IMG/VR virus record: IMGVR_UViG_3300042290_000330
Coordinates: 1 to 44,118 of that record
Direction: 5' to 3' (one strand)
From: a virus
DNA length: 44,118 nt
Shown here: piece by piece, positions 1 to 44,118 of the stretch
How positions within the stretch are numbered: position 1 is the stretch's first letter
Layout of the letters: every line of letters starts with the position of its first letter
The notes under the pieces: model-generated
Told to the model about the DNA's origin: nothing
What the model saw: only the letters and a program-made list of their open reading frames with translations
Database searches by the model: none
Made by a program: the position numbers and the translations under genes

Positions 1-247
1 CGATCCAAGTCGGCGCATTCGACGGCATGAAGAACCATCCAGCAACCGTGAAGCTCTGACTCTGGCATTGGATGTTAGCCGCCGTGGAGGTTAAGGACTG
101 ACTACTAGCCGAAGTAAACGACGCCGCATTGTCGTAGCTCGACGGCGTCTGGGTTCCGCTCGCGATCCCGGCGCGGCTGAAGTAGGCCAGGGCGTCGGGG
201 TCCTGGCCGCTTCTCAGGATGATATTGGTCCCCGCGGAGATCGGCAT
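1..247 (-). CDS. LamG-domain virion protein, 5' part (continues at 41993)
   Basis: This is the N-terminal 82 codons of the LamG/concanavalin-like protein annotated in full at 40663-42240. It is cut by the window edge and is not a separate gene. The start codon is at 247, three bases after the stop of the 198-residue gene at 251. This copy has Ile at residue 59 where the other copy has Leu. Confidence 0.9.
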   Translation of the reverse strand, partial: MPISAGTNIILRSGQDPDALAYFSRAGIASGTQTPSSYDNAASFTSASSQSLTSTAANIQCQSQSFTVAGWFFMPSNAPTWI

Positions 248-250
248 GGC

Positions 251-847
251 TCAGGCGAGCTGGGTCTTGAGCGAGAAGAAGAATCCCTGGCCGCTGTTCG
301 GCGTGAAGGCCGCACGGACTTCAGGGATAACCCAGAGCGAAGTCGATCCGCTTGCCAGCGTGAAGGGGAGCGAGCTGCCAGATCCCGAGAAGGATCCCAT
401 CGTGTAGGCCGAATCACCGCTGCCGGAGGTCTGCCATCCAGCGAGGTCGATGAAGCCGATCCGGCTGGCCCTGGTGGCCCAAAGGCCGGAGCTCCATGTG
501 GTGCTTTGGTCATCCGCGGAGACTGCTGATGTGTAGAGATGGAGCCGGATGGTGGCGCTGAAGCTGGCCTGATTGGTCACTCCTCGTGCCGCGACGATGT
601 AGCCCGACCCCCCGGCGACCGGGATCACATTGGAGAAGGCTTGTGTGCCAGTCATCGTGGGCCTGATGGCCGCGCCCGCGACATAGGCAGTCGTGTTGGC
701 TGGCCTGGTGAAGTCGAGATTTGAGATGACGATGGGCGAGAAGTTCGAAGCGGTCGCAGAGACGACCAGGTTGCCGGAGGCATCGGCCCGGAAGGGGATG
801 TTTCCGTTGGCGGACTTGCCGACGATCAGTGTGGAGGGATTGCTCAT
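251..847 (-). CDS. Putative virion surface or appendage protein, 198 aa
   Basis: I do not recognise the family. The protein is rich in Ser, Thr, Gly and Ala with short alternating hydrophobic segments, as in beta-rich phage appendage proteins. It has no signal peptide or membrane segment. It lies between the head-tail connector gene (977-1693) and the LamG protein, 3 bp from the latter, so a tail-tip or virion decoration role is inferred from position. The ATG at 847 follows a C-rich leader without a Shine-Dalgarno site. An identical copy is at 42244-42840 in the terminal overlap. Confidence 0.8.
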   Translation of the reverse strand: MSNPSTLIVGKSANGNIPFRADASGNLVVSATASNFSPIVISNLDFTRPANTTAYVAGAAIRPTMTGTQAFSNVIPVAGGSGYIVAARGVTNQASFSATIRLHLYTSAVSADDQSTTWSSGLWATRASRIGFIDLAGWQTSGSGDSAYTMGSFSGSGSSLPFTLASGSTSLWVIPEVRAAFTPNSGQGFFFSLKTQLA

Positions 848-905
848 AGTGATATGGGGTGGGTTATGGGGAGGGGTGAAGGGGATTTACCATGAAGCTC
901 ATGGA

Positions 906-957
906 GAGCATGAAGAGGAGAGATGATCTGGTTAGTCCTTGATGGGCTTCATGGTGA
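906..957. repeat. Intergenic twin element, copy 1
   Basis: The block reads GAGCATGAAGAGGAGAG, then GGTTAGTCCTT, then CTTCATGGTGA. A close copy lies at 1714-1774, so the pair brackets the connector gene (977-1693) as a direct repeat. The second copy carries an extra 9-bp CTTCATG-type unit. It lies in the 129-bp gap between two late genes. Confidence 0.75.
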
Positions 958-976
958 GGTTTCTCATTTCTGATTC

Positions 977-1693
977 TCAGCCAACTCTTGCCGACCATCT
1001 TCCTCCCATGCCGCCGACCTGGAGGCCGATCTTGTCGCTCTCTCGGATGAGGTGGCCCTCGGCCCGGTATTCCTCGTTGTTGGCCTTGTCGAGCTGGCCA
1101 TCCTCTCGGAGGGCGTCACTGGCGATGGAGAGCTTCAGGTAGTCGGCCAGGACGGAGGGGACCGGGAGCTGTTTCCAGTTGGCTCCATTGGGGGGCTGGA
1201 CGTTGGAACTGGCCAGGATCGCCTCGTAGCAGTGGCCGTCGGAGGCCCTCACGATGTCCCCGGCGGCGTAGGTTGTCGCCGCGCTCCATGACGTCGCGCT
1301 GTATTGGTAGGGCCTCAGCCGGTAGTGCACCCATACGTCGGATGCCTCGATGTCGGGGTCAAGCAGAATCCTGTCATTCCTGAGAGAATAGCCGACTTCC
1401 TTGGGGTTGAGCGTCTTGTCCGGGTCGTCGAGGTAGATGCCAAAGATCTCGCCAAAGGGCTCCTGACCGGCCTGCTCGTAGGAGAGTGAGAGCTCCTCGC
1501 CGCTGATTTCCGGGCTGCGCTGCTCGATCCGGCAGAGCTCAGGCCAGCGGTCCCATTCCCAGGCAATGGCGATCCGGGTGTTGAGATACTCGGTGAGCGA
1601 GGCGCGTGTGGAGGAGAGGATCGCGGCCGAGGGGTCGAGTCCCATCCGTGCGGCGACGCCGGTGATGATCTTCTCGTAGGTTGTTGTTCTCAC
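977..1693 (-). CDS. Head-tail connector / tail-tube-A-like protein with chitin-binding-like insert
   Basis: This 238-residue protein follows the portal gene in the transcription order, where podoviruses encode the adaptor or tail-tubular-A protein. The helical N-terminal part (YEKIITGVAARMG, then NTRIAIAWEWDRWPEL) fits that family. An inserted segment at about residues 135-178 has aromatic and Gly positions of carbohydrate-binding module 5/12: WSAATTYAAGDIV, then a G-H-C-Y turn, then NGANWKQLP. The start codon is GTG (GTG-AGA-ACA-ACA) after a C-rich leader, with no Shine-Dalgarno site. The connector role is inferred from position and overall character. A second copy is at 42970-43686. Confidence 0.7.
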   Translation of the reverse strand: MRTTTYEKIITGVAARMGLDPSAAILSSTRASLTEYLNTRIAIAWEWDRWPELCRIEQRSPEISGEELSLSYEQAGQEPFGEIFGIYLDDPDKTLNPKEVGYSLRNDRILLDPDIEASDVWVHYRLRPYQYSATSWSAATTYAAGDIVRASDGHCYEAILASSNVQPPNGANWKQLPVPSVLADYLKLSIASDALREDGQLDKANNEEYRAEGHLIRESDKIGLQVGGMGGRWSARVG

Positions 1694-1713
1694 GGGGATG
1701 AAGGGGATGGAGG

Positions 1714-1774
1714 GAGCATGAAGAGGAGAGGTGAGTTGGTTAGTCCTTCATGAGCTTCATGCTCTTCATGGTGA
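1714..1774. repeat. Intergenic twin element, copy 2, with 9-bp CATGAAGxx units
   Basis: This is the partner of 906-957: GAGCATGAAGAGGAGAG and GGTTAGTCCTT are shared. It is followed by the 9-bp series CATGAGCTT, CATGCTCTT, CATGG. It fills most of the gap between the portal and connector genes. Confidence 0.75.
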
Positions 1775-1782
1775 ATCAGGTT

Positions 1783-3840
1783 TCAGCCTTGGCCTTGGCC
1801 GAGGCTTTGCAGTGCAGGCACCGCGCCCATCCGGCCGATTTGGGCGTTCTGCTGCTGGGTCATCTGGAACTGGAACGACTGGACCCGTGCGTCGATCATC
1901 TTTCGGAAGATCTCATCCTGCTGGTAGCGCTGGCTGACGGCGGGGTTGGCCTGGATGGTCTGCTGGAGGACTTGGAGTCGGACCTGCGGGTTGCCGCCCT
2001 CCTTGAGCGGGGGCTCGGCACCGGCGGCGATCTTGGTGAACTGGACCTGCTCATCCTCGGCCTCGGCGGCGGCGGCCACCCCGGCGTCGCGGACAAGAGC
2101 CTCGCCCAGGACGGGATCCACCGCGCCCATGATGAACTTGACCAGGCCCGCCCGGTCAATGACCCCCGCCACATCAAGCGGGATCGCCACCTTGGCGATG
2201 TAGTCGAGCTTCTTGCCGAGGAACTCATTGTCGAGATCCCGCACATCGAAGTCGGCCTGCAAATCGAACTGTCCCTGAATCTCCTCGCGGGATAGCTGGA
2301 ACTTGCCCGGCAGCATCCCGACGATCCGCTGGATCTGGCTGTCGGTCAGATACTGCTGCATGAGCTGGAGTGTCTGGGTGACGGCCAGCTTCATGTCGGT
2401 GAGGAAGCTATCGACGAGATCCTGCTGGGCGAGCATGGTGCGGGCCGGGGCGATGGCGGCGGTGGCCCGGCCGAAATACTCGTCCACATCGCCGCGGGTG
2501 GATTGCTCCACCTCGATGGTCCCCTTGTCAAAAGGCGGCGGCTCCATCCATCCGAACTCTCCGGGCCTGCGCTCGGGGATCTGGGTGCCGGGTCCGAAGA
2601 CCAGCTCGATCTTCCCCCGGTTGGCCGGGACGCGGACGGGGGGGAGGATGGCGATGGAGGCGCGGTCGCTCCGGTAGTCGCGCTGCGTCTTGATCTCGGT
2701 CTGCTGGGTGGCGACCAGCTCGGGGATGCCGCGTGACTCCAGGAGATTCCGGCTGGTCCGCTCGCGGGGTAGCTCGATGAAGGGGAACTGGCCGTGCTCG
2801 TAGGGGGAGATGTCGTGCTTGGCGACGAGGTCGGTGACGGCCGTATTGAGGACGGTGCATTCGACTCGGGTGGCTCCCTTGTCGTGGACCTTCCGGTAGA
2901 GGTGGAAGACCTCGATCAGGTCGCGGTCGTTGTCGGCGAGGTGCTCGTTGTTGCGGAGGATGTTGCGGTTGACCCGCTGGGTCATCCCCTTCTGCTTGAC
3001 GGCACGCTCGACCCACTCGGCGTCGTAGCCCTCGGTCAGCTCGCGCTCGCGCAGCTCCTCCTCGGTGATCAGCTCGCGGCGGGCGACCCATGGTGCCCTC
3101 TGGATCGACCAGCAGGAGGCGGGGAAGAGGATGTCCTCCAACGGCTCGAGGGCGACCCACTCGGGCTTGGACTCGAAGATGTAGGGTGACTCGTACTCGA
3201 AGATCCCCTTCTCGCGCAGGGCGCGGACGGCTGAGAGCTTCCCGGCCTCCTCGGCCAGCAGGCCCAGCATGGCGCGGGCGCTCTCCTCTTGCAGGGGATC
3301 GAGGATCGCCTCGACCAGGGCGGCGGCGGCTCCGTCTCCTTGCAGGGCGACATTCTGGATCTCCTCCAGGGTGATCGACTTCTTCTCGATGCGGGTGGTG
3401 GTCCTCCAGAAGATCCCCATAAAGGCCAGCCCGAAGGTCTCCCGGATCTGGAGCGCCAGCTCCACCTCGCGCCGGAGGTCGTCGAGGCAGTGGACCTTCA
3501 TCATCCAGTTGAGAGCGACCTGCACGGCCTGCTTGATGATCGAGTCGCTCGACTCGACCGGCTGGACCTGCATCCTTGCCGAGAAGAAGGCCCGCTTGAG
3601 CAGGCGGACGGTCTCGTTGATGATGGTGTCGGCCAGTCGGATCCGGCTGTCGGCGGCACCGTCCCATGGAAAGGGCTTCCGGCCGAGCGATGCCTGATGC
3701 TTGCGGCCATCCTCGCTCTGACCCGCCCAGAGACAGAAGCGGGTGTTAAAGTTCTCGACCTTCCGCCCGAAGTAGTAGGAGGCATCGGCCTCAGCCTGGG
3801 AGATCTCGGAGAGAAGGGTGGAGATTTGGGTGCGATCCAT
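1783..3840 (-). CDS. Portal protein
   Basis: The 685-residue product has the size and layout of a podovirus-type portal. A motif near residue 57, PFPWDGAADSRIRL, is followed by a helical stretch of the portal wing and clip. A long region of acidic helices follows, and a Gln-rich C-terminus (QFQMTQQQNAQIGRMG) would form the barrel. The portal forms the dodecameric ring at the capsid vertex through which DNA is packaged and ejected. It lies after the capsid gene and before the connector, unlike the common order terminase-portal-scaffold-capsid. The ATG at 3840 is preceded by a CCCTTTTCCCC leader, so no Shine-Dalgarno site is visible. The 3' end is repeated at 43776-44118. Confidence 0.82.
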   Translation of the reverse strand: MDRTQISTLLSEISQAEADASYYFGRKVENFNTRFCLWAGQSEDGRKHQASLGRKPFPWDGAADSRIRLADTIINETVRLLKRAFFSARMQVQPVESSDSIIKQAVQVALNWMMKVHCLDDLRREVELALQIRETFGLAFMGIFWRTTTRIEKKSITLEEIQNVALQGDGAAAALVEAILDPLQEESARAMLGLLAEEAGKLSAVRALREKGIFEYESPYIFESKPEWVALEPLEDILFPASCWSIQRAPWVARRELITEEELRERELTEGYDAEWVERAVKQKGMTQRVNRNILRNNEHLADNDRDLIEVFHLYRKVHDKGATRVECTVLNTAVTDLVAKHDISPYEHGQFPFIELPRERTSRNLLESRGIPELVATQQTEIKTQRDYRSDRASIAILPPVRVPANRGKIELVFGPGTQIPERRPGEFGWMEPPPFDKGTIEVEQSTRGDVDEYFGRATAAIAPARTMLAQQDLVDSFLTDMKLAVTQTLQLMQQYLTDSQIQRIVGMLPGKFQLSREEIQGQFDLQADFDVRDLDNEFLGKKLDYIAKVAIPLDVAGVIDRAGLVKFIMGAVDPVLGEALVRDAGVAAAAEAEDEQVQFTKIAAGAEPPLKEGGNPQVRLQVLQQTIQANPAVSQRYQQDEIFRKMIDARVQSFQFQMTQQQNAQIGRMGAVPALQSLGQGQG

Positions 3841-3853
3841 GGGGAAAAGGGAA

Positions 3854-3917
3854 AAGTGGAAAGTGGAAAGTGGAAGGCGAAAACGGGGAGGCTCTGATTT
3901 TCGCTTTTAGCTTTTAG
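3854..3917. repeat. 7-bp arrays GTGGAAA (x3) and CTTTTAG (x2)
   Basis: Two different heptamer arrays lie in the 82-bp gap between the portal start and the preceding small gene. GTGGAAA units run from about 3854 to 3876, and TTTTAGC units from about 3903 to 3917. Only the period is shared. Confidence 0.8.
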
Positions 3918-3922
3918 CTTTT

Positions 3923-4246
3923 TCAGCGGGTAATGCGGATCTTCCTCTCCGCCTTGGGTGCGGCGCAGTGGGGGTTCTTCTTGAGGAAGTCGGCGCGGAA
4001 GCCCTTGTCCTGCCAGCAGCCTCGCTCCTTCCACTGCCAGTAGTAGTAGGCGTCGGCGTCCACGCTCATGGTGTGCTGGCCGATCCCCTCGATCATGGCG
4101 CTCTGGATGCGGGAGTTGGCCTCGGCGACCTGACGCTGGCGGATCTCGGCCATGACGGCGGAGGCGTGCCAGCCGGAGTAGAGCTCCTTCTTGATGAGGT
4201 CAAGCACCTCGGGATCGTCGATCCCTATGTTCTCTTCAGTAATCAT
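3923..4246 (-). CDS. Conserved-position hypothetical protein between capsid and portal, 107 aa
   Basis: I do not recognise this protein. It is acidic and helical at the N-terminus (residues 1-55) and basic at the C-terminus (KAERKIRITR), with an aromatic patch YYYWQWKERGCW near residues 67-78. It sits between the capsid and portal genes on the same strand. A head-completion, decoration or connector-accessory role is possible from position only. Confidence 0.75.
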   Translation of the reverse strand: MITEENIGIDDPEVLDLIKKELYSGWHASAVMAEIRQRQVAEANSRIQSAMIEGIGQHTMSVDADAYYYWQWKERGCWQDKGFRADFLKKNPHCAAPKAERKIRITR

Positions 4247-4265
4247 CCCCTGTGTGATCTGGCTG

Positions 4266-4295
4266 GGATGCTCCCCCCATGACAGGGGAGCATCC
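4266..4295 (-). terminator. Strong hairpin after the capsid gene
   Basis: A perfect 11-bp inverted repeat, GGATGCTCCCC and GGGGAGCATCC, has an 8-base loop and lies about 20 bp after the capsid stop codon. No T-tract follows it on the transcribed strand, so it is not a classic intrinsic terminator. It could act as an attenuator or as a 3' stabiliser that raises the level of capsid mRNA over portal mRNA. Confidence 0.5.
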
Positions 4296-4312
4296 GGTGT
4301 CAGACCACCCGA

Positions 4313-5332
4313 TTAGGAAGCGGTCGAAGCGATCTTGCCGAAGCCGCGGGGGTTGTGGCAGACGAGGCCAGCGATGGCGTCGATGATGCCACGGGGTCCA
4401 CCGCCGCGATCCTCAAGCTCGCGGAAGGCGGGACGGCGGCCGTAGCGCACCTCGACCATCTCGGGGTCGATGATGTACCCACGGCGGCTCTGAACCGCTG
4501 CGTTCCCGTCCTGGGCCAGAAGCAAGGAAGGGAGAAGTTGGAGCGACCCAAAATCGCCTTCGAACATGTCGATAGTCGAGGTGATCTTCTTCTCGGCGGC
4601 ACCCTGCGTGAAGGTCTTCACGTTGAGGGCCACGTTGGTCGAGCCAGCCTGGGTGCGGGTGAACTCCGTGAAGCGGCGCTTCAGGGTCGGGCCGCAGAGC
4701 AGCACGAGGTTCTTCACAGTACCGGTCTGCTCGTAGATCGCCTGGAGCAGGTTCTGGATGGAACCCTCGGTGATCGAGTCAGTGGCGGTCGTGCTGATCG
4801 CACCGGAGACGGAGCGGTAGTCGCTCGGGACGGGGAGATCTGCCTGAGCTGCGGTTGCTACCCAGCTTCCCAATCCCCTGGTGCGGTACGGGGTGCTGGC
4901 TCCGCTCTGCTGGACGCTGTCGCTGTCCGAGCAGAAGGCGGCCTCGATGTCGCGGCCGAGCTCCTCGATGGACTTGGCGGCACCACGGGCCATCTCCTTC
5001 TTGCGGCCGACACCGGCGACATCGGAGATGTTCGCGGCGAAGTCGTCCACCATGATGGATCGGCGGAACTTCTGGCAACGGCCGGAGAGCTTCGCACGCT
5101 GGGCGGCGGGGGAGTCCCACGCGGAGACGTCGTCACCGGCCATGACGCCGGAGAAGGAGGGGGCATTGTAGCCGTCTGCTTGCCAGGAGAAGACGTCGGG
5201 GTTGACGAGTTCGGCACCCTTCTTGGCGAGGGCGAGGAGGGGCTTGGACTTGGCGTCCACGACGGCGATGAGATCGCTCAGGTCCTCGCGGAGGCCCTTG
5301 CTGATCTGGTCATTGATAGTGAGTAGGGGCAT
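4313..5332 (-). CDS. Major capsid protein, SU10/DUF5309 family
   Basis: The 339-residue protein has the pattern of the SU10-type major head protein family (DUF5309). A region near residues 83-130 carries GRCQKFRRSIMVDD and an amphipathic helix ending ELGRDIEAAFCSD. It then has a large central domain and a C-terminal part with GYIIDPEMVEVRYGR. It should fold as an HK97-type shell subunit and assemble on the scaffold encoded just upstream. The ATG follows an AACCAACCAACCAAA leader with no Shine-Dalgarno site. The family call rests on motif memory and position between scaffold and portal. Confidence 0.82.
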   Translation of the reverse strand: MPLLTINDQISKGLREDLSDLIAVVDAKSKPLLALAKKGAELVNPDVFSWQADGYNAPSFSGVMAGDDVSAWDSPAAQRAKLSGRCQKFRRSIMVDDFAANISDVAGVGRKKEMARGAAKSIEELGRDIEAAFCSDSDSVQQSGASTPYRTRGLGSWVATAAQADLPVPSDYRSVSGAISTTATDSITEGSIQNLLQAIYEQTGTVKNLVLLCGPTLKRRFTEFTRTQAGSTNVALNVKTFTQGAAEKKITSTIDMFEGDFGSLQLLPSLLLAQDGNAAVQSRRGYIIDPEMVEVRYGRRPAFRELEDRGGGPRGIIDAIAGLVCHNPRGFGKIASTAS

Positions 5333-5386
5333 TTTGGTTGGTTGGTTGTTCGGAGTCGGCGGGGGTAGTTGTGCCTATCCGATGAG

Positions 5387-6445
5387 TTATCCGATGAGTG
5401 ATTCCATGAGGGCTGCGACCGAGTCCCGGTCTCCACCCTCCAAAGCTTTCTGTAGCGACGCGGCGTCGCGTGCGCTCTTGGCGGGGATCTTCGACTTGCC
5501 TGTCACCTTCGGAGGCTCCGGCGCGGGTGACTGCGCCTTCCGGGAGGGGGAAGCGGCTGGGGCTGAGGCTGATTTAGCTTTGGCCTGTGCTTCCTGACGC
5601 GCCATGCGGGCCTGCTGGCCGACAAGGGCATCTCCGATGATCAGCTCGACATTGGGATACTTGCCCAACGCGGGATACTGCTTGAGGATGTCCCGGAGCG
5701 CCTTGCTCTCGGCCGAGCCCTGGGTGAAGAAGGCGGGGTAGGCCGTCTGGGCCTCGGCCCGACTGGTCTCCCTCTGCGCCAACCATGCCCTGCGTGCCGG
5801 TCCGTGATCGGTCACGATCGCGTCGGCGGCTGCGAGGTGTCGGGCCATCTCGGCCGCATCGACATACTCCTCACTGCCATCGGCCCCCTTCACGGTGGCC
5901 CCGTCGCGGTGGGTCATGGCCCAGGTGCGCACCCGCTTGGCGGTGGCGATCCTGGCATCCAGGTCCTCGATGGACTCGACGTCGGTGAGCGGATCCTCGG
6001 GAGTCGGCTGGAGCACCACCTTGGAGGCGGCGGCCAGTTCCGTCCTGAGCTTCTCGGCTTCCTCGCGGGTCTTCTCCAGCGCCTCTTCGGCCTCGCGCCT
6101 CTTGGCGGTCAGCTTGTCGATGCGCTTGAGCAGCTTGTCAGCCTTGGGGGACCGGGCCTCGCCCTTCTCTGTGTCCTCGCCGTCGGCTTCCTCCGCGTCG
6201 TCGTCCTCTTCGTCGGATGATTCCTCATCCGTCGTGGAGTCTTCCTCTTGCTTCTCCTCATCCGTCGTGGAGGCTTCCTCCTGCACGGATGGTGCTGTGT
6301 CATCGTTCCCGGAGTCTTCGGTCGCCTCGGGCTTCTCAGCCGTGGGCTCCTCTTCCTCCGTTGCGGGCTTCGCTGATTCGATCCGGATGCTCTTCGGGAG
6401 GAATGCCGCGATGTCCGTCAGACTAATCTCGTTCTCTGCTGCCAT
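5387..6445 (-). CDS. Capsid scaffolding-like protein, acidic and coiled-coil
   Basis: The product has 352 residues. Residues 20-95 are extremely rich in Glu, Asp, Ser and Thr. Residues 100-145 form a coiled coil (LLKRIDKLTAKRREAEEALE). A helical middle follows, and the C-terminus is Ala/Pro/Lys-rich and basic before a final short helix. An acidic disordered head, coiled coil and basic tail immediately upstream of the capsid gene fits a scaffolding protein that nucleates procapsid assembly. No protease domain is visible, so it is a plain scaffold and not a protease fusion. A 253-bp gap with a palindrome and heptamer arrays precedes it. Confidence 0.7.
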   Translation of the reverse strand: MAAENEISLTDIAAFLPKSIRIESAKPATEEEEPTAEKPEATEDSGNDDTAPSVQEEASTTDEEKQEEDSTTDEESSDEEDDDAEEADGEDTEKGEARSPKADKLLKRIDKLTAKRREAEEALEKTREEAEKLRTELAAASKVVLQPTPEDPLTDVESIEDLDARIATAKRVRTWAMTHRDGATVKGADGSEEYVDAAEMARHLAAADAIVTDHGPARRAWLAQRETSRAEAQTAYPAFFTQGSAESKALRDILKQYPALGKYPNVELIIGDALVGQQARMARQEAQAKAKSASAPAASPSRKAQSPAPEPPKVTGKSKIPAKSARDAASLQKALEGGDRDSVAALMESLIG

Positions 6446-6566
6446 AGGTTAAGTCGCCTAAGTCGAAACAAGCCCCTTTGTTCCCTGCTCTCCGATCAGG
6501 CTGGCCGGGCTAGGTACTGCCGCCTGATATGCGCACTCGTCAGGTATCGAGGGGGGAGGTGTCAAT

Positions 6567-6596
6567 AACTTTCTAACTGGAACCAGTTAGAAAGTT
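6567..6596. repeat. Perfect 14-bp palindrome (AACTTTCTAACTGG)
   Basis: AACTTTCTAACTGG is followed by AA and then its exact reverse complement. On the minus strand it is followed at once by TTGACA (a -35-like hexamer) toward the scaffold and capsid genes. I could not find a convincing -10 at the usual distance. It could be an operator, a hairpin terminator for the upstream operon, or a folded relic of the TTTCTAAC repeat family seen near 11950 and 39835. Confidence 0.75.
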
Positions 6597-6597
6597 G

Positions 6598-6703
6598 GGA
6601 GCTAGGAGCTAGGAGTTGGGAGATGGGGGGATACCCTCGCCTCAGTCCTTCAGCCTTCAGCCTTCAGCCTTCAGCCTTCAGCCTTCAGCCTTCAGCCTTC
6701 AGC
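6598..6703. repeat. Heptamer arrays GGAGCTA and CAGCCTT (about 7 units)
   Basis: GGAGCTA-type units run from 6598 to about 6622. A cleaner array of CAGCCTT units runs from about 6647 to 6703 and ends at the stop codon (6699-6701) of the small HTH-like gene. This is the longest GGCTGAA-family array in the window. Confidence 0.9.
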
Positions 6704-6974
6704 TCTTAAACCGATAATGCTGCGTCGGATAAACACCGCGAAGCGCCGTGGCGATCCTGAATGTTCGACACTCGGCCATTCCGCTATGCACGGCCTGCGA
6801 AATCAATGTCCCTGTCCTTTTGTCCGATAGCCCCCATGCACTCTCAAGCTCCCGGCGGGTGTACCATCCGGTGGGAACCTTTTCGGGCTTTTGCAATGGT
6901 CTGGACGGTTTCCGCTTTGCTGGCCCTCGACTCTCGACCCTCGACCCTCGACGCTCGGCTTTTGCCTTCTTCAT
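6699..6974 (-). CDS. Small winged-helix-like protein, 91 aa
   Basis: The start at 6974 overlaps the phosphoesterase stop as ATGA, which fixes it. Residues 33-80 (GWYTRRELESAWGLSDKRTG and on) look like a small winged helix-turn-helix fold. The basic N-terminal linker, RGSRVESRGPAK, is encoded by a CTCGACY heptamer array (about 6926-6959) lying inside the gene in the open frame. The function is unknown. Its position in the packaging/head block suggests DNA binding during packaging or late regulation. Confidence 0.65.
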   Translation of the reverse strand: MKKAKAERRGSRVESRGPAKRKPSRPLQKPEKVPTGWYTRRELESAWGLSDKRTGTLISQAVHSGMAECRTFRIATALRGVYPTQHYRFKS

Positions 6975-7954
6975 TGGAACTTGGAGGCCAGTGTCCCGAG
7001 CAGTGAGCGACCCTCGATGATGGGGATATTCAGGTGGAGGAACTCGCCTGAGCGGGCGACGACCTGCACGCCGAAGCCATGGCTCCATCCGACGGGATTG
7101 GTATTTTGCCAGAGCGGTTGAAGCTCGCAGAGGCATCCCGGATTCCAAGCGGCGATGGCCCCCGTGTGGACGGGTCTGCCGGTCGAGGACTGGGCGCGGT
7201 GGGTATGGCCGAAGACGAGCGGTGCTCCGAATGCCTGGAGCATGGAGTCGGTCGCCTGCCTCGGGGTGCGGCTGCCGTGGGTGAAGTAGCATTTCCCCAG
7301 TCGGATCGCGCCGGGCAACTTGAGTCCCATGTAGAACTCTCCCTGCCGGTAGTAGGGGATCCCGCGTTCCTTGAGATTGAGCAGGAACTCGGGAGCGAAG
7401 GCACGGCGAAGGAACTCGGCATCCTTGGCATTCCGCAGTGACTGGGTGACGCACCAGGTCTCGACGCGGCGTTCGTGATTCCCCTCGATGTAGTGGAGGC
7501 GGGCGCGAGGCGCGGCAGTCTGGAGCGCATCGAGGAAGGCACGGGTGGCGGCGATATCCTGCTCGTAGGTGTAGGAGGTCTCGGCGACATAGCCCAAAAC
7601 ATGATGCTGTGCGAGCAGTCCGCCGCAATCGACATGATCCCCGAGCAGGACGATCTCGTCGGGGTTCAGTGACTTCACATCACCGAGACAGGCCGAGAGC
7701 GCCTGCTGATCGGCCTTGCACCCATGGGTGTCGGGGATGACGACGCGGACCAGCTCCTCACCGGAAGAGCGTGCGCTCTTGGCCGGGACGGGTGCCTTGG
7801 CCCTTGGCGTGGCGTGGGCACGCTCCAGCGCGGCGGCGAGCTTGGAGTTGGATTCCTCGGAGGATCGCAGTTGTTCGCGCAGACGGCGCACCTCATCGGC
7901 GGCGGCTGATTGTTCGAGTAGGGCCTTGGCCCCTAGCAGTGTTTTCTTTCCCAT
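6971..7954 (-). CDS. Calcineurin-like metallophosphoesterase
   Basis: With the start at 7954 (MGKKTLLG, preceded by AGAAAGGGA, one of few plausible Shine-Dalgarno sites here) the product has 327 residues. The metal-ligand motifs are in canonical order: D75-T-H77, G105-D106, G158-N-H160-E161, H226 and G249-H250-T-H252. The N-terminal 10-50 is a coiled coil, so the enzyme may be tethered or oligomeric. The family hydrolyses phosphodiester or phosphomonoester bonds using two metal ions; the substrate is not visible. It lies between terminase and scaffold genes, and its stop overlaps the next start as ATGA. A longer start at 7999 would need TTG and overlap the neighbour, so I prefer 7954. Confidence 0.9.
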   Translation of the reverse strand: MGKKTLLGAKALLEQSAAADEVRRLREQLRSSEESNSKLAAALERAHATPRAKAPVPAKSARSSGEELVRVVIPDTHGCKADQQALSACLGDVKSLNPDEIVLLGDHVDCGGLLAQHHVLGYVAETSYTYEQDIAATRAFLDALQTAAPRARLHYIEGNHERRVETWCVTQSLRNAKDAEFLRRAFAPEFLLNLKERGIPYYRQGEFYMGLKLPGAIRLGKCYFTHGSRTPRQATDSMLQAFGAPLVFGHTHRAQSSTGRPVHTGAIAAWNPGCLCELQPLWQNTNPVGWSHGFGVQVVARSGEFLHLNIPIIEGRSLLGTLASKFQ

Positions 7955-7995
7955 AGTGTCCCTTTCTCCCCCGAGATGCGGGGGATGAGCGTCCG

Positions 7996-8325
7996 TCAAC
8001 GCTGACGGACCGACTCCTGACGCCTGCGCTCCAACTCGTGACGCACTGTGCGGATCATGTCAAGCCCTCCTGCACAATGAGCGAGCAGACCCGGCTTGTC
8101 GGCGACGGTCGCCGCGCTCACCAGCTCGATCTGATCGGCCTCGGCATCGGCCAGCAGCTCCTGCAATCCCCGCCACCAGAGCGGCTCATCATCGAGCCCG
8201 ACGGAGAAGGCCATCAGGCGCTCCTCATCGCTGAGGCGATGAGGGGAGGCTGAAGGCTGAAGGCTGAAGGCTGAAGGGCTGAGGAGGGACTTGATGCGGT
8301 GGATGATGTAGGTGATGGGGTTCAT
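7996..8325 (-). CDS. Hypothetical 109-aa protein with array-encoded segment
   Basis: I chose the ATG at 8325 because a CCAAACAACCCAACCCC leader precedes it, the type found before other starts here. Residues 17-26 (PSAFSLQPSA) are the literal translation of four GGCTGAA heptamers on the opposite strand (8248-8275). The rest is a helical, acidic domain (GLQELLADAEADQIEL) with a basic tail. I do not recognise it. If the true start lies after the array (the Met near residue 37), the array would be leader rather than coding. Confidence 0.6.
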   Translation of the reverse strand: MNPITYIIHRIKSLLSPSAFSLQPSASPHRLSDEERLMAFSVGLDDEPLWWRGLQELLADAEADQIELVSAATVADKPGLLAHCAGGLDMIRTVRHELERRRQESVRQR

Positions 8326-8347
8326 GGGGTTGGGTTGTTTGGTTGAT

Positions 8348-8638
8348 TTACAGGGATGAAGGGGATGAAAGGGATGCTTTGAATGCGTTGAGTTCATCGA
8401 CGGCAGGGAAGTAAAGTTCTCTTGATAATGCTTCGCCGATGGCGACGGCACGGGACAGTTGCGCCTTCAGCCTCTCGACCTCGGCCTTTGATGCGGTTAG
8501 TTCGCGTTCGATCTCAGCGCAAACCGCTGCATGAACGTAGTTCTCATAGACGGGGCAATCTTTCTCCGAAAGTTCGTAGTTTTGCTTGAGCGACATAGCG
8601 GAAACAGTTCGTGGTGTGTCTGTTATTTCATCATTCAT
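8348..8638 (-). CDS. Small coiled-coil protein after terminase, 96 aa
   Basis: The core, AAVCAEIERELTASKAEVERLK, is an amphipathic coiled coil; nothing else is recognisable. The MNDE start lies within a GATGAAT array (8629-8655), and the C-terminus runs into GGGATGAAG nonamer units (8352-8376). A second start, MSLKQNYE, is possible 14 codons in. It lies about 20 bp downstream of the large terminase stop in the same transcript. Confidence 0.6.
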   Translation of the reverse strand: MNDEITDTPRTVSAMSLKQNYELSEKDCPVYENYVHAAVCAEIERELTASKAEVERLKAQLSRAVAIGEALSRELYFPAVDELNAFKASLSSPSSL

Positions 8639-8655
8639 AATTCATCCTTCATAAA
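8629..8655. repeat. GATGAAT-family heptamer array at gene start
   Basis: On the minus strand this reads GAAGGATGAATTATGAATGATGAAAT. It contains the start codon of the 96-residue gene and several ATGA overlaps. Similar arrays lie at the starts of the genes at 11307, 15087 and 16899. Confidence 0.85.
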
Positions 8656-8661
8656 TTCCCG

Positions 8662-10278
8662 TCAGTACGTTCCACCGGAGCGGACTGACAAGATTTCTCC
8701 TTCTACATTTGTCACTCCTGAGAGGCAGAAGTACCGCAGGCAGTCGATGGGATCCTTGAGCGCGCCGGTCTTCCCGTCCGCGCCGGTCCATTCCTTGAGC
8801 GCATGGATGGTGTTCTTACACTCCTCGGAGACGTAGAGCCGGGGCTGGTTCAGCGCATCGACCGGCTTGCCGGTGTCGTAGTGGAGCCAGTCGTTGATCA
8901 GGTCGATCCCCTCGTCGATGTTCGTGCCTGGGGTGGCGACGAAGTTCAGGCCGATCTCGGCGCATTCCTCGATGAGCGTGGTGGCGCTCTCGCGGGCGAC
9001 GGTGGCGGCATTCCCATAGCGGGAATCCATCCAGCGCTCGAAGACTTGCTCTCCCTTCTCCAGTCGCTCGATCTCCTCCTTGTACCTCTCCAGTCCGAAG
9101 CCGAAGCTCTTCTGCGCCGGACCGGCACGGCCGTCGGCCTTCTTCCCGTCGGGCTCGGCCCATGCGCCCGCGTAGCCGACGCCGTCGATGTAGTCCTGTC
9201 CGGGCCACTCCCGATAGACAAAGGCCCTGCCCGAGTCGTCGATGATCAGCCAGATCATGTACCAGTTCCGACCCGAACAGGGATCGACAAACTGGTAGCG
9301 TGTCCCCTTGGTCGGGATGCGGCTCTGGGGGATGACATGGACGCGGTCACTGAAGAGGGGGAAGCGTCCGGCGATCGCCTTGGTCGGGACGCCGTAGGCT
9401 CGGCAGAGGATCTCGGGGCGGGCGGCCTTCTCCAGCTCTTCCCTCATGCGGGTCCAGCCTGCCCAGGGATTGTTCCGGGTGTGGAAGTAGAGCACGCTCG
9501 CCTTCCTGCGGACGCACTTCTGGATGACCGGAACCTTCTCATGGCCGGTGAGCGTGCGCTTCCCCTCGACATCGCCGTAGATCGGGAGCAGCTCGGCATC
9601 GGTCTCCTCGACCGCCTCGGCCCCGGTGAGGTAATCCTTCACCGTGGCGCTGTAACCCTCGACCGGCGTGAAGCTGACGATCAGCTTCCCATTCCGGTCG
9701 AGCAGGCGGTAGCGCATGGTGGTGAGCCAGTCGAGCGGAACCAGCTCGTCACACCAGATGATGTCGAGCTCGCCCCCCTCGATCGTCGAGACATCCTGGG
9801 CGTAGTTGCGGAACCAGCACTGGGATCCATTCGGAAGGACGAAGGCATTCTCCGAGAAGCCGTTCTTCTGCGAGTAGGAGATATTTGTGACCTGAGTCTT
9901 CTTGGCGGTCTTCCATTCGAGCGGCATCATGTTCCAGATGTAGGGCTGCTGCATCTCGACCGAGTTCGGAGCGGTCGTCTGGAAGCACCAGGCGCGAGCA
10001 CGAGGCTTCTCCACCAGCGCACGCATCACCTCGCGGGCGGCCCATGAGGATTTCCCCGAGCGGTTTCCACCCATGACCAGCACCTCCCGGTCATGCTCCA
10101 GCACGGCGCTGGCCCGCTTCCAGTGATCGGGGACAAAGCCATGCCGGAAGGGATCCTCCCGCTCCTTGCGGATCAGCTCTTCCCTAAGCTGGGCGGCGGC
10201 CAGCCACTGATCCGGTGGCAGTGTGGCCGGAGGAACCGGCAGGGCCGGGTGCGGGGTGGGTGTCCAGGATTTGGGCAT
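8662..10278 (-). CDS. terL: Terminase large subunit
   Basis: The 538-residue protein is the DNA-packaging motor and nuclease. The Walker A loop is GGNRSGKSS (residues 70-78). Walker B is LDIIWCDE, followed by the coupling motif SFTP. The C-terminal RNase H-like nuclease starts at FVDPCSGRNWYMIW with its first metal-binding Asp and continues to acidic residues near FGLERYKEEIERLE. Length and motif order match terminases of this type. The ATG at 10278 has a C-rich leader without Shine-Dalgarno. No small terminase is recognisable next to it; the 72-residue gene upstream is the nearest candidate by position. Confidence 0.95.
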   Translation of the reverse strand: MPKSWTPTPHPALPVPPATLPPDQWLAAAQLREELIRKEREDPFRHGFVPDHWKRASAVLEHDREVLVMGGNRSGKSSWAAREVMRALVEKPRARAWCFQTTAPNSVEMQQPYIWNMMPLEWKTAKKTQVTNISYSQKNGFSENAFVLPNGSQCWFRNYAQDVSTIEGGELDIIWCDELVPLDWLTTMRYRLLDRNGKLIVSFTPVEGYSATVKDYLTGAEAVEETDAELLPIYGDVEGKRTLTGHEKVPVIQKCVRRKASVLYFHTRNNPWAGWTRMREELEKAARPEILCRAYGVPTKAIAGRFPLFSDRVHVIPQSRIPTKGTRYQFVDPCSGRNWYMIWLIIDDSGRAFVYREWPGQDYIDGVGYAGAWAEPDGKKADGRAGPAQKSFGFGLERYKEEIERLEKGEQVFERWMDSRYGNAATVARESATTLIEECAEIGLNFVATPGTNIDEGIDLINDWLHYDTGKPVDALNQPRLYVSEECKNTIHALKEWTGADGKTGALKDPIDCLRYFCLSGVTNVEGEILSVRSGGTY

Positions 10279-10298
10279 GGGCGGAGGGGAGGCTGTTA

Positions 10299-10400
10299 GG
10301 CTGAAGGCTGAAGGCTGAAGGCTGGTCGGTCAGAGGATCTAACTGGATCCAGTGGGAAGGAGGGCAGACTCACAGGGATGAAGGGGATGAAGGGGATGGG
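10299..10400. repeat. GGCTGAA array, GGATCCAGTGGGAAGG unit and GGGATGAAG array
   Basis: Three repeat types share one gap upstream of terL. GGCTGAA (x3, 10299-10324) comes first. ACTGGATCCAGTGGGAAGG follows near 10342, sharing 16 bases with a site near 36088. The nonamer GGGATGAAG (10374-10400) ends next to the stop codon of the upstream gene at 10402. Confidence 0.85.
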
Positions 10401-10401
10401 G

Positions 10402-10620
10402 TTACTTCTTGCGGCGTGAGCCGAAGATCTCGTTGAACATCCCGTAGGTTTCGGCTCCGGACGCAGGCGTGGACGGTCGGGACGACTCGACTCCATGGCG
10501 GAATCCGTGATCCCAGACGGTCACAAAGAACTTCCTGATCCCTGCACTGGTGAAATGGGGATTGTCGGCCAGTTTCGGGTTGCTCTTGAGGAGTTTCTTC
10601 CAGAGGTCTTCTCGGTTCAT
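10402..10620 (-). CDS. Small protein upstream of terL, 72 aa
   Basis: Residues 1-45 are helical and charged (NREDLWKKLLKSNPKLAD, then GIRKFFVTVWDHGFRHG). The tail is Ser/Pro-rich and ends SRRKK. I do not recognise a family. Its place just upstream of terL is where a small terminase usually lies, but it is shorter than typical small subunits and has no clear helix-turn-helix. Confidence 0.65.
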   Translation of the reverse strand: MNREDLWKKLLKSNPKLADNPHFTSAGIRKFFVTVWDHGFRHGVESSRPSTPASGAETYGMFNEIFGSRRKK

Positions 10621-10623
10621 AGG

Positions 10624-10658
10624 GAAAGGCTAAAGGCTGAAGGCTAAAGGCTGAAGGT
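10624..10658. repeat. GGCTGAA/GGCTAAA heptamer array
   Basis: Alternating GGCTAAA and GGCTGAA units (about five) fill most of the 50-bp gap between the 72-residue gene and the micro-gene at 10671. Confidence 0.85.
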
Positions 10659-10670
10659 GGGGACTGAGGG

Positions 10671-10778
10671 TTACTCGTGGGCGGAGAGCTTCTCGTAGAC
10701 GCGGGCGACCAGCTCGCCGAACCCGATGGTCCACCGCTTGCCGAGGATCGTGGCCGTGCAGACTTTCTTAAAGCTCAT
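10671..10778 (-). CDS. Micro-ORF, 35 aa
   Basis: The sequence begins MSFKKVCTATILGKRWTIGF and ends in KLSAHE. It is included because its ATG overlaps the stop of the preceding gene as ATGA (10778-10775), the joint used throughout this operon. There is no Shine-Dalgarno site and no recognised family. Confidence 0.5.
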   Translation of the reverse strand: MSFKKVCTATILGKRWTIGFGELVARVYEKLSAHE

Positions 10779-10966
10779 GGATGGGGTGGAACGGTGCGGG
10801 GGGAATGGGGGGCAGGCGCTAGGGGGTTAGGCTCTAGGCTGTTAGGTTTGCTGGCCCCTTTCGCCTTCAGCCTTTCGCCTTTCGCCTTTCCAAAGATCCC
10901 ATCCCAGTTCTCCCGATACTCCCGGCTGAAGCAGTTCCTCGGGCTGTCACCTTTCCCGGCGCTCAT
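10775..10966 (-). CDS. Small 'SAGKGDSPR' phage protein, 63 aa
   Basis: The N-terminus MSAGKGDSPRNCFSREYREN followed by WDGIFGK is a pattern I know from many small phage proteins of unknown function (G-K-G-D-x-P-R, then Y-x-x-N-x-D-x-I-F). The start overlaps the preceding stop as ATGA and its stop overlaps the next start as ATGA. Residues 26-48 (KAKGERLKAKG, then NSLEPNP) are encoded by a GCCTTTC/GGCTGAA-type heptamer array at 10859-10890 and so may be recent and non-functional. Confidence 0.7.
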   Translation of the reverse strand: MSAGKGDSPRNCFSREYRENWDGIFGKAKGERLKAKGASKPNSLEPNPLAPAPHSPRTVPPHP

Positions 10967-11307
10967 GGCTTGGCCTCCTTGATCAGCCACTGCGCCTCGC
11001 CGAGCATGTCCCCGACTCCATGCCGGTAGCCGAGCATGAAGGCGTGCTCGAAGCGCTCCATGGCGTCGATCACCCCATTCCCCTCGCGGCCTAGATAGCG
11101 GATCCCTTCCGTGCGCCACACACGCTTCCATAGGGGCTCGGAAGGATCTGATGCAGGGACTGAAGATTCTCGCGCAGAGGCGCAGAGGCGCTGAGGAGGG
11201 GCCGAGAAATCCATGGGAATGGTTGATCTATCTCTCAAGATCGCCTTGCGGCGTCGCTTCTCTTCGATGGATTGCTGGGATTGCAGGTTCTTTATTTCAT
11301 CATTCAT
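10963..11307 (-). CDS. Hypothetical helical protein, 114 aa or 83 aa
   Basis: Two starts are possible. MNDEIKNL at 11307 lies in a GATGAAT array; MDFSAPPQ at 11214 comes just before a CGCAGAGG 8-bp repeat that encodes RLCASARES. The conserved-looking part is the C-terminal 60 residues, which are amphipathic helices (GVIDAMERFEHAFMLGYRHG). I do not recognise it. The stop overlaps the start of the SAGKGD protein as ATGA. Confidence 0.6.
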   Translation of the reverse strand: MNDEIKNLQSQQSIEEKRRRKAILRDRSTIPMDFSAPPQRLCASARESSVPASDPSEPLWKRVWRTEGIRYLGREGNGVIDAMERFEHAFMLGYRHGVGDMLGEAQWLIKEAKP

Positions 11308-11322
11308 AATTCATCCTTCATC
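11291..11322. repeat. GATGAAT-family array at stop/start junction
   Basis: On the minus strand this is TGATGAAGGATGAATTATGAATGATGAAATAAA in pieces. It includes the stop of the DUF6378 gene (11321-11323) and the start of the 114-residue gene (11307). Confidence 0.85.
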
Positions 11323-11893
11323 ATTTGCCTTGATTCGCCACGGGAACGGATGGCCAATCCTTTTCAGTCTCTCCAGCACCATGGAGCCCAGCGGCCACCG
11401 GCCTGCCGGGTTGACTGCCCGTGGTAAATTCATATCCCTGATCCCGCGCCTGGATCGCCATGTCGAGGCAGTTCAGGTATCCTGCGGCATCGACGCGGTT
11501 ATCCCGCTTGGGCTTGTAAGCCTCCCGTGCCAGCTTCACGCAGACCATGAAGAGGATGGCATCCTCGGTGGTGAGCCGGTGGCCGGTCAGTGAGTTAAAC
11601 GCGGCGCTCACCCGTCCGTAGTCATGGGAGGGGTGGCCGTAGGAGTCGTTGCGATCCCGGGTGGTGAGGTGCTCGGCCTCGCTCAGGATGGAGTTGCCAG
11701 GCTTCCCGGAGAGATGGCTCTCCATCTCGGCGATGCGATCCTTGAGCGACGCGATGTAGGCCTGGTGAGCCGGTGTGAACATGGGATCCTTTTCCCTGAG
11801 TTCCTGATTTCCTGATTTTTTCTTTTTCATGGTCGATGGCTTGGTTTTCACCTGGGCGACCCACTCGGGATCGTAGTTGATGGTGGTTGTCAT
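11321..11893 (-). CDS. DUF6378-like protein with MTTxINYDP N-terminus
   Basis: The 190-residue product has a C-terminal half matching the phage family DUF6378: ILSEAEHLTTRDRNDSYGHP, then TEDAILFMVCVKLAREAYKP and DAAGYLNCLDMAIQAR. I recall this family being compared with MazG-like or nucleotide-metabolism folds, but its activity is not established. The N-terminus, MTTTINYDPEWVAQVKTKPS, is nearly shared with the gene starting at 14324. I chose the ATG at 11893 because it follows a long A/C-only leader and because the shared N-terminus begins there. Confidence 0.75.
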   Translation of the reverse strand: MTTTINYDPEWVAQVKTKPSTMKKKKSGNQELREKDPMFTPAHQAYIASLKDRIAEMESHLSGKPGNSILSEAEHLTTRDRNDSYGHPSHDYGRVSAAFNSLTGHRLTTEDAILFMVCVKLAREAYKPKRDNRVDAAGYLNCLDMAIQARDQGYEFTTGSQPGRPVAAGLHGAGETEKDWPSVPVANQGK

Positions 11894-11895
11894 GG

Positions 11896-11976
11896 TGGGT
11901 GGCTTGGTGGGTGGCTTGGTGGTTGGCTTGGTTGGCTGGTTTTTCACTTTTTCACTTTCTAACTTTTCACGTTTCA
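11896..11976. repeat. GGTGGGTGGCTT repeats and TTTCAC units
   Basis: On the minus strand this reads as an A/C-rich leader (AAGCCACCCACC repeated) directly before the ATG at 11893. It is preceded by GTGAAAA units (11941-11976) related to the TTAGAAAGTGAAAG repeats at 39831. Confidence 0.75.
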
Positions 11977-11984
11977 CTTCGGGC

Positions 11985-13355
11985 CTAGTGCTTCTGGCGT
12001 TTTTCTTTGTTGTTGGAGTAGAGGGCTTCGGTGACGTTGGCGAAGCGGGTGTATTCGGCCTCGAACTTGAGGTTCACGGTGCCGACGGGGCCGTTGCGCT
12101 GCTTGGCGACGATCAGCTCGACGCTCCCGTCATCGAGGCTGTTCCCGTCGCTGTCCTTCATCCCCTTCTTCGGCCGGTGGAGCATGACGACGATGTCGGC
12201 ATCCTGTTCGATCTGGCCGCTCTCGCGCAGGTCGGCGAGCTTCGGGGCGCTCCGTTCCTCGGCATTCCTCCCGAGCTGGGTGGCGGCGATGACGGGGACG
12301 CCGAGTTCCTTGGCGGTGGCCTTCAGGGCCATGGAGATCTCGGCCACTTCGTAGGCGCGGTTCTCCTGGGCTCGCTTGCTGGTGCTCCGCATGAGCTGCA
12401 GGTAGTCCACGACGATGCACTTCACCCCGTGCTTCACGACGGCGCGGCGGGCGCGGCCCCGGAAGTCGAAGATATTGAGGCTCGGGGTCTCGTCGATGTA
12501 GAGCGGGAGGTGGCCGATCTTGCTGGCGGCGACCGGCATGCGCTGCATGTCGTTCTTGTTCATGAATCCGTCCCGCACCCGCTTCAGGTCGAGCGGCATC
12601 TCGGTGCAGATCATGCGGGAGGCGAGATCGACTCCCGTCATTTCCAGTGAGAAGACGGCCACGGGAAAGCCACCCTCGGCCATGGAGGTGGCCCACTGGA
12701 CGGAGAGGGCGCTCTTCCCCATGCCGGGCCGTCCCGCGACGACGACCATCTGGCCGGGGCGCAGCCCGCCGGTCATGCGGTCGAAGTCGGTGGTCATGGT
12801 GGGGAGGCCGACGCATTTGCCACGGTTCTTATAGGTGGACTCGATCCCCTCGATGGCCTCCATGACATACCCCTCGATGTGCTTCAGCGAGGTCTCGGCC
12901 TTGGTCCCGCCACGGAGCTGGAGCCAGCGGGCCTCGACTTCATTCAGCAGGACATGGGGCTCGTTCACGCTCTCCACGGCCATGCGGGCGGTCTCATTGG
13001 CGACCCGCAGGATGGCTCTCCTCATGGCCTTCTCCCGCAGGATGTCGGCGTAGGCGATGACATTGGCGGAGGTCGGGATGAAGATGGCGATCTCGGTGAG
13101 GTAGGCGGGGTTCTCCTTGATCACGGGGAGGTCGCGCAGGGCGTCGCTGACGGAGATGAGGTCGATGGGCTTGCGGTCGAGGAAGCGCTGCTTCAGGCAC
13201 TCCCAGACGACCATGTGGGCGGGATCGAAGAAGTGATCCCCGGTGAGATCCCCCAGCTCCTCCATGCACTCGGGCTGAATCATGCAGGAGCAGAGGACCC
13301 CCTTCTCGGCATCCCTGTTGTAGGGAATGCCACTGCGGGTGAGGTCGTCGCTCAT
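11985..13355 (-). CDS. dnaB: Replicative DNA helicase, DnaB family
   Basis: The 456-residue protein has both DnaB domains. The N-terminal helical domain (residues 10-115, with AEKGVLCSCMIQPECMEELG) is followed by a linker and the RecA-like ATPase. Walker A is GRPGMGKS (208-215), the sensor helix follows SLEM, Walker B is IVVDYLQLM (314-322), and the Q/R loop region is IAATQLGR. DnaB forms a hexamer that unwinds DNA at the phage fork. Its start overlaps the upstream stop as ATGA. No DnaC/DnaI-type loader is obvious; the DUF1376 protein at 17705 is the likely origin protein. Confidence 0.97.
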   Translation of the reverse strand: MSDDLTRSGIPYNRDAEKGVLCSCMIQPECMEELGDLTGDHFFDPAHMVVWECLKQRFLDRKPIDLISVSDALRDLPVIKENPAYLTEIAIFIPTSANVIAYADILREKAMRRAILRVANETARMAVESVNEPHVLLNEVEARWLQLRGGTKAETSLKHIEGYVMEAIEGIESTYKNRGKCVGLPTMTTDFDRMTGGLRPGQMVVVAGRPGMGKSALSVQWATSMAEGGFPVAVFSLEMTGVDLASRMICTEMPLDLKRVRDGFMNKNDMQRMPVAASKIGHLPLYIDETPSLNIFDFRGRARRAVVKHGVKCIVVDYLQLMRSTSKRAQENRAYEVAEISMALKATAKELGVPVIAATQLGRNAEERSAPKLADLRESGQIEQDADIVVMLHRPKKGMKDSDGNSLDDGSVELIVAKQRNGPVGTVNLKFEAEYTRFANVTEALYSNNKEKRQKH

Positions 13356-13843
13356 GACTTCACCTCCGTAAGCTTCAGCATTGTATCAGCAACCATATCA
13401 AGGAACCCCGTGGCCTTCAGCGCCTGCAATCGCTCGCATAGGTCAACAAACTCCTTCAGTCTAGCCACTTCATCCTTGTGGTCGTGAGCAAGGAAGAACT
13501 TCCTAATATCAGACAATGGCTGAATTATTTGAGATACCTCCGTTGCGACGGCCATCCTTACAGCCCGGATGTCGGAGATGTATTGATTCGATGTCTTCTT
13601 GAAATCCTCAATATCACCCCCCATCCCAGAAAGTAGGGTGTTGACGATCTCGCGGGCGTCTTGGGCCTCTTTAACCGTGGGCTTCGATTGCTTGGGGAGC
13701 TTGTCTGCCTCGTTGCAGAGAAGCTCCATTAAGTCATCCCTGCTTATCTCTATCCCTCCATCGGAAGCAACGCGGCAACGGATTCCGTTTGATGTAAATG
13801 ACCCCGACGATGGACGGGATGCCAATGTGTTTTTCTCAATCAT
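13352..13843 (-). CDS. Coiled-coil protein upstream of dnaB, 163 aa
   Basis: The start at 13843 (MIEKNTLASRP) overlaps the upstream stop as ATGA, so I prefer it to the earlier in-frame ATG at 13897. Residues 60-160 are helical (DAREIVNTLL, QIIQPLSDIRKFF, VARLKEFVDLCERLQ). No family is recognised. Base composition is lower in GC than in dnaB next door, which suggests a separate origin. A helicase-loader role is possible from position only. Confidence 0.65.
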   Translation of the reverse strand: MIEKNTLASRPSSGSFTSNGIRCRVASDGGIEISRDDLMELLCNEADKLPKQSKPTVKEAQDAREIVNTLLSGMGGDIEDFKKTSNQYISDIRAVRMAVATEVSQIIQPLSDIRKFFLAHDHKDEVARLKEFVDLCERLQALKATGFLDMVADTMLKLTEVKS

Positions 13844-14037
13844 ATTTTTGTCACTTTGAATGTTTCCCCCTGAACCAGTAGGTAGTTGAACTTCCAAATT
13901 ATTTCAGAAGCCATGGCTTCAGCATCTTCATCAGTGTTGCCCAAAGAGGAGATCGTCTCCACGAGCAGATCACGGTGATCTGCGCAGAATGCGGCGATGG
14001 AGTCGCACTCATAGAAATCTAAAGTTATTTCCTTCAT
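13840..14037 (-). CDS. Small acidic protein, 65 aa
   Basis: The sequence starts MKEITLDFYECDSIAAFCAD and is acidic and helical. The start overlaps the upstream stop as ATGA at 14037-14034, and the stop overlaps the downstream start in the same way. It is AT-richer than its neighbours. The function is unknown. Confidence 0.65.
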   Translation of the reverse strand: MKEITLDFYECDSIAAFCADHRDLLVETISSLGNTDEDAEAMASEIIWKFNYLLVQGETFKVTKI

Positions 14038-14324
14038 ACAAGGTTCCTGCTGGTGATAGAGACTTCGGCCTTCACAATCTTGCACGCCTTCAGGACGGCG
14101 AAGCCTCGGGCATGAGTCGGGTGCTTGGCGGCCAGTCTCAGCGCCTCGGCGCACGCTTCCTGATAGGTGGCGTGCTCGCGGGTGGGGTGGGCGTCGGCCT
14201 TGGTGACGCAGCCCGACCCGAGCCTGATGACCATCCAGAAGATGGCATCGGGGTTGTCGGGATGGGCGGGCTTGGTGTTCACCTGGGCGAACTCGTAGGG
14301 ATCGTAGTTAATGTGGGTTGTCAT
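14034..14324 (-). CDS. Small protein sharing the MTTxINYDP N-terminus, 96 aa
   Basis: The N-terminus MTTHINYDPYEFAQVNTKPA matches that of the DUF6378-like protein (MTTTINYDPEWVAQVKTKPS) at both protein and DNA level, whereas the remainders differ. The body is a small alpha/beta-looking domain with TYQEACAEALRLAAKHP. The function is unknown. The shared leader points to duplication of a 5' module. Confidence 0.7.
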   Translation of the reverse strand: MTTHINYDPYEFAQVNTKPAHPDNPDAIFWMVIRLGSGCVTKADAHPTREHATYQEACAEALRLAAKHPTHARGFAVLKACKIVKAEVSITSRNLV

Positions 14325-14328
14325 GGGA

Positions 14329-14363
14329 TTAGGAGTTGGAAGCTAGGAGTTAGGAGTTAGGGG
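14329..14363. repeat. TTAGGAG heptamer array (five variant units)
   Basis: The units are TTAGGAG, TTGGAAG, CTAGGAG, TTAGGAG and TTAGGGG in exact 7-bp register. They fill the gap between the lipoprotein stop (14367) and the start at 14324. Confidence 0.85.
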
Positions 14364-14366
14364 TGA

Positions 14367-14639
14367 TTATCGACGCGACGCGGAAATACCAATCGCCGCC
14401 GCGCTCATTGCGGTGGCGGTTTCAGCGTTGTCGGCGGCCCTTTTAGCCTCGCCTCCGGGCAGCATGTAGTTCTCTCGAAGCATCTGCCATTCACTAAGAC
14501 TGATGTCAGAGCGACCGTAGAATTTACACCAGGCGTTATATAGCGCCTCTCGGTCTTGACGTGATTCGCAGCCAGTTAAGACAAGGAGCGTGAGTGCGAT
14601 GCCTAGGGTGGTGATGTTGTTTTTGATGTTTGTTGTCAT
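14367..14639 (-). CDS. Small lipoprotein, 90 aa
   Basis: A lipoprotein signal (hydrophobic residues 11-20, lipobox LTGC with Cys24) is followed by a polar helical domain. The mature protein would be acylated and anchored in a membrane. It lies in the replication block away from the lysis genes, so it is more likely an exported accessory protein than an outer spanin, though a spanin is not excluded. The ATG follows a CAACCCATACCTACACC leader. Confidence 0.75.
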   Translation of the reverse strand: MTTNIKNNITTLGIALTLLVLTGCESRQDREALYNAWCKFYGRSDISLSEWQMLRENYMLPGGEAKRAADNAETATAMSAAAIGISASRR

Positions 14640-14673
14640 GGTGTAGGTATGGGTTGGTTGGTGGTTTGGTTTT

Positions 14674-14706
14674 CCTTCAGCCTTTAGCCTTCAGCCTTCA
14701 GCCTTT
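14674..14706. repeat. TTCAGCC/TTTAGCC heptamer array
   Basis: About four units, with orientation opposite to the arrays at 10299 and 36109, in the 69-bp gap between the lipoprotein and the membrane micropeptide. Confidence 0.85.
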
Positions 14707-14708
14707 CT

Positions 14709-14783
14709 TTAGGTTTTCGGCGTGAAGAAGAAGAGGACCGCCAGCACGACGGCTGTGAATCCGGTGAGGAGTGTCTCGTTCAT
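14709..14783 (-). CDS. Single-span membrane micropeptide, 24 aa
   Basis: The peptide starts MNETLLTGFTAVVLAVL and ends FFTPKT, a single hydrophobic span with short polar ends. It lies between heptamer arrays on the operon strand. It is supported only by its clean membrane profile and placement. Confidence 0.35.
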   Translation of the reverse strand: MNETLLTGFTAVVLAVLFFFTPKT

Positions 14784-14817
14784 TGATTAGGTTGTTAGGG
14801 GATTAGGCTGAAGGCTG

Positions 14818-15087
14818 TTAGGTCAGAGGCTTAGAGTGCTTCACAATTTCAACAAACATCCGATCAATGGCCTCCTTGAGCGGCGGCCATTCCTCGGGTT
14901 CGATCTCGACCTGTTGCTCTTTCACAGCCGAGCTCATACTGTTCTGAGTAACGACGAGGTATTCGCCTCCTGCTTGGTCTTCGATTTCTATGGTTGTGCA
15001 GCGCTCCGAGAAAATGGATTCACTTTCTGGGAGGATGGCGATTTTCAACGTGCGGGTGATGTAGGGTTTCATTTCATCATTCATCAT
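14818..15087 (-). CDS. Hypothetical protein, 89 aa
   Basis: The product has a beta-rich N-terminal part (ITRTLKIAILPESES, GGEYLVVTQ) and a C-terminal helix (PLKEAIDRMFVEIVKH). Three starts (15087, 15084, 15072) are possible, because the start lies in a GATGAAT array. I do not recognise it. Confidence 0.65.
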   Translation of the reverse strand: MMNDEMKPYITRTLKIAILPESESIFSERCTTIEIEDQAGGEYLVVTQNSMSSAVKEQQVEIEPEEWPPLKEAIDRMFVEIVKHSKPLT

Positions 15088-15100
15088 TCTTCATTCATCC
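15070..15100. repeat. GATGAAT-family array at gene start
   Basis: On the minus strand: GGATGAATGAAGAATGATGA, then ATGATGAAATGAAA, overlapping the first codons of the 89-residue gene. Confidence 0.85.
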
Positions 15101-15106
15101 TTTCCC

Positions 15107-15409
15107 CTAAAACGGGATGTCATCCTCGGCCATGTCGGGCTGGGGTGCGGCCGGTGGCTTCGGAGCGGGGGCGGGTGCCTGGCGCTTCTCTCCGAGGTGC
15201 TTCCAGTTACCCAGGATGGGGAGCTGGACGCCTGCTTCGCGGTCTTCCTTGGACTGGGACTGTTTGACGAAGCCGTCATTCCCGTGGGAATCGGGCTTGT
15301 CAAAGAGGACGAGGTTCACGAAGACGGCTGGCTGGCCGGACTTGCGGGTGATCCGCTTAAGGCGGGCCTTGTCGAGGAGGGTAACGTCGATGTCGATGGC
15401 GATGGGCAT
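15107..15409 (-). CDS. Single-stranded DNA-binding protein-like, 100 aa
   Basis: A short beta-rich N-terminal domain is followed by a Pro/Ala-rich linker and the tip MAEDDIPF. An acidic tail ending D-D-I-P-F is the hallmark of SSB proteins, which use it to recruit repair and replication partners. The body is shorter than a standard OB-fold SSB (about 75 residues before the linker), so it may be a divergent phage SSB or an SSB mimic. It lies in the replication operon. The ATG follows an AACAACCCAACCACC leader. Confidence 0.7.
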   Translation of the reverse strand: MPIAIDIDVTLLDKARLKRITRKSGQPAVFVNLVLFDKPDSHGNDGFVKQSQSKEDREAGVQLPILGNWKHLGEKRQAPAPAPKPPAAPQPDMAEDDIPF

Positions 15410-15441
15410 GGTGGTTGGGTTGTTGGGTTGTTGGTTGGTGG

Positions 15442-16044
15442 TTACTGGATTTCGGAGAGGATGTTGGCGAGTTGTCTGGCGCTGAGTTCGCAGGGGTGAT
15501 TGATGATCACCTTGCGGCCACGCACGCTATAAACGGGAAGGGAAGACATGACCTTGCCCTTGGCGCGGTCTGCCTCGTTCCTAGACTCAATGAACGCTCT
15601 CTGCGCGGCCAAGGATCGAACGGCTCCCCGGTCAAATACCTGCCTGCATTGCGCGGGTGTCAGGTTCTCGGGAGCCACTTGAAGGGTCTCCGTGCCGGAT
15701 TCCGTAATGATGAGCAGCTCGACGGTTCCATCCTGAAGCCTTGCCTGCTCGGAGTAGGGCAGCTTGATCATGTGATCCGCCGCCGGATAGTCGGCGACAA
15801 GTAGGCGAGGAAGGATCTGCTTGCGTCCTAGCGACTCGAACCTCCCGACGATGGCCTCGGTCAGGCACGAGGACGACCCCGCGATCTCCGGCACGGTCAG
15901 TCCGTGCTCGTCGATCAGCGCGACGACGACCTCTCCGGCCTTGGCCCAGCATTCGAGGCCCTGAGTGATCAGCGCTGCGAACTCAGAGATAAGCGGAGCG
16001 CTGGCCGCAGGGATCTTGGTGTGGTGTTTTGCTAGTGTTGTCAT
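15442..16044 (-). CDS. Hypothetical protein, 200 aa
   Basis: The N-terminal 80 residues are helical with a possible helix-turn-helix (LTVPEIAGSSSCLTEAIVGR). The middle is beta-rich (GTVELLIITESG) and the C-terminal helix ends ARQLANILSEIQ. It may be a regulator or DNA-associated protein; I cannot assign a family. The ATG follows an AAACACCAAACCCAAAACAC leader without Shine-Dalgarno. Confidence 0.7.
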   Translation of the reverse strand: MTTLAKHHTKIPAASAPLISEFAALITQGLECWAKAGEVVVALIDEHGLTVPEIAGSSSCLTEAIVGRFESLGRKQILPRLLVADYPAADHMIKLPYSEQARLQDGTVELLIITESGTETLQVAPENLTPAQCRQVFDRGAVRSLAAQRAFIESRNEADRAKGKVMSSLPVYSVRGRKVIINHPCELSARQLANILSEIQ

Positions 16045-16068
16045 GGTGTTGTGTTTTGGGTTTGGTGT

Positions 16069-16899
16069 TTATGCTGCTACTAAATCCATCAGTCGCTTGA
16101 TCCCGATCAGGGACTGGAAGAAGAACTTCTCCGACTTGCTGACTGGCCGAATCTTGGAAATCTTCCGAATGCGGCGGCTGATAAAGGTCACGATCTGTGA
16201 CTTGCGGATGCGCTCCTTCTTCTCGTAGAGGAACGCACGGGGATCTTGATGCTTGAGGCCAAGTGCCATCTTGATCAGATGAAAGCGATCTCCCGAAAGG
16301 AAGGTCGGACCTGCCGCCTTCCTACTGGGGCCGTAAATAAAAGCCCTAAGCAGATTACTAAAACCTCCCCCAATAATCACTTCACTCAACGGCCTCCGCA
16401 GGAGAGATAAGACAAAGACTCTCCTTAGTGGAAATTGCATAGCTAGCGGAAACGCCTCAGTTCTATACCTCCACACCAGTCCGGTGCGGGGGCAGATCCT
16501 AACTGGAGCAACCGCAAACTCCGTGATATTCCAGCGATCAGGACATGGTAAGTATTGTGTCCTATCGTACCAGTTGGATGACGACGGAATGTTTCTTTTA
16601 ATCATCTCAAGCGTGATCTCTTGATCCCACAGGCCACCCATGGCCGTTGTCTGTATCGACCTAAATCTCTTCTTGTCCTCGGAAACTAGCCACTGAGCTG
16701 CCTTACGGCACTCGAATGACGGGAACAATGGGCCATCATCACGCTGTAGCCTGCTGGAGCTAGACCGATACAAAGCCCGGCGACGACCATCAACATAGAT
16801 GGCCCAATCAAAATGAACCCACTCCCTCTCGATGCGGGGATATAGAATGAGAATAGCGTCTGTCTTTTGCTGGGTGCTCATAGTTTCATCATTCATCAT
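16069..16899 (-). CDS. Unrecognised low-GC protein, 276 aa
   Basis: No motif is recognised. The protein is basic at its C-terminal end (KKERIRKSQIVTF, SRRIRKISKIRP) and has several Trp and Arg clusters. Base composition and codons are clearly more AT-rich than in the genes around it, which suggests recent acquisition. Start candidates MMNDETMS and MST all fall in a GATGAAT array; the ATG at 16899 overlaps the upstream stop as ATGA. Confidence 0.7.
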   Translation of the reverse strand: MMNDETMSTQQKTDAILILYPRIEREWVHFDWAIYVDGRRRALYRSSSSRLQRDDGPLFPSFECRKAAQWLVSEDKKRFRSIQTTAMGGLWDQEITLEMIKRNIPSSSNWYDRTQYLPCPDRWNITEFAVAPVRICPRTGLVWRYRTEAFPLAMQFPLRRVFVLSLLRRPLSEVIIGGGFSNLLRAFIYGPSRKAAGPTFLSGDRFHLIKMALGLKHQDPRAFLYEKKERIRKSQIVTFISRRIRKISKIRPVSKSEKFFFQSLIGIKRLMDLVAA

Positions 16900-16912
16900 T
16901 CATCATTCATCC
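16885..16912. repeat. GATGAAT array (four units) spanning a stop/start junction
   Basis: On the minus strand GATGAAT repeats four times. The last codons (RMNDE) and stop of the 66-residue gene and the first codons (MMNDE) of the 276-residue gene are both encoded by this array. Confidence 0.9.
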
Positions 16913-17096
16913 TTTTCAGCTCCCCCCGCGTCATGGGGCGCAATCCGCTGTCGAGTAGTCGGCTCTCGACCAGTTCGGTCTCGATCCGGCATTCCTCGCA
17001 CAAGGGGCCGATGCCGGGCTCGTGGAGCTTGGCGATCTCGGGGTGGTTGCACCCGCAGAGGGCGCACGGTGCGTCGATGGTCTCGGTGTCACTCAT
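16896..17096 (-). CDS. Small Cys-rich zinc-ribbon-like protein, 66 aa
   Basis: The pattern APCALCGCNHPEIAKLHEPG, then PLCEECRIE, gives two CxxC pairs about 20 residues apart (C11/C14 and C33/C36), fitting a treble-clef or zinc-ribbon. Such small proteins occur as DNA- or protein-binding adaptors in phages. It overlaps the upstream gene by 8 bp, and its C-terminus is array-derived (RMNDE). Confidence 0.7.
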   Translation of the reverse strand: MSDTETIDAPCALCGCNHPEIAKLHEPGIGPLCEECRIETELVESRLLDSGLRPMTRGELKRMNDE

Positions 17097-17463
17097 GGGG
17101 AAGAGGCTGTTGGGGTGGTCTCTCGGGGATGATGACGGTCTCGCCGCGCTCGCGCTTGGCCTCGACGGCCATGATGATCTCGCGGGTGAGCACGGCCCGG
17201 TGGTACTCGACAGGGCTGATGAGCCGGTCGCGGGTACGCTCGTAGCGTTCGCGGAGCCAGCGGTCGCAGGCGTCGCCGACGATCTTGGCATTCGCAACTT
17301 CCCACCAGTTCCAGACTCCGGTGCCGGGCTCGGGCTCGACGGAGAGGGCGGAGCCGTTGTGCCGGACGGTGGAGAGTTCGCTCAGGTCGATGGCAGGGGC
17401 ATCCTTCATGCGGGATCCTCCACCCCATCGCTCTGTCCGGTTGCTGGTGGCGGCGCTGCTCAT
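17089..17463 (-). CDS. Hypothetical protein, 124 aa
   Basis: The start at 17463 (MSSAATSNRT) overlaps the upstream stop as ATGA. The central part, GVWNWWEVANAKIVGDACDR, and a helix with ERTRDRLISPVEYHRAV suggest a compact helical domain. I do not recognise it. Confidence 0.7.
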   Translation of the reverse strand: MSSAATSNRTERWGGGSRMKDAPAIDLSELSTVRHNGSALSVEPEPGTGVWNWWEVANAKIVGDACDRWLRERYERTRDRLISPVEYHRAVLTREIIMAVEAKRERGETVIIPERPPQQPLPHE

Positions 17464-17708
17464 ATCTGCTCCCTGCTTGGCTCTGGCAGATGGCACCAGT
17501 GCGTTATTACGGAATCAATTTCCTCATCGAGGTAGGCATTCCACCACTTATCTCCTTCATAGACGGCGATGAAGTGAGCCTCGCCATCCCATGCAAGAAC
17601 GCAAAGGGGGCGATCAGGAAGCCAGTCACCGGCACGATGCCAGTCGTTATGAATCCTTAACTCCGTCATGCGGATCGCCTGCTCGTGGATTTTTTTTAGA
17701 TCGCTCAT
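17460..17708 (-). CDS. DUF551-like protein, 82 aa
   Basis: The pattern WLPDRPLCVLAWDGE, then WWNAYLDEEIDSVITHWCHL and PEP, matches the small phage family DUF551, which ends in THWxPLPEPP. The function of the family is unknown. It is joined to both neighbours by ATGA overlaps. Confidence 0.75.
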   Translation of the reverse strand: MSDLKKIHEQAIRMTELRIHNDWHRAGDWLPDRPLCVLAWDGEAHFIAVYEGDKWWNAYLDEEIDSVITHWCHLPEPSREQI

Positions 17709-18607
17709 GGCTGTTCCTTGATGCGGTTAATGATCTGAGCCCTGACGGCGGGAGGAAGCCCCTCCCATGTGGCGCTCTCCACGGCCTCGGGGTCGCTGTC
17801 GTCGTAGAGCTCGACCAGGATGCGTCTCCATCCTTCGGGCTCGGGATCGCCCCCCCGTTTTTCTTTTTTCAAGAAGTCCGCGCCACGGTTGCTGGCCTCG
17901 GTGCGGGCTCGCTGGATCTCGCCGTTCCAGTTGGCGAGCAGGGTGCCGAGATCCTTGCGGCGGTACTCTCCGGCATCGCCCTTGCCGGTGCCCTGGGCAA
18001 AGAGCCACTCAAGCAGGAGCCAGTCCTCTTCGCTGGTGCTCTCGACCACCCCTTTATTTTTTTTCCAAGAACGGAGCTGGCTTGAATCCAGTTGAGTCGA
18101 GGGACGCATCCGGAAGAGCATCCGGGCTCGGTTGAGGTGCAGATTCTTGTCGATGAGATCCGTCTGAACGTCCCCGTTCACGGGGACTATAGGGGTATTC
18201 TCTGATTGCTGATTACTGATTAATGATAGGGTTCGACTCGCTTTCGTTTGGGTTTCCTCTGGGTTCCCAGTGGGTTTCTCTGGGTTTCGTTTCGCTTTTT
18301 TAGGCCGTCCACCTCTTTTGCCGTTGCTCTTGTTTTTCTCACAAACAGCGTGGTATTCCGCGATCTCGGCATCTGCCCTGCCGTTTTTCCACCCGTTTTC
18401 GGTCTTGGTGAAGAAGTCTTTTAGCACGACTTCAACATCGTCATGCGAAATCTGAATACGCCTGGCAACCCAGTGGGTATCCAGTGGGATTTGAGACTCT
18501 TCCGTGTAGTAGAGATCGAGCAGCCGTCGGTAGCAGAGATCCTCGTTATTGGACAGATGCCGTGTCTGGACGGCGTAGTCGTTGATATGGAACTTGTAGA
18601 AGTGCAT
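17705..18607 (-). CDS. Replication initiation protein, DUF1376 domain
   Basis: The start at 18607 (MHFYKFHINDYAVQTRHLS) overlaps the upstream stop as TAATG. Residues 1-85 match DUF1376 (YdaU-like), a winged-helix domain found in phage O-like replication proteins: LSNNEDLCYRRLLDLYY, then PLDTHWVARRIQIS. A basic Lys/Arg/Pro-rich linker (residues 92-120) follows, then a C-terminal helical domain. It probably binds the phage origin and recruits the DnaB helicase encoded downstream. Two homopolymer A-tracts lie in the gene. Confidence 0.8.
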   Translation of the reverse strand: MHFYKFHINDYAVQTRHLSNNEDLCYRRLLDLYYTEESQIPLDTHWVARRIQISHDDVEVVLKDFFTKTENGWKNGRADAEIAEYHAVCEKNKSNGKRGGRPKKAKRNPEKPTGNPEETQTKASRTLSLISNQQSENTPIVPVNGDVQTDLIDKNLHLNRARMLFRMRPSTQLDSSQLRSWKKNKGVVESTSEEDWLLLEWLFAQGTGKGDAGEYRRKDLGTLLANWNGEIQRARTEASNRGADFLKKEKRGGDPEPEGWRRILVELYDDSDPEAVESATWEGLPPAVRAQIINRIKEQP

Positions 18608-18822
18608 TAGTTTCCCCTCCCGATGGTGGAGGAGTAGCGTGGAGCGTGGACCCCTTCTTTTTTCAGGGCATCGCGCATGAGGAACCAGAATTGGCTCCAC
18701 TGGACGGCGCTCATGGCCGACCGGGCTGATGCCGAGCCGGATCCCTCCCGCTCGGAGAGATGGGAGTCGATGCTCCCGGCATGGCGGTAACGCCAGCCCA
18801 TGATGTTCGAGAGCCGCTTCAT
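18607..18822 (-). CDS. Small protein, 71 aa
   Basis: The sequence begins MKRLSNIMGWRYRHAGSIDS and contains VQWSQFWFLMRDALKKEG. It overlaps the upstream stop as ATGA and the downstream start as TAATG. The function is unknown. Confidence 0.65.
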   Translation of the reverse strand: MKRLSNIMGWRYRHAGSIDSHLSEREGSGSASARSAMSAVQWSQFWFLMRDALKKEGVHAPRYSSTIGRGN

Positions 18823-19190
18823 TTTGCGAAACGAAGCCAGCGCTTCTCCCGCACGATGTAGAGACGGCCATCGGCATCGGCCTCCGCCTCGATGTAGGTC
18901 TTGACCCGGAATGCCTGGGCATCCTTGCAGCCGACCGTGAGTAGCTCATCCTCCGGTCCGTGCATCCTGCGTGCCTGAAGGAGGTTCTTGTTTTTTCCGA
19001 TCCGGGCGACATAGAGGCGAACCCTCCGGTCGTTCCCTTGGTCGGAAGCTCCCGAGGTCTCGGGTGCCGTCTTCCCCATCGGCCCAGCCGCCCCCCCTTT
19101 TTCTTTTTTGGAAGCGATTCCGGGCAGGATGCGGTTGATCAGCGAGGGTTTCTCCTCGGTGGTATTGGTTGGTGTTGGTGTGGTGCTCAT
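18819..19190 (-). CDS. Hypothetical protein, 123 aa
   Basis: The ATG at 19190 (MSTTPTPTNTTEE) is preferred to an earlier in-frame ATG at 19220, which would overlap the upstream gene by four bases. The N-terminus is Thr/Pro-rich, and a Lys/Gly stretch (SKKEKGGAAG) is encoded by an A6GA5G7 tract. The C-terminal 65 residues are a small beta-rich domain (RVRLYVARIGKNKN, GRLYIVREKRWLRF). The function is unknown. Confidence 0.65.
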   Translation of the reverse strand: MSTTPTPTNTTEEKPSLINRILPGIASKKEKGGAAGPMGKTAPETSGASDQGNDRRVRLYVARIGKNKNLLQARRMHGPEDELLTVGCKDAQAFRVKTYIEAEADADGRLYIVREKRWLRFAK

Positions 19191-19216
19191 TTTAGTGAAA
19201 ATTTTCTGAGAATGGA

Positions 19217-20170
19217 TCAATGCCCCCCGGACACCCGGCGTGATTTTGCGGACCCCCTCCCCCCCTCTGTTCGCGCTCGCCTTGCCCTCTTACGCTCTCC
19301 GGTCGTCGTCGTCGCATCGTTGGCCGTCTCGGTGTCCTCGACGCTCTGGCCGGGCTCCTGAGTGGCTGGCTGGCCATCCTCGACGGCCTCGAAGCCGGGC
19401 GAATGTGTATCAGAAAGCGTAGCAATCCCATCATCTACAGAGTCGGAACCTGTCAAACCATCTGATTGCTCATCAGGTGCTGAAGGTTTCTCACTGTTTC
19501 CCGTGGGAATCTCGGCAGCAGAAGAGACACCAGGGAGGAGAGCCAGGCCAGCGCCGGGAGCGGCCACCGCGGCGGGCTCGGCCTGCACCGCGGCGACCGG
19601 ATCGGCCTCCTTTTGGGCAACTTCTTCCCCCTTAAAACCGATCTCCTGGACAAGCTCCGCCTCAATGACATTCCCGGAGATCATGCGGATATAGTCCTCA
19701 TGGGTGGGGCCGCTTTCAGTGTGCTCGATCCTGGACGTTGCGCCACCGGCCAGCAGCTCGGCCTTCTCCACGGCGATGCCTAAAGCAATGGGGAGACTTT
19801 GAATGGGGATCTGGTCCACCTCATCAAGCAGACGATCGGCGGCGAGCCGTCCGAATGTCCGCAATACGGAAACAGTCCTTTCTTTAAGTGTGGCTACAGC
19901 TTGAGATTCCCGCGCCATCACCGCGGCGACCGTATGATGAGATACCCGGTAAGCACGGCAGAGTTGGCGAACCCCGAGACCTTGCCCGAGACCATCGACC
20001 AGCGCCTTGTATATAGTCGGACGGGATTCCATCAACCGCTCGGCAGTGAACTCTCCGCGCTTCTCCATGTTCTCCGTTCCCTCTTCTTGGCTATCCACCA
20101 AAAAAAGAGAAGGGGCGGCGGATTCCTCCGCGGCCTGCTCATCGAGTAGAGACTTGGGACGGCGAGCCAT
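19217..20170 (-). CDS. HTH DNA-binding protein with acidic disordered tail, 317 aa
   Basis: Residues 45-90 hold a helix-turn-helix: a helix ending GLGQGLGVRQLCRAY, then RVSHHTVAAVMARE. A helical region with IPIQSLPIALGIAVEKAELL follows. From about residue 190 the chain is low-complexity (Ala/Pro/Glu/Ser) and ends in a basic patch (GERKRARRARTEGG). It could be a regulator, a partition-type protein or a distant small terminase, since the HTH plus following helices resemble that layout. It is far from terL, so I leave the role open. Confidence 0.7.
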   Translation of the reverse strand: MARRPKSLLDEQAAEESAAPSLFLVDSQEEGTENMEKRGEFTAERLMESRPTIYKALVDGLGQGLGVRQLCRAYRVSHHTVAAVMARESQAVATLKERTVSVLRTFGRLAADRLLDEVDQIPIQSLPIALGIAVEKAELLAGGATSRIEHTESGPTHEDYIRMISGNVIEAELVQEIGFKGEEVAQKEADPVAAVQAEPAAVAAPGAGLALLPGVSSAAEIPTGNSEKPSAPDEQSDGLTGSDSVDDGIATLSDTHSPGFEAVEDGQPATQEPGQSVEDTETANDATTTTGERKRARRARTEGGRGSAKSRRVSGGH

Positions 20171-20172
20171 GG

Positions 20173-20373
20173 TTAACCTACGAGACGACGAGCGATGAAG
20201 GCATTGAGGGCGGACTCAGAGATCCGCCTGTCCTTCCGGGATAGGAATAAGACCTTGCCGAACTCACCAGCGGCAACGTACCGGGCCAGAGTGTTCAGAT
20301 GGATCCCGAGCCGGTCACAGACTTCCCGACTGGTGAGCCATCGGGCCGGAGTGGTGGATGTGCTGGCGCTCAT
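20173..20373 (-). CDS. Excisionase-like HTH protein, 66 aa
   Basis: Residues 14-60 form the MerR/excisionase-type helix-turn-helix used by phage Xis proteins: WLTSREVCDRLGIHLNTLAR, then YVAAGEFGKVLFL and RRISESALNAFIARR. Alternatively it is a general regulator of the early operon. The start overlaps the upstream stop as ATGA and its stop is 2 bp before the next start. If it is Xis, it is expressed from the lytic operon opposite to the integrase, as expected for excision on induction. Confidence 0.75.
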   Translation of the reverse strand: MSASTSTTPARWLTSREVCDRLGIHLNTLARYVAAGEFGKVLFLSRKDRRISESALNAFIARRLVG

Positions 20374-20591
20374 GCTTTGCAAGCGAAACGGCAGCAATCC
20401 CGGAAGACTTGCCGAGCCTTCATCGGGTCCGGCGTGCAGGCTTCATGCCTGTTATTGACTTCCACCGTATAAAAAAAAGAAGCGCCGGGGTGAAGGGCGA
20501 GAAGCCAGGACGGCTGTCGCTTCTCCAGGACGACGCGAGTCTTGCGAGTCGGCCAGACTTCTAGCCGGGTTAGCTCTCCGGTCGGTATCAT
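20370..20591 (-). CDS. Small protein, 73 aa
   Basis: The sequence runs MIPTGELTRLEVWPTRKTRV with a later FFYTVEVNNRHEAC and a C-terminal helix containing MKARQVFRDCCRFA. It has ATGA overlaps on both sides. No family is recognised. Confidence 0.65.
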   Translation of the reverse strand: MIPTGELTRLEVWPTRKTRVVLEKRQPSWLLALHPGASFFYTVEVNNRHEACTPDPMKARQVFRDCCRFACKA

Positions 20592-20722
20592 TTTCTCGCC
20601 CTCCTATTGGATGACCCGTAAAAAAAAGAAACAGCGGCGGCAGAGAGAGGCCCGGAGAAGGCGGCCAAGGTGAGCAGGCACCCGAGCCCGAGCAGCTCCA
20701 GGATGAATTGATGGGCGCTCAT
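20588..20722 (-). CDS. Single-span membrane micropeptide, 44 aa
   Basis: The start at 20722 has one of the best Shine-Dalgarno sites in the window (AGGAGG, 7 bases before ATG). The peptide begins MSAHQFILELLGLGCLLTLA and continues as a hydrophobic span, then a basic tail (SSNRRARK). Both ends overlap neighbours as ATGA. An 8-T run near its 3' end could allow slippage into a frame ending LRVIQ. A host-membrane role early in infection is possible. Confidence 0.65.
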   Translation of the reverse strand: MSAHQFILELLGLGCLLTLAAFSGPLSAAAVSFFYGSSNRRARK

Positions 20723-20880
20723 TTTGCTTCCTCCTGTTTGTCATTCTCGCGGACATGTTCCGCGATGATGCGGCGGACAACGGCGGCGGCAGAAATAAGC
20801 TCCCGATCCGCCTCGCGCTTGATTTCATCAGCGATTTCAGCCGGAAGCTGCACGCTGATATATGCCTTTTGCTTATTCAT
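20719..20880 (-). CDS. Ribbon-helix-helix repressor-like protein, 53 aa
   Basis: The sequence MNKQKAYISVQLPAEIADEI, then KREADRELISAAAVVRRIIA and a charged tail, has the beta-strand and two-helix pattern of the RHH (Arc/CopG) family. It is the first gene of the minus-strand early operon. Its ATG is one base from a 7-bp inverted repeat (20882-20900), so autoregulation through that site is a natural inference. Its stop overlaps the micropeptide start as ATGA. Confidence 0.8.
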   Translation of the reverse strand: MNKQKAYISVQLPAEIADEIKREADRELISAAAVVRRIIAEHVRENDKQEEAK

Positions 20881-20881
20881 A

Positions 20882-20900
20882 TCTAGTTGTTCTAACTAGA
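20882..20900. promoter_or_regulatory. Candidate operator 1 (TCTAGTT-n5-AACTAGA)
   Basis: A perfect 7-bp inverted repeat with a 5-base centre lies immediately before the minus-strand RHH start and about 60 bp before the plus-strand RHH start. It replaces the ribosome-binding position of the minus gene. A possible minus-strand promoter upstream of it is TTCAAA, 17 bp, TATTTA. Confidence 0.6.
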
Positions 20901-20925
20901 ATAAATAGACTATGCAATAAAAAGT

Positions 20926-20941
20926 TTGAAAATCTTTTCAA
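20926..20941. promoter_or_regulatory. Candidate operator 2 (TTGAAAA-tc-TTTTCAA)
   Basis: A second perfect palindrome (7 bp arms, 2-base centre) of unrelated sequence lies 25 bp from operator 1, nearer the plus-strand RHH gene. The whole 79-bp region between the divergent starts is much more AT-rich than its surroundings, as expected for facing promoters. Confidence 0.6.
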
Positions 20942-20959
20942 GCGGGCCGAACGTGCAGC

Positions 20960-21235
20960 ATGAGCAAGTCCCAACACCCGCACGGAAAGGGCAAGACAAG
21001 CATTTCCACCACGATCCCCAATGACATATTGGAGGCGCTCGATTACTTGGCTACAAAGTCGGGCGTAACCCGCTCCACCTATGCCAGAGAATCAATCATC
21101 GCCAGCGTCATGGCGGGGCGGACCGTATCCGCCCAGGAACTAATGCAACGTCGCTACAGCACGCCCGAAGTCATCAGCCTCCGGGCCGCTGAAAACCCGA
21201 CGAAGCCCACGCCACGCCGATCCGCTGGCGCTTAG
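20960..21235 (+). CDS. Ribbon-helix-helix-like regulator A, 91 aa
   Basis: The core GKGKTSISTTIPNDILEALD, then YLATKSGVTRSTYARESIIA, has a short strand and two helices as in RHH proteins. It is the first plus-strand gene and diverges from the minus-strand RHH gene across two palindromes. It is a clear paralogue of the protein at 21548-21823. The C-terminal tail is Pro/Arg-rich. A role as the lysogenic-side regulator is inferred. Confidence 0.75.
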   Translation: MSKSQHPHGKGKTSISTTIPNDILEALDYLATKSGVTRSTYARESIIASVMAGRTVSAQELMQRRYSTPEVISLRAAENPTKPTPRRSAGA

Positions 21236-21269
21236 ACCAGGACAATCCCAAAATCATTCACCTCATAAA

Positions 21270-21551
21270 ATGAAACGCCTTCTATACCTATTCACTGCAG
21301 CGATTACAATAACACTCGCCGCCTGTAAGCCTGCGCCTCGTTATACACTCCACGAAGGCACTGACCCGCTCACCGGACGGCCTGCGACCATGAAATTGAA
21401 CGTTGAAACGGGAGAGGTTACGCAGCTTTCAACGATTAAAACCCAAAACGGACAATGGGGCGCTTGGACTTCCTACCTGAGCGACCAAGATGCTTGCAAA
21501 GCAGCATCGCAGATTGCCGATCGCACTCAAACCAACAATCCACGCCCATGA
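21270..21551 (+). CDS. Small lipoprotein between two RHH paralogues, 93 aa
   Basis: The signal MKRLLYLFTAAITITLAAC ends in a lipobox (TLAAC, Cys19). The mature part is polar (LHEGTDPLTGRPATMKLNVE). Its stop overlaps the next start as ATGA, so it is co-expressed with the regulators, probably from the prophage. Prophage lipoproteins of this size often exclude superinfecting phages; that role is inferred from context only. Confidence 0.75.
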   Translation: MKRLLYLFTAAITITLAACKPAPRYTLHEGTDPLTGRPATMKLNVETGEVTQLSTIKTQNGQWGAWTSYLSDQDACKAASQIADRTQTNNPRP

Positions 21552-21823
21552 CCAAGAAAGACGAACGCACCGGAAACGGTCCAGGGAAGGGCAAGGCTTC
21601 CATCAGCTCCACCCTCTGCGTCGAAGTCCTCGCCGCCATGGACTTTCTTGCCAGGGAAAGCGGGCTTTCCCGCGGGGGCTACATCAGCGCCGCGGTCACG
21701 GCCTCAGTCCTCGCCGGGACCACGTTCCCCCGAGTGACAGGCACCGGGAAGATCCCCTCGAACACACTCCAGAAAGCACGGAGAGCAGCAGAGAAAGACG
21801 ACCGCAATCGCCCGCCAAGCTAG
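21548..21823 (+). CDS. Ribbon-helix-helix-like regulator B, 91 aa
   Basis: The core GKGKASISSTLCVEVLAAMD, then FLARESGLSRGGYISAAVTA, aligns without gaps to regulator A, with the same length and the same G-K-G-K-x-S-I-S entry. The start overlaps the lipoprotein stop as ATGA. The pair looks like a tandem duplication with a lipoprotein between. Changes at the first strand (TLCVEV for TIPNDI) suggest a different DNA specificity. Confidence 0.72.
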   Translation: MTKKDERTGNGPGKGKASISSTLCVEVLAAMDFLARESGLSRGGYISAAVTASVLAGTTFPRVTGTGKIPSNTLQKARRAAEKDDRNRPPS

Positions 21824-21848
21824 GTTTTAAGGCGTTTCGCAGGGCATA

Positions 21849-21868
21849 AAAGATTTCTAAAGATTTCT
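21849..21868. promoter_or_regulatory. Tandem decamer AAAGATTTCT x2 in RadC leader
   Basis: Two exact head-to-tail copies of AAAGATTTCT lie in the 130-bp AT-richer gap before the RadC gene. They could be an operator for one of the RHH proteins, which often bind tandem half-sites. No clear promoter hexamers were found. Confidence 0.35.
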
Positions 21869-21953
21869 CTTGCGTTCCAGTGAGATCCCGTGAGAGAGTA
21901 GAAGCCGAACAAGAAACCGGAAGAGCCAACCGAACAAACGGGCACCGTCAAAA

Positions 21954-22445
21954 ATGCAAACCGCATACACCACCGCAGACGAGACAACGACCTTCGAGAT
22001 CCGCGTCTCCCGAGTCCGGGAAACTCCCGGCGCATCCATCAAGATCGACCGCGCAGGCGTCGCCTTGGAATATTGGAGGAATACAATCGCGTCGTCGTCA
22101 TGGCACGACGCCGAAAAGGAAATGCTTGTCGTTCTCCTTCTCGACACCAGGCATAACGTGATTGCTCACAACCTCGTGAGCCTTGGAAGCCTCAACGAGT
22201 CTATTGCATACCCTCGTGAGATCTTCCGACCAGCTATCGCGGGGGCGGCTTACGGCATCGTCGTGATGCATAACCACCCGTCGGGAGACCCGAGCCCAAG
22301 CGAGGCTGACCGCCGCTTGACCCGACGCCTTGCGGAGTCCGGGACCCTGCTTCAGATCCCGATTGTTGATCACGTCATCGTTGGGGCCGCGAATAACCCC
22401 GACAAACCTCCTTACTTCAGCTTCCGCGAGGCCGGACTCCTCTAA
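21954..22445 (+). CDS. radC: RadC-like JAMM/MPN domain protein
   Basis: The 163-residue protein has the RadC fold with the full JAMM metal motif: E56 in AEKEML, then HNHPSGDPSPSEAD with H106, H108, S110 and D119. Family members are predicted metal-dependent hydrolases carried by many phages and islands; despite the name, a role in repair is unproven. The N-terminal HhH region of long RadC proteins is absent, as is common for the phage forms. It lies in the lysogeny/accessory arm. Confidence 0.9.
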   Translation: MQTAYTTADETTTFEIRVSRVRETPGASIKIDRAGVALEYWRNTIASSSWHDAEKEMLVVLLLDTRHNVIAHNLVSLGSLNESIAYPREIFRPAIAGAAYGIVVMHNHPSGDPSPSEADRRLTRRLAESGTLLQIPIVDHVIVGAANNPDKPPYFSFREAGLL

Positions 22446-22464
22446 CACCCAACCGAACCACACC

Positions 22465-22917
22465 ATGACAACTCAACACAACCCAGCACTTGCCGCACTT
22501 CGCCGCCACGTCACTGGAGCGATTGAACGAGGCGAAGCACAAGCAATCGTAGAAATTAAACCATCAAAGAGAGAGCAACAGCACACCGCGGGGCCATGGA
22601 AAACCGGCACACCTATCAAGGGGAGATTCTGCGTTTATGGCGGACGAAATGGGGTGGGAATCTGCGTTATGCAGAACACCCAAACAATAAGTGAATGGGA
22701 ACGAGAAAAGTACGGCGAGCACGAGTTAAATCTGATTGCCGACGCCAATGCCCGATTGATCGCGGCCGCACCCACCATGCTTTCCGCTCTACAGACAGCG
22801 CTCGAAGTCATGGGTGACACCTACGACGCCAGGGACAGCGACGACGACGGGGAGTCAATCCGCGACATCATCACCGCCGCAATCGCAGCGGCTACCGGCG
22901 AGGAGGTGCAGGGATGA
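22465..22917 (+). CDS. Phage protein with 'HTAGPW ... ANARLIAAAP' domain, 150 aa
   Basis: The start MTTQHNPALAALRRHV is preceded by CAACCGAACCACACC. Residues 45-55 (HTAGPWKTG) and 97-112 (DANARLIAAAPTMLSAL) form a pair seen in many small phage proteins of unknown function (T-P-G-P-W, then A-N-A-x-L-I-A-A-A-P-E-L-L). A terminal acidic segment with AGGAGG in its last codons provides the Shine-Dalgarno site of the next gene, which starts as ATGA. Confidence 0.8.
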   Translation: MTTQHNPALAALRRHVTGAIERGEAQAIVEIKPSKREQQHTAGPWKTGTPIKGRFCVYGGRNGVGICVMQNTQTISEWEREKYGEHELNLIADANARLIAAAPTMLSALQTALEVMGDTYDARDSDDDGESIRDIITAAIAAATGEEVQG

Positions 22918-23087
22918 ACCTCCGCCGAGTCAAAGACCTGTCGCGCCGTGACCACCTGCGCCGCCTCGCCTCCCTTAAAGAGCAACCGAAGACCAGCACC
23001 TGCCGGGCATGGATCGCCATCGTCAACAACCGCTGGCACTGGTCCAGCCCCTCGAACCTCCAACTCCCCAACCCCTTCAGAAACTAG
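22914..23087 (+). CDS. Small basic protein, 57 aa
   Basis: The sequence begins MNLRRVKDLSRRDHLRRLAS and contains NNRWHWSSPSN. It overlaps the preceding stop as ATGA and has AGGAGG ten bases before its ATG. It is strongly basic, perhaps nucleic-acid binding; no family is recognised. Confidence 0.6.
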   Translation: MNLRRVKDLSRRDHLRRLASLKEQPKTSTCRAWIAIVNNRWHWSSPSNLQLPNPFRN

Positions 23088-23138
23088 ACAACCCCACCAC
23101 AACGCCACACACTAACCACACCAACCACAACAACACCC

Positions 23139-23414
23139 ATGAAAACTGAATACACCCGCCAGCAGCTCCTTGACCTCATAGAAACCACAAAGGGGGGCGT
23201 CTCCCTCGACTACCAGACCTCGAGCGGCGTCCGATCCACGCCCTTTAGACTGTGCAATTTAGAGGGCGACGTTCTCATTTCCGGAGAACTCGACATGACT
23301 ACCGACGAGGACGGATTTACGAGCGAGTTCACCGAAGCCCTCTTCCAAGAGTTCCGCGGCGACCTCGCCAGCGTCACCGAATACAAGAACCTCGTGGCCG
23401 GAATGAAAGCATGA
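23139..23414 (+). CDS. Hypothetical protein, 91 aa
   Basis: The sequence begins MKTEYTRQQLLDLIETTKGG with a beta-rich middle (LCNLEGDVLISGELDMT) and a C-terminal helix. It is preceded by a 51-base leader almost free of G and T (23088-23138) instead of a Shine-Dalgarno site. The function is unknown. Confidence 0.65.
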   Translation: MKTEYTRQQLLDLIETTKGGVSLDYQTSSGVRSTPFRLCNLEGDVLISGELDMTTDEDGFTSEFTEALFQEFRGDLASVTEYKNLVAGMKA

Positions 23415-23605
23415 GCCACCAGGACGCCAAGGCCACCGCGCAGCAGGTCATCCGTGACCTGCTTGCCAAGCACCCACCGGGATTCGTCGTCATGGTGATC
23501 CGGGCACTGACCAGGATGCAGCGAGCGAACCCCGACATCACCGTCTTCAGCCAGCCCCAGAAACCCGGCGCAACACCTCCCGAGAAACACCCACCACGGG
23601 AATGA
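23411..23605 (+). CDS. Small protein before attP, 64 aa
   Basis: MSHQDAKATAQQVIRDLLAK forms an amphipathic helix; the C-terminus is Pro-rich and runs up to the attP region. The start overlaps the preceding stop as ATGA. It might be an integration accessory factor, but no motif supports this. Confidence 0.55.
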   Translation: MSHQDAKATAQQVIRDLLAKHPPGFVVMVIRALTRMQRANPDITVFSQPQKPGATPPEKHPPRE

Positions 23606-23631
23606 CTACCAGCCCCTCCAGCCTCGCCAAA

Positions 23632-23651
23632 GTGTAGCATACCGCGTAGCA
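23632..23651 (+). promoter_or_regulatory. Integrase arm-type sites, left arm (2 copies of GYGTAGCA)
   Basis: GTGTAGCA (23632-23639) and GCGTAGCA (23644-23651) lie 12 bp apart, on the far side of the tRNA-like core from the integrase. They have the same orientation and sequence as the three sites at 23823-23857. Confidence 0.7.
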
Positions 23652-23679
23652 CGAGACCGCCGAAAGAGAGAGAAAGATG

Positions 23680-23718
23680 ATTACGAATGAGATGCTCTAC
23701 CGACTGAGCTAAAGCGGC
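23680..23718 (-). other. attP: attP core: 5' half of a tRNA-Thr (CGT)
   Basis: Read on the minus strand from 23718, the first 39 bases fit a bacterial tRNA. The acceptor strand is GCCGCTT, the D-arm is GCTCAGTCGGTAGAGC, and the anticodon arm TCTCA-TTCGTAA carries anticodon CGT at positions 34-36. After position 39 the sequence no longer pairs with the anticodon stem, and no T-arm (GTTCRANYC) follows. It is therefore a partial tRNA copy ending just after the anticodon loop. It lies 152 bp upstream of the integrase between two groups of arm-type repeats, so it is the likely integration site. Confidence 0.82.
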
Positions 23719-23822
23719 TTTGAAAGTGTTGGTGACTGAAACCCTCTGATTTTACTCTGTTGCGGCGTCAAAATGCTTCCCACTAGAACCCACCAGAGAC
23801 CACCATTCTTAACCTGCTTGAC

Positions 23823-23857
23823 GTGTAGCAGAACGTGTAGCAGGTTGGGGCGTAGCA
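23823..23857 (+). promoter_or_regulatory. Integrase arm-type sites, right arm (3 copies of GYGTAGCA)
   Basis: GTGTAGCA at 23823-23830 and 23835-23842 and GCGTAGCA at 23850-23857 are spaced 12 and 15 bp, directly before the integrase start. With the left pair they flank the tRNA-like core, as arm-binding sites do in lambda-type attP. Their overlap with the integrase leader suggests autoregulation. Confidence 0.7.
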
Positions 23858-23870
23858 AGGAACTATTAAC

Positions 23871-25127
23871 ATGAGCACCGCTGAGAGATCCGAAATCGTT
23901 GTCGTTCACCGAGGGAAAAGCTACACGCTTTGGCGTCGCGGGGACAATCTCTATCTCCGCCTCCGCCGGGATGGCCGGGCAATCTGGAAGACCCTCGGGA
24001 CCAGCCTGAAGGACCAGGCCGTGAAACAGGCCAAGGTGGAGCTCGGCAAGCTGGAGAAGAACGACTGGAAGAAAGAGCCCAAGAAGCCCGTGACGGCCTC
24101 GACTACCGGTCTTGCCACCGTAGGCGATATCCTGGACCGCTACATGGCAGCCGAGCGGGACATCGCACCAGCCACCAGGAATAACTACATCTCCGCCATG
24201 GAGACCCTCCTGCGAGTCGTCACCGGCAAGGATGACCCTCGAGTGCTCCCCTCCTCGATCCTCACCGAGGAGACCCTCGACAGCTATATTGCCAAGGAGA
24301 GGGCGAAAGGACGCCCTGACCACTCCATCCATGCCAGCCTTACTCAGGCACGGTGCATCATCAGCCCCAAGGTCATGTCACTCTACAAGGGCCTCATCCT
24401 CCCGAACCTCGACGGCTTCCGGGCCAAGCGAGACTTCAAGGGCGATCGGGAAGCGGGATTCATCCCCTTCACCAGGGAGGAAGTGATGGCCCTAGAAAAC
24501 AAAGGCAACGAGCTGCTGAAAGCCCGGTCCCCTCTTTGGATCGTCTATGTCTTCATGTCCAGACTGGCGCTCCGCAACAACGAAGTGGCGCGGGCCAAGT
24601 GGAGCGACATCAGCGAGGGAGTCGAGTACGAAGAGGGCAAGCCGGTGAGCAAGCGCTACCTCCGCGTCGTCGGCCAGTACGCCGAGGCCATCCCGGCACC
24701 CGTCGAGATCAGCGACGACCTCTGGCAGCATCTCCGGACATTCAGGCCGACCACCTGCACCCACGAGATCAGCATGGACAAGAACGGAGAGCCGCTCCCC
24801 TGCGACACCTGCACCCATATCGTCCCGGCCAAGAACAAGACCGAGCGCTTCGAGATCTGCGAACGAGGGATTAACGACGCCATGCGCGATCTAATCAAAG
24901 GTCGTAGGAAGATAGCCTATGAGCTGAGGCGCTGGGCTGGTTCACTCATCTACACGGTCCACGGATCCGACGCGGCCAGGGATACCCTCCGGCACGCCTC
25001 CGTTGTCACCGTCACGAAGTACTATGCCAAGGAATTGAAGGGAGTACGGAGCGCCAGGCCGAGCGATCTCCTGAATATCTACGGACTACCAGCCACCACA
25101 CCACCACCAACCACACCCACCCCATGA
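23871..25127 (+). CDS. int: Tyrosine recombinase (integrase)
   Basis: The 418-residue protein has an arm-binding N-terminal domain (residues 10-60, YTLWRRGDNLYLRLRRDG), a SAM-like core-binding domain (80-185) and the catalytic domain. Catalytic residues are R235 (LALRNNEVA), R353 in AYELRR, H375 in LRHAS and nucleophile Y384 in TKYYAKE. The usual His of the HxxR box is Tyr350, a known tolerated change in some members. An insert at 296-316 with C296, C311, C314 and H316 could bind zinc. The gene follows the attP region and its stop overlaps the next start as ATGA. It should integrate the phage into a host threonine tRNA gene. Confidence 0.95.
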   Translation: MSTAERSEIVVVHRGKSYTLWRRGDNLYLRLRRDGRAIWKTLGTSLKDQAVKQAKVELGKLEKNDWKKEPKKPVTASTTGLATVGDILDRYMAAERDIAPATRNNYISAMETLLRVVTGKDDPRVLPSSILTEETLDSYIAKERAKGRPDHSIHASLTQARCIISPKVMSLYKGLILPNLDGFRAKRDFKGDREAGFIPFTREEVMALENKGNELLKARSPLWIVYVFMSRLALRNNEVARAKWSDISEGVEYEEGKPVSKRYLRVVGQYAEAIPAPVEISDDLWQHLRTFRPTTCTHEISMDKNGEPLPCDTCTHIVPAKNKTERFEICERGINDAMRDLIKGRRKIAYELRRWAGSLIYTVHGSDAARDTLRHASVVTVTKYYAKELKGVRSARPSDLLNIYGLPATTPPPTTPTP

Positions 25128-25423
25128 AGACAACCACCACCATACTATCCACCCTCATCCTTGCAGTTTCTGCAATGAATTGTGCAGCCCAGGACTGCGA
25201 TTTGGAGGACGTCGGAATCGCCACCATCGTCGGCGGACAGGGCACCGGCGGCGTCCAGCAGATCAATGACAATGGGAGGAATGCCTTTGTCGCCGGAGAC
25301 GGGAAGGGCTCGGGCGTCATCTACAAGGATCGAGGCCCCACCTACATCCAGAAGATAGGCGACGTGACCTTCATCGTCCCGACTGCGAACCCTCCCGCTG
25401 GCCAGCGGAACCGGCAGCGGTAA
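25124..25423 (+). CDS. Exported small protein coupled to integrase, 99 aa
   Basis: A signal peptide (residues 1-22, MKTTTTILSTLILAVSAMNC) precedes a Gly-rich mature part (TIVGGQGTGGVQQINDNGRN, then a short beta-rich end). The start overlaps the integrase stop as ATGA after the codons for a Pro/Thr tail (ATTPPPTTPTP) that double as an A/C-rich leader. The mature protein could be periplasmic. Expression with the integrase suggests a prophage-encoded conversion or exclusion factor. Confidence 0.75.
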   Translation: MKTTTTILSTLILAVSAMNCAAQDCDLEDVGIATIVGGQGTGGVQQINDNGRNAFVAGDGKGSGVIYKDRGPTYIQKIGDVTFIVPTANPPAGQRNRQR

Positions 25424-25448
25424 CTACTAATTGTAAACGTTTTAGTAG
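25424..25448. terminator. Hairpin between convergent operons
   Basis: CTACTAA and TTAGTAG pair around an 11-base loop directly after the stop of the exported protein and 35 bp from the end of the giant late gene on the other strand. The stem is short and weak. It is the only candidate for a bidirectional stop in this 59-bp convergent gap. Confidence 0.4.
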
Positions 25449-25482
25449 AAGATTGGTAGATACCCCTAGCTCCAGCGGTAGG

Positions 25483-28400
25483 TTATCGGCTCTTTGCCCA
25501 GGCTGATTTCATCCCGTCGGTGATCCCGTTGATCGTGCGGACGGCTCGGGCACCGGCGGCGACATCCCCCTTCTCGACAGCGGAGCGCATCGCCTCGATC
25601 TGCGGGCGGTAGATTTGACTGTTCCACTGTTTCAGGACAGCGAAGCGGAGCGTCTGCTGAGGCGTCCGTTTCTCGGCCAGCTTCTGGAGCCATGAGTATT
25701 CACGGGTGGCGGTGCGGACATCCTCCGAGAGATCGACGCGGACCTGGGCGATTGCCTTCTCCTCACCGGCCACCTCATCCCGGTCACGCTCAGACTCCCC
25801 GGCGTCGGTGATCTTCAGGAATCGGTTGATCGGCGCGGTCGAGGAGACGGCGAACTCCGAGACCGTGTTGCTCTTCTCATCATAGCGCAGGAAGTTGGAG
25901 ACACCCATCTTGTCGAGCGAATGGATGACCATCTTCTTGGCAGCGGGCCAGCCTCCCGCCTTCAGCTCGTCATCAGTCAGGATCGAGCGCCCGCGGTGCT
26001 CGTCGATCGGATTCATCCCGGCGGCATAGGTGGCCCACTTGGCCGGCAGTGAGAGGAAGGGGTTGAGCGAGGGCAGTTCCCCTTGAGGAACGGCCATGAT
26101 CTGGCCGAGGCCGATTCCCGTCTTCTCCCCCTTGAGCTGGCGGAGCGTCGAGGTCAGGCCGTAATAGACCATCCCATTGATGGCGCGGTCCACCTCATCG
26201 ACAGGCCAGCGGAAGTAGGCCGTCTTCGAGCCATAGTCTCCCGTGGTCGTGGTGCCGACAGGGATCGAGTGATAGGCATAGACATCGCGGTCGGGGATCT
26301 TCCGGAAGATCCCGGCCATGTCATCCCCGAAGAATCCCTCCCTGGCGAGGACCGTCATCACCGTCGTCAGGAATCCCCCGAAGAACAGATAACTCAGGAG
26401 ATAGTCGGCCTGCGACTTGCGCCCCTTCTCCCGTCCGGCGAGGAGCTTCATCGAGGACTCCCAGGAGCGCATCGTGATATTGATGAAGGGGAAGAGAATC
26501 CCCGGCGTCGAGATCCCGTTCCCCTTCTTCATGTAGTTAGGGACGCCCATGTAGTTGCGGACATAGGCGGCCGCCTCACGGGTTGGCCAGCCGAGATCCT
26601 TGGCGAGCACCTTGTAGGCCGAGACCTTGGGGAGAGCCTCCATGATCTGCCCGGCAAACTGGATCGAGCGCAGATAGGAGAGGACCGGCTTGACGAACCA
26701 CTTGCGGGACCATGCCGGTTGATCCTCGGCCGGGAGCATATTGTATTGGCGGAGGATGTCACCGAGGGCACCGTGGGAATCGGCCGTCGCGTAGAAGGAC
26801 TCATGCGGCCCCACCATCGCCCCGTTCTGGAGCATCTCGATCAGGAGATCATCGGCCTGACCGGAGATCCGGTTGACCAGGGGGGAGGACCCGATGTTGA
26901 CCGGGATTGCGGCCAGCATCTTCCCGAGAGCCATGCCGATGGCGCTCCCGACATAGCTTCCCACCTGACCGGCGGCCACGGCCGCGGCGGGACCCCCGAC
27001 GAATCCGATGGTCGATCCGACAGCGGTGCCGACGACGCCTCCCGCCGTGGTGGCGAGAGCCTCGCGCCCCTGCGGCTGGAGCATGGCGAGCCCGAGCTGA
27101 TAGGCCGTCTGGCCGAGGATCCTCCCACGGGTCTTGTCCGGGGCATTCCGCATCGTGCGGAGCAGATCGCGCATGGGGGAGAGAGCGAGCTGGAAGGAGG
27201 GATTGTATTTGATGATGAGCGGGTAGGCGGCCGAGCTCCAGAGGAAGGAGAGCGCCTGCATCAGTCCGTCCTGGTGGGCTGGACTCATCGACTCGAAGAC
27301 ATCCGCATAGCGCTCCGGTAGGTGGACCCCGCGGAGCTTCCCGTCCACGCGGTAGGTGAGCGTCTTCCATCCCACCTCGCGGGTCGGCACCGGCACATTG
27401 CGGCGACCATCCCAGCGCATCTCGGCATCTTGGATCAGACCGGAGAAGTTCTCCTTCATCCAGTTGAAGAAGGTAGCCTTGGCTTGATTGGATTGGGCGG
27501 CGCGGCGCATGGCCGCCATCTTCAGGACGGATTGTGTGTAGGGATTGGCGACCTGGTCGAGCGTCCCCACCTGCTTCACGATCCCGGCCGGGACATAGCG
27601 GTCGGCATACTTCAGCGGGGTGAATGTGGCGTAGGCATCCTTGTTCGGGACCAGGAGCGTCTCGTAGATCTCCCGGGAGATGATCCCCGCATCGACAGCC
27701 TCCGAGAGGACCGAGAAGATCTTATCGTGGAATGCCTCGGCTGCCTGCTGGAGGGCGGCCCATTGCTCCGGTGACATGTCGGCACGCTGCTGGTCGAGGA
27801 GAGCCTGGGCGATGACGGGATCCTTGCCGTCGGGATTGGCAATGACCGTCCGGCCGGTGACTTCGATCTCACTCTCCTGCTCACTGGCCTTGCCGACTTG
27901 GCGTTCCACCTCGATGCGCTCATTGGCGATACGGTAGTTCTCCAGGTAGATCCCTAGGTCATCATCGGTCAGGCCGACTTCCTGCAGGATGGGGGAGACC
28001 TTGGCCGTGATCTCCATGAGATCGGCCTGCACAGAGGAGTTGGCCAGCGGCATCTCCTCGAAGAGCCAGTCCATCCGATCCTCCGGCTTGAGGGGCTGGC
28101 CGGATCGGCGCTTCTGGTGCATCAGCTCGATGGCTGGCTGGGCGTAGAAGTAATAGGTATCCTTGGCCCGCTCCCAGAGACGGCGGGGTGACTTGGCCCA
28201 TGCCTTCATGGCGGCGGAGCGGCGCTTGACCAGCTCGCTTGCCTTGGCATAGCCAGCCCTCGACTCGGCAAGCCGGGTCCGGTTGACGGCCTCGGGGCCC
28301 TTGGCCAGGAAGGTCTGGATGGCGGCGATGGCTTCGGCCACCTCCGGCTTCCGATCGACGAGGTCGAAGAATGCCTTCCAGAATTTAGGGGCTCGGGCCT

Positions 28401-31400
28401 CCAGATCAGCCGGAGAGTTGAAGAGGACCGAGACAGCATCGGCGTAGAGTTCTACGGCGCTCACACGATACTTGTAGTAGCTCGATTTCTTACTGGCCGT
28501 CTCGGCACCGAACGGCTTCCACCAGTCGGAGAGAGCGATCAGCTCGGCGCGGATCTCCTTGTTCGATCCCCCTATCTCAGGAAGAAGGTTGCTCTTGAAT
28601 TTGGAAAGCGTCGCCAGCCTGCCCAGGATATTCCCACGCTTGAGTGACTCGTCGGGGAGATAGTCGATCCAGTGACCGATCTCATGGGCGAGCGTCATTG
28701 CGACTGATTGGGGATTGGAGAAGAGAGAGGCGCGGAGAGCGATGCGTCCCTTGCCGACAGGGTAGAAGAGACCCAGCGACTTCATCCGGCGGCGGACCTC
28801 GGGTGACATGCCGGTGGCCTCGCGGAACCATCGGATCAGCTCGGGTGCCTCGGTGGGGAGCACGCGGTCGGTGGCACCGAGGACCTCGGGCATCTCCCAA
28901 CCTGGCCCGCGTGACATGACCGTGGCCTCCTTGGGGATGGAGGGATCGGCGGCGGGGGCTCCACGAGATCCACCCTGCGGGCCGTAGTCGGCGGTGCCTG
29001 AGAATCCCCCCGAGAACATATCCCCTTGATTGCGGTCGGCTTCCTCCTGGGCGAGGCGCTGGCGCTCGGCCTCGGCGATCTCGGCGGGAGTCGGTTCAGA
29101 AGCTACCTGACCGGTCAGGCTGAAGGGCATGTCGGCAGGGGCAAAGAGATTCCCCTCCCCATTGGTGGCGATATTGGGGGTGGCCGGTGCCGGAGGTGCC
29201 ATCTCGGCGGCGGCCTGCTCGGGCGAGACGCCGGAGAGTTCGGCCATGATCTCCGGATCGGTGTAGAAGGTCTTGTAGCGGGCGGCGAGCTGCTGGAGCT
29301 CGGCCACGCGGTTGAGGATTCCCTCCGGGTCCTTGACATTGACGCCCAGCTTGGCGGCGGCCTCGGGTCTCTTGGCTGCGGACTGGACAGCGGCGATCTG
29401 CTCATTGATCTCGCGCACCTTGGAGGCGGCGGACTTGGCGATCTCCTCACCCTTCTGGAGGGCTGCGTCACTGGTCCCGAAGAGATCCCCTTGGGATCCC
29501 TGAGCGGCCAGATCCTTGCTGGCGCGGATGTATCCCAGGTATCCCGTCAGGGCATCCCCGGAGAGATTCCGCTTGGTGGCAGCATTGATGCCAGCCCGCT
29601 GGAGCTCGGCATCTCCCGGGGCTGCCTGGGCGATTGTTACTGCTTGGGCTTCTTTGATCCCTCCGGACTGGTAGAGCGCGTAGAGATCATCGCTCGCACT
29701 TTTGCCAAGCGCCCAGCCGGAACGGCCTTTCGCTCTTGCCAGAAGGCCTCCCGCTTCTGCTGCTGGCTGGTCGATGTTGCTGTTTCTGAAGTAGGTTGCA
29801 TAGTCGTTGACCTCACCTTGACCATCGCGGATGTTGAGCTCCGCGTCTAGGGTCATTGCGTCCTGTGTTAGGAATCCATCGGCCTCCCGGACGACCTGAG
29901 AGGGGATGGATTTCTCACCCGTGCGTCGGGCCAGATCGAGCCGGTGGCGTCCGGAGATCACCTCCAGATTTCCGTTAAGTCGTTGCCAGAGAACGATGTT
30001 CCCCGTGCCGAGCCGGTTGTATTTCCCGGCCAGCTCATTCCCCTGGACGACTCCGGTGGATCCGCTGGCATTCTTCTTAAAGTTGGGGACATCCTCCGAG
30101 AGGGTGATCTGATCGAGGGGCGTCTCGACCACGGGATACTCCGAGACGATCGAGCTGATCGAGGGTGTTTCTGAAGTGACGGGAGGAGCGGAGGGTGCCG
30201 GAGTGTCGCTGGCTGGAGTCAACTCAGCCAAGTCATCGGCGGGAGCTGGAGTGCTTGCTGGCGCGGATGGCTGACTCAGGTTTCCATCTGCCAGCGCTGG
30301 CCTGCCCGGCATGGCGATGGTTCCCTCGGGAGTGTTGGCCGGGACGGCATTGTTCCGATCCATGGTGAAGGCCCCGCTCGGTGCATCCTCGATCGGGATC
30401 AGCTCACCCAGATCAGCGGCCGCAGCGGGTCCTGCCGGAGCGTTCAGGTTTCCTGTTTCAGGTGTCAGGTTTCCATTTTCCCCCATCGCCACCTCAGTCT
30501 TGAGCGCTTCGGGTTTGCCCATGAAGGAGGTTCCCTGCATCCGCATGGTGCCTCGGGCAGTGGGTCCATACTCACCACGGACGGCATCGGTGACGCGGAG
30601 CGCGGTGGAGACCGCCTCCTCATCCATGGGAGAGAGGGATTCACCGGCCTGCTTCTTGGAGACGAGTGACTGGATGTCGCCCATCTCGTAGCGCTTGTTC
30701 TGAACGGTGAGCCCCGAGAGGAGAGCACCCATGACGGCGGACTGGAAGGAGGACTGGAAGGTAGGACCCTCGGGCGTCTCATCCCCGGAGGCGAGTGCCT
30801 GATCGGCCAGCCTCCAGGTGATGTCGGTGGCGGCACCGGTTCCGGCTCCGAGTCCGACGACCTTGCCTGCGAACTTGGCGGCTTCGAGCGCACCCTTGGT
30901 CTCGCGCACAAGCTGGATCCCCTTGATCAGATTGTAGGGGGCGGCGGGAGCGGTGATGGCGATGGAGGCCAGCTCACCGGCCGCATTGTATCCGGGCCGG
31001 GCCTCGCTGGCTGCGAGGTAGCTGGAGAACTCCGAGTCATTCTCGGCCAGTGTCTTGTAGAGGGCATCGTATCCGCGGCCTGCGGCATAGCCTCCCACGA
31101 TACCTCCGGCGGTGCCGGTGGCCAGGGCGGCGGGACCGGCTGCCATCCCGGCTACAGCGGGGATCGCGGCACCACCCAGGAATCCCATCGTGACGGCTCC
31201 ACCCCGGCCTGCTCCGTAGAGGAGGGCCTTCCCCTCGGGGGAGGATCCGGCCGTGGCTTCCAGATCCCGGCGGCGGCGTGCCGTCTCCTCGATCTTGGCG
31301 GCGTTGGAAGAGAGCTTGGAGAAGGTGGCTGGGTCGATCAGGCCATCGTCATAAGCGGACTGGACACCGGCTCCGTAGCGGAGGGGATCCAGCTCGATGC

Positions 31401-31680
31401 CACCCGAGGTGACTTTGTAGGGTGCCGACTTCTCATTCCAGCGATTGGCCGGTGAGAGGGGATCGGTTCCCTCGGGGGCGAAGCCCGCCTTGGCAGGATC
31501 AAGCGGAGCTCCTGTCCGGTCCACGGCGACGAGGGGAGGATTCTCCCTGGCGTCGAGGGGTGAGAGATACTCCAGCTCCGAGAGAGGATCGGGGGAGGTG
31601 GATGCCTGAGCCTGAGCGGACGCCTCGACGGGTCCGATGTAATCGAGCGCGGCCAGCTCGTCCTGCGAGGGAGCGGCCAT
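25483..31680 (-). CDS. Giant polyvalent internal virion protein (2065 aa): ParB-like, HExxH protease and LPD38-like regions
   Basis: This gene fills about 15% of the genome. The order seen is: a disordered N-terminus; Gly-zipper segments at about 160-205 (GGAAIPAVAGMAAGPAALAT); a Pro/Ala-rich linker; a ParB-type domain at about 515-680 (TPLDQITLSED, ISGRHRLDLARRTGEKSIPS); a zinc-protease motif H999-E-I-G-H1003 (LAHEIGHWIDYLPDE); helical domains; a second Gly-zipper at about 1540-1590; and a C-terminal region at about 1700-1900 like LPD38 (large polyvalent protein domain 38: GILFPFINITMRSWESS). Polyvalent proteins are packaged and injected with DNA. Zippers suit membrane passage, ParB-like and protease domains suit action against host defences. 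It is the last gene of the late operon. Confidence 0.85.
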   Translation of the reverse strand: MAAPSQDELAALDYIGPVEASAQAQASTSPDPLSELEYLSPLDARENPPLVAVDRTGAPLDPAKAGFAPEGTDPLSPANRWNEKSAPYKVTSGGIELDPLRYGAGVQSAYDDGLIDPATFSKLSSNAAKIEETARRRRDLEATAGSSPEGKALLYGAGRGGAVTMGFLGGAAIPAVAGMAAGPAALATGTAGGIVGGYAAGRGYDALYKTLAENDSEFSSYLAASEARPGYNAAGELASIAITAPAAPYNLIKGIQLVRETKGALEAAKFAGKVVGLGAGTGAATDITWRLADQALASGDETPEGPTFQSSFQSAVMGALLSGLTVQNKRYEMGDIQSLVSKKQAGESLSPMDEEAVSTALRVTDAVRGEYGPTARGTMRMQGTSFMGKPEALKTEVAMGENGNLTPETGNLNAPAGPAAAADLGELIPIEDAPSGAFTMDRNNAVPANTPEGTIAMPGRPALADGNLSQPSAPASTPAPADDLAELTPASDTPAPSAPPVTSETPSISSIVSEYPVVETPLDQITLSEDVPNFKKNASGSTGVVQGNELAGKYNRLGTGNIVLWQRLNGNLEVISGRHRLDLARRTGEKSIPSQVVREADGFLTQDAMTLDAELNIRDGQGEVNDYATYFRNSNIDQPAAEAGGLLARAKGRSGWALGKSASDDLYALYQSGGIKEAQAVTIAQAAPGDAELQRAGINAATKRNLSGDALTGYLGYIRASKDLAAQGSQGDLFGTSDAALQKGEEIAKSAASKVREINEQIAAVQSAAKRPEAAAKLGVNVKDPEGILNRVAELQQLAARYKTFYTDPEIMAELSGVSPEQAAAEMAPPAPATPNIATNGEGNLFAPADMPFSLTGQVASEPTPAEIAEAERQRLAQEEADRNQGDMFSGGFSGTADYGPQGGSRGAPAADPSIPKEATVMSRGPGWEMPEVLGATDRVLPTEAPELIRWFREATGMSPEVRRRMKSLGLFYPVGKGRIALRASLFSNPQSVAMTLAHEIGHWIDYLPDESLKRGNILGRLATLSKFKSNLLPEIGGSNKEIRAELIALSDWWKPFGAETASKKSSYYKYRVSAVELYADAVSVLFNSPADLEARAPKFWKAFFDLVDRKPEVAEAIAAIQTFLAKGPEAVNRTRLAESRAGYAKASELVKRRSAAMKAWAKSPRRLWERAKDTYYFYAQPAIELMHQKRRSGQPLKPEDRMDWLFEEMPLANSSVQADLMEITAKVSPILQEVGLTDDDLGIYLENYRIANERIEVERQVGKASEQESEIEVTGRTVIANPDGKDPVIAQALLDQQRADMSPEQWAALQQAAEAFHDKIFSVLSEAVDAGIISREIYETLLVPNKDAYATFTPLKYADRYVPAGIVKQVGTLDQVANPYTQSVLKMAAMRRAAQSNQAKATFFNWMKENFSGLIQDAEMRWDGRRNVPVPTREVGWKTLTYRVDGKLRGVHLPERYADVFESMSPAHQDGLMQALSFLWSSAAYPLIIKYNPSFQLALSPMRDLLRTMRNAPDKTRGRILGQTAYQLGLAMLQPQGREALATTAGGVVGTAVGSTIGFVGGPAAAVAAGQVGSYVGSAIGMALGKMLAAIPVNIGSSPLVNRISGQADDLLIEMLQNGAMVGPHESFYATADSHGALGDILRQYNMLPAEDQPAWSRKWFVKPVLSYLRSIQFAGQIMEALPKVSAYKVLAKDLGWPTREAAAYVRNYMGVPNYMKKGNGISTPGILFPFINITMRSWESSMKLLAGREKGRKSQADYLLSYLFFGGFLTTVMTVLAREGFFGDDMAGIFRKIPDRDVYAYHSIPVGTTTTGDYGSKTAYFRWPVDEVDRAINGMVYYGLTSTLRQLKGEKTGIGLGQIMAVPQGELPSLNPFLSLPAKWATYAAGMNPIDEHRGRSILTDDELKAGGWPAAKKMVIHSLDKMGVSNFLRYDEKSNTVSEFAVSSTAPINRFLKITDAGESERDRDEVAGEEKAIAQVRVDLSEDVRTATREYSWLQKLAEKRTPQQTLRFAVLKQWNSQIYRPQIEAMRSAVEKGDVAAGARAVRTINGITDGMKSAWAKSR

Positions 31681-31684
31681 GCGA

Positions 31685-32479
31685 TTAGTCCGTGATGAGG
31701 ACCTCGGCCCCGCTCTTGGTGCGATAGCGGCCGGGCTTCATGGCGCGGCCATACTTGGACTGGTAATCAGAGGAGGACATGGAGATCGGGGTGGGTGCCG
31801 GGGTGGCCTCGGGTGTTGGCGATGGCATGGGAGAGGTGAGGAATGCGCTGTCCGGAGTAGGGACTGGGGTGGCCTGTGGGGTGGCCTGCGGCGTAGGAGC
31901 TGGGGGCTGGGCGCTGGGAGATGGAGCGCCAGCTAGGACCGAGGCGGGATTGAGCATGGCGTTGAGCTGGGCCTGCTTTGCGGCGATGTCCTGTTGATAA
32001 GATGCCGAGGAGCGATACCAGGGAGCTCCTGCTGACTGCATCTTGGCGATGTCCTGCTGGAGCTGGGCCTGCTGCATAGCCACAACAGAGTCTTGTGTAT
32101 CCTTGGTGGCAGCTTTGATTGGAGTTCCGGTATAGAGATCGCGCACAGGAAATCCGTTCCCGGTGTTTGGGTCATACAAATATACGGTTCCGTCATTTGC
32201 CGTTACCCTATCGGGCTTCCATGTGTTTCTATCCGGAGCAGGCATCGCCGAATTGGCAGATGTCATAAGCATCGGAACAGAGCTTCCATCAGGGAAAGTA
32301 GCGTTAACTCCAGTGGGGGTGAAGGCAGGGCGCTCGGCAGCAACAGAGGCATCGGTCCGCTTGTTTATATAGTGCTGATAGGCAGCCCTGATCTTGCTGG
32401 CTTCGGCGGCGGGGATCCTTGTTCCCGGCTGATAGCCAAGCTCCTGCTTGGCAAAGTCGTTGAGCGAGAGGGCGGGCAT
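31685..32479 (-). CDS. Putative internal virion protein with Thr/Pro-rich linker, 264 aa
   Basis: The N-terminal part has an amphipathic helix (ASKIRAAYQHYINKRTDA). The middle carries helices (MQQAQLQQDIAKMQ). A long linker of APTPQATPQATPVPTP type precedes a C-terminal SH3-like end, DYQSKYGRAMKPGRYRTKSG. It lies four bases upstream of the giant gene, in the ejection-protein position of short-tailed phages. A segment near 32090-32380 is AT-richer than the rest. Confidence 0.65.
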   Translation of the reverse strand: MPALSLNDFAKQELGYQPGTRIPAAEASKIRAAYQHYINKRTDASVAAERPAFTPTGVNATFPDGSSVPMLMTSANSAMPAPDRNTWKPDRVTANDGTVYLYDPNTGNGFPVRDLYTGTPIKAATKDTQDSVVAMQQAQLQQDIAKMQSAGAPWYRSSASYQQDIAAKQAQLNAMLNPASVLAGAPSPSAQPPAPTPQATPQATPVPTPDSAFLTSPMPSPTPEATPAPTPISMSSSDYQSKYGRAMKPGRYRTKSGAEVLITD

Positions 32480-32480
32480 A

Positions 32481-32879
32481 TTACTGGATCACGAGATCCC
32501 CTCCACCAGCCGACGCTCCCGATCCGGCGTTCTTGATCTGCATCTGGGCGTTGGCGTAGTTCTGGTACTTCTGCTGTTCGAGGTAGGGGTTGACGACGGT
32601 GGCCTCGAATCCGGCCAGGATGCCGGTGGCCTTGCTGAGGCTTCCACGGGTGATGTCCCCATAGGTCTTGTCATCCATGATCCCGGCGGCGCGGTATTGG
32701 TCGGCCTTGCCCATGATCATGTCGAGGGTCTTGCGGTCCATGTCGGCCTTGCCCATGCCGTCGGCCACCGATCCCGTGGCGGAGTTGACTCCGTCGGTGA
32801 TGCCCTTGGCCATGGCGAGGGTGCCAGCGGCGGTGATCTGGCCGGAGTTGTCGTTGACGGTGGGGTTGTAGGCGAACAT
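32481..32879 (-). CDS. Putative internal virion protein, 132 aa
   Basis: The protein is helical and Ala/Gly/Met-rich (GTLAMAKGITDGVNSATG, then TLDMIMGKADQYRAAG) and ends in a Gly-rich tail with GASAGGGDLVIQ. It has one base between its stop and the next start. Short helical Ala-rich proteins at this place in podoviruses are ejection proteins, which I infer here. Confidence 0.65.
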   Translation of the reverse strand: MFAYNPTVNDNSGQITAAGTLAMAKGITDGVNSATGSVADGMGKADMDRKTLDMIMGKADQYRAAGIMDDKTYGDITRGSLSKATGILAGFEATVVNPYLEQQKYQNYANAQMQIKNAGSGASAGGGDLVIQ

Positions 32880-32887
32880 GGGTGGTT

Positions 32888-32943
32888 GGGAGCTAGGAGA
32901 TGGGAGCTAGGAGATAGGGCTGAAGGCTGAAGGCTGAAGGCTG
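32888..32943. repeat. 14-bp GGGAGCTAGGAGAT x2 and GGCTGAA array
   Basis: Two tandem 14-bp units (twice 7) are followed by more than three GGCTGAA units, ending seven bases before the stop codon of the 401-residue gene. Confidence 0.88.
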
Positions 32944-32950
32944 ACGGGCG

Positions 32951-34156
32951 TTAGTATTGGTAGGGGGCGGCGCTGGCCATTTCGGCGCGGCGTGCGTCCA
33001 TCCACTTGCGCAGGCGGGCCTTCCAGCCGGGGCGGGTGGAGATATACTCGGCGATGCGCGGGCCGTTGGCGGCGTAGCGGCTGACGCGGCGGTAGCTGCC
33101 ACGGGTGAGCAGCCAGTCACGGAACTCCATCCAGGCCGGGTTCTCCTCGCCATAGACCTCGCGGGCGACCCAGCACATGGCGGCGGCCGAGCCGATCTTG
33201 CCGACGGCACCGATGGCCGACCCTGCGATCTGACCCCACATGGCGTTGTTCGCGGCGGAGGTGGCCGCGTTGTTGTTGAGGGCCGAGTTATACATGCTCG
33301 CCTGCATGTTGGTATTGAAGCTGGAGACATTCCCGGCCATGCCGAGGGCTTGGTTATAGGTATTGCCGATCATCTGCCCCGTCTGGCCGAGGATGCCACT
33401 GCCGAGCTGGACACCGGTGCCGAGCGCACGCTGATAGGGATCGAGGTTCACCAGGGCATTGGCCCCGCCGAAGCCGAGCTGGGCGGCGTTCTGATAGGCA
33501 CCACCACCCTGGCCGTAGATGTTGGCGGTATTGCCAAGCATCCCGAGGGCGGCGGACTGGCGGCCCTGGATACCCTGCTCGCGTGTCTGGTTGGCGGCTT
33601 GGGCGTTGGCGAGGCGCTGCTGGTAGCGGGCATCGGCTACGGCCGAGCGATTCAGGATCTCAGCGGCGGCGGCACCGGAGCCGACTCCGAGCCCGCGTGC
33701 GGCGAAGGCACCACGAGCAGCTTGCGAAGCATTGCGGGCTTCCTCGGCATTGAGCGAGCGGCCGAGGGCCAAGTCACTGGCGGCATTGTCATAGAGATTC
33801 TGCTCGATCCCGTTAGCACCTGAGAGCGCTCGACCCTGAGCATCACGGGCGACGGCACCGGAGAGATCCCCGAGTGCATTGATCCGGTTCCCGGTATCGG
33901 CCAGGGCGGCAGCTCCCTGCTGGAGAGTGGTGTCGATGACCCCCTTGGCCTGACGAGTGTAGGCATTATCGAGATTCCCGCCGATCTTGGAGACTGTCCC
34001 CAGTTGGAGCCTCTCCATCTCGGGGTAGTAGGCGATCTGAGACTTGAACTGCTGATCGACCGCGGCGCGGGCCTGCTCGTTGGCAGACTGCATCAGCTTG
34101 GCATAGTCGATCTGCTGAGGCTTGTCGGGGACTGGTTGTGATTTGGATCCGCCCAT
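32951..34156 (-). CDS. Putative internal core/ejection protein, 401 aa
   Basis: A long Ala/Gln/Asn-rich helical region (residues 1-320, e.g. ALGMLGNTANIYGQGGGAYQ) precedes a compact C-terminal domain with MCWVAREVYGEENPAWMEFR, then DWLLTRG. I recognise the latter pattern (C-x-x-A-R-x-x-Y-G) from C-termini of several phage virion proteins. The helical, glycine-rich body resembles ejection proteins such as P22 gp7/gp20 in style. The function is inferred from style and position. Confidence 0.68.
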   Translation of the reverse strand: MGGSKSQPVPDKPQQIDYAKLMQSANEQARAAVDQQFKSQIAYYPEMERLQLGTVSKIGGNLDNAYTRQAKGVIDTTLQQGAAALADTGNRINALGDLSGAVARDAQGRALSGANGIEQNLYDNAASDLALGRSLNAEEARNASQAARGAFAARGLGVGSGAAAAEILNRSAVADARYQQRLANAQAANQTREQGIQGRQSAALGMLGNTANIYGQGGGAYQNAAQLGFGGANALVNLDPYQRALGTGVQLGSGILGQTGQMIGNTYNQALGMAGNVSSFNTNMQASMYNSALNNNAATSAANNAMWGQIAGSAIGAVGKIGSAAAMCWVAREVYGEENPAWMEFRDWLLTRGSYRRVSRYAANGPRIAEYISTRPGWKARLRKWMDARRAEMASAAPYQY

Positions 34157-34171
34157 AATGGTAGGGGTTTA

Positions 34172-34226
34172 GGCTGAAGGCTGAAGGCTAAGTGGCTGAG
34201 TCGAGGGTCGAGAGTCGAGAGTCGAG
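34172..34226. repeat. GGCTGAA array next to GAGTCGA array
   Basis: GGCTGAA units (34172-34189) touch the stop codon of the 144-residue gene. GAGTCGA/GGGTCGA units (34198-34226) lie inside that gene and encode its last residues (LDSRLSTLDSAT). Confidence 0.88.
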
Positions 34227-34622
34227 GGCTAAGAAACCGAGGTGCCCGACTCTTCTTGCCAAGTGATCCCACTTGTAGGCGTGGATGTTGTGCGGGCGAT
34301 TGCGTGCGGCCCGATACCAGAGGACGTAGGTGTGAGGATGGGGAGCCACTCTGAGGAACTCGGCTATTGGACTGTTGGACTGTTGGACTGTTGGGGAGGC
34401 AGCCGCCAGCTCGGTGAACCATGCATTGATCGGCAATCCCTGCGCCTCTGCGTCTCTGCGCGAGATCATTTCCGTTCCCGTCCAGTGACATTCCTGGGCG
34501 AGGAGGAAGACTTCCGGAGTGGAATGAACCAGACCACACGAGAGATGCCCCCCGAGGAGTTCCTCGAAGGGCGTCATGCAGTTGGCCGCCTGCCATTGTC
34601 GTGCGATTTCCCATGCGAGCAT
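34188..34622 (-). CDS. Hypothetical protein with array-derived segments, 144 aa
   Basis: The start at 34622 (MLAWEIARQWQAANCMTPFE) overlaps the upstream stop as TAATG. A mid-part (HTYVLWYRAARNRPHNIHAY, then KWDHLARRVG) looks like real folded protein. RRDAEAQG and SPTVQQSNSPIAEF are encoded by 8-bp repeats (CTCTGCGT near 34441 and GGACTGTT at 34368-34395), and the C-terminal LDSRLSTLDSAT by the CTCGACY array. It is thus a patchwork of domain and repeats. The function is unknown. Confidence 0.6.
   Translation of the reverse strand: MLAWEIARQWQAANCMTPFEELLGGHLSCGLVHSTPEVFLLAQECHWTGTEMISRRDAEAQGLPINAWFTELAAASPTVQQSNSPIAEFLRVAPHPHTYVLWYRAARNRPHNIHAYKWDHLARRVGHLGFLALDSRLSTLDSAT
34368..34395. repeat. 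8-bp array GGACTGTT (x3) inside coding sequence
   Basis: Three tandem copies of GGACTGTT are read on the minus strand as the residues TVQQSNS of the 144-residue protein. Confidence 0.85.
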
Positions 34623-35398
34623 TAGTATCGAAGTCTGACGTAGCCAGCACTCCCCCATCCTCCCGGAGCATTGTAATTTCCACCTCCGCCACCACCACCG
34701 CCATACCCGCTGCCGTTTCCTCCTGCTCCATAGTTTGAACCGGAGCCGCCACCGCCATAACCGGTGCCATCGCCCGAGCCTCCACCGTTTCCGCCGCGAG
34801 CGTAACTATAGCCCGACTCTCCGGACGCACCATATGCCTGATTGCCATAGCCGCCGTAGCCGCCGTTTCCGACCGCTCCTAGTGCACCTGCGGTTCCGCC
34901 ACCACCGCCGCCAGCATAGGCTGCTAGTCCGGCGACCGAAGAGTTTCCTCCCGTTCCGCCGCCACCTACGCCCGCGGAGCTATTGTAGGAGCCTCCTCCG
35001 CCACCACCTCCAACGTAGTAGTTAAAAGCTGATCCGGGGCTTGTTGTAAATTGCCCAAAGGAGTACCCGCCGCCGCCGCCGCCACCGCCAAAGTTTCCAC
35101 CTCCAGAAGTTCCCCCTCCCCCTCCTCCTACCATCCATGCCTGCATCCTGATAACATTTGTAGGCACGGTGAAGGATCCGCTGGAGGTGTAGGTCGTGTA
35201 GTTGGATCCCTTGGTCGTGGAATAGAAATTATTGAAGGAGATGGCCCCCGATGCAGGGATCGTTCCGTTGGTGACAAAGGCATCATTGGGCACATTCGCT
35301 CCGCCGGCGTAGTAGCTTCCCAGGGAGACCGCGCCGCTTCCTCCGAACTCGTCTCGGATGTCGGCAAAGCTGATCGGGCCTGTGGATTGGAGGGCCAT
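34622..35398 (-). CDS. Glycine-rich tail adhesin, 258 aa
   Basis: The N-terminal 65 residues (STGPISFADIRDEFGGSGAV, then IPASGAISFNNFYSTT) form a particle-attachment module common in phage tail-tip proteins. After a beta segment (SFTVPTNVIRMQAWMVGGGG) the chain becomes about 45% glycine in runs with Tyr, Ser and Asn. Such glycine-rich domains form stacked polyglycine-II helices in receptor-binding adhesins such as phage S16 gp38. It probably determines host range with the neighbouring S74 fibre. Confidence 0.75.
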   Translation of the reverse strand: MALQSTGPISFADIRDEFGGSGAVSLGSYYAGGANVPNDAFVTNGTIPASGAISFNNFYSTTKGSNYTTYTSSGSFTVPTNVIRMQAWMVGGGGGGTSGGGNFGGGGGGGGYSFGQFTTSPGSAFNYYVGGGGGGGSYNSSAGVGGGGTGGNSSVAGLAAYAGGGGGGTAGALGAVGNGGYGGYGNQAYGASGESGYSYARGGNGGGSGDGTGYGGGGSGSNYGAGGNGSGYGGGGGGGGNYNAPGGWGSAGYVRLRY

Positions 35399-35405
35399 GG
35401 AGATT

Positions 35406-36014
35406 CTACTTCTTGAGTGATTCTACCTGAGCGAAGAGCTCCTTGATCGCCTCGATCAGGACGGCCACGATGTTTCCGTAAGCCACTGAAAGGTATCCCG
35501 TTTCGGCCACAGGGATCACTACTTCGGGAATGACCTGCAGTGTTTCCTGGGCGATCACGCCGATCTGGTGCTCGCCGGTATCAGTCCTGTCGTAGCGCAC
35601 GCCGCGCAGGCGATTCACTAGGGAGAGAGCGTTAGGGATTGTCTCGACATTGGCCTTCAGTCGGGCGTCAGAGAAGGCCGTGATATTCCCGGAAGCCGTG
35701 ATGGCTCCGGTCACTGACATGTTGCCGGTGGAGGAAATCGCCCCGCTGGTGATGGCTCCCACGCTCACGGCTCCAGACCCGTCTCGGGCCACAATGGCAT
35801 TGGCCGTGTTGGCACTGGTTGCCGTGGTGGCCGAGTTGGCGACCTTCCCGGACGTTGCAATGGTAGCCAGTTTGGTGTCGACGATTCCGGCCGCTGCGTC
35901 GATGTCGGCATTGACGATCTGGGTCACGGTCGCACTATCGACGAGCGAGTTGAGCTTGGTCGGGGTGACGACTTCTCCGGAGACGAAGGTGCGGCCTTTG
36001 GTGACGAGAGCCAT
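35406..36014 (-). CDS. Tail fibre with S74 intramolecular chaperone, 202 aa
   Basis: A short N-terminal part and Ala/Thr/Ser/Asn repeats (KVANSATTATSANTANAIV, then GAITSGAISSTGNMSVTGAI) form a thin trimeric beta-structure. The C-terminus is a peptidase S74 chaperone: ITAFSDARLKANVETI with S115/D116 as the self-cleavage pair, then RGVRYDRT and IGVIAQETLQVIPEVV. The chaperone trimerises the fibre and is released by autocleavage before Ser115. It is a small spike or fibre next to the glycine-rich adhesin. Confidence 0.88.
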   Translation of the reverse strand: MALVTKGRTFVSGEVVTPTKLNSLVDSATVTQIVNADIDAAAGIVDTKLATIATSGKVANSATTATSANTANAIVARDGSGAVSVGAITSGAISSTGNMSVTGAITASGNITAFSDARLKANVETIPNALSLVNRLRGVRYDRTDTGEHQIGVIAQETLQVIPEVVIPVAETGYLSVAYGNIVAVLIEAIKELFAQVESLKK

Positions 36015-36033
36015 AGGGGATTAGGGGGAAATT

Positions 36034-36174
36034 ATGAAGGATGAATGATGAATGATGAAAAGGGAGACAGGCTGAAGGTTGAAATGGGATCCAGTGGGAA
36101 GGGGGAAAGGCTGAAGGCTGAAGGCTGAAGGCTGTTAGCTGCTGGCTCTCGACTCTCGACCCTCGACCCTCGAC
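36034..36174. repeat. GATGAAT, GGCTGAA and CTCGACY arrays in one gap
   Basis: The gap between two late genes is nearly all repeats. GATGAAT-type units run 36034-36060, GGGATCCAGTGGGAAGG lies near 36088, GGCTGAA 36109-36134, and CTCGACY 36146-36174. The last array ends exactly one base before the stop codon of the tail protein (36175-36177). Confidence 0.9.
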
Positions 36175-38274
36175 TTATTCCTCTGTTCGCGTCCCTGTCT
36201 TCGGCAGTCCGTCCACGGTGGCTTCTGCCGTCACTGCCCGTAGGATCGGCCTGCCTGATGTCGTCCTCCATCGCAGATCCAGCATGTTTGCATTCCTGCG
36301 GATCGGCCCCTTGACTGTATAATCTTCCAGTGAGTTCCCATTGTTCGTCAAGCTCAGAATCTCGAAATCGCCATCGGGATCGGTCGTGATGGCATCCATG
36401 GCGGCGCTGGCTCCGGACGGGAGGACCACCGAGGAGACGGTCCGCGTCATCCGCTTGCTGGTGAGCGATCCGAACCCATAGCGGCGGGTGACAAGCTGGG
36501 CCTGCACGGTGTAGGTGCCACTGCCGGTCGGCTGGTCATCGAGGCCGCTGTCATACTGGTCGAGAAGGTAGAGCTTACCATTGCGTGAGGCCGCATAGAG
36601 TCGGCGCTCCGTGCCGTAGTCCGAGACCATGAGGTTGTCTAGGTTGAAGGCATAGCCATCCCGACTCTCCCATGCCTCATTGAGCATGTTGTAGATAAAG
36701 AGGGTATTGGGCGTATCGGAGGGGGTGCCGTTGGCCAGCTTGGTGGGGACGGCCAGGTAGTATCTGTTGTTGAAGAAGATTCCGTTGGAGAGGCCGACGG
36801 CCGGGACATTGATCTCACCCAGGAGATCGGCGATCGGATCGGAGAGGGGCTTGGTATTGCCGCGGAGCTTGAGGTCGAACTGATTGTCGAGTCGGTAAAT
36901 CCCGCTGTCGGAGAGGAAATAGACATAGACACCGGCCGTCGCAATCGACCTCCTAGCGCAGCAGCCGACTTCATTGGTGAGGAGCTGGAGGGAGGAGTTG
37001 GCCGGGTCGATCGAGATCCCGTCGGCACCCATGACGGCGGTGGCCAGCCAGATCGACTTCCGGCAGAAGACGAGGACCTGACCCTCGGCGTAGGGATGGA
37101 GGGCCACGATCTGATCGTTGGAGCCCGCATTCGCCCGGAAGGACTTCAGCAGGGGATCATAGGTCTCGGCATCGAGCACATCGCTGATGATCACCTCGTC
37201 GCGGTTTCGGGCCATGAGCAGGGTATTGTTCGTGTAGGTGACGATGGAGCCCGAGGGCATCCGGCTAAAGGTGGGTCCTGCCGGGTGGGTGCCGAGGCCG
37301 ACCCTGACGAAGTTCCCCGTGCCTCCATCCCAGACCAGGGGGGCGCAGACTCGCCGGGCAAAGGCCACTCCGGTCGAGGGGGTGACGGTGCCGGTCGGGA
37401 CGGCAAAGGTGAAGGTTGTAGTCGTGGGGACGCTGGCAATCAGGAAGTCGGCATTGTAGCCCGCCTGATCGCTTCCATAGATCCGAACCACTTGGCCGAC
37501 TGCGTAGCCGTGGGGAGTCGGCGTGGTGGCGGTGGCGGTGCCGGTCGTCTGCGTCAGCGAAGAAAGACGGTACTCCACCTCATCCCGCCAGCGCAGGAGA
37601 TAGAGCCTGTCGAAGGCCTGGGTCAGCGAGACATCATCACCGGGCAAGATCAGCTCCGTGACGGGTGATGAGGGATAGCTCTTGGTGATGAGGCTGGCAC
37701 CCTCCCGCCAGAGATAGGCGGCGTCGGGTCCGGCGAGCACGATGTATTCATTGGAGTCATCCAGTCGCGGAGAGGAGTAGAGACCGGCGGCAAAGACACC
37801 TCCCGAGTAGGTCGAGCGAACGACCGGGCCACCATTGAAGGTGATGGTTCCCGTCGCCGGGGTGGCCGGAGTCCCCGAGACCGTGATCGTGAAGCTAGTC
37901 GAGGTGGGAACGGTCCCCACGGAAAAGTCGCCATTATACTCGGGCTGAGTCGCCCCTCGCAGATTCACGATCTGGCCTGCCGTCTCGCCATGAGGAGCCG
38001 AGGTCGTGACGGTGGCGGTCGTGCCGACACGGGTGATGGAGGTCACACTGATGTCGGTGCCTAGCGTGAAGTCGAGGACCAGCTCCGTATCACCGGCCGC
38101 GATGGCATCGGCCAGGCGCTTGGCTCCCTTGCGGGTCTGGGCCACGCCCCGGTCGAGGCGCATGTTGACCGCGAGCTGGACCATCCCCTCCTTGAGCTGG
38201 AGAGGATTGATGCGGGAGGCCATGCCGATGAAACCGGAATCGCCTTCGCGTTGGGCGGGATTGTCGAGAGACAT
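36175..38274 (-). CDS. Large tail (tube-B/stabilisation-like) protein, 699 aa
   Basis: After an N-terminal arm (NPLQLKEGMVQLAVNMRLDR) two homologous 65-residue FCCH-like repeats appear. They have the HG-x(4)-G pattern: SAPHGETAGQIVNLRG near 90 and TPHGYAVGQVVRIYG near 255. A beta-propeller-like remainder follows (DEVIISDVLDAETYDPLLKS, YVYFLSDSGIYRLDNQF, RRLYAASRNGKLYLLDQYD). Large propeller-type proteins form the nozzle or stabiliser in short-tailed phages. It is the largest tail protein here after the internal one. Confidence 0.72.
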   Translation of the reverse strand: MSLDNPAQREGDSGFIGMASRINPLQLKEGMVQLAVNMRLDRGVAQTRKGAKRLADAIAAGDTELVLDFTLGTDISVTSITRVGTTATVTTSAPHGETAGQIVNLRGATQPEYNGDFSVGTVPTSTSFTITVSGTPATPATGTITFNGGPVVRSTYSGGVFAAGLYSSPRLDDSNEYIVLAGPDAAYLWREGASLITKSYPSSPVTELILPGDDVSLTQAFDRLYLLRWRDEVEYRLSSLTQTTGTATATTPTPHGYAVGQVVRIYGSDQAGYNADFLIASVPTTTTFTFAVPTGTVTPSTGVAFARRVCAPLVWDGGTGNFVRVGLGTHPAGPTFSRMPSGSIVTYTNNTLLMARNRDEVIISDVLDAETYDPLLKSFRANAGSNDQIVALHPYAEGQVLVFCRKSIWLATAVMGADGISIDPANSSLQLLTNEVGCCARRSIATAGVYVYFLSDSGIYRLDNQFDLKLRGNTKPLSDPIADLLGEINVPAVGLSNGIFFNNRYYLAVPTKLANGTPSDTPNTLFIYNMLNEAWESRDGYAFNLDNLMVSDYGTERRLYAASRNGKLYLLDQYDSGLDDQPTGSGTYTVQAQLVTRRYGFGSLTSKRMTRTVSSVVLPSGASAAMDAITTDPDGDFEILSLTNNGNSLEDYTVKGPIRRNANMLDLRWRTTSGRPILRAVTAEATVDGLPKTGTRTEE

Positions 38275-38303
38275 AGTAATAATCAGGTGTAAATAGAATT
38301 GGA

Positions 38304-38813
38304 TTACCCAAGAAAGTGACCAGAGAAGGACCCGTAATTCCCATCTGTATGTAGTGCGCTTGGCCCGCTTTCATATCGGATTGTCGCATAATCACCCGCA
38401 TTCAGATAAAGATGACCTTCAGCAATTAGCGAGAGCCGCCAAGAAAACATCCTGAATGCAATAAAGCCAAGCCCCCCATAACCCGTTCCATTTACATAAA
38501 TAGCTGTCCTAAATTCCCCGCTGGGGCCACTTGCCGTAAGCTGATTCCACTTTAAGAAGTAGGTACCACTTATCGGAGCCGTGAATCTACCATTGGTGGC
38601 ATTGAGTCCGTTTCCTCGGTTGAATAAAATCGTGTATTCAGAAACATCGTTACCAGGTGCGGTTGCCTGAGAGGATCTTGCGTGAAACGCAGGCATGCCC
38701 GGTGTGGTAAATACTGGAAGCGTAAGAGACTTGGCAGACAGGTCGAGGTTGTCGGCTAGTTGGGCTGCTCCGACGGCCTTGAACCGGATGTCACGCTGTT
38801 CGATCTTGGGCAT
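38304..38813 (-). CDS. C1q/TNF-like jelly-roll virion protein, 169 aa
   Basis: Residues 40-169 show the C1q fold pattern: FHARSSQATAPGN, LFNRGNGLNATNGRFTAPIS, GTYFLKWNQLTAS, LNAGDYATIRYESG. Such trimeric jelly-rolls serve as carbohydrate-binding or decoration domains in phages. The gene is AT-richer than its neighbours, which suggests recent exchange of a host-recognition module. It lies between the endolysin and the large tail protein. Confidence 0.75.
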   Translation of the reverse strand: MPKIEQRDIRFKAVGAAQLADNLDLSAKSLTLPVFTTPGMPAFHARSSQATAPGNDVSEYTILFNRGNGLNATNGRFTAPISGTYFLKWNQLTASGPSGEFRTAIYVNGTGYGGLGFIAFRMFSWRLSLIAEGHLYLNAGDYATIRYESGPSALHTDGNYGSFSGHFLG

Positions 38814-38825
38814 GGGGTGGAGAAA

Positions 38826-38900
38826 ATTATGAAGGATGAATGATGAATGATGAAAACTTGCAGCCCGCTGGCTCTCGACTCTCGACGCTCGACTCTCGAC
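38826..38900. repeat. GATGAAT and CTCGACY arrays
   Basis: GATGAAT units (38826-38852) share a 28-base string with 36034. CTCGACY units (38872-38900) end exactly one base before the endolysin stop codon (38901-38903), as at 36174. Confidence 0.9.
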
Positions 38901-39350
38901 TCAGACAACGGCCCTGCCGTTCTTCACCCGCTCCCGCATTTGTGCCATGGTCAGGCCGGTGCGCCATTGGATGTGAGGCTCGTCGATGAACTTCCAGTCC
39001 CCTCCCCATTCGAGTGTCGGGAACTCCTTCACGATCTTGCCGATCTCTTTGTAGAGGGGTGAGCTGCCGAGGTATTTTCCATCCGGGGTGAAGAGCCCCA
39101 CATCCACGGCGATGCCGAAGTTGTGATTGCTCTCCCCGCCGCGTGCCTTGGTGACGACGGGACCGGGGGCGGTGCGGCCCTTGGCGTAGAGGGCATCCTG
39201 CTCGGCATAGGTGCGGGTGCCGGAGATGTATTTGCACTCCAGTCCCTTCTCCTGAAAATGCTTCTTGAGCTCGATCAAGAGATTGGCAAAGGTCGGCTGG
39301 ACCTTCAGGAGAAGGGTGGCGATCACCTTGGCGGAACGAGGGTCAATCAT
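38901..39350 (-). CDS. Endolysin: M15 (VanY/CwlK-type) peptidase
   Basis: The 149-residue enzyme has the zinc-binding pattern of family M15: SNHNFGIAVD with H76 and D83, and DEPHIQW with H126. It lacks a signal peptide, so it depends on the holin at 39413. The family cleaves L-Ala-D-Glu or D-Ala-D-Ala type bonds in peptidoglycan. Gene order holin then endolysin makes this the lysis cassette. Confidence 0.92.
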   Translation of the reverse strand: MIDPRSAKVIATLLLKVQPTFANLLIELKKHFQEKGLECKYISGTRTYAEQDALYAKGRTAPGPVVTKARGGESNHNFGIAVDVGLFTPDGKYLGSSPLYKEIGKIVKEFPTLEWGGDWKFIDEPHIQWRTGLTMAQMRERVKNGRAVV

Positions 39351-39357
39351 GGGGAAA

Positions 39358-39387
39358 GGCGAAAGGCTGAAGGCTGAAGGCTGAAGA
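39358..39387. repeat. GGCTGAA heptamer array
   Basis: About four units (first one GGCGAAA) in the 62-bp gap between holin and endolysin. Confidence 0.88.
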
Positions 39388-39412
39388 CTGTTAGGTCAGA
39401 AGCAGAACGGGA

Positions 39413-39817
39413 TCACTTGGTGACTCCTCGGATTTTCTCCCAGGAGCGAGCGCCGGTTAGACCGAGGAGGCCGAAGAGGACGGTGTTGAGCGCATCGTGA
39501 TCAAGGGCGACGACGGGTGCGGGATGCTTGGTGAAGAGCGTGTAGAAGAAACTGAAGAGGGGCTGTCCCACGAACTGCCATGCGAACGCCGAAGCGCAGA
39601 CCCATCCCACGGCGGGCCTCCAGGATGAGGCAAAGAGGTTACTGCTTGAGGCCTCGATGGCGTTGACATCGGTTTGCGCCTTGCTCATCTGAGCCTCCAT
39701 ATCCATCAGCTTGACGCTGAGTTCCGCCTGGATCTTGGCAGCTTGATCCCGGTCGGGAACAAACTTGTTCACGATCCCGCCGATCGTCGTCACCATCTGT
39801 GGAATGTCCCAGGGCAT
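39413..39817 (-). CDS. Holin (3TM GTA-type)
   Basis: The 134-residue protein starts with an amphipathic helix and a coiled-coil (AKIQAELSVKLMDMEAQMSK). Two or three membrane spans follow (RPAVGWVCASAFAWQFVG, then FSFFYTLF and LNTVLFGLLGLTGARSWEK). This layout with RP-x-V-x-W and LTGARSWEK matches the Holin_3TM family of gene-transfer agents and phages. It releases the cytoplasmic endolysin. Confidence 0.85.
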   Translation of the reverse strand: MPWDIPQMVTTIGGIVNKFVPDRDQAAKIQAELSVKLMDMEAQMSKAQTDVNAIEASSSNLFASSWRPAVGWVCASAFAWQFVGQPLFSFFYTLFTKHPAPVVALDHDALNTVLFGLLGLTGARSWEKIRGVTK

Positions 39818-39830
39818 GTGGATAGGGGAG

Positions 39831-40069
39831 GGTTAGAAAGTGAAAGGTTAGAAAGTGAAAAGTGGAATCTGAAGAGCTTCAGTCATTCTTCATTTCCTAA
39901 AAGTCGTGCCTTGGCCGGATCGTCGCCGGACGCAGGGGGTTCCGGCTCCCCGGCCGAGGCAAAGGGTTTGATTAGAGATTCACAGGGATGAAGGGGATGA
40001 AAGGGATAGGGAAAGGTTGAAGGCTGAACCTTCAGTCATTTCTCATTCTTCATTCTTCATTCTTCATTT
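39831..40069. repeat. TTAGAAAGTGAAAGG, GGGATGAAG and TTCATTC arrays
   Basis: Three array types lie in the gap between holin and the coiled-coil gene: 15-bp GTTAGAAAGTGAAAG units at 39831-39866, nonamers GGGATGAAG at 39984-40008, and heptamers TTCATTC at 40043-40069. The last overlap the stop codon of the coiled-coil gene (40064-40066). The rest of the gap has no gene I can support. Confidence 0.85.
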
Positions 40070-40342
40070 GCTGAGGATCCTGTCCTCGATTCGGCGGGTG
40101 CGCTGGTCGATCTGTGTCAGTGTCGCCATGGCGGCGGCCAGCACCTCGCGGCGCTGGGCGGCTTCGCTCTGGAGTTCCGAGAGTCGAGCATCCTGTGATT
40201 CGTTCAGCTTTTCGACCCGTTCCATGCGGAGGGGGAGTGCCGAGTAGAGGGAGAGAAATGTCCAGAGCGCCGCAGCCCCGGAGCAGGCCGCGACCAAGGA
40301 GATGACCAGCGTCAGAGGATGAGGGAGAGGGGTCGAGTTCAT
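40064..40342 (-). CDS. Membrane-anchored coiled-coil protein (inner-spanin-like), 92 aa
   Basis: One membrane span (residues 9-34, LTLVISLVAACSGAAALWTF) precedes a coiled coil to the end (RMERVEKLNESQDARLSELQ). A single N-terminal span with a periplasmic coiled coil, next to holin and endolysin, is what i-spanins look like. An XhlA-type haemolysin helper is the alternative. I see no embedded lipoprotein (o-spanin) gene in it. Confidence 0.72.
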   Translation of the reverse strand: MNSTPLPHPLTLVISLVAACSGAAALWTFLSLYSALPLRMERVEKLNESQDARLSELQSEAAQRREVLAAAMATLTQIDQRTRRIEDRILSK

Positions 40343-40345
40343 GGG

Positions 40346-40666
40346 TTAGAAACCGATTGCGGATTTCAGCTTGGTCAGCAGGCCGGGTGAGTCGGCAGAT
40401 GGATCGGAAATGGGAGGTTCGATAACCTCCGTGATCCAATTTGGAAGCGGAGTGTCGGCAGGGTCGAGTAGGGCCTGCCACTCGTAGTAGAGAGGCTCAC
40501 CGACGGGTTGCTCAAATCCGCTCTCGTCCTTTGAGTAGGAGGCATAGACGGGTGAGGGGATGATATTGACGCCCCAGACTGGACGGCATGGCGAGGGGTT
40601 CATCCATAGCCAAGGTAGATCTGATGCGTCTTGTAGGGTTGTGGCGCGGAAGGTTCTCATGGTCAT
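40346..40666 (-). CDS. Hypothetical protein after LamG gene, 106 aa
   Basis: The start overlaps the LamG stop as ATGA (40666-40663). The sequence is Trp/Pro-rich in the middle (DLPWLWMNPSPCRPVWGVN, PLYYEWQALLDPADTPLPNW) and has a terminal helix. The function is unknown; a small tail accessory is possible by coupling to the adhesin gene. Confidence 0.65.
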   Translation of the reverse strand: MTMRTFRATTLQDASDLPWLWMNPSPCRPVWGVNIIPSPVYASYSKDESGFEQPVGEPLYYEWQALLDPADTPLPNWITEVIEPPISDPSADSPGLLTKLKSAIGF

Positions 40667-42240
40667 GGGAGGCCGAGTCCAAGGCCGAGGGTTTGTTTAT
40701 AGAGGGAGTAGAGTTGGCTTGTTGAAGTCGAGAGGTTCCCGATTAAGCTAAAAGGGATCGTAAAACTTCCACTAGGTGCGCTTGCAGCAAACCCTGCGCC
40801 AACCTTGCATGTGTTGAGAAAACTGGTAGGTAGCACGGAGTAAGCACCACTAAGGGGTGCATTGTTATCAGCGTGGGTTGAAGCAACCCCGCCAACCACT
40901 TGTGTGATGAGGCTCTTGGGACGGTTTAATGTGTAGAGGTAGGCCGAATCGGTGGAGTCCCATACCCAGTTTTCATTGCCTCCAGTCCTCGTCGTGAGAT
41001 TAGGCAACATATATCTTCCACGATATGTGCCGCTGTTTCCTGCCCCAACGCAAACAGCTATGCCATCTGAGCCAGCGGTTGATGCGCCATGATTAAATGT
41101 CGCTATTTTGGAACCATCTTCGGCATACGGAGTAGCAACCACCATGTTTAGCAGTTGGCTTGTCGAGGAATAGAACGTGGACGATAAAAAGCCTCCCGAA
41201 TTTCCAGTCGCGCAATTTATATGCTGCGTGGTGGCCGGACTAAACCTTATCCCATTCGCCCCCCAGACTGGAGCGTTAACCAGAGTCCCATTGAACTGAC
41301 CTAGCCCACCAAGCGAGAATGCCGTAGTGCCGCTCCCTGCATTCTGACTAGCCCTCAAAGGCCAACATACCATGCTATTCCACAAGCCGAGTGACTTGAT
41401 CCCTCTCACGAAGTCGGAGATCAGTCGGCGTGAGTCGGAGTAGCCGGTGATGATAGGGCCAATGTTGGGAGCGGTGACGGTTCCGTTGTTGGTCAGCGTG
41501 TTCGTGCCGTGAGAATCGGCGGTGACGCTGTTCTGGTTCAAGGCCCACCAAGAGACGAGGTTCGTCCGAAGTCCGCTGTCTAATGAGGCGTAGGTGCGGC
41601 CTGCGCCATTGTTCCAGAGGGCCGTGACTTCGGAGGCGGAGAGTGCCTTCTTCCAGAGTCCCCAGCCCGCAAGGTTTCCTGTAAGAAAATTACCAAACGG
41701 TTCACTCCCAAGTCGTGTGATATTCGTTGTGTTGGGGAACGTCCATCCTGCCACAGCCGTTGAAAAAGTCCTCGTGCCGCCGTTTATGGAAATGAAACTT
41801 TGGTTTAAGGCCGAGTCCCAGCCGCATTCAACGAAATTCCATGTGCTTAACACAAACAAAGGTGAGGCAACATTAACGTCGTTGGAGGCATTGTCGTTTC
41901 TTAATGAGAAATTAAGTCTGGCATTGCCATCAATTCGTTGGATCATCCACCCGCTATTGGCAAACGACACATGAGAGCCCTGAGAGGCTAGACCGATCCA
42001 AGTCGGCGCATTCGACGGCATGAAGAACCATCCAGCAACCGTGAAGCTCTGACTCTGGCATTGGAGGTTAGCCGCCGTGGAGGTTAAGGACTGACTACTA
42101 GCCGAAGTAAACGACGCCGCATTGTCGTAGCTCGACGGCGTCTGGGTTCCGCTCGCGATCCCGGCGCGGCTGAAGTAGGCCAGGGCGTCGGGGTCCTGGC
42201 CGCTTCTCAGGATGATATTGGTCCCCGCGGAGATCGGCAT
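40663..42240 (-). CDS. LamG/concanavalin-like virion adhesin, 525 aa
   Basis: Residues 40-215 form a concanavalin A-like (LamG) lectin domain: SQSFTVAGWFFMPSNAPTW, NFVECGWDSALNQSFISING, TRLGSEPFGNFLTGNLAGWG and LWKKALSASEVTALWNNG. The C-terminal 250 residues may be a second, more diverged jelly-roll. The base composition is AT-rich in both parts compared with flanking genes. It likely binds sugars at the host surface. This gene crosses the circle junction; its 5' end is repeated at 1-247 with a Leu59Ile difference. Confidence 0.8.
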   Translation of the reverse strand: MPISAGTNIILRSGQDPDALAYFSRAGIASGTQTPSSYDNAASFTSASSQSLTSTAANLQCQSQSFTVAGWFFMPSNAPTWIGLASQGSHVSFANSGWMIQRIDGNARLNFSLRNDNASNDVNVASPLFVLSTWNFVECGWDSALNQSFISINGGTRTFSTAVAGWTFPNTTNITRLGSEPFGNFLTGNLAGWGLWKKALSASEVTALWNNGAGRTYASLDSGLRTNLVSWWALNQNSVTADSHGTNTLTNNGTVTAPNIGPIITGYSDSRRLISDFVRGIKSLGLWNSMVCWPLRASQNAGSGTTAFSLGGLGQFNGTLVNAPVWGANGIRFSPATTQHINCATGNSGGFLSSTFYSSTSQLLNMVVATPYAEDGSKIATFNHGASTAGSDGIAVCVGAGNSGTYRGRYMLPNLTTRTGGNENWVWDSTDSAYLYTLNRPKSLITQVVGGVASTHADNNAPLSGAYSVLPTSFLNTCKVGAGFAASAPSGSFTIPFSLIGNLSTSTSQLYSLYKQTLGLGLGLP

Positions 42241-42243
42241 GGC

Positions 42244-42840
42244 TCAGGCGAGCTGGGTCTTGAGCGAGAAGAAGAATCCCTGGCCGCTGTTCGGCGTGAA
42301 GGCCGCACGGACTTCAGGGATAACCCAGAGCGAAGTCGATCCGCTTGCCAGCGTGAAGGGGAGCGAGCTGCCAGATCCCGAGAAGGATCCCATCGTGTAG
42401 GCCGAATCACCGCTGCCGGAGGTCTGCCATCCAGCGAGGTCGATGAAGCCGATCCGGCTGGCCCTGGTGGCCCAAAGGCCGGAGCTCCATGTGGTGCTTT
42501 GGTCATCCGCGGAGACTGCTGATGTGTAGAGATGGAGCCGGATGGTGGCGCTGAAGCTGGCCTGATTGGTCACTCCTCGTGCCGCGACGATGTAGCCCGA
42601 CCCCCCGGCGACCGGGATCACATTGGAGAAGGCTTGTGTGCCAGTCATCGTGGGCCTGATGGCCGCGCCCGCGACATAGGCAGTCGTGTTGGCTGGCCTG
42701 GTGAAGTCGAGATTTGAGATGACGATGGGCGAGAAGTTCGAAGCGGTCGCAGAGACGACCAGGTTGCCGGAGGCATCGGCCCGGAAGGGGATGTTTCCGT
42801 TGGCGGACTTGCCGACGATCAGTGTGGAGGGATTGCTCAT
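42244..42840 (-). CDS. Second copy of 198-aa virion protein
   Basis: Identical product to 251-847; the same gene read in the terminal overlap. It is not an independent paralogue. Confidence 0.8.
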   Translation of the reverse strand: MSNPSTLIVGKSANGNIPFRADASGNLVVSATASNFSPIVISNLDFTRPANTTAYVAGAAIRPTMTGTQAFSNVIPVAGGSGYIVAARGVTNQASFSATIRLHLYTSAVSADDQSTTWSSGLWATRASRIGFIDLAGWQTSGSGDSAYTMGSFSGSGSSLPFTLASGSTSLWVIPEVRAAFTPNSGQGFFFSLKTQLA

Positions 42841-42969
42841 AGTGATATGGGGTGGGTTATGGGGAGGGGTGAAGGGGATTTACCATGAAGCTCATGGAGA
42901 GCATGAAGAGGAGAGATGATCTGGTTAGTCCTTGATGGGCTTCATGGTGAGGTTTCTCATTTCTGATTC

Positions 42970-43686
42970 TCAGCCAACTCTTGCCGACCATCTTCCTCCC
43001 ATGCCGCCGACCTGGAGGCCGATCTTGTCGCTCTCTCGGATGAGGTGGCCCTCGGCCCGGTATTCCTCGTTGTTGGCCTTGTCGAGCTGGCCATCCTCTC
43101 GGAGGGCGTCACTGGCGATGGAGAGCTTCAGGTAGTCGGCCAGGACGGAGGGGACCGGGAGCTGTTTCCAGTTGGCTCCATTGGGGGGCTGGACGTTGGA
43201 ACTGGCCAGGATCGCCTCGTAGCAGTGGCCGTCGGAGGCCCTCACGATGTCCCCGGCGGCGTAGGTTGTCGCCGCGCTCCATGACGTCGCGCTGTATTGG
43301 TAGGGCCTCAGCCGGTAGTGCACCCATACGTCGGATGCCTCGATGTCGGGGTCAAGCAGAATCCTGTCATTCCTGAGAGAATAGCCGACTTCCTTGGGGT
43401 TGAGCGTCTTGTCCGGGTCGTCGAGGTAGATGCCAAAGATCTCGCCAAAGGGCTCCTGACCGGCCTGCTCGTAGGAGAGTGAGAGCTCCTCGCCGCTGAT
43501 TTCCGGGCTGCGCTGCTCGATCCGGCAGAGCTCAGGCCAGCGGTCCCATTCCCAGGCAATGGCGATCCGGGTGTTGAGATACTCGGTGAGCGAGGCGCGT
43601 GTGGAGGAGAGGATCGCGGCCGAGGGGTCGAGTCCCATCCGTGCGGCGACGCCGGTGATGATCTTCTCGTAGGTTGTTGTTCTCAC
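42970..43686 (-). CDS. Second copy of head-tail connector protein
   Basis: Identical product to 977-1693, with GTG start; the same gene read in the terminal overlap. Confidence 0.7.
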   Translation of the reverse strand: MRTTTYEKIITGVAARMGLDPSAAILSSTRASLTEYLNTRIAIAWEWDRWPELCRIEQRSPEISGEELSLSYEQAGQEPFGEIFGIYLDDPDKTLNPKEVGYSLRNDRILLDPDIEASDVWVHYRLRPYQYSATSWSAATTYAAGDIVRASDGHCYEAILASSNVQPPNGANWKQLPVPSVLADYLKLSIASDALREDGQLDKANNEEYRAEGHLIRESDKIGLQVGGMGGRWSARVG

Positions 43687-43775
43687 GGGGATGAAGGGGA
43701 TGGAGGGAGCATGAAGAGGAGAGGTGAGTTGGTTAGTCCTTCATGAGCTTCATGCTCTTCATGGTGAATCAGGTT

Positions 43776-44118
43776 TCAGCCTTGGCCTTGGCCGAGGCTT
43801 TGCAGTGCAGGCACCGCGCCCATCCGGCCGATTTGGGCGTTCTGCTGCTGGGTCATCTGGAACTGGAACGACTGGACCCGTGCGTCGATCATCTTTCGGA
43901 AGATCTCATCCTGCTGGTAGCGCTGGCTGACGGCGGGGTTGGCCTGGATGGTCTGCTGGAGGACTTGGAGTCGGACCTGCGGGTTGCCGCCCTCCTTGAG
44001 CGGGGGCTCGGCACCGGCGGCGATCTTGGTGAACTGGACCTGCTCATCCTCGGCCTCGGCGGCGGCGGCCACCCCGGCGTCGCGGACAAGAGCCTCGCCC
44101 AGGACGGGATCCACCGCG
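43776..44118 (-). CDS. Portal protein, 3' part only (cut by window end)
   Basis: This is the last ~113 residues of the portal annotated at 1783-3840, truncated by the window edge and not a pseudogene. Confidence 0.85.
   Translation of the reverse strand, partial: AVDPVLGEALVRDAGVAAAAEAEDEQVQFTKIAAGAEPPLKEGGNPQVRLQVLQQTIQANPAVSQRYQQDEIFRKMIDARVQSFQFQMTQQQNAQIGRMGAVPALQSLGQGQG

Follow-up and report, generated by a model that had tools for sequence, protein, structure and literature searches.

Heptad repeat arrays at gene boundaries of a phage and of bacterial chromosomes: an outward polarity and probable borrowing of start codons

The closest described counterparts of the arrays reported here are the heptameric repeats GGGAATC and GGGGA(C/T)T described from Xanthomonas and Nostoc, for which no function was found (Rehm et al., 2015; PMC4692102), and the TAACTGA direct repeats of marine Beggiatoaceae, for which translational regulation has been proposed (MacGregor, 2015; PMC4679880). 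Cluster K mycobacteriophages carry start-associated sequences, a short repeat at the starts of many unrelated genes (PMC3203893), and archaeal Borgs carry tandem repeats of which roughly one half fall within genes, where the unit lengths are multiples of three (PMC9879509). The arrays that we describe follow a general rule of polarity, in that the purine-rich strand is directed away from the adjoining gene.

The window (the whole stretch analysed, 44,118 nt of a virus record) has a terminal repeat of 2,125 bases with one mismatch and encodes, among other phage proteins, a terminase large subunit (8662–10278, minus strand; PF03237, E-value 7.5e-7) and a DnaB helicase. A terminase scan of viral contigs found 42 relatives of the phage, the nearest at 97–99 %. 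A megablast search with window positions 8000–20000 against phage records gave no match. Terminase relatives of 38–48 % identity are present in 8 of 289 Verrucomicrobiota genomes and only suggest a host in that phylum. A long variant pattern of the GATGAAT array is absent from 195 Verrucomicrobiota genomes and four-unit AAGGCTG arrays occur in only two of the 195, so that no host is identified. The GATGAAT 20-mer is sporadically distributed (8 of the 195).

An earlier note on this sequence described GATGAAT arrays lying in the sense orientation at four gene starts on the minus strand. Such arrays are indeed found at 8626–8655, 11295–11325, 15072–15101 and 16884–16912, all on the minus strand. 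A 14-mer spanning two units (GATGAATGATGAAT, up to two mismatches) matches the window 20 times, against 0.34 matches expected; 23 period-7 arrays are present, against none in 20 shuffles, and for repeat periods apart from 7 and 14 the number of arrays ranges from 0 to 5. The first array (TTTATGAAGGATGAATTATGAATGATGAAA) lies a few nucleotides past the terminase stop and probably gives the start at 8638 of a small protein, MNDEITDTPRT... (8348–8638, minus strand). The second contains the stop of an upstream 218-aa ORF (at 11321) and probably also the start of the gene for a second small protein (10963–11307, minus strand). The third is a few nucleotides past the stop of the gene at 15107–15409 and precedes a small protein of ambiguous start, (MMNDE)MKPYITRTL (14818–15087, minus strand). 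At the fourth, the ORF that ends at 16896 reads ...ELKRMNDE*, its stop inside the array as the note had claimed, and is followed by a 276-aa ORF (16069–16899, minus strand).

The interval covered by that note (8629–16912) omits two further GATGAAT arrays, at 36030–36060 and 38825–38855, which read on the plus strand and are thus antisense to the minus-strand genes that they precede. They lie 12–20 nt before the starts of these genes (36014, and 38813 for a gene with a C1q domain) and supply no start codon. Several other heptad families, also absent from the note, occur in the same phage. Antisense arrays on the plus strand are those of AAAGTGG (3842–3875, 1 nt upstream of the start at 3840) and AAGGCTG (10298–10324, 19 nt before the terminase start, and 39354–39390, 3 nt upstream of the start at 39350). 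Sense arrays on the minus strand are those of GCTAAAA (3898–3922, directly past the stop at 3923), AATGAAG (40036–40068, overlapping the called stop at 40064), GTCGAGA/GTCGAGG (36146–36174, directly past the stop at 36175) and GTCGAGA (38872–38902, at the stop at 38901). The GTCGAGA unit contains neither a start nor a stop codon, yet it is found in the same places and in the same sense orientation; codon content cannot, therefore, be the common reason for the arrays, and a role as stop cassette for all heptads is ruled out. An RNA hairpin was likewise rejected as the function of the arrays in the window, the folds of the four GATGAAT sites being weak, with the arrays mostly unpaired. No TAACTGA array is present among the window heptad arrays.

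At four of four sites the GATGAAT arrays present ATG, TGA and ATGA in every reading frame, as had been proposed. In a pure array ATGA occurs twice in every 7 bases (offsets 1, 5, 8, 12 ...), so that fewer than the three units, or 21 bases, described in the note already cover all frames. The ORFs at 8638, 11307, 15087 and 16899 do begin MNDE or MMNDE, although this is partly an artefact of the ORF finder: it begins an ORF at the first start codon that follows a stop, and an array with both in every frame always 'starts' the open frame behind it. Since a start must be placed in such an array, MNDE beginnings prove nothing by themselves, and gene starts were therefore judged by comparison with relatives.

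On this basis, two of the four array starts claimed earlier appear to stand, one does not and one is ambiguous. Homologues of the gene at 11307 begin MKQDTKLENAYKAAEEKRRR, MSDTKLQNAYKAAEEKRRR or MKDTKLENAYKAAEEKRRR, with ATGs outside any GATGAAT array; the window protein begins MNDEIKNLQSQQSIEEKRRR, its start is aligned with these array-free starts, and its distance to the motif EEKRRR equals that in the homologues within one residue. Relatives of the gene at 8638 begin MNTDTPRTDA, MTTDTPRTDA, MKNDKTDTPRTDA, METEKSEKLESENVESDTPRTDA and the like, so that a conserved (T)DTPRTDA motif lies directly behind a variable start codon, which is often within another short repeat, and in the window the sole in-frame ATG before TDTPRT is that of the array. 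From this homology, and from the single available ATG at 8638, we infer that the starts at 8638 and 11307 are probably real and lie inside the array. At 16899 the stop/start overlap (16899–16896) is mechanically present; the homologue in contig L177 (50 %), however, has an ATG-less CTGAAAC array past the stop and a start, MNT, beyond that array, and the window gene therefore probably starts at MSTQQ, just past the array. The gene at 15087 has ATGs both inside and right behind the array, and both start choices remain.

Position, polarity and pairing of the arrays were computed in chromosomes as well as in viral contigs. The chromosomal sample consists of 120 stretches fetched by the array pattern, a non-random set to which some genomes contribute several, with genes called by a home-made, uncurated, codon-based caller. 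In it, GATGAAT arrays at the nearest gene boundary point outward in 87 cases and inward in 13 (p 1e-14). In a deeper sample of about 743 kb from four chromosomes, the upstream stop is no more than 20 nt away from 15 of 16 codirectional sense arrays, and none of the 16 comes that close to the downstream start. Taken singly, two of these chromosomes, G002 (11 outward to 4) and G012 (5 to 1), show a polarity that is not significant. Of the antisense arrays in these chromosomes only 4 of 13 are within 20 nt of a start, a weak association, and many are the second arm of a pair. Overall, paired arrays less than 150 nt apart are converging in 24 cases and diverging in none. Each chromosome has one to three dominant heptads. 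For all chromosomal heptads other than GATGAAT the count is 14 outward to 5 inward, which is not significant (p 0.064). A general purine skew beside genes was rejected as the cause, the outward purine fraction at array-free gene ends of the four chromosomes (0.44–0.54) showing no consistent skew. A lack of sense preference of host arrays at gene starts, which the earlier note had named as a refutation of its idea, is what was observed: within 40 nt of a start, antisense arrays are the commoner, by 13 to 5 in chromosomes and by 17 to 14 in viral contigs.

The same polarity is seen when all heptads in the relatives of this phage are counted (67 outward, 15 inward, with orthologous sites not fully independent). 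A stop lies inside the sense array in about half of the stop-side cases, so that the association is partly built in; restricting the count for all heptads to non-overlapping cases leaves 55 outward and 9 inward, of which 30 and 5 respectively are on the stop side. For the window heptads the automatic caller gives 14 outward and 4 inward (n=18), and a hand correction, made after this result was seen, gives 16 and 2 by adding two genes missed by the caller, 38304–38813 (with a Pfam match) and a 24-codon ORF ending near 14710.

We consider it likely that the GATGAAT arrays are one family of outward-pointing gene-boundary heptads whose ATG, in a compact genome, has been put to use by the gene that follows. 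Since the purine-rich strand points outward, a sense array would go with the upstream gene, at its 3′ end, and the TGA of the array can become the stop of that gene; an antisense array would go with the downstream gene, at its 5′ end. In this compact phage the next gene would begin within or just past such a 3′ array. Two genes or more appear to have taken an array ATG as their start codon. Frame independence, a consequence of the period of 7 bases and of the ATGA that the unit carries, would make such borrowing easy; it is not the shared property for which the arrays are kept, because heptads free of start and stop codons hold the same positions in the same orientation. The arrays may have spread by repeat expansion (slippage) and then been filtered or selected by orientation.

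It is possible, if less probable, that the heptads are neutral products of polymerase slippage and that their polarity is produced only by purifying selection; an excess of heptamers in bacteria and the idea of slippage are both cited by Rehm et al. (2015; PMC4692102). As to how such selection might act, we can entertain, with similar reserve, that a sense purine array before a start would create false starts or Shine–Dalgarno-like sites and that an antisense array over a stop would remove it. A Shine–Dalgarno-like core was found for only 5 of 26 window genes, so that stray purine tracts could matter. Purifying selection of this kind nevertheless leaves unexplained the rarity of antisense arrays just past, rather than over, stops (30 outward to 5 inward) and the complete excess of converging pairs.

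Comparison of the junctions among relatives bears on a different proposal, that the arrays are recombination linkers, offering short homology for gene swaps between junctions as has been suggested for phage boundary sequences. At the 11295 junction the same upstream gene end and array precede three different genes in relatives: behind the 218-aa gene and a GATGAAT array stand the gene found in the window, the MKPYITR gene or a third gene, and the sequence common to them stops at the array. In L015 and L041 the MKPYITR gene is found with an array at the 11.3 kb junction, in the window at 15.1 kb. In other relatives an AAGGCTA array, supplying a TAA stop, takes the place of GATGAAT at 11295; at two of the four junctions such ATG-less heptads (AAGGCTA, CCTGAAA) are found in relatives, and the genes start past the heptad. 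These alignments show that, as far as the compared sequences go, the arrays tolerate gene exchange at their own downstream edge. Gene turnover concentrated at array junctions was a candidate that the per-junction tests did not bear out: synteny breaks fall at 8 of 14 array junctions and 8 of 28 others, which is not significant (p 0.10; rank test, p 0.19), and a pooled p of 7e-5 owes most to the terminase junction. The neighbours of the chromosomal arrays of Rehm et al. (2015; PMC4692102) are, moreover, conserved, and we regard the linker proposal as unlikely.

The earlier note had gone further and suggested that the arrays could be a universal stop/restart cassette for translational coupling. 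In a dedicated device of this kind, ATGA in all frames would be selected to stop any gene and restart any next one. Individual junctions agree with parts of this, with the upstream stop within the array at 11321 and 16896, the downstream start probably so at 8638 and 11307, ATGA in all frames at every one of the four sites, and, among relatives, three different genes behind one and the same upstream end and array. As a general function it is not supported by the chromosomal sense arrays, which lie at stops and almost never at the next start, nor by the antisense arrays, which are unable to restart a gene and yet exceed sense arrays near chromosomal starts. Furthermore, heptads without ATG stand in for the array at orthologous junctions, and four-base gene overlaps occur in this same phage without arrays (e.g. 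13352–13355 and 18819–18822). We therefore think a dedicated coupling cassette improbable. Least credible of all is that the arrays are end-capping remnants, a purine-rich heptad strand added 5′ to 3′ outward in telomere-like fashion before ends were joined; the geometry of 24 to 0 converging pairs and of one to three dominant heptads per chromosome does fit, but that gene modules or broken DNA ends were so extended, leaving arrays that point outward at the ends of genes and pairs that stand head to head in between, seems very improbable.

One polarity rule links heptads of several families, many phyla of bacteria and a group of phages, and so points to one process at gene ends and not to the function of any one sequence. 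Phage genes may, to judge from their homologues, take a start codon from a repeat, and start and stop calls inside such arrays should be viewed with caution, since they are partly made by the arrays themselves.

The nearest parallel is with the repeats of Rehm et al. (2015; PMC4692102), which like GATGAAT have a period of 7, are intergenic, are dispersed genome-wide and include some inverted pairs. Their polarity is also the same, with the coding strand up to 50 bp past stops (stop overlap included) and the non-coding strand up to 50 bp before starts, the pattern followed by the heptads here in both chromosomes (87 to 13) and related phages (67 to 15). They differ in having a G-quadruplex-forming unit without ATG and in being chromosomal and not found on the plasmids examined, whereas GATGAAT has no G run on inspection of its sequence, occurs in many phyla and in phages, and is one of many unit families in a single phage. 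The TAACTGA repeats (MacGregor, 2015; PMC4679880) are likewise heptamers at gene boundaries, sporadic over phyla, that present a stop in every frame when read forward, and in 13 sets there is an overlap with the stop of the gene upstream; in BOGUAY, however, most are forward and end beside the downstream start. That trait is seen here at the four window sites only and at none of the 16 chromosomal sense GATGAAT arrays, and the TAACTGA unit, which lacks ATG, cannot supply an ATG start. The Cluster K sequences (PMC3203893) are a 13-bp non-tandem consensus that precedes the start codon, almost always in the same orientation, are not described at stops and supply no codons, in contrast to the tandem period-7 arrays at both gene ends of the window. 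The Borg genomes (PMC9879509), in the part of the account drawn on, resemble this phage in having many tandem families per extrachromosomal genome, some beginning inside gene ends, and a compositional bias; their units are perfect and, in the examples given there, mostly longer, and an outward polarity is not mentioned in that part. To the systems of Rehm et al. and MacGregor the present arrays add an ATG-containing unit, a phage with many heptad families, converging pairs in many phyla and, on the evidence of homologous genes, the probable borrowing of start codons.

The control pattern for the AAGGCTG search, made up of AAGGCTG units read backwards, gave 24 matches in a single Verrucomicrobiota genome (G080), which points to a different heptad family that is abundant in that genome. 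Some converging pairs, in which two neighbouring heptad arrays face each other, enclose a further palindrome (7645-7773 in stretch L083 and 6419-6544 in stretch L097), so that one inverted repeat makes up much of the intergenic stretch. Arrays of a 9-base unit, GGGATGAAG, are also present in the window, at 8352-8376, 10375-10398 and 39984-40007.

The DTPRTDA family of small proteins, related to the product of window gene 8348..8638 (-), is represented by several copies within one phage contig (at 4282, 4408 and 4946 in L182, and at 936 and 4278 in L183), each with a different N-terminus that is often derived from repeat. Among all genes called in the window, a Shine-Dalgarno-like core lies upstream of only 5 of the 26 well-scored genes; pyrimidine-rich leaders precede several gene starts.

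Positions 1-2125 of the window are repeated directly at 41994-44118 with one mismatch, and with this terminal repeat of 2,125 bases the record corresponds to about 41,993 bases plus the overlap, an arrangement like that of a phage genome that is circular or permuted.
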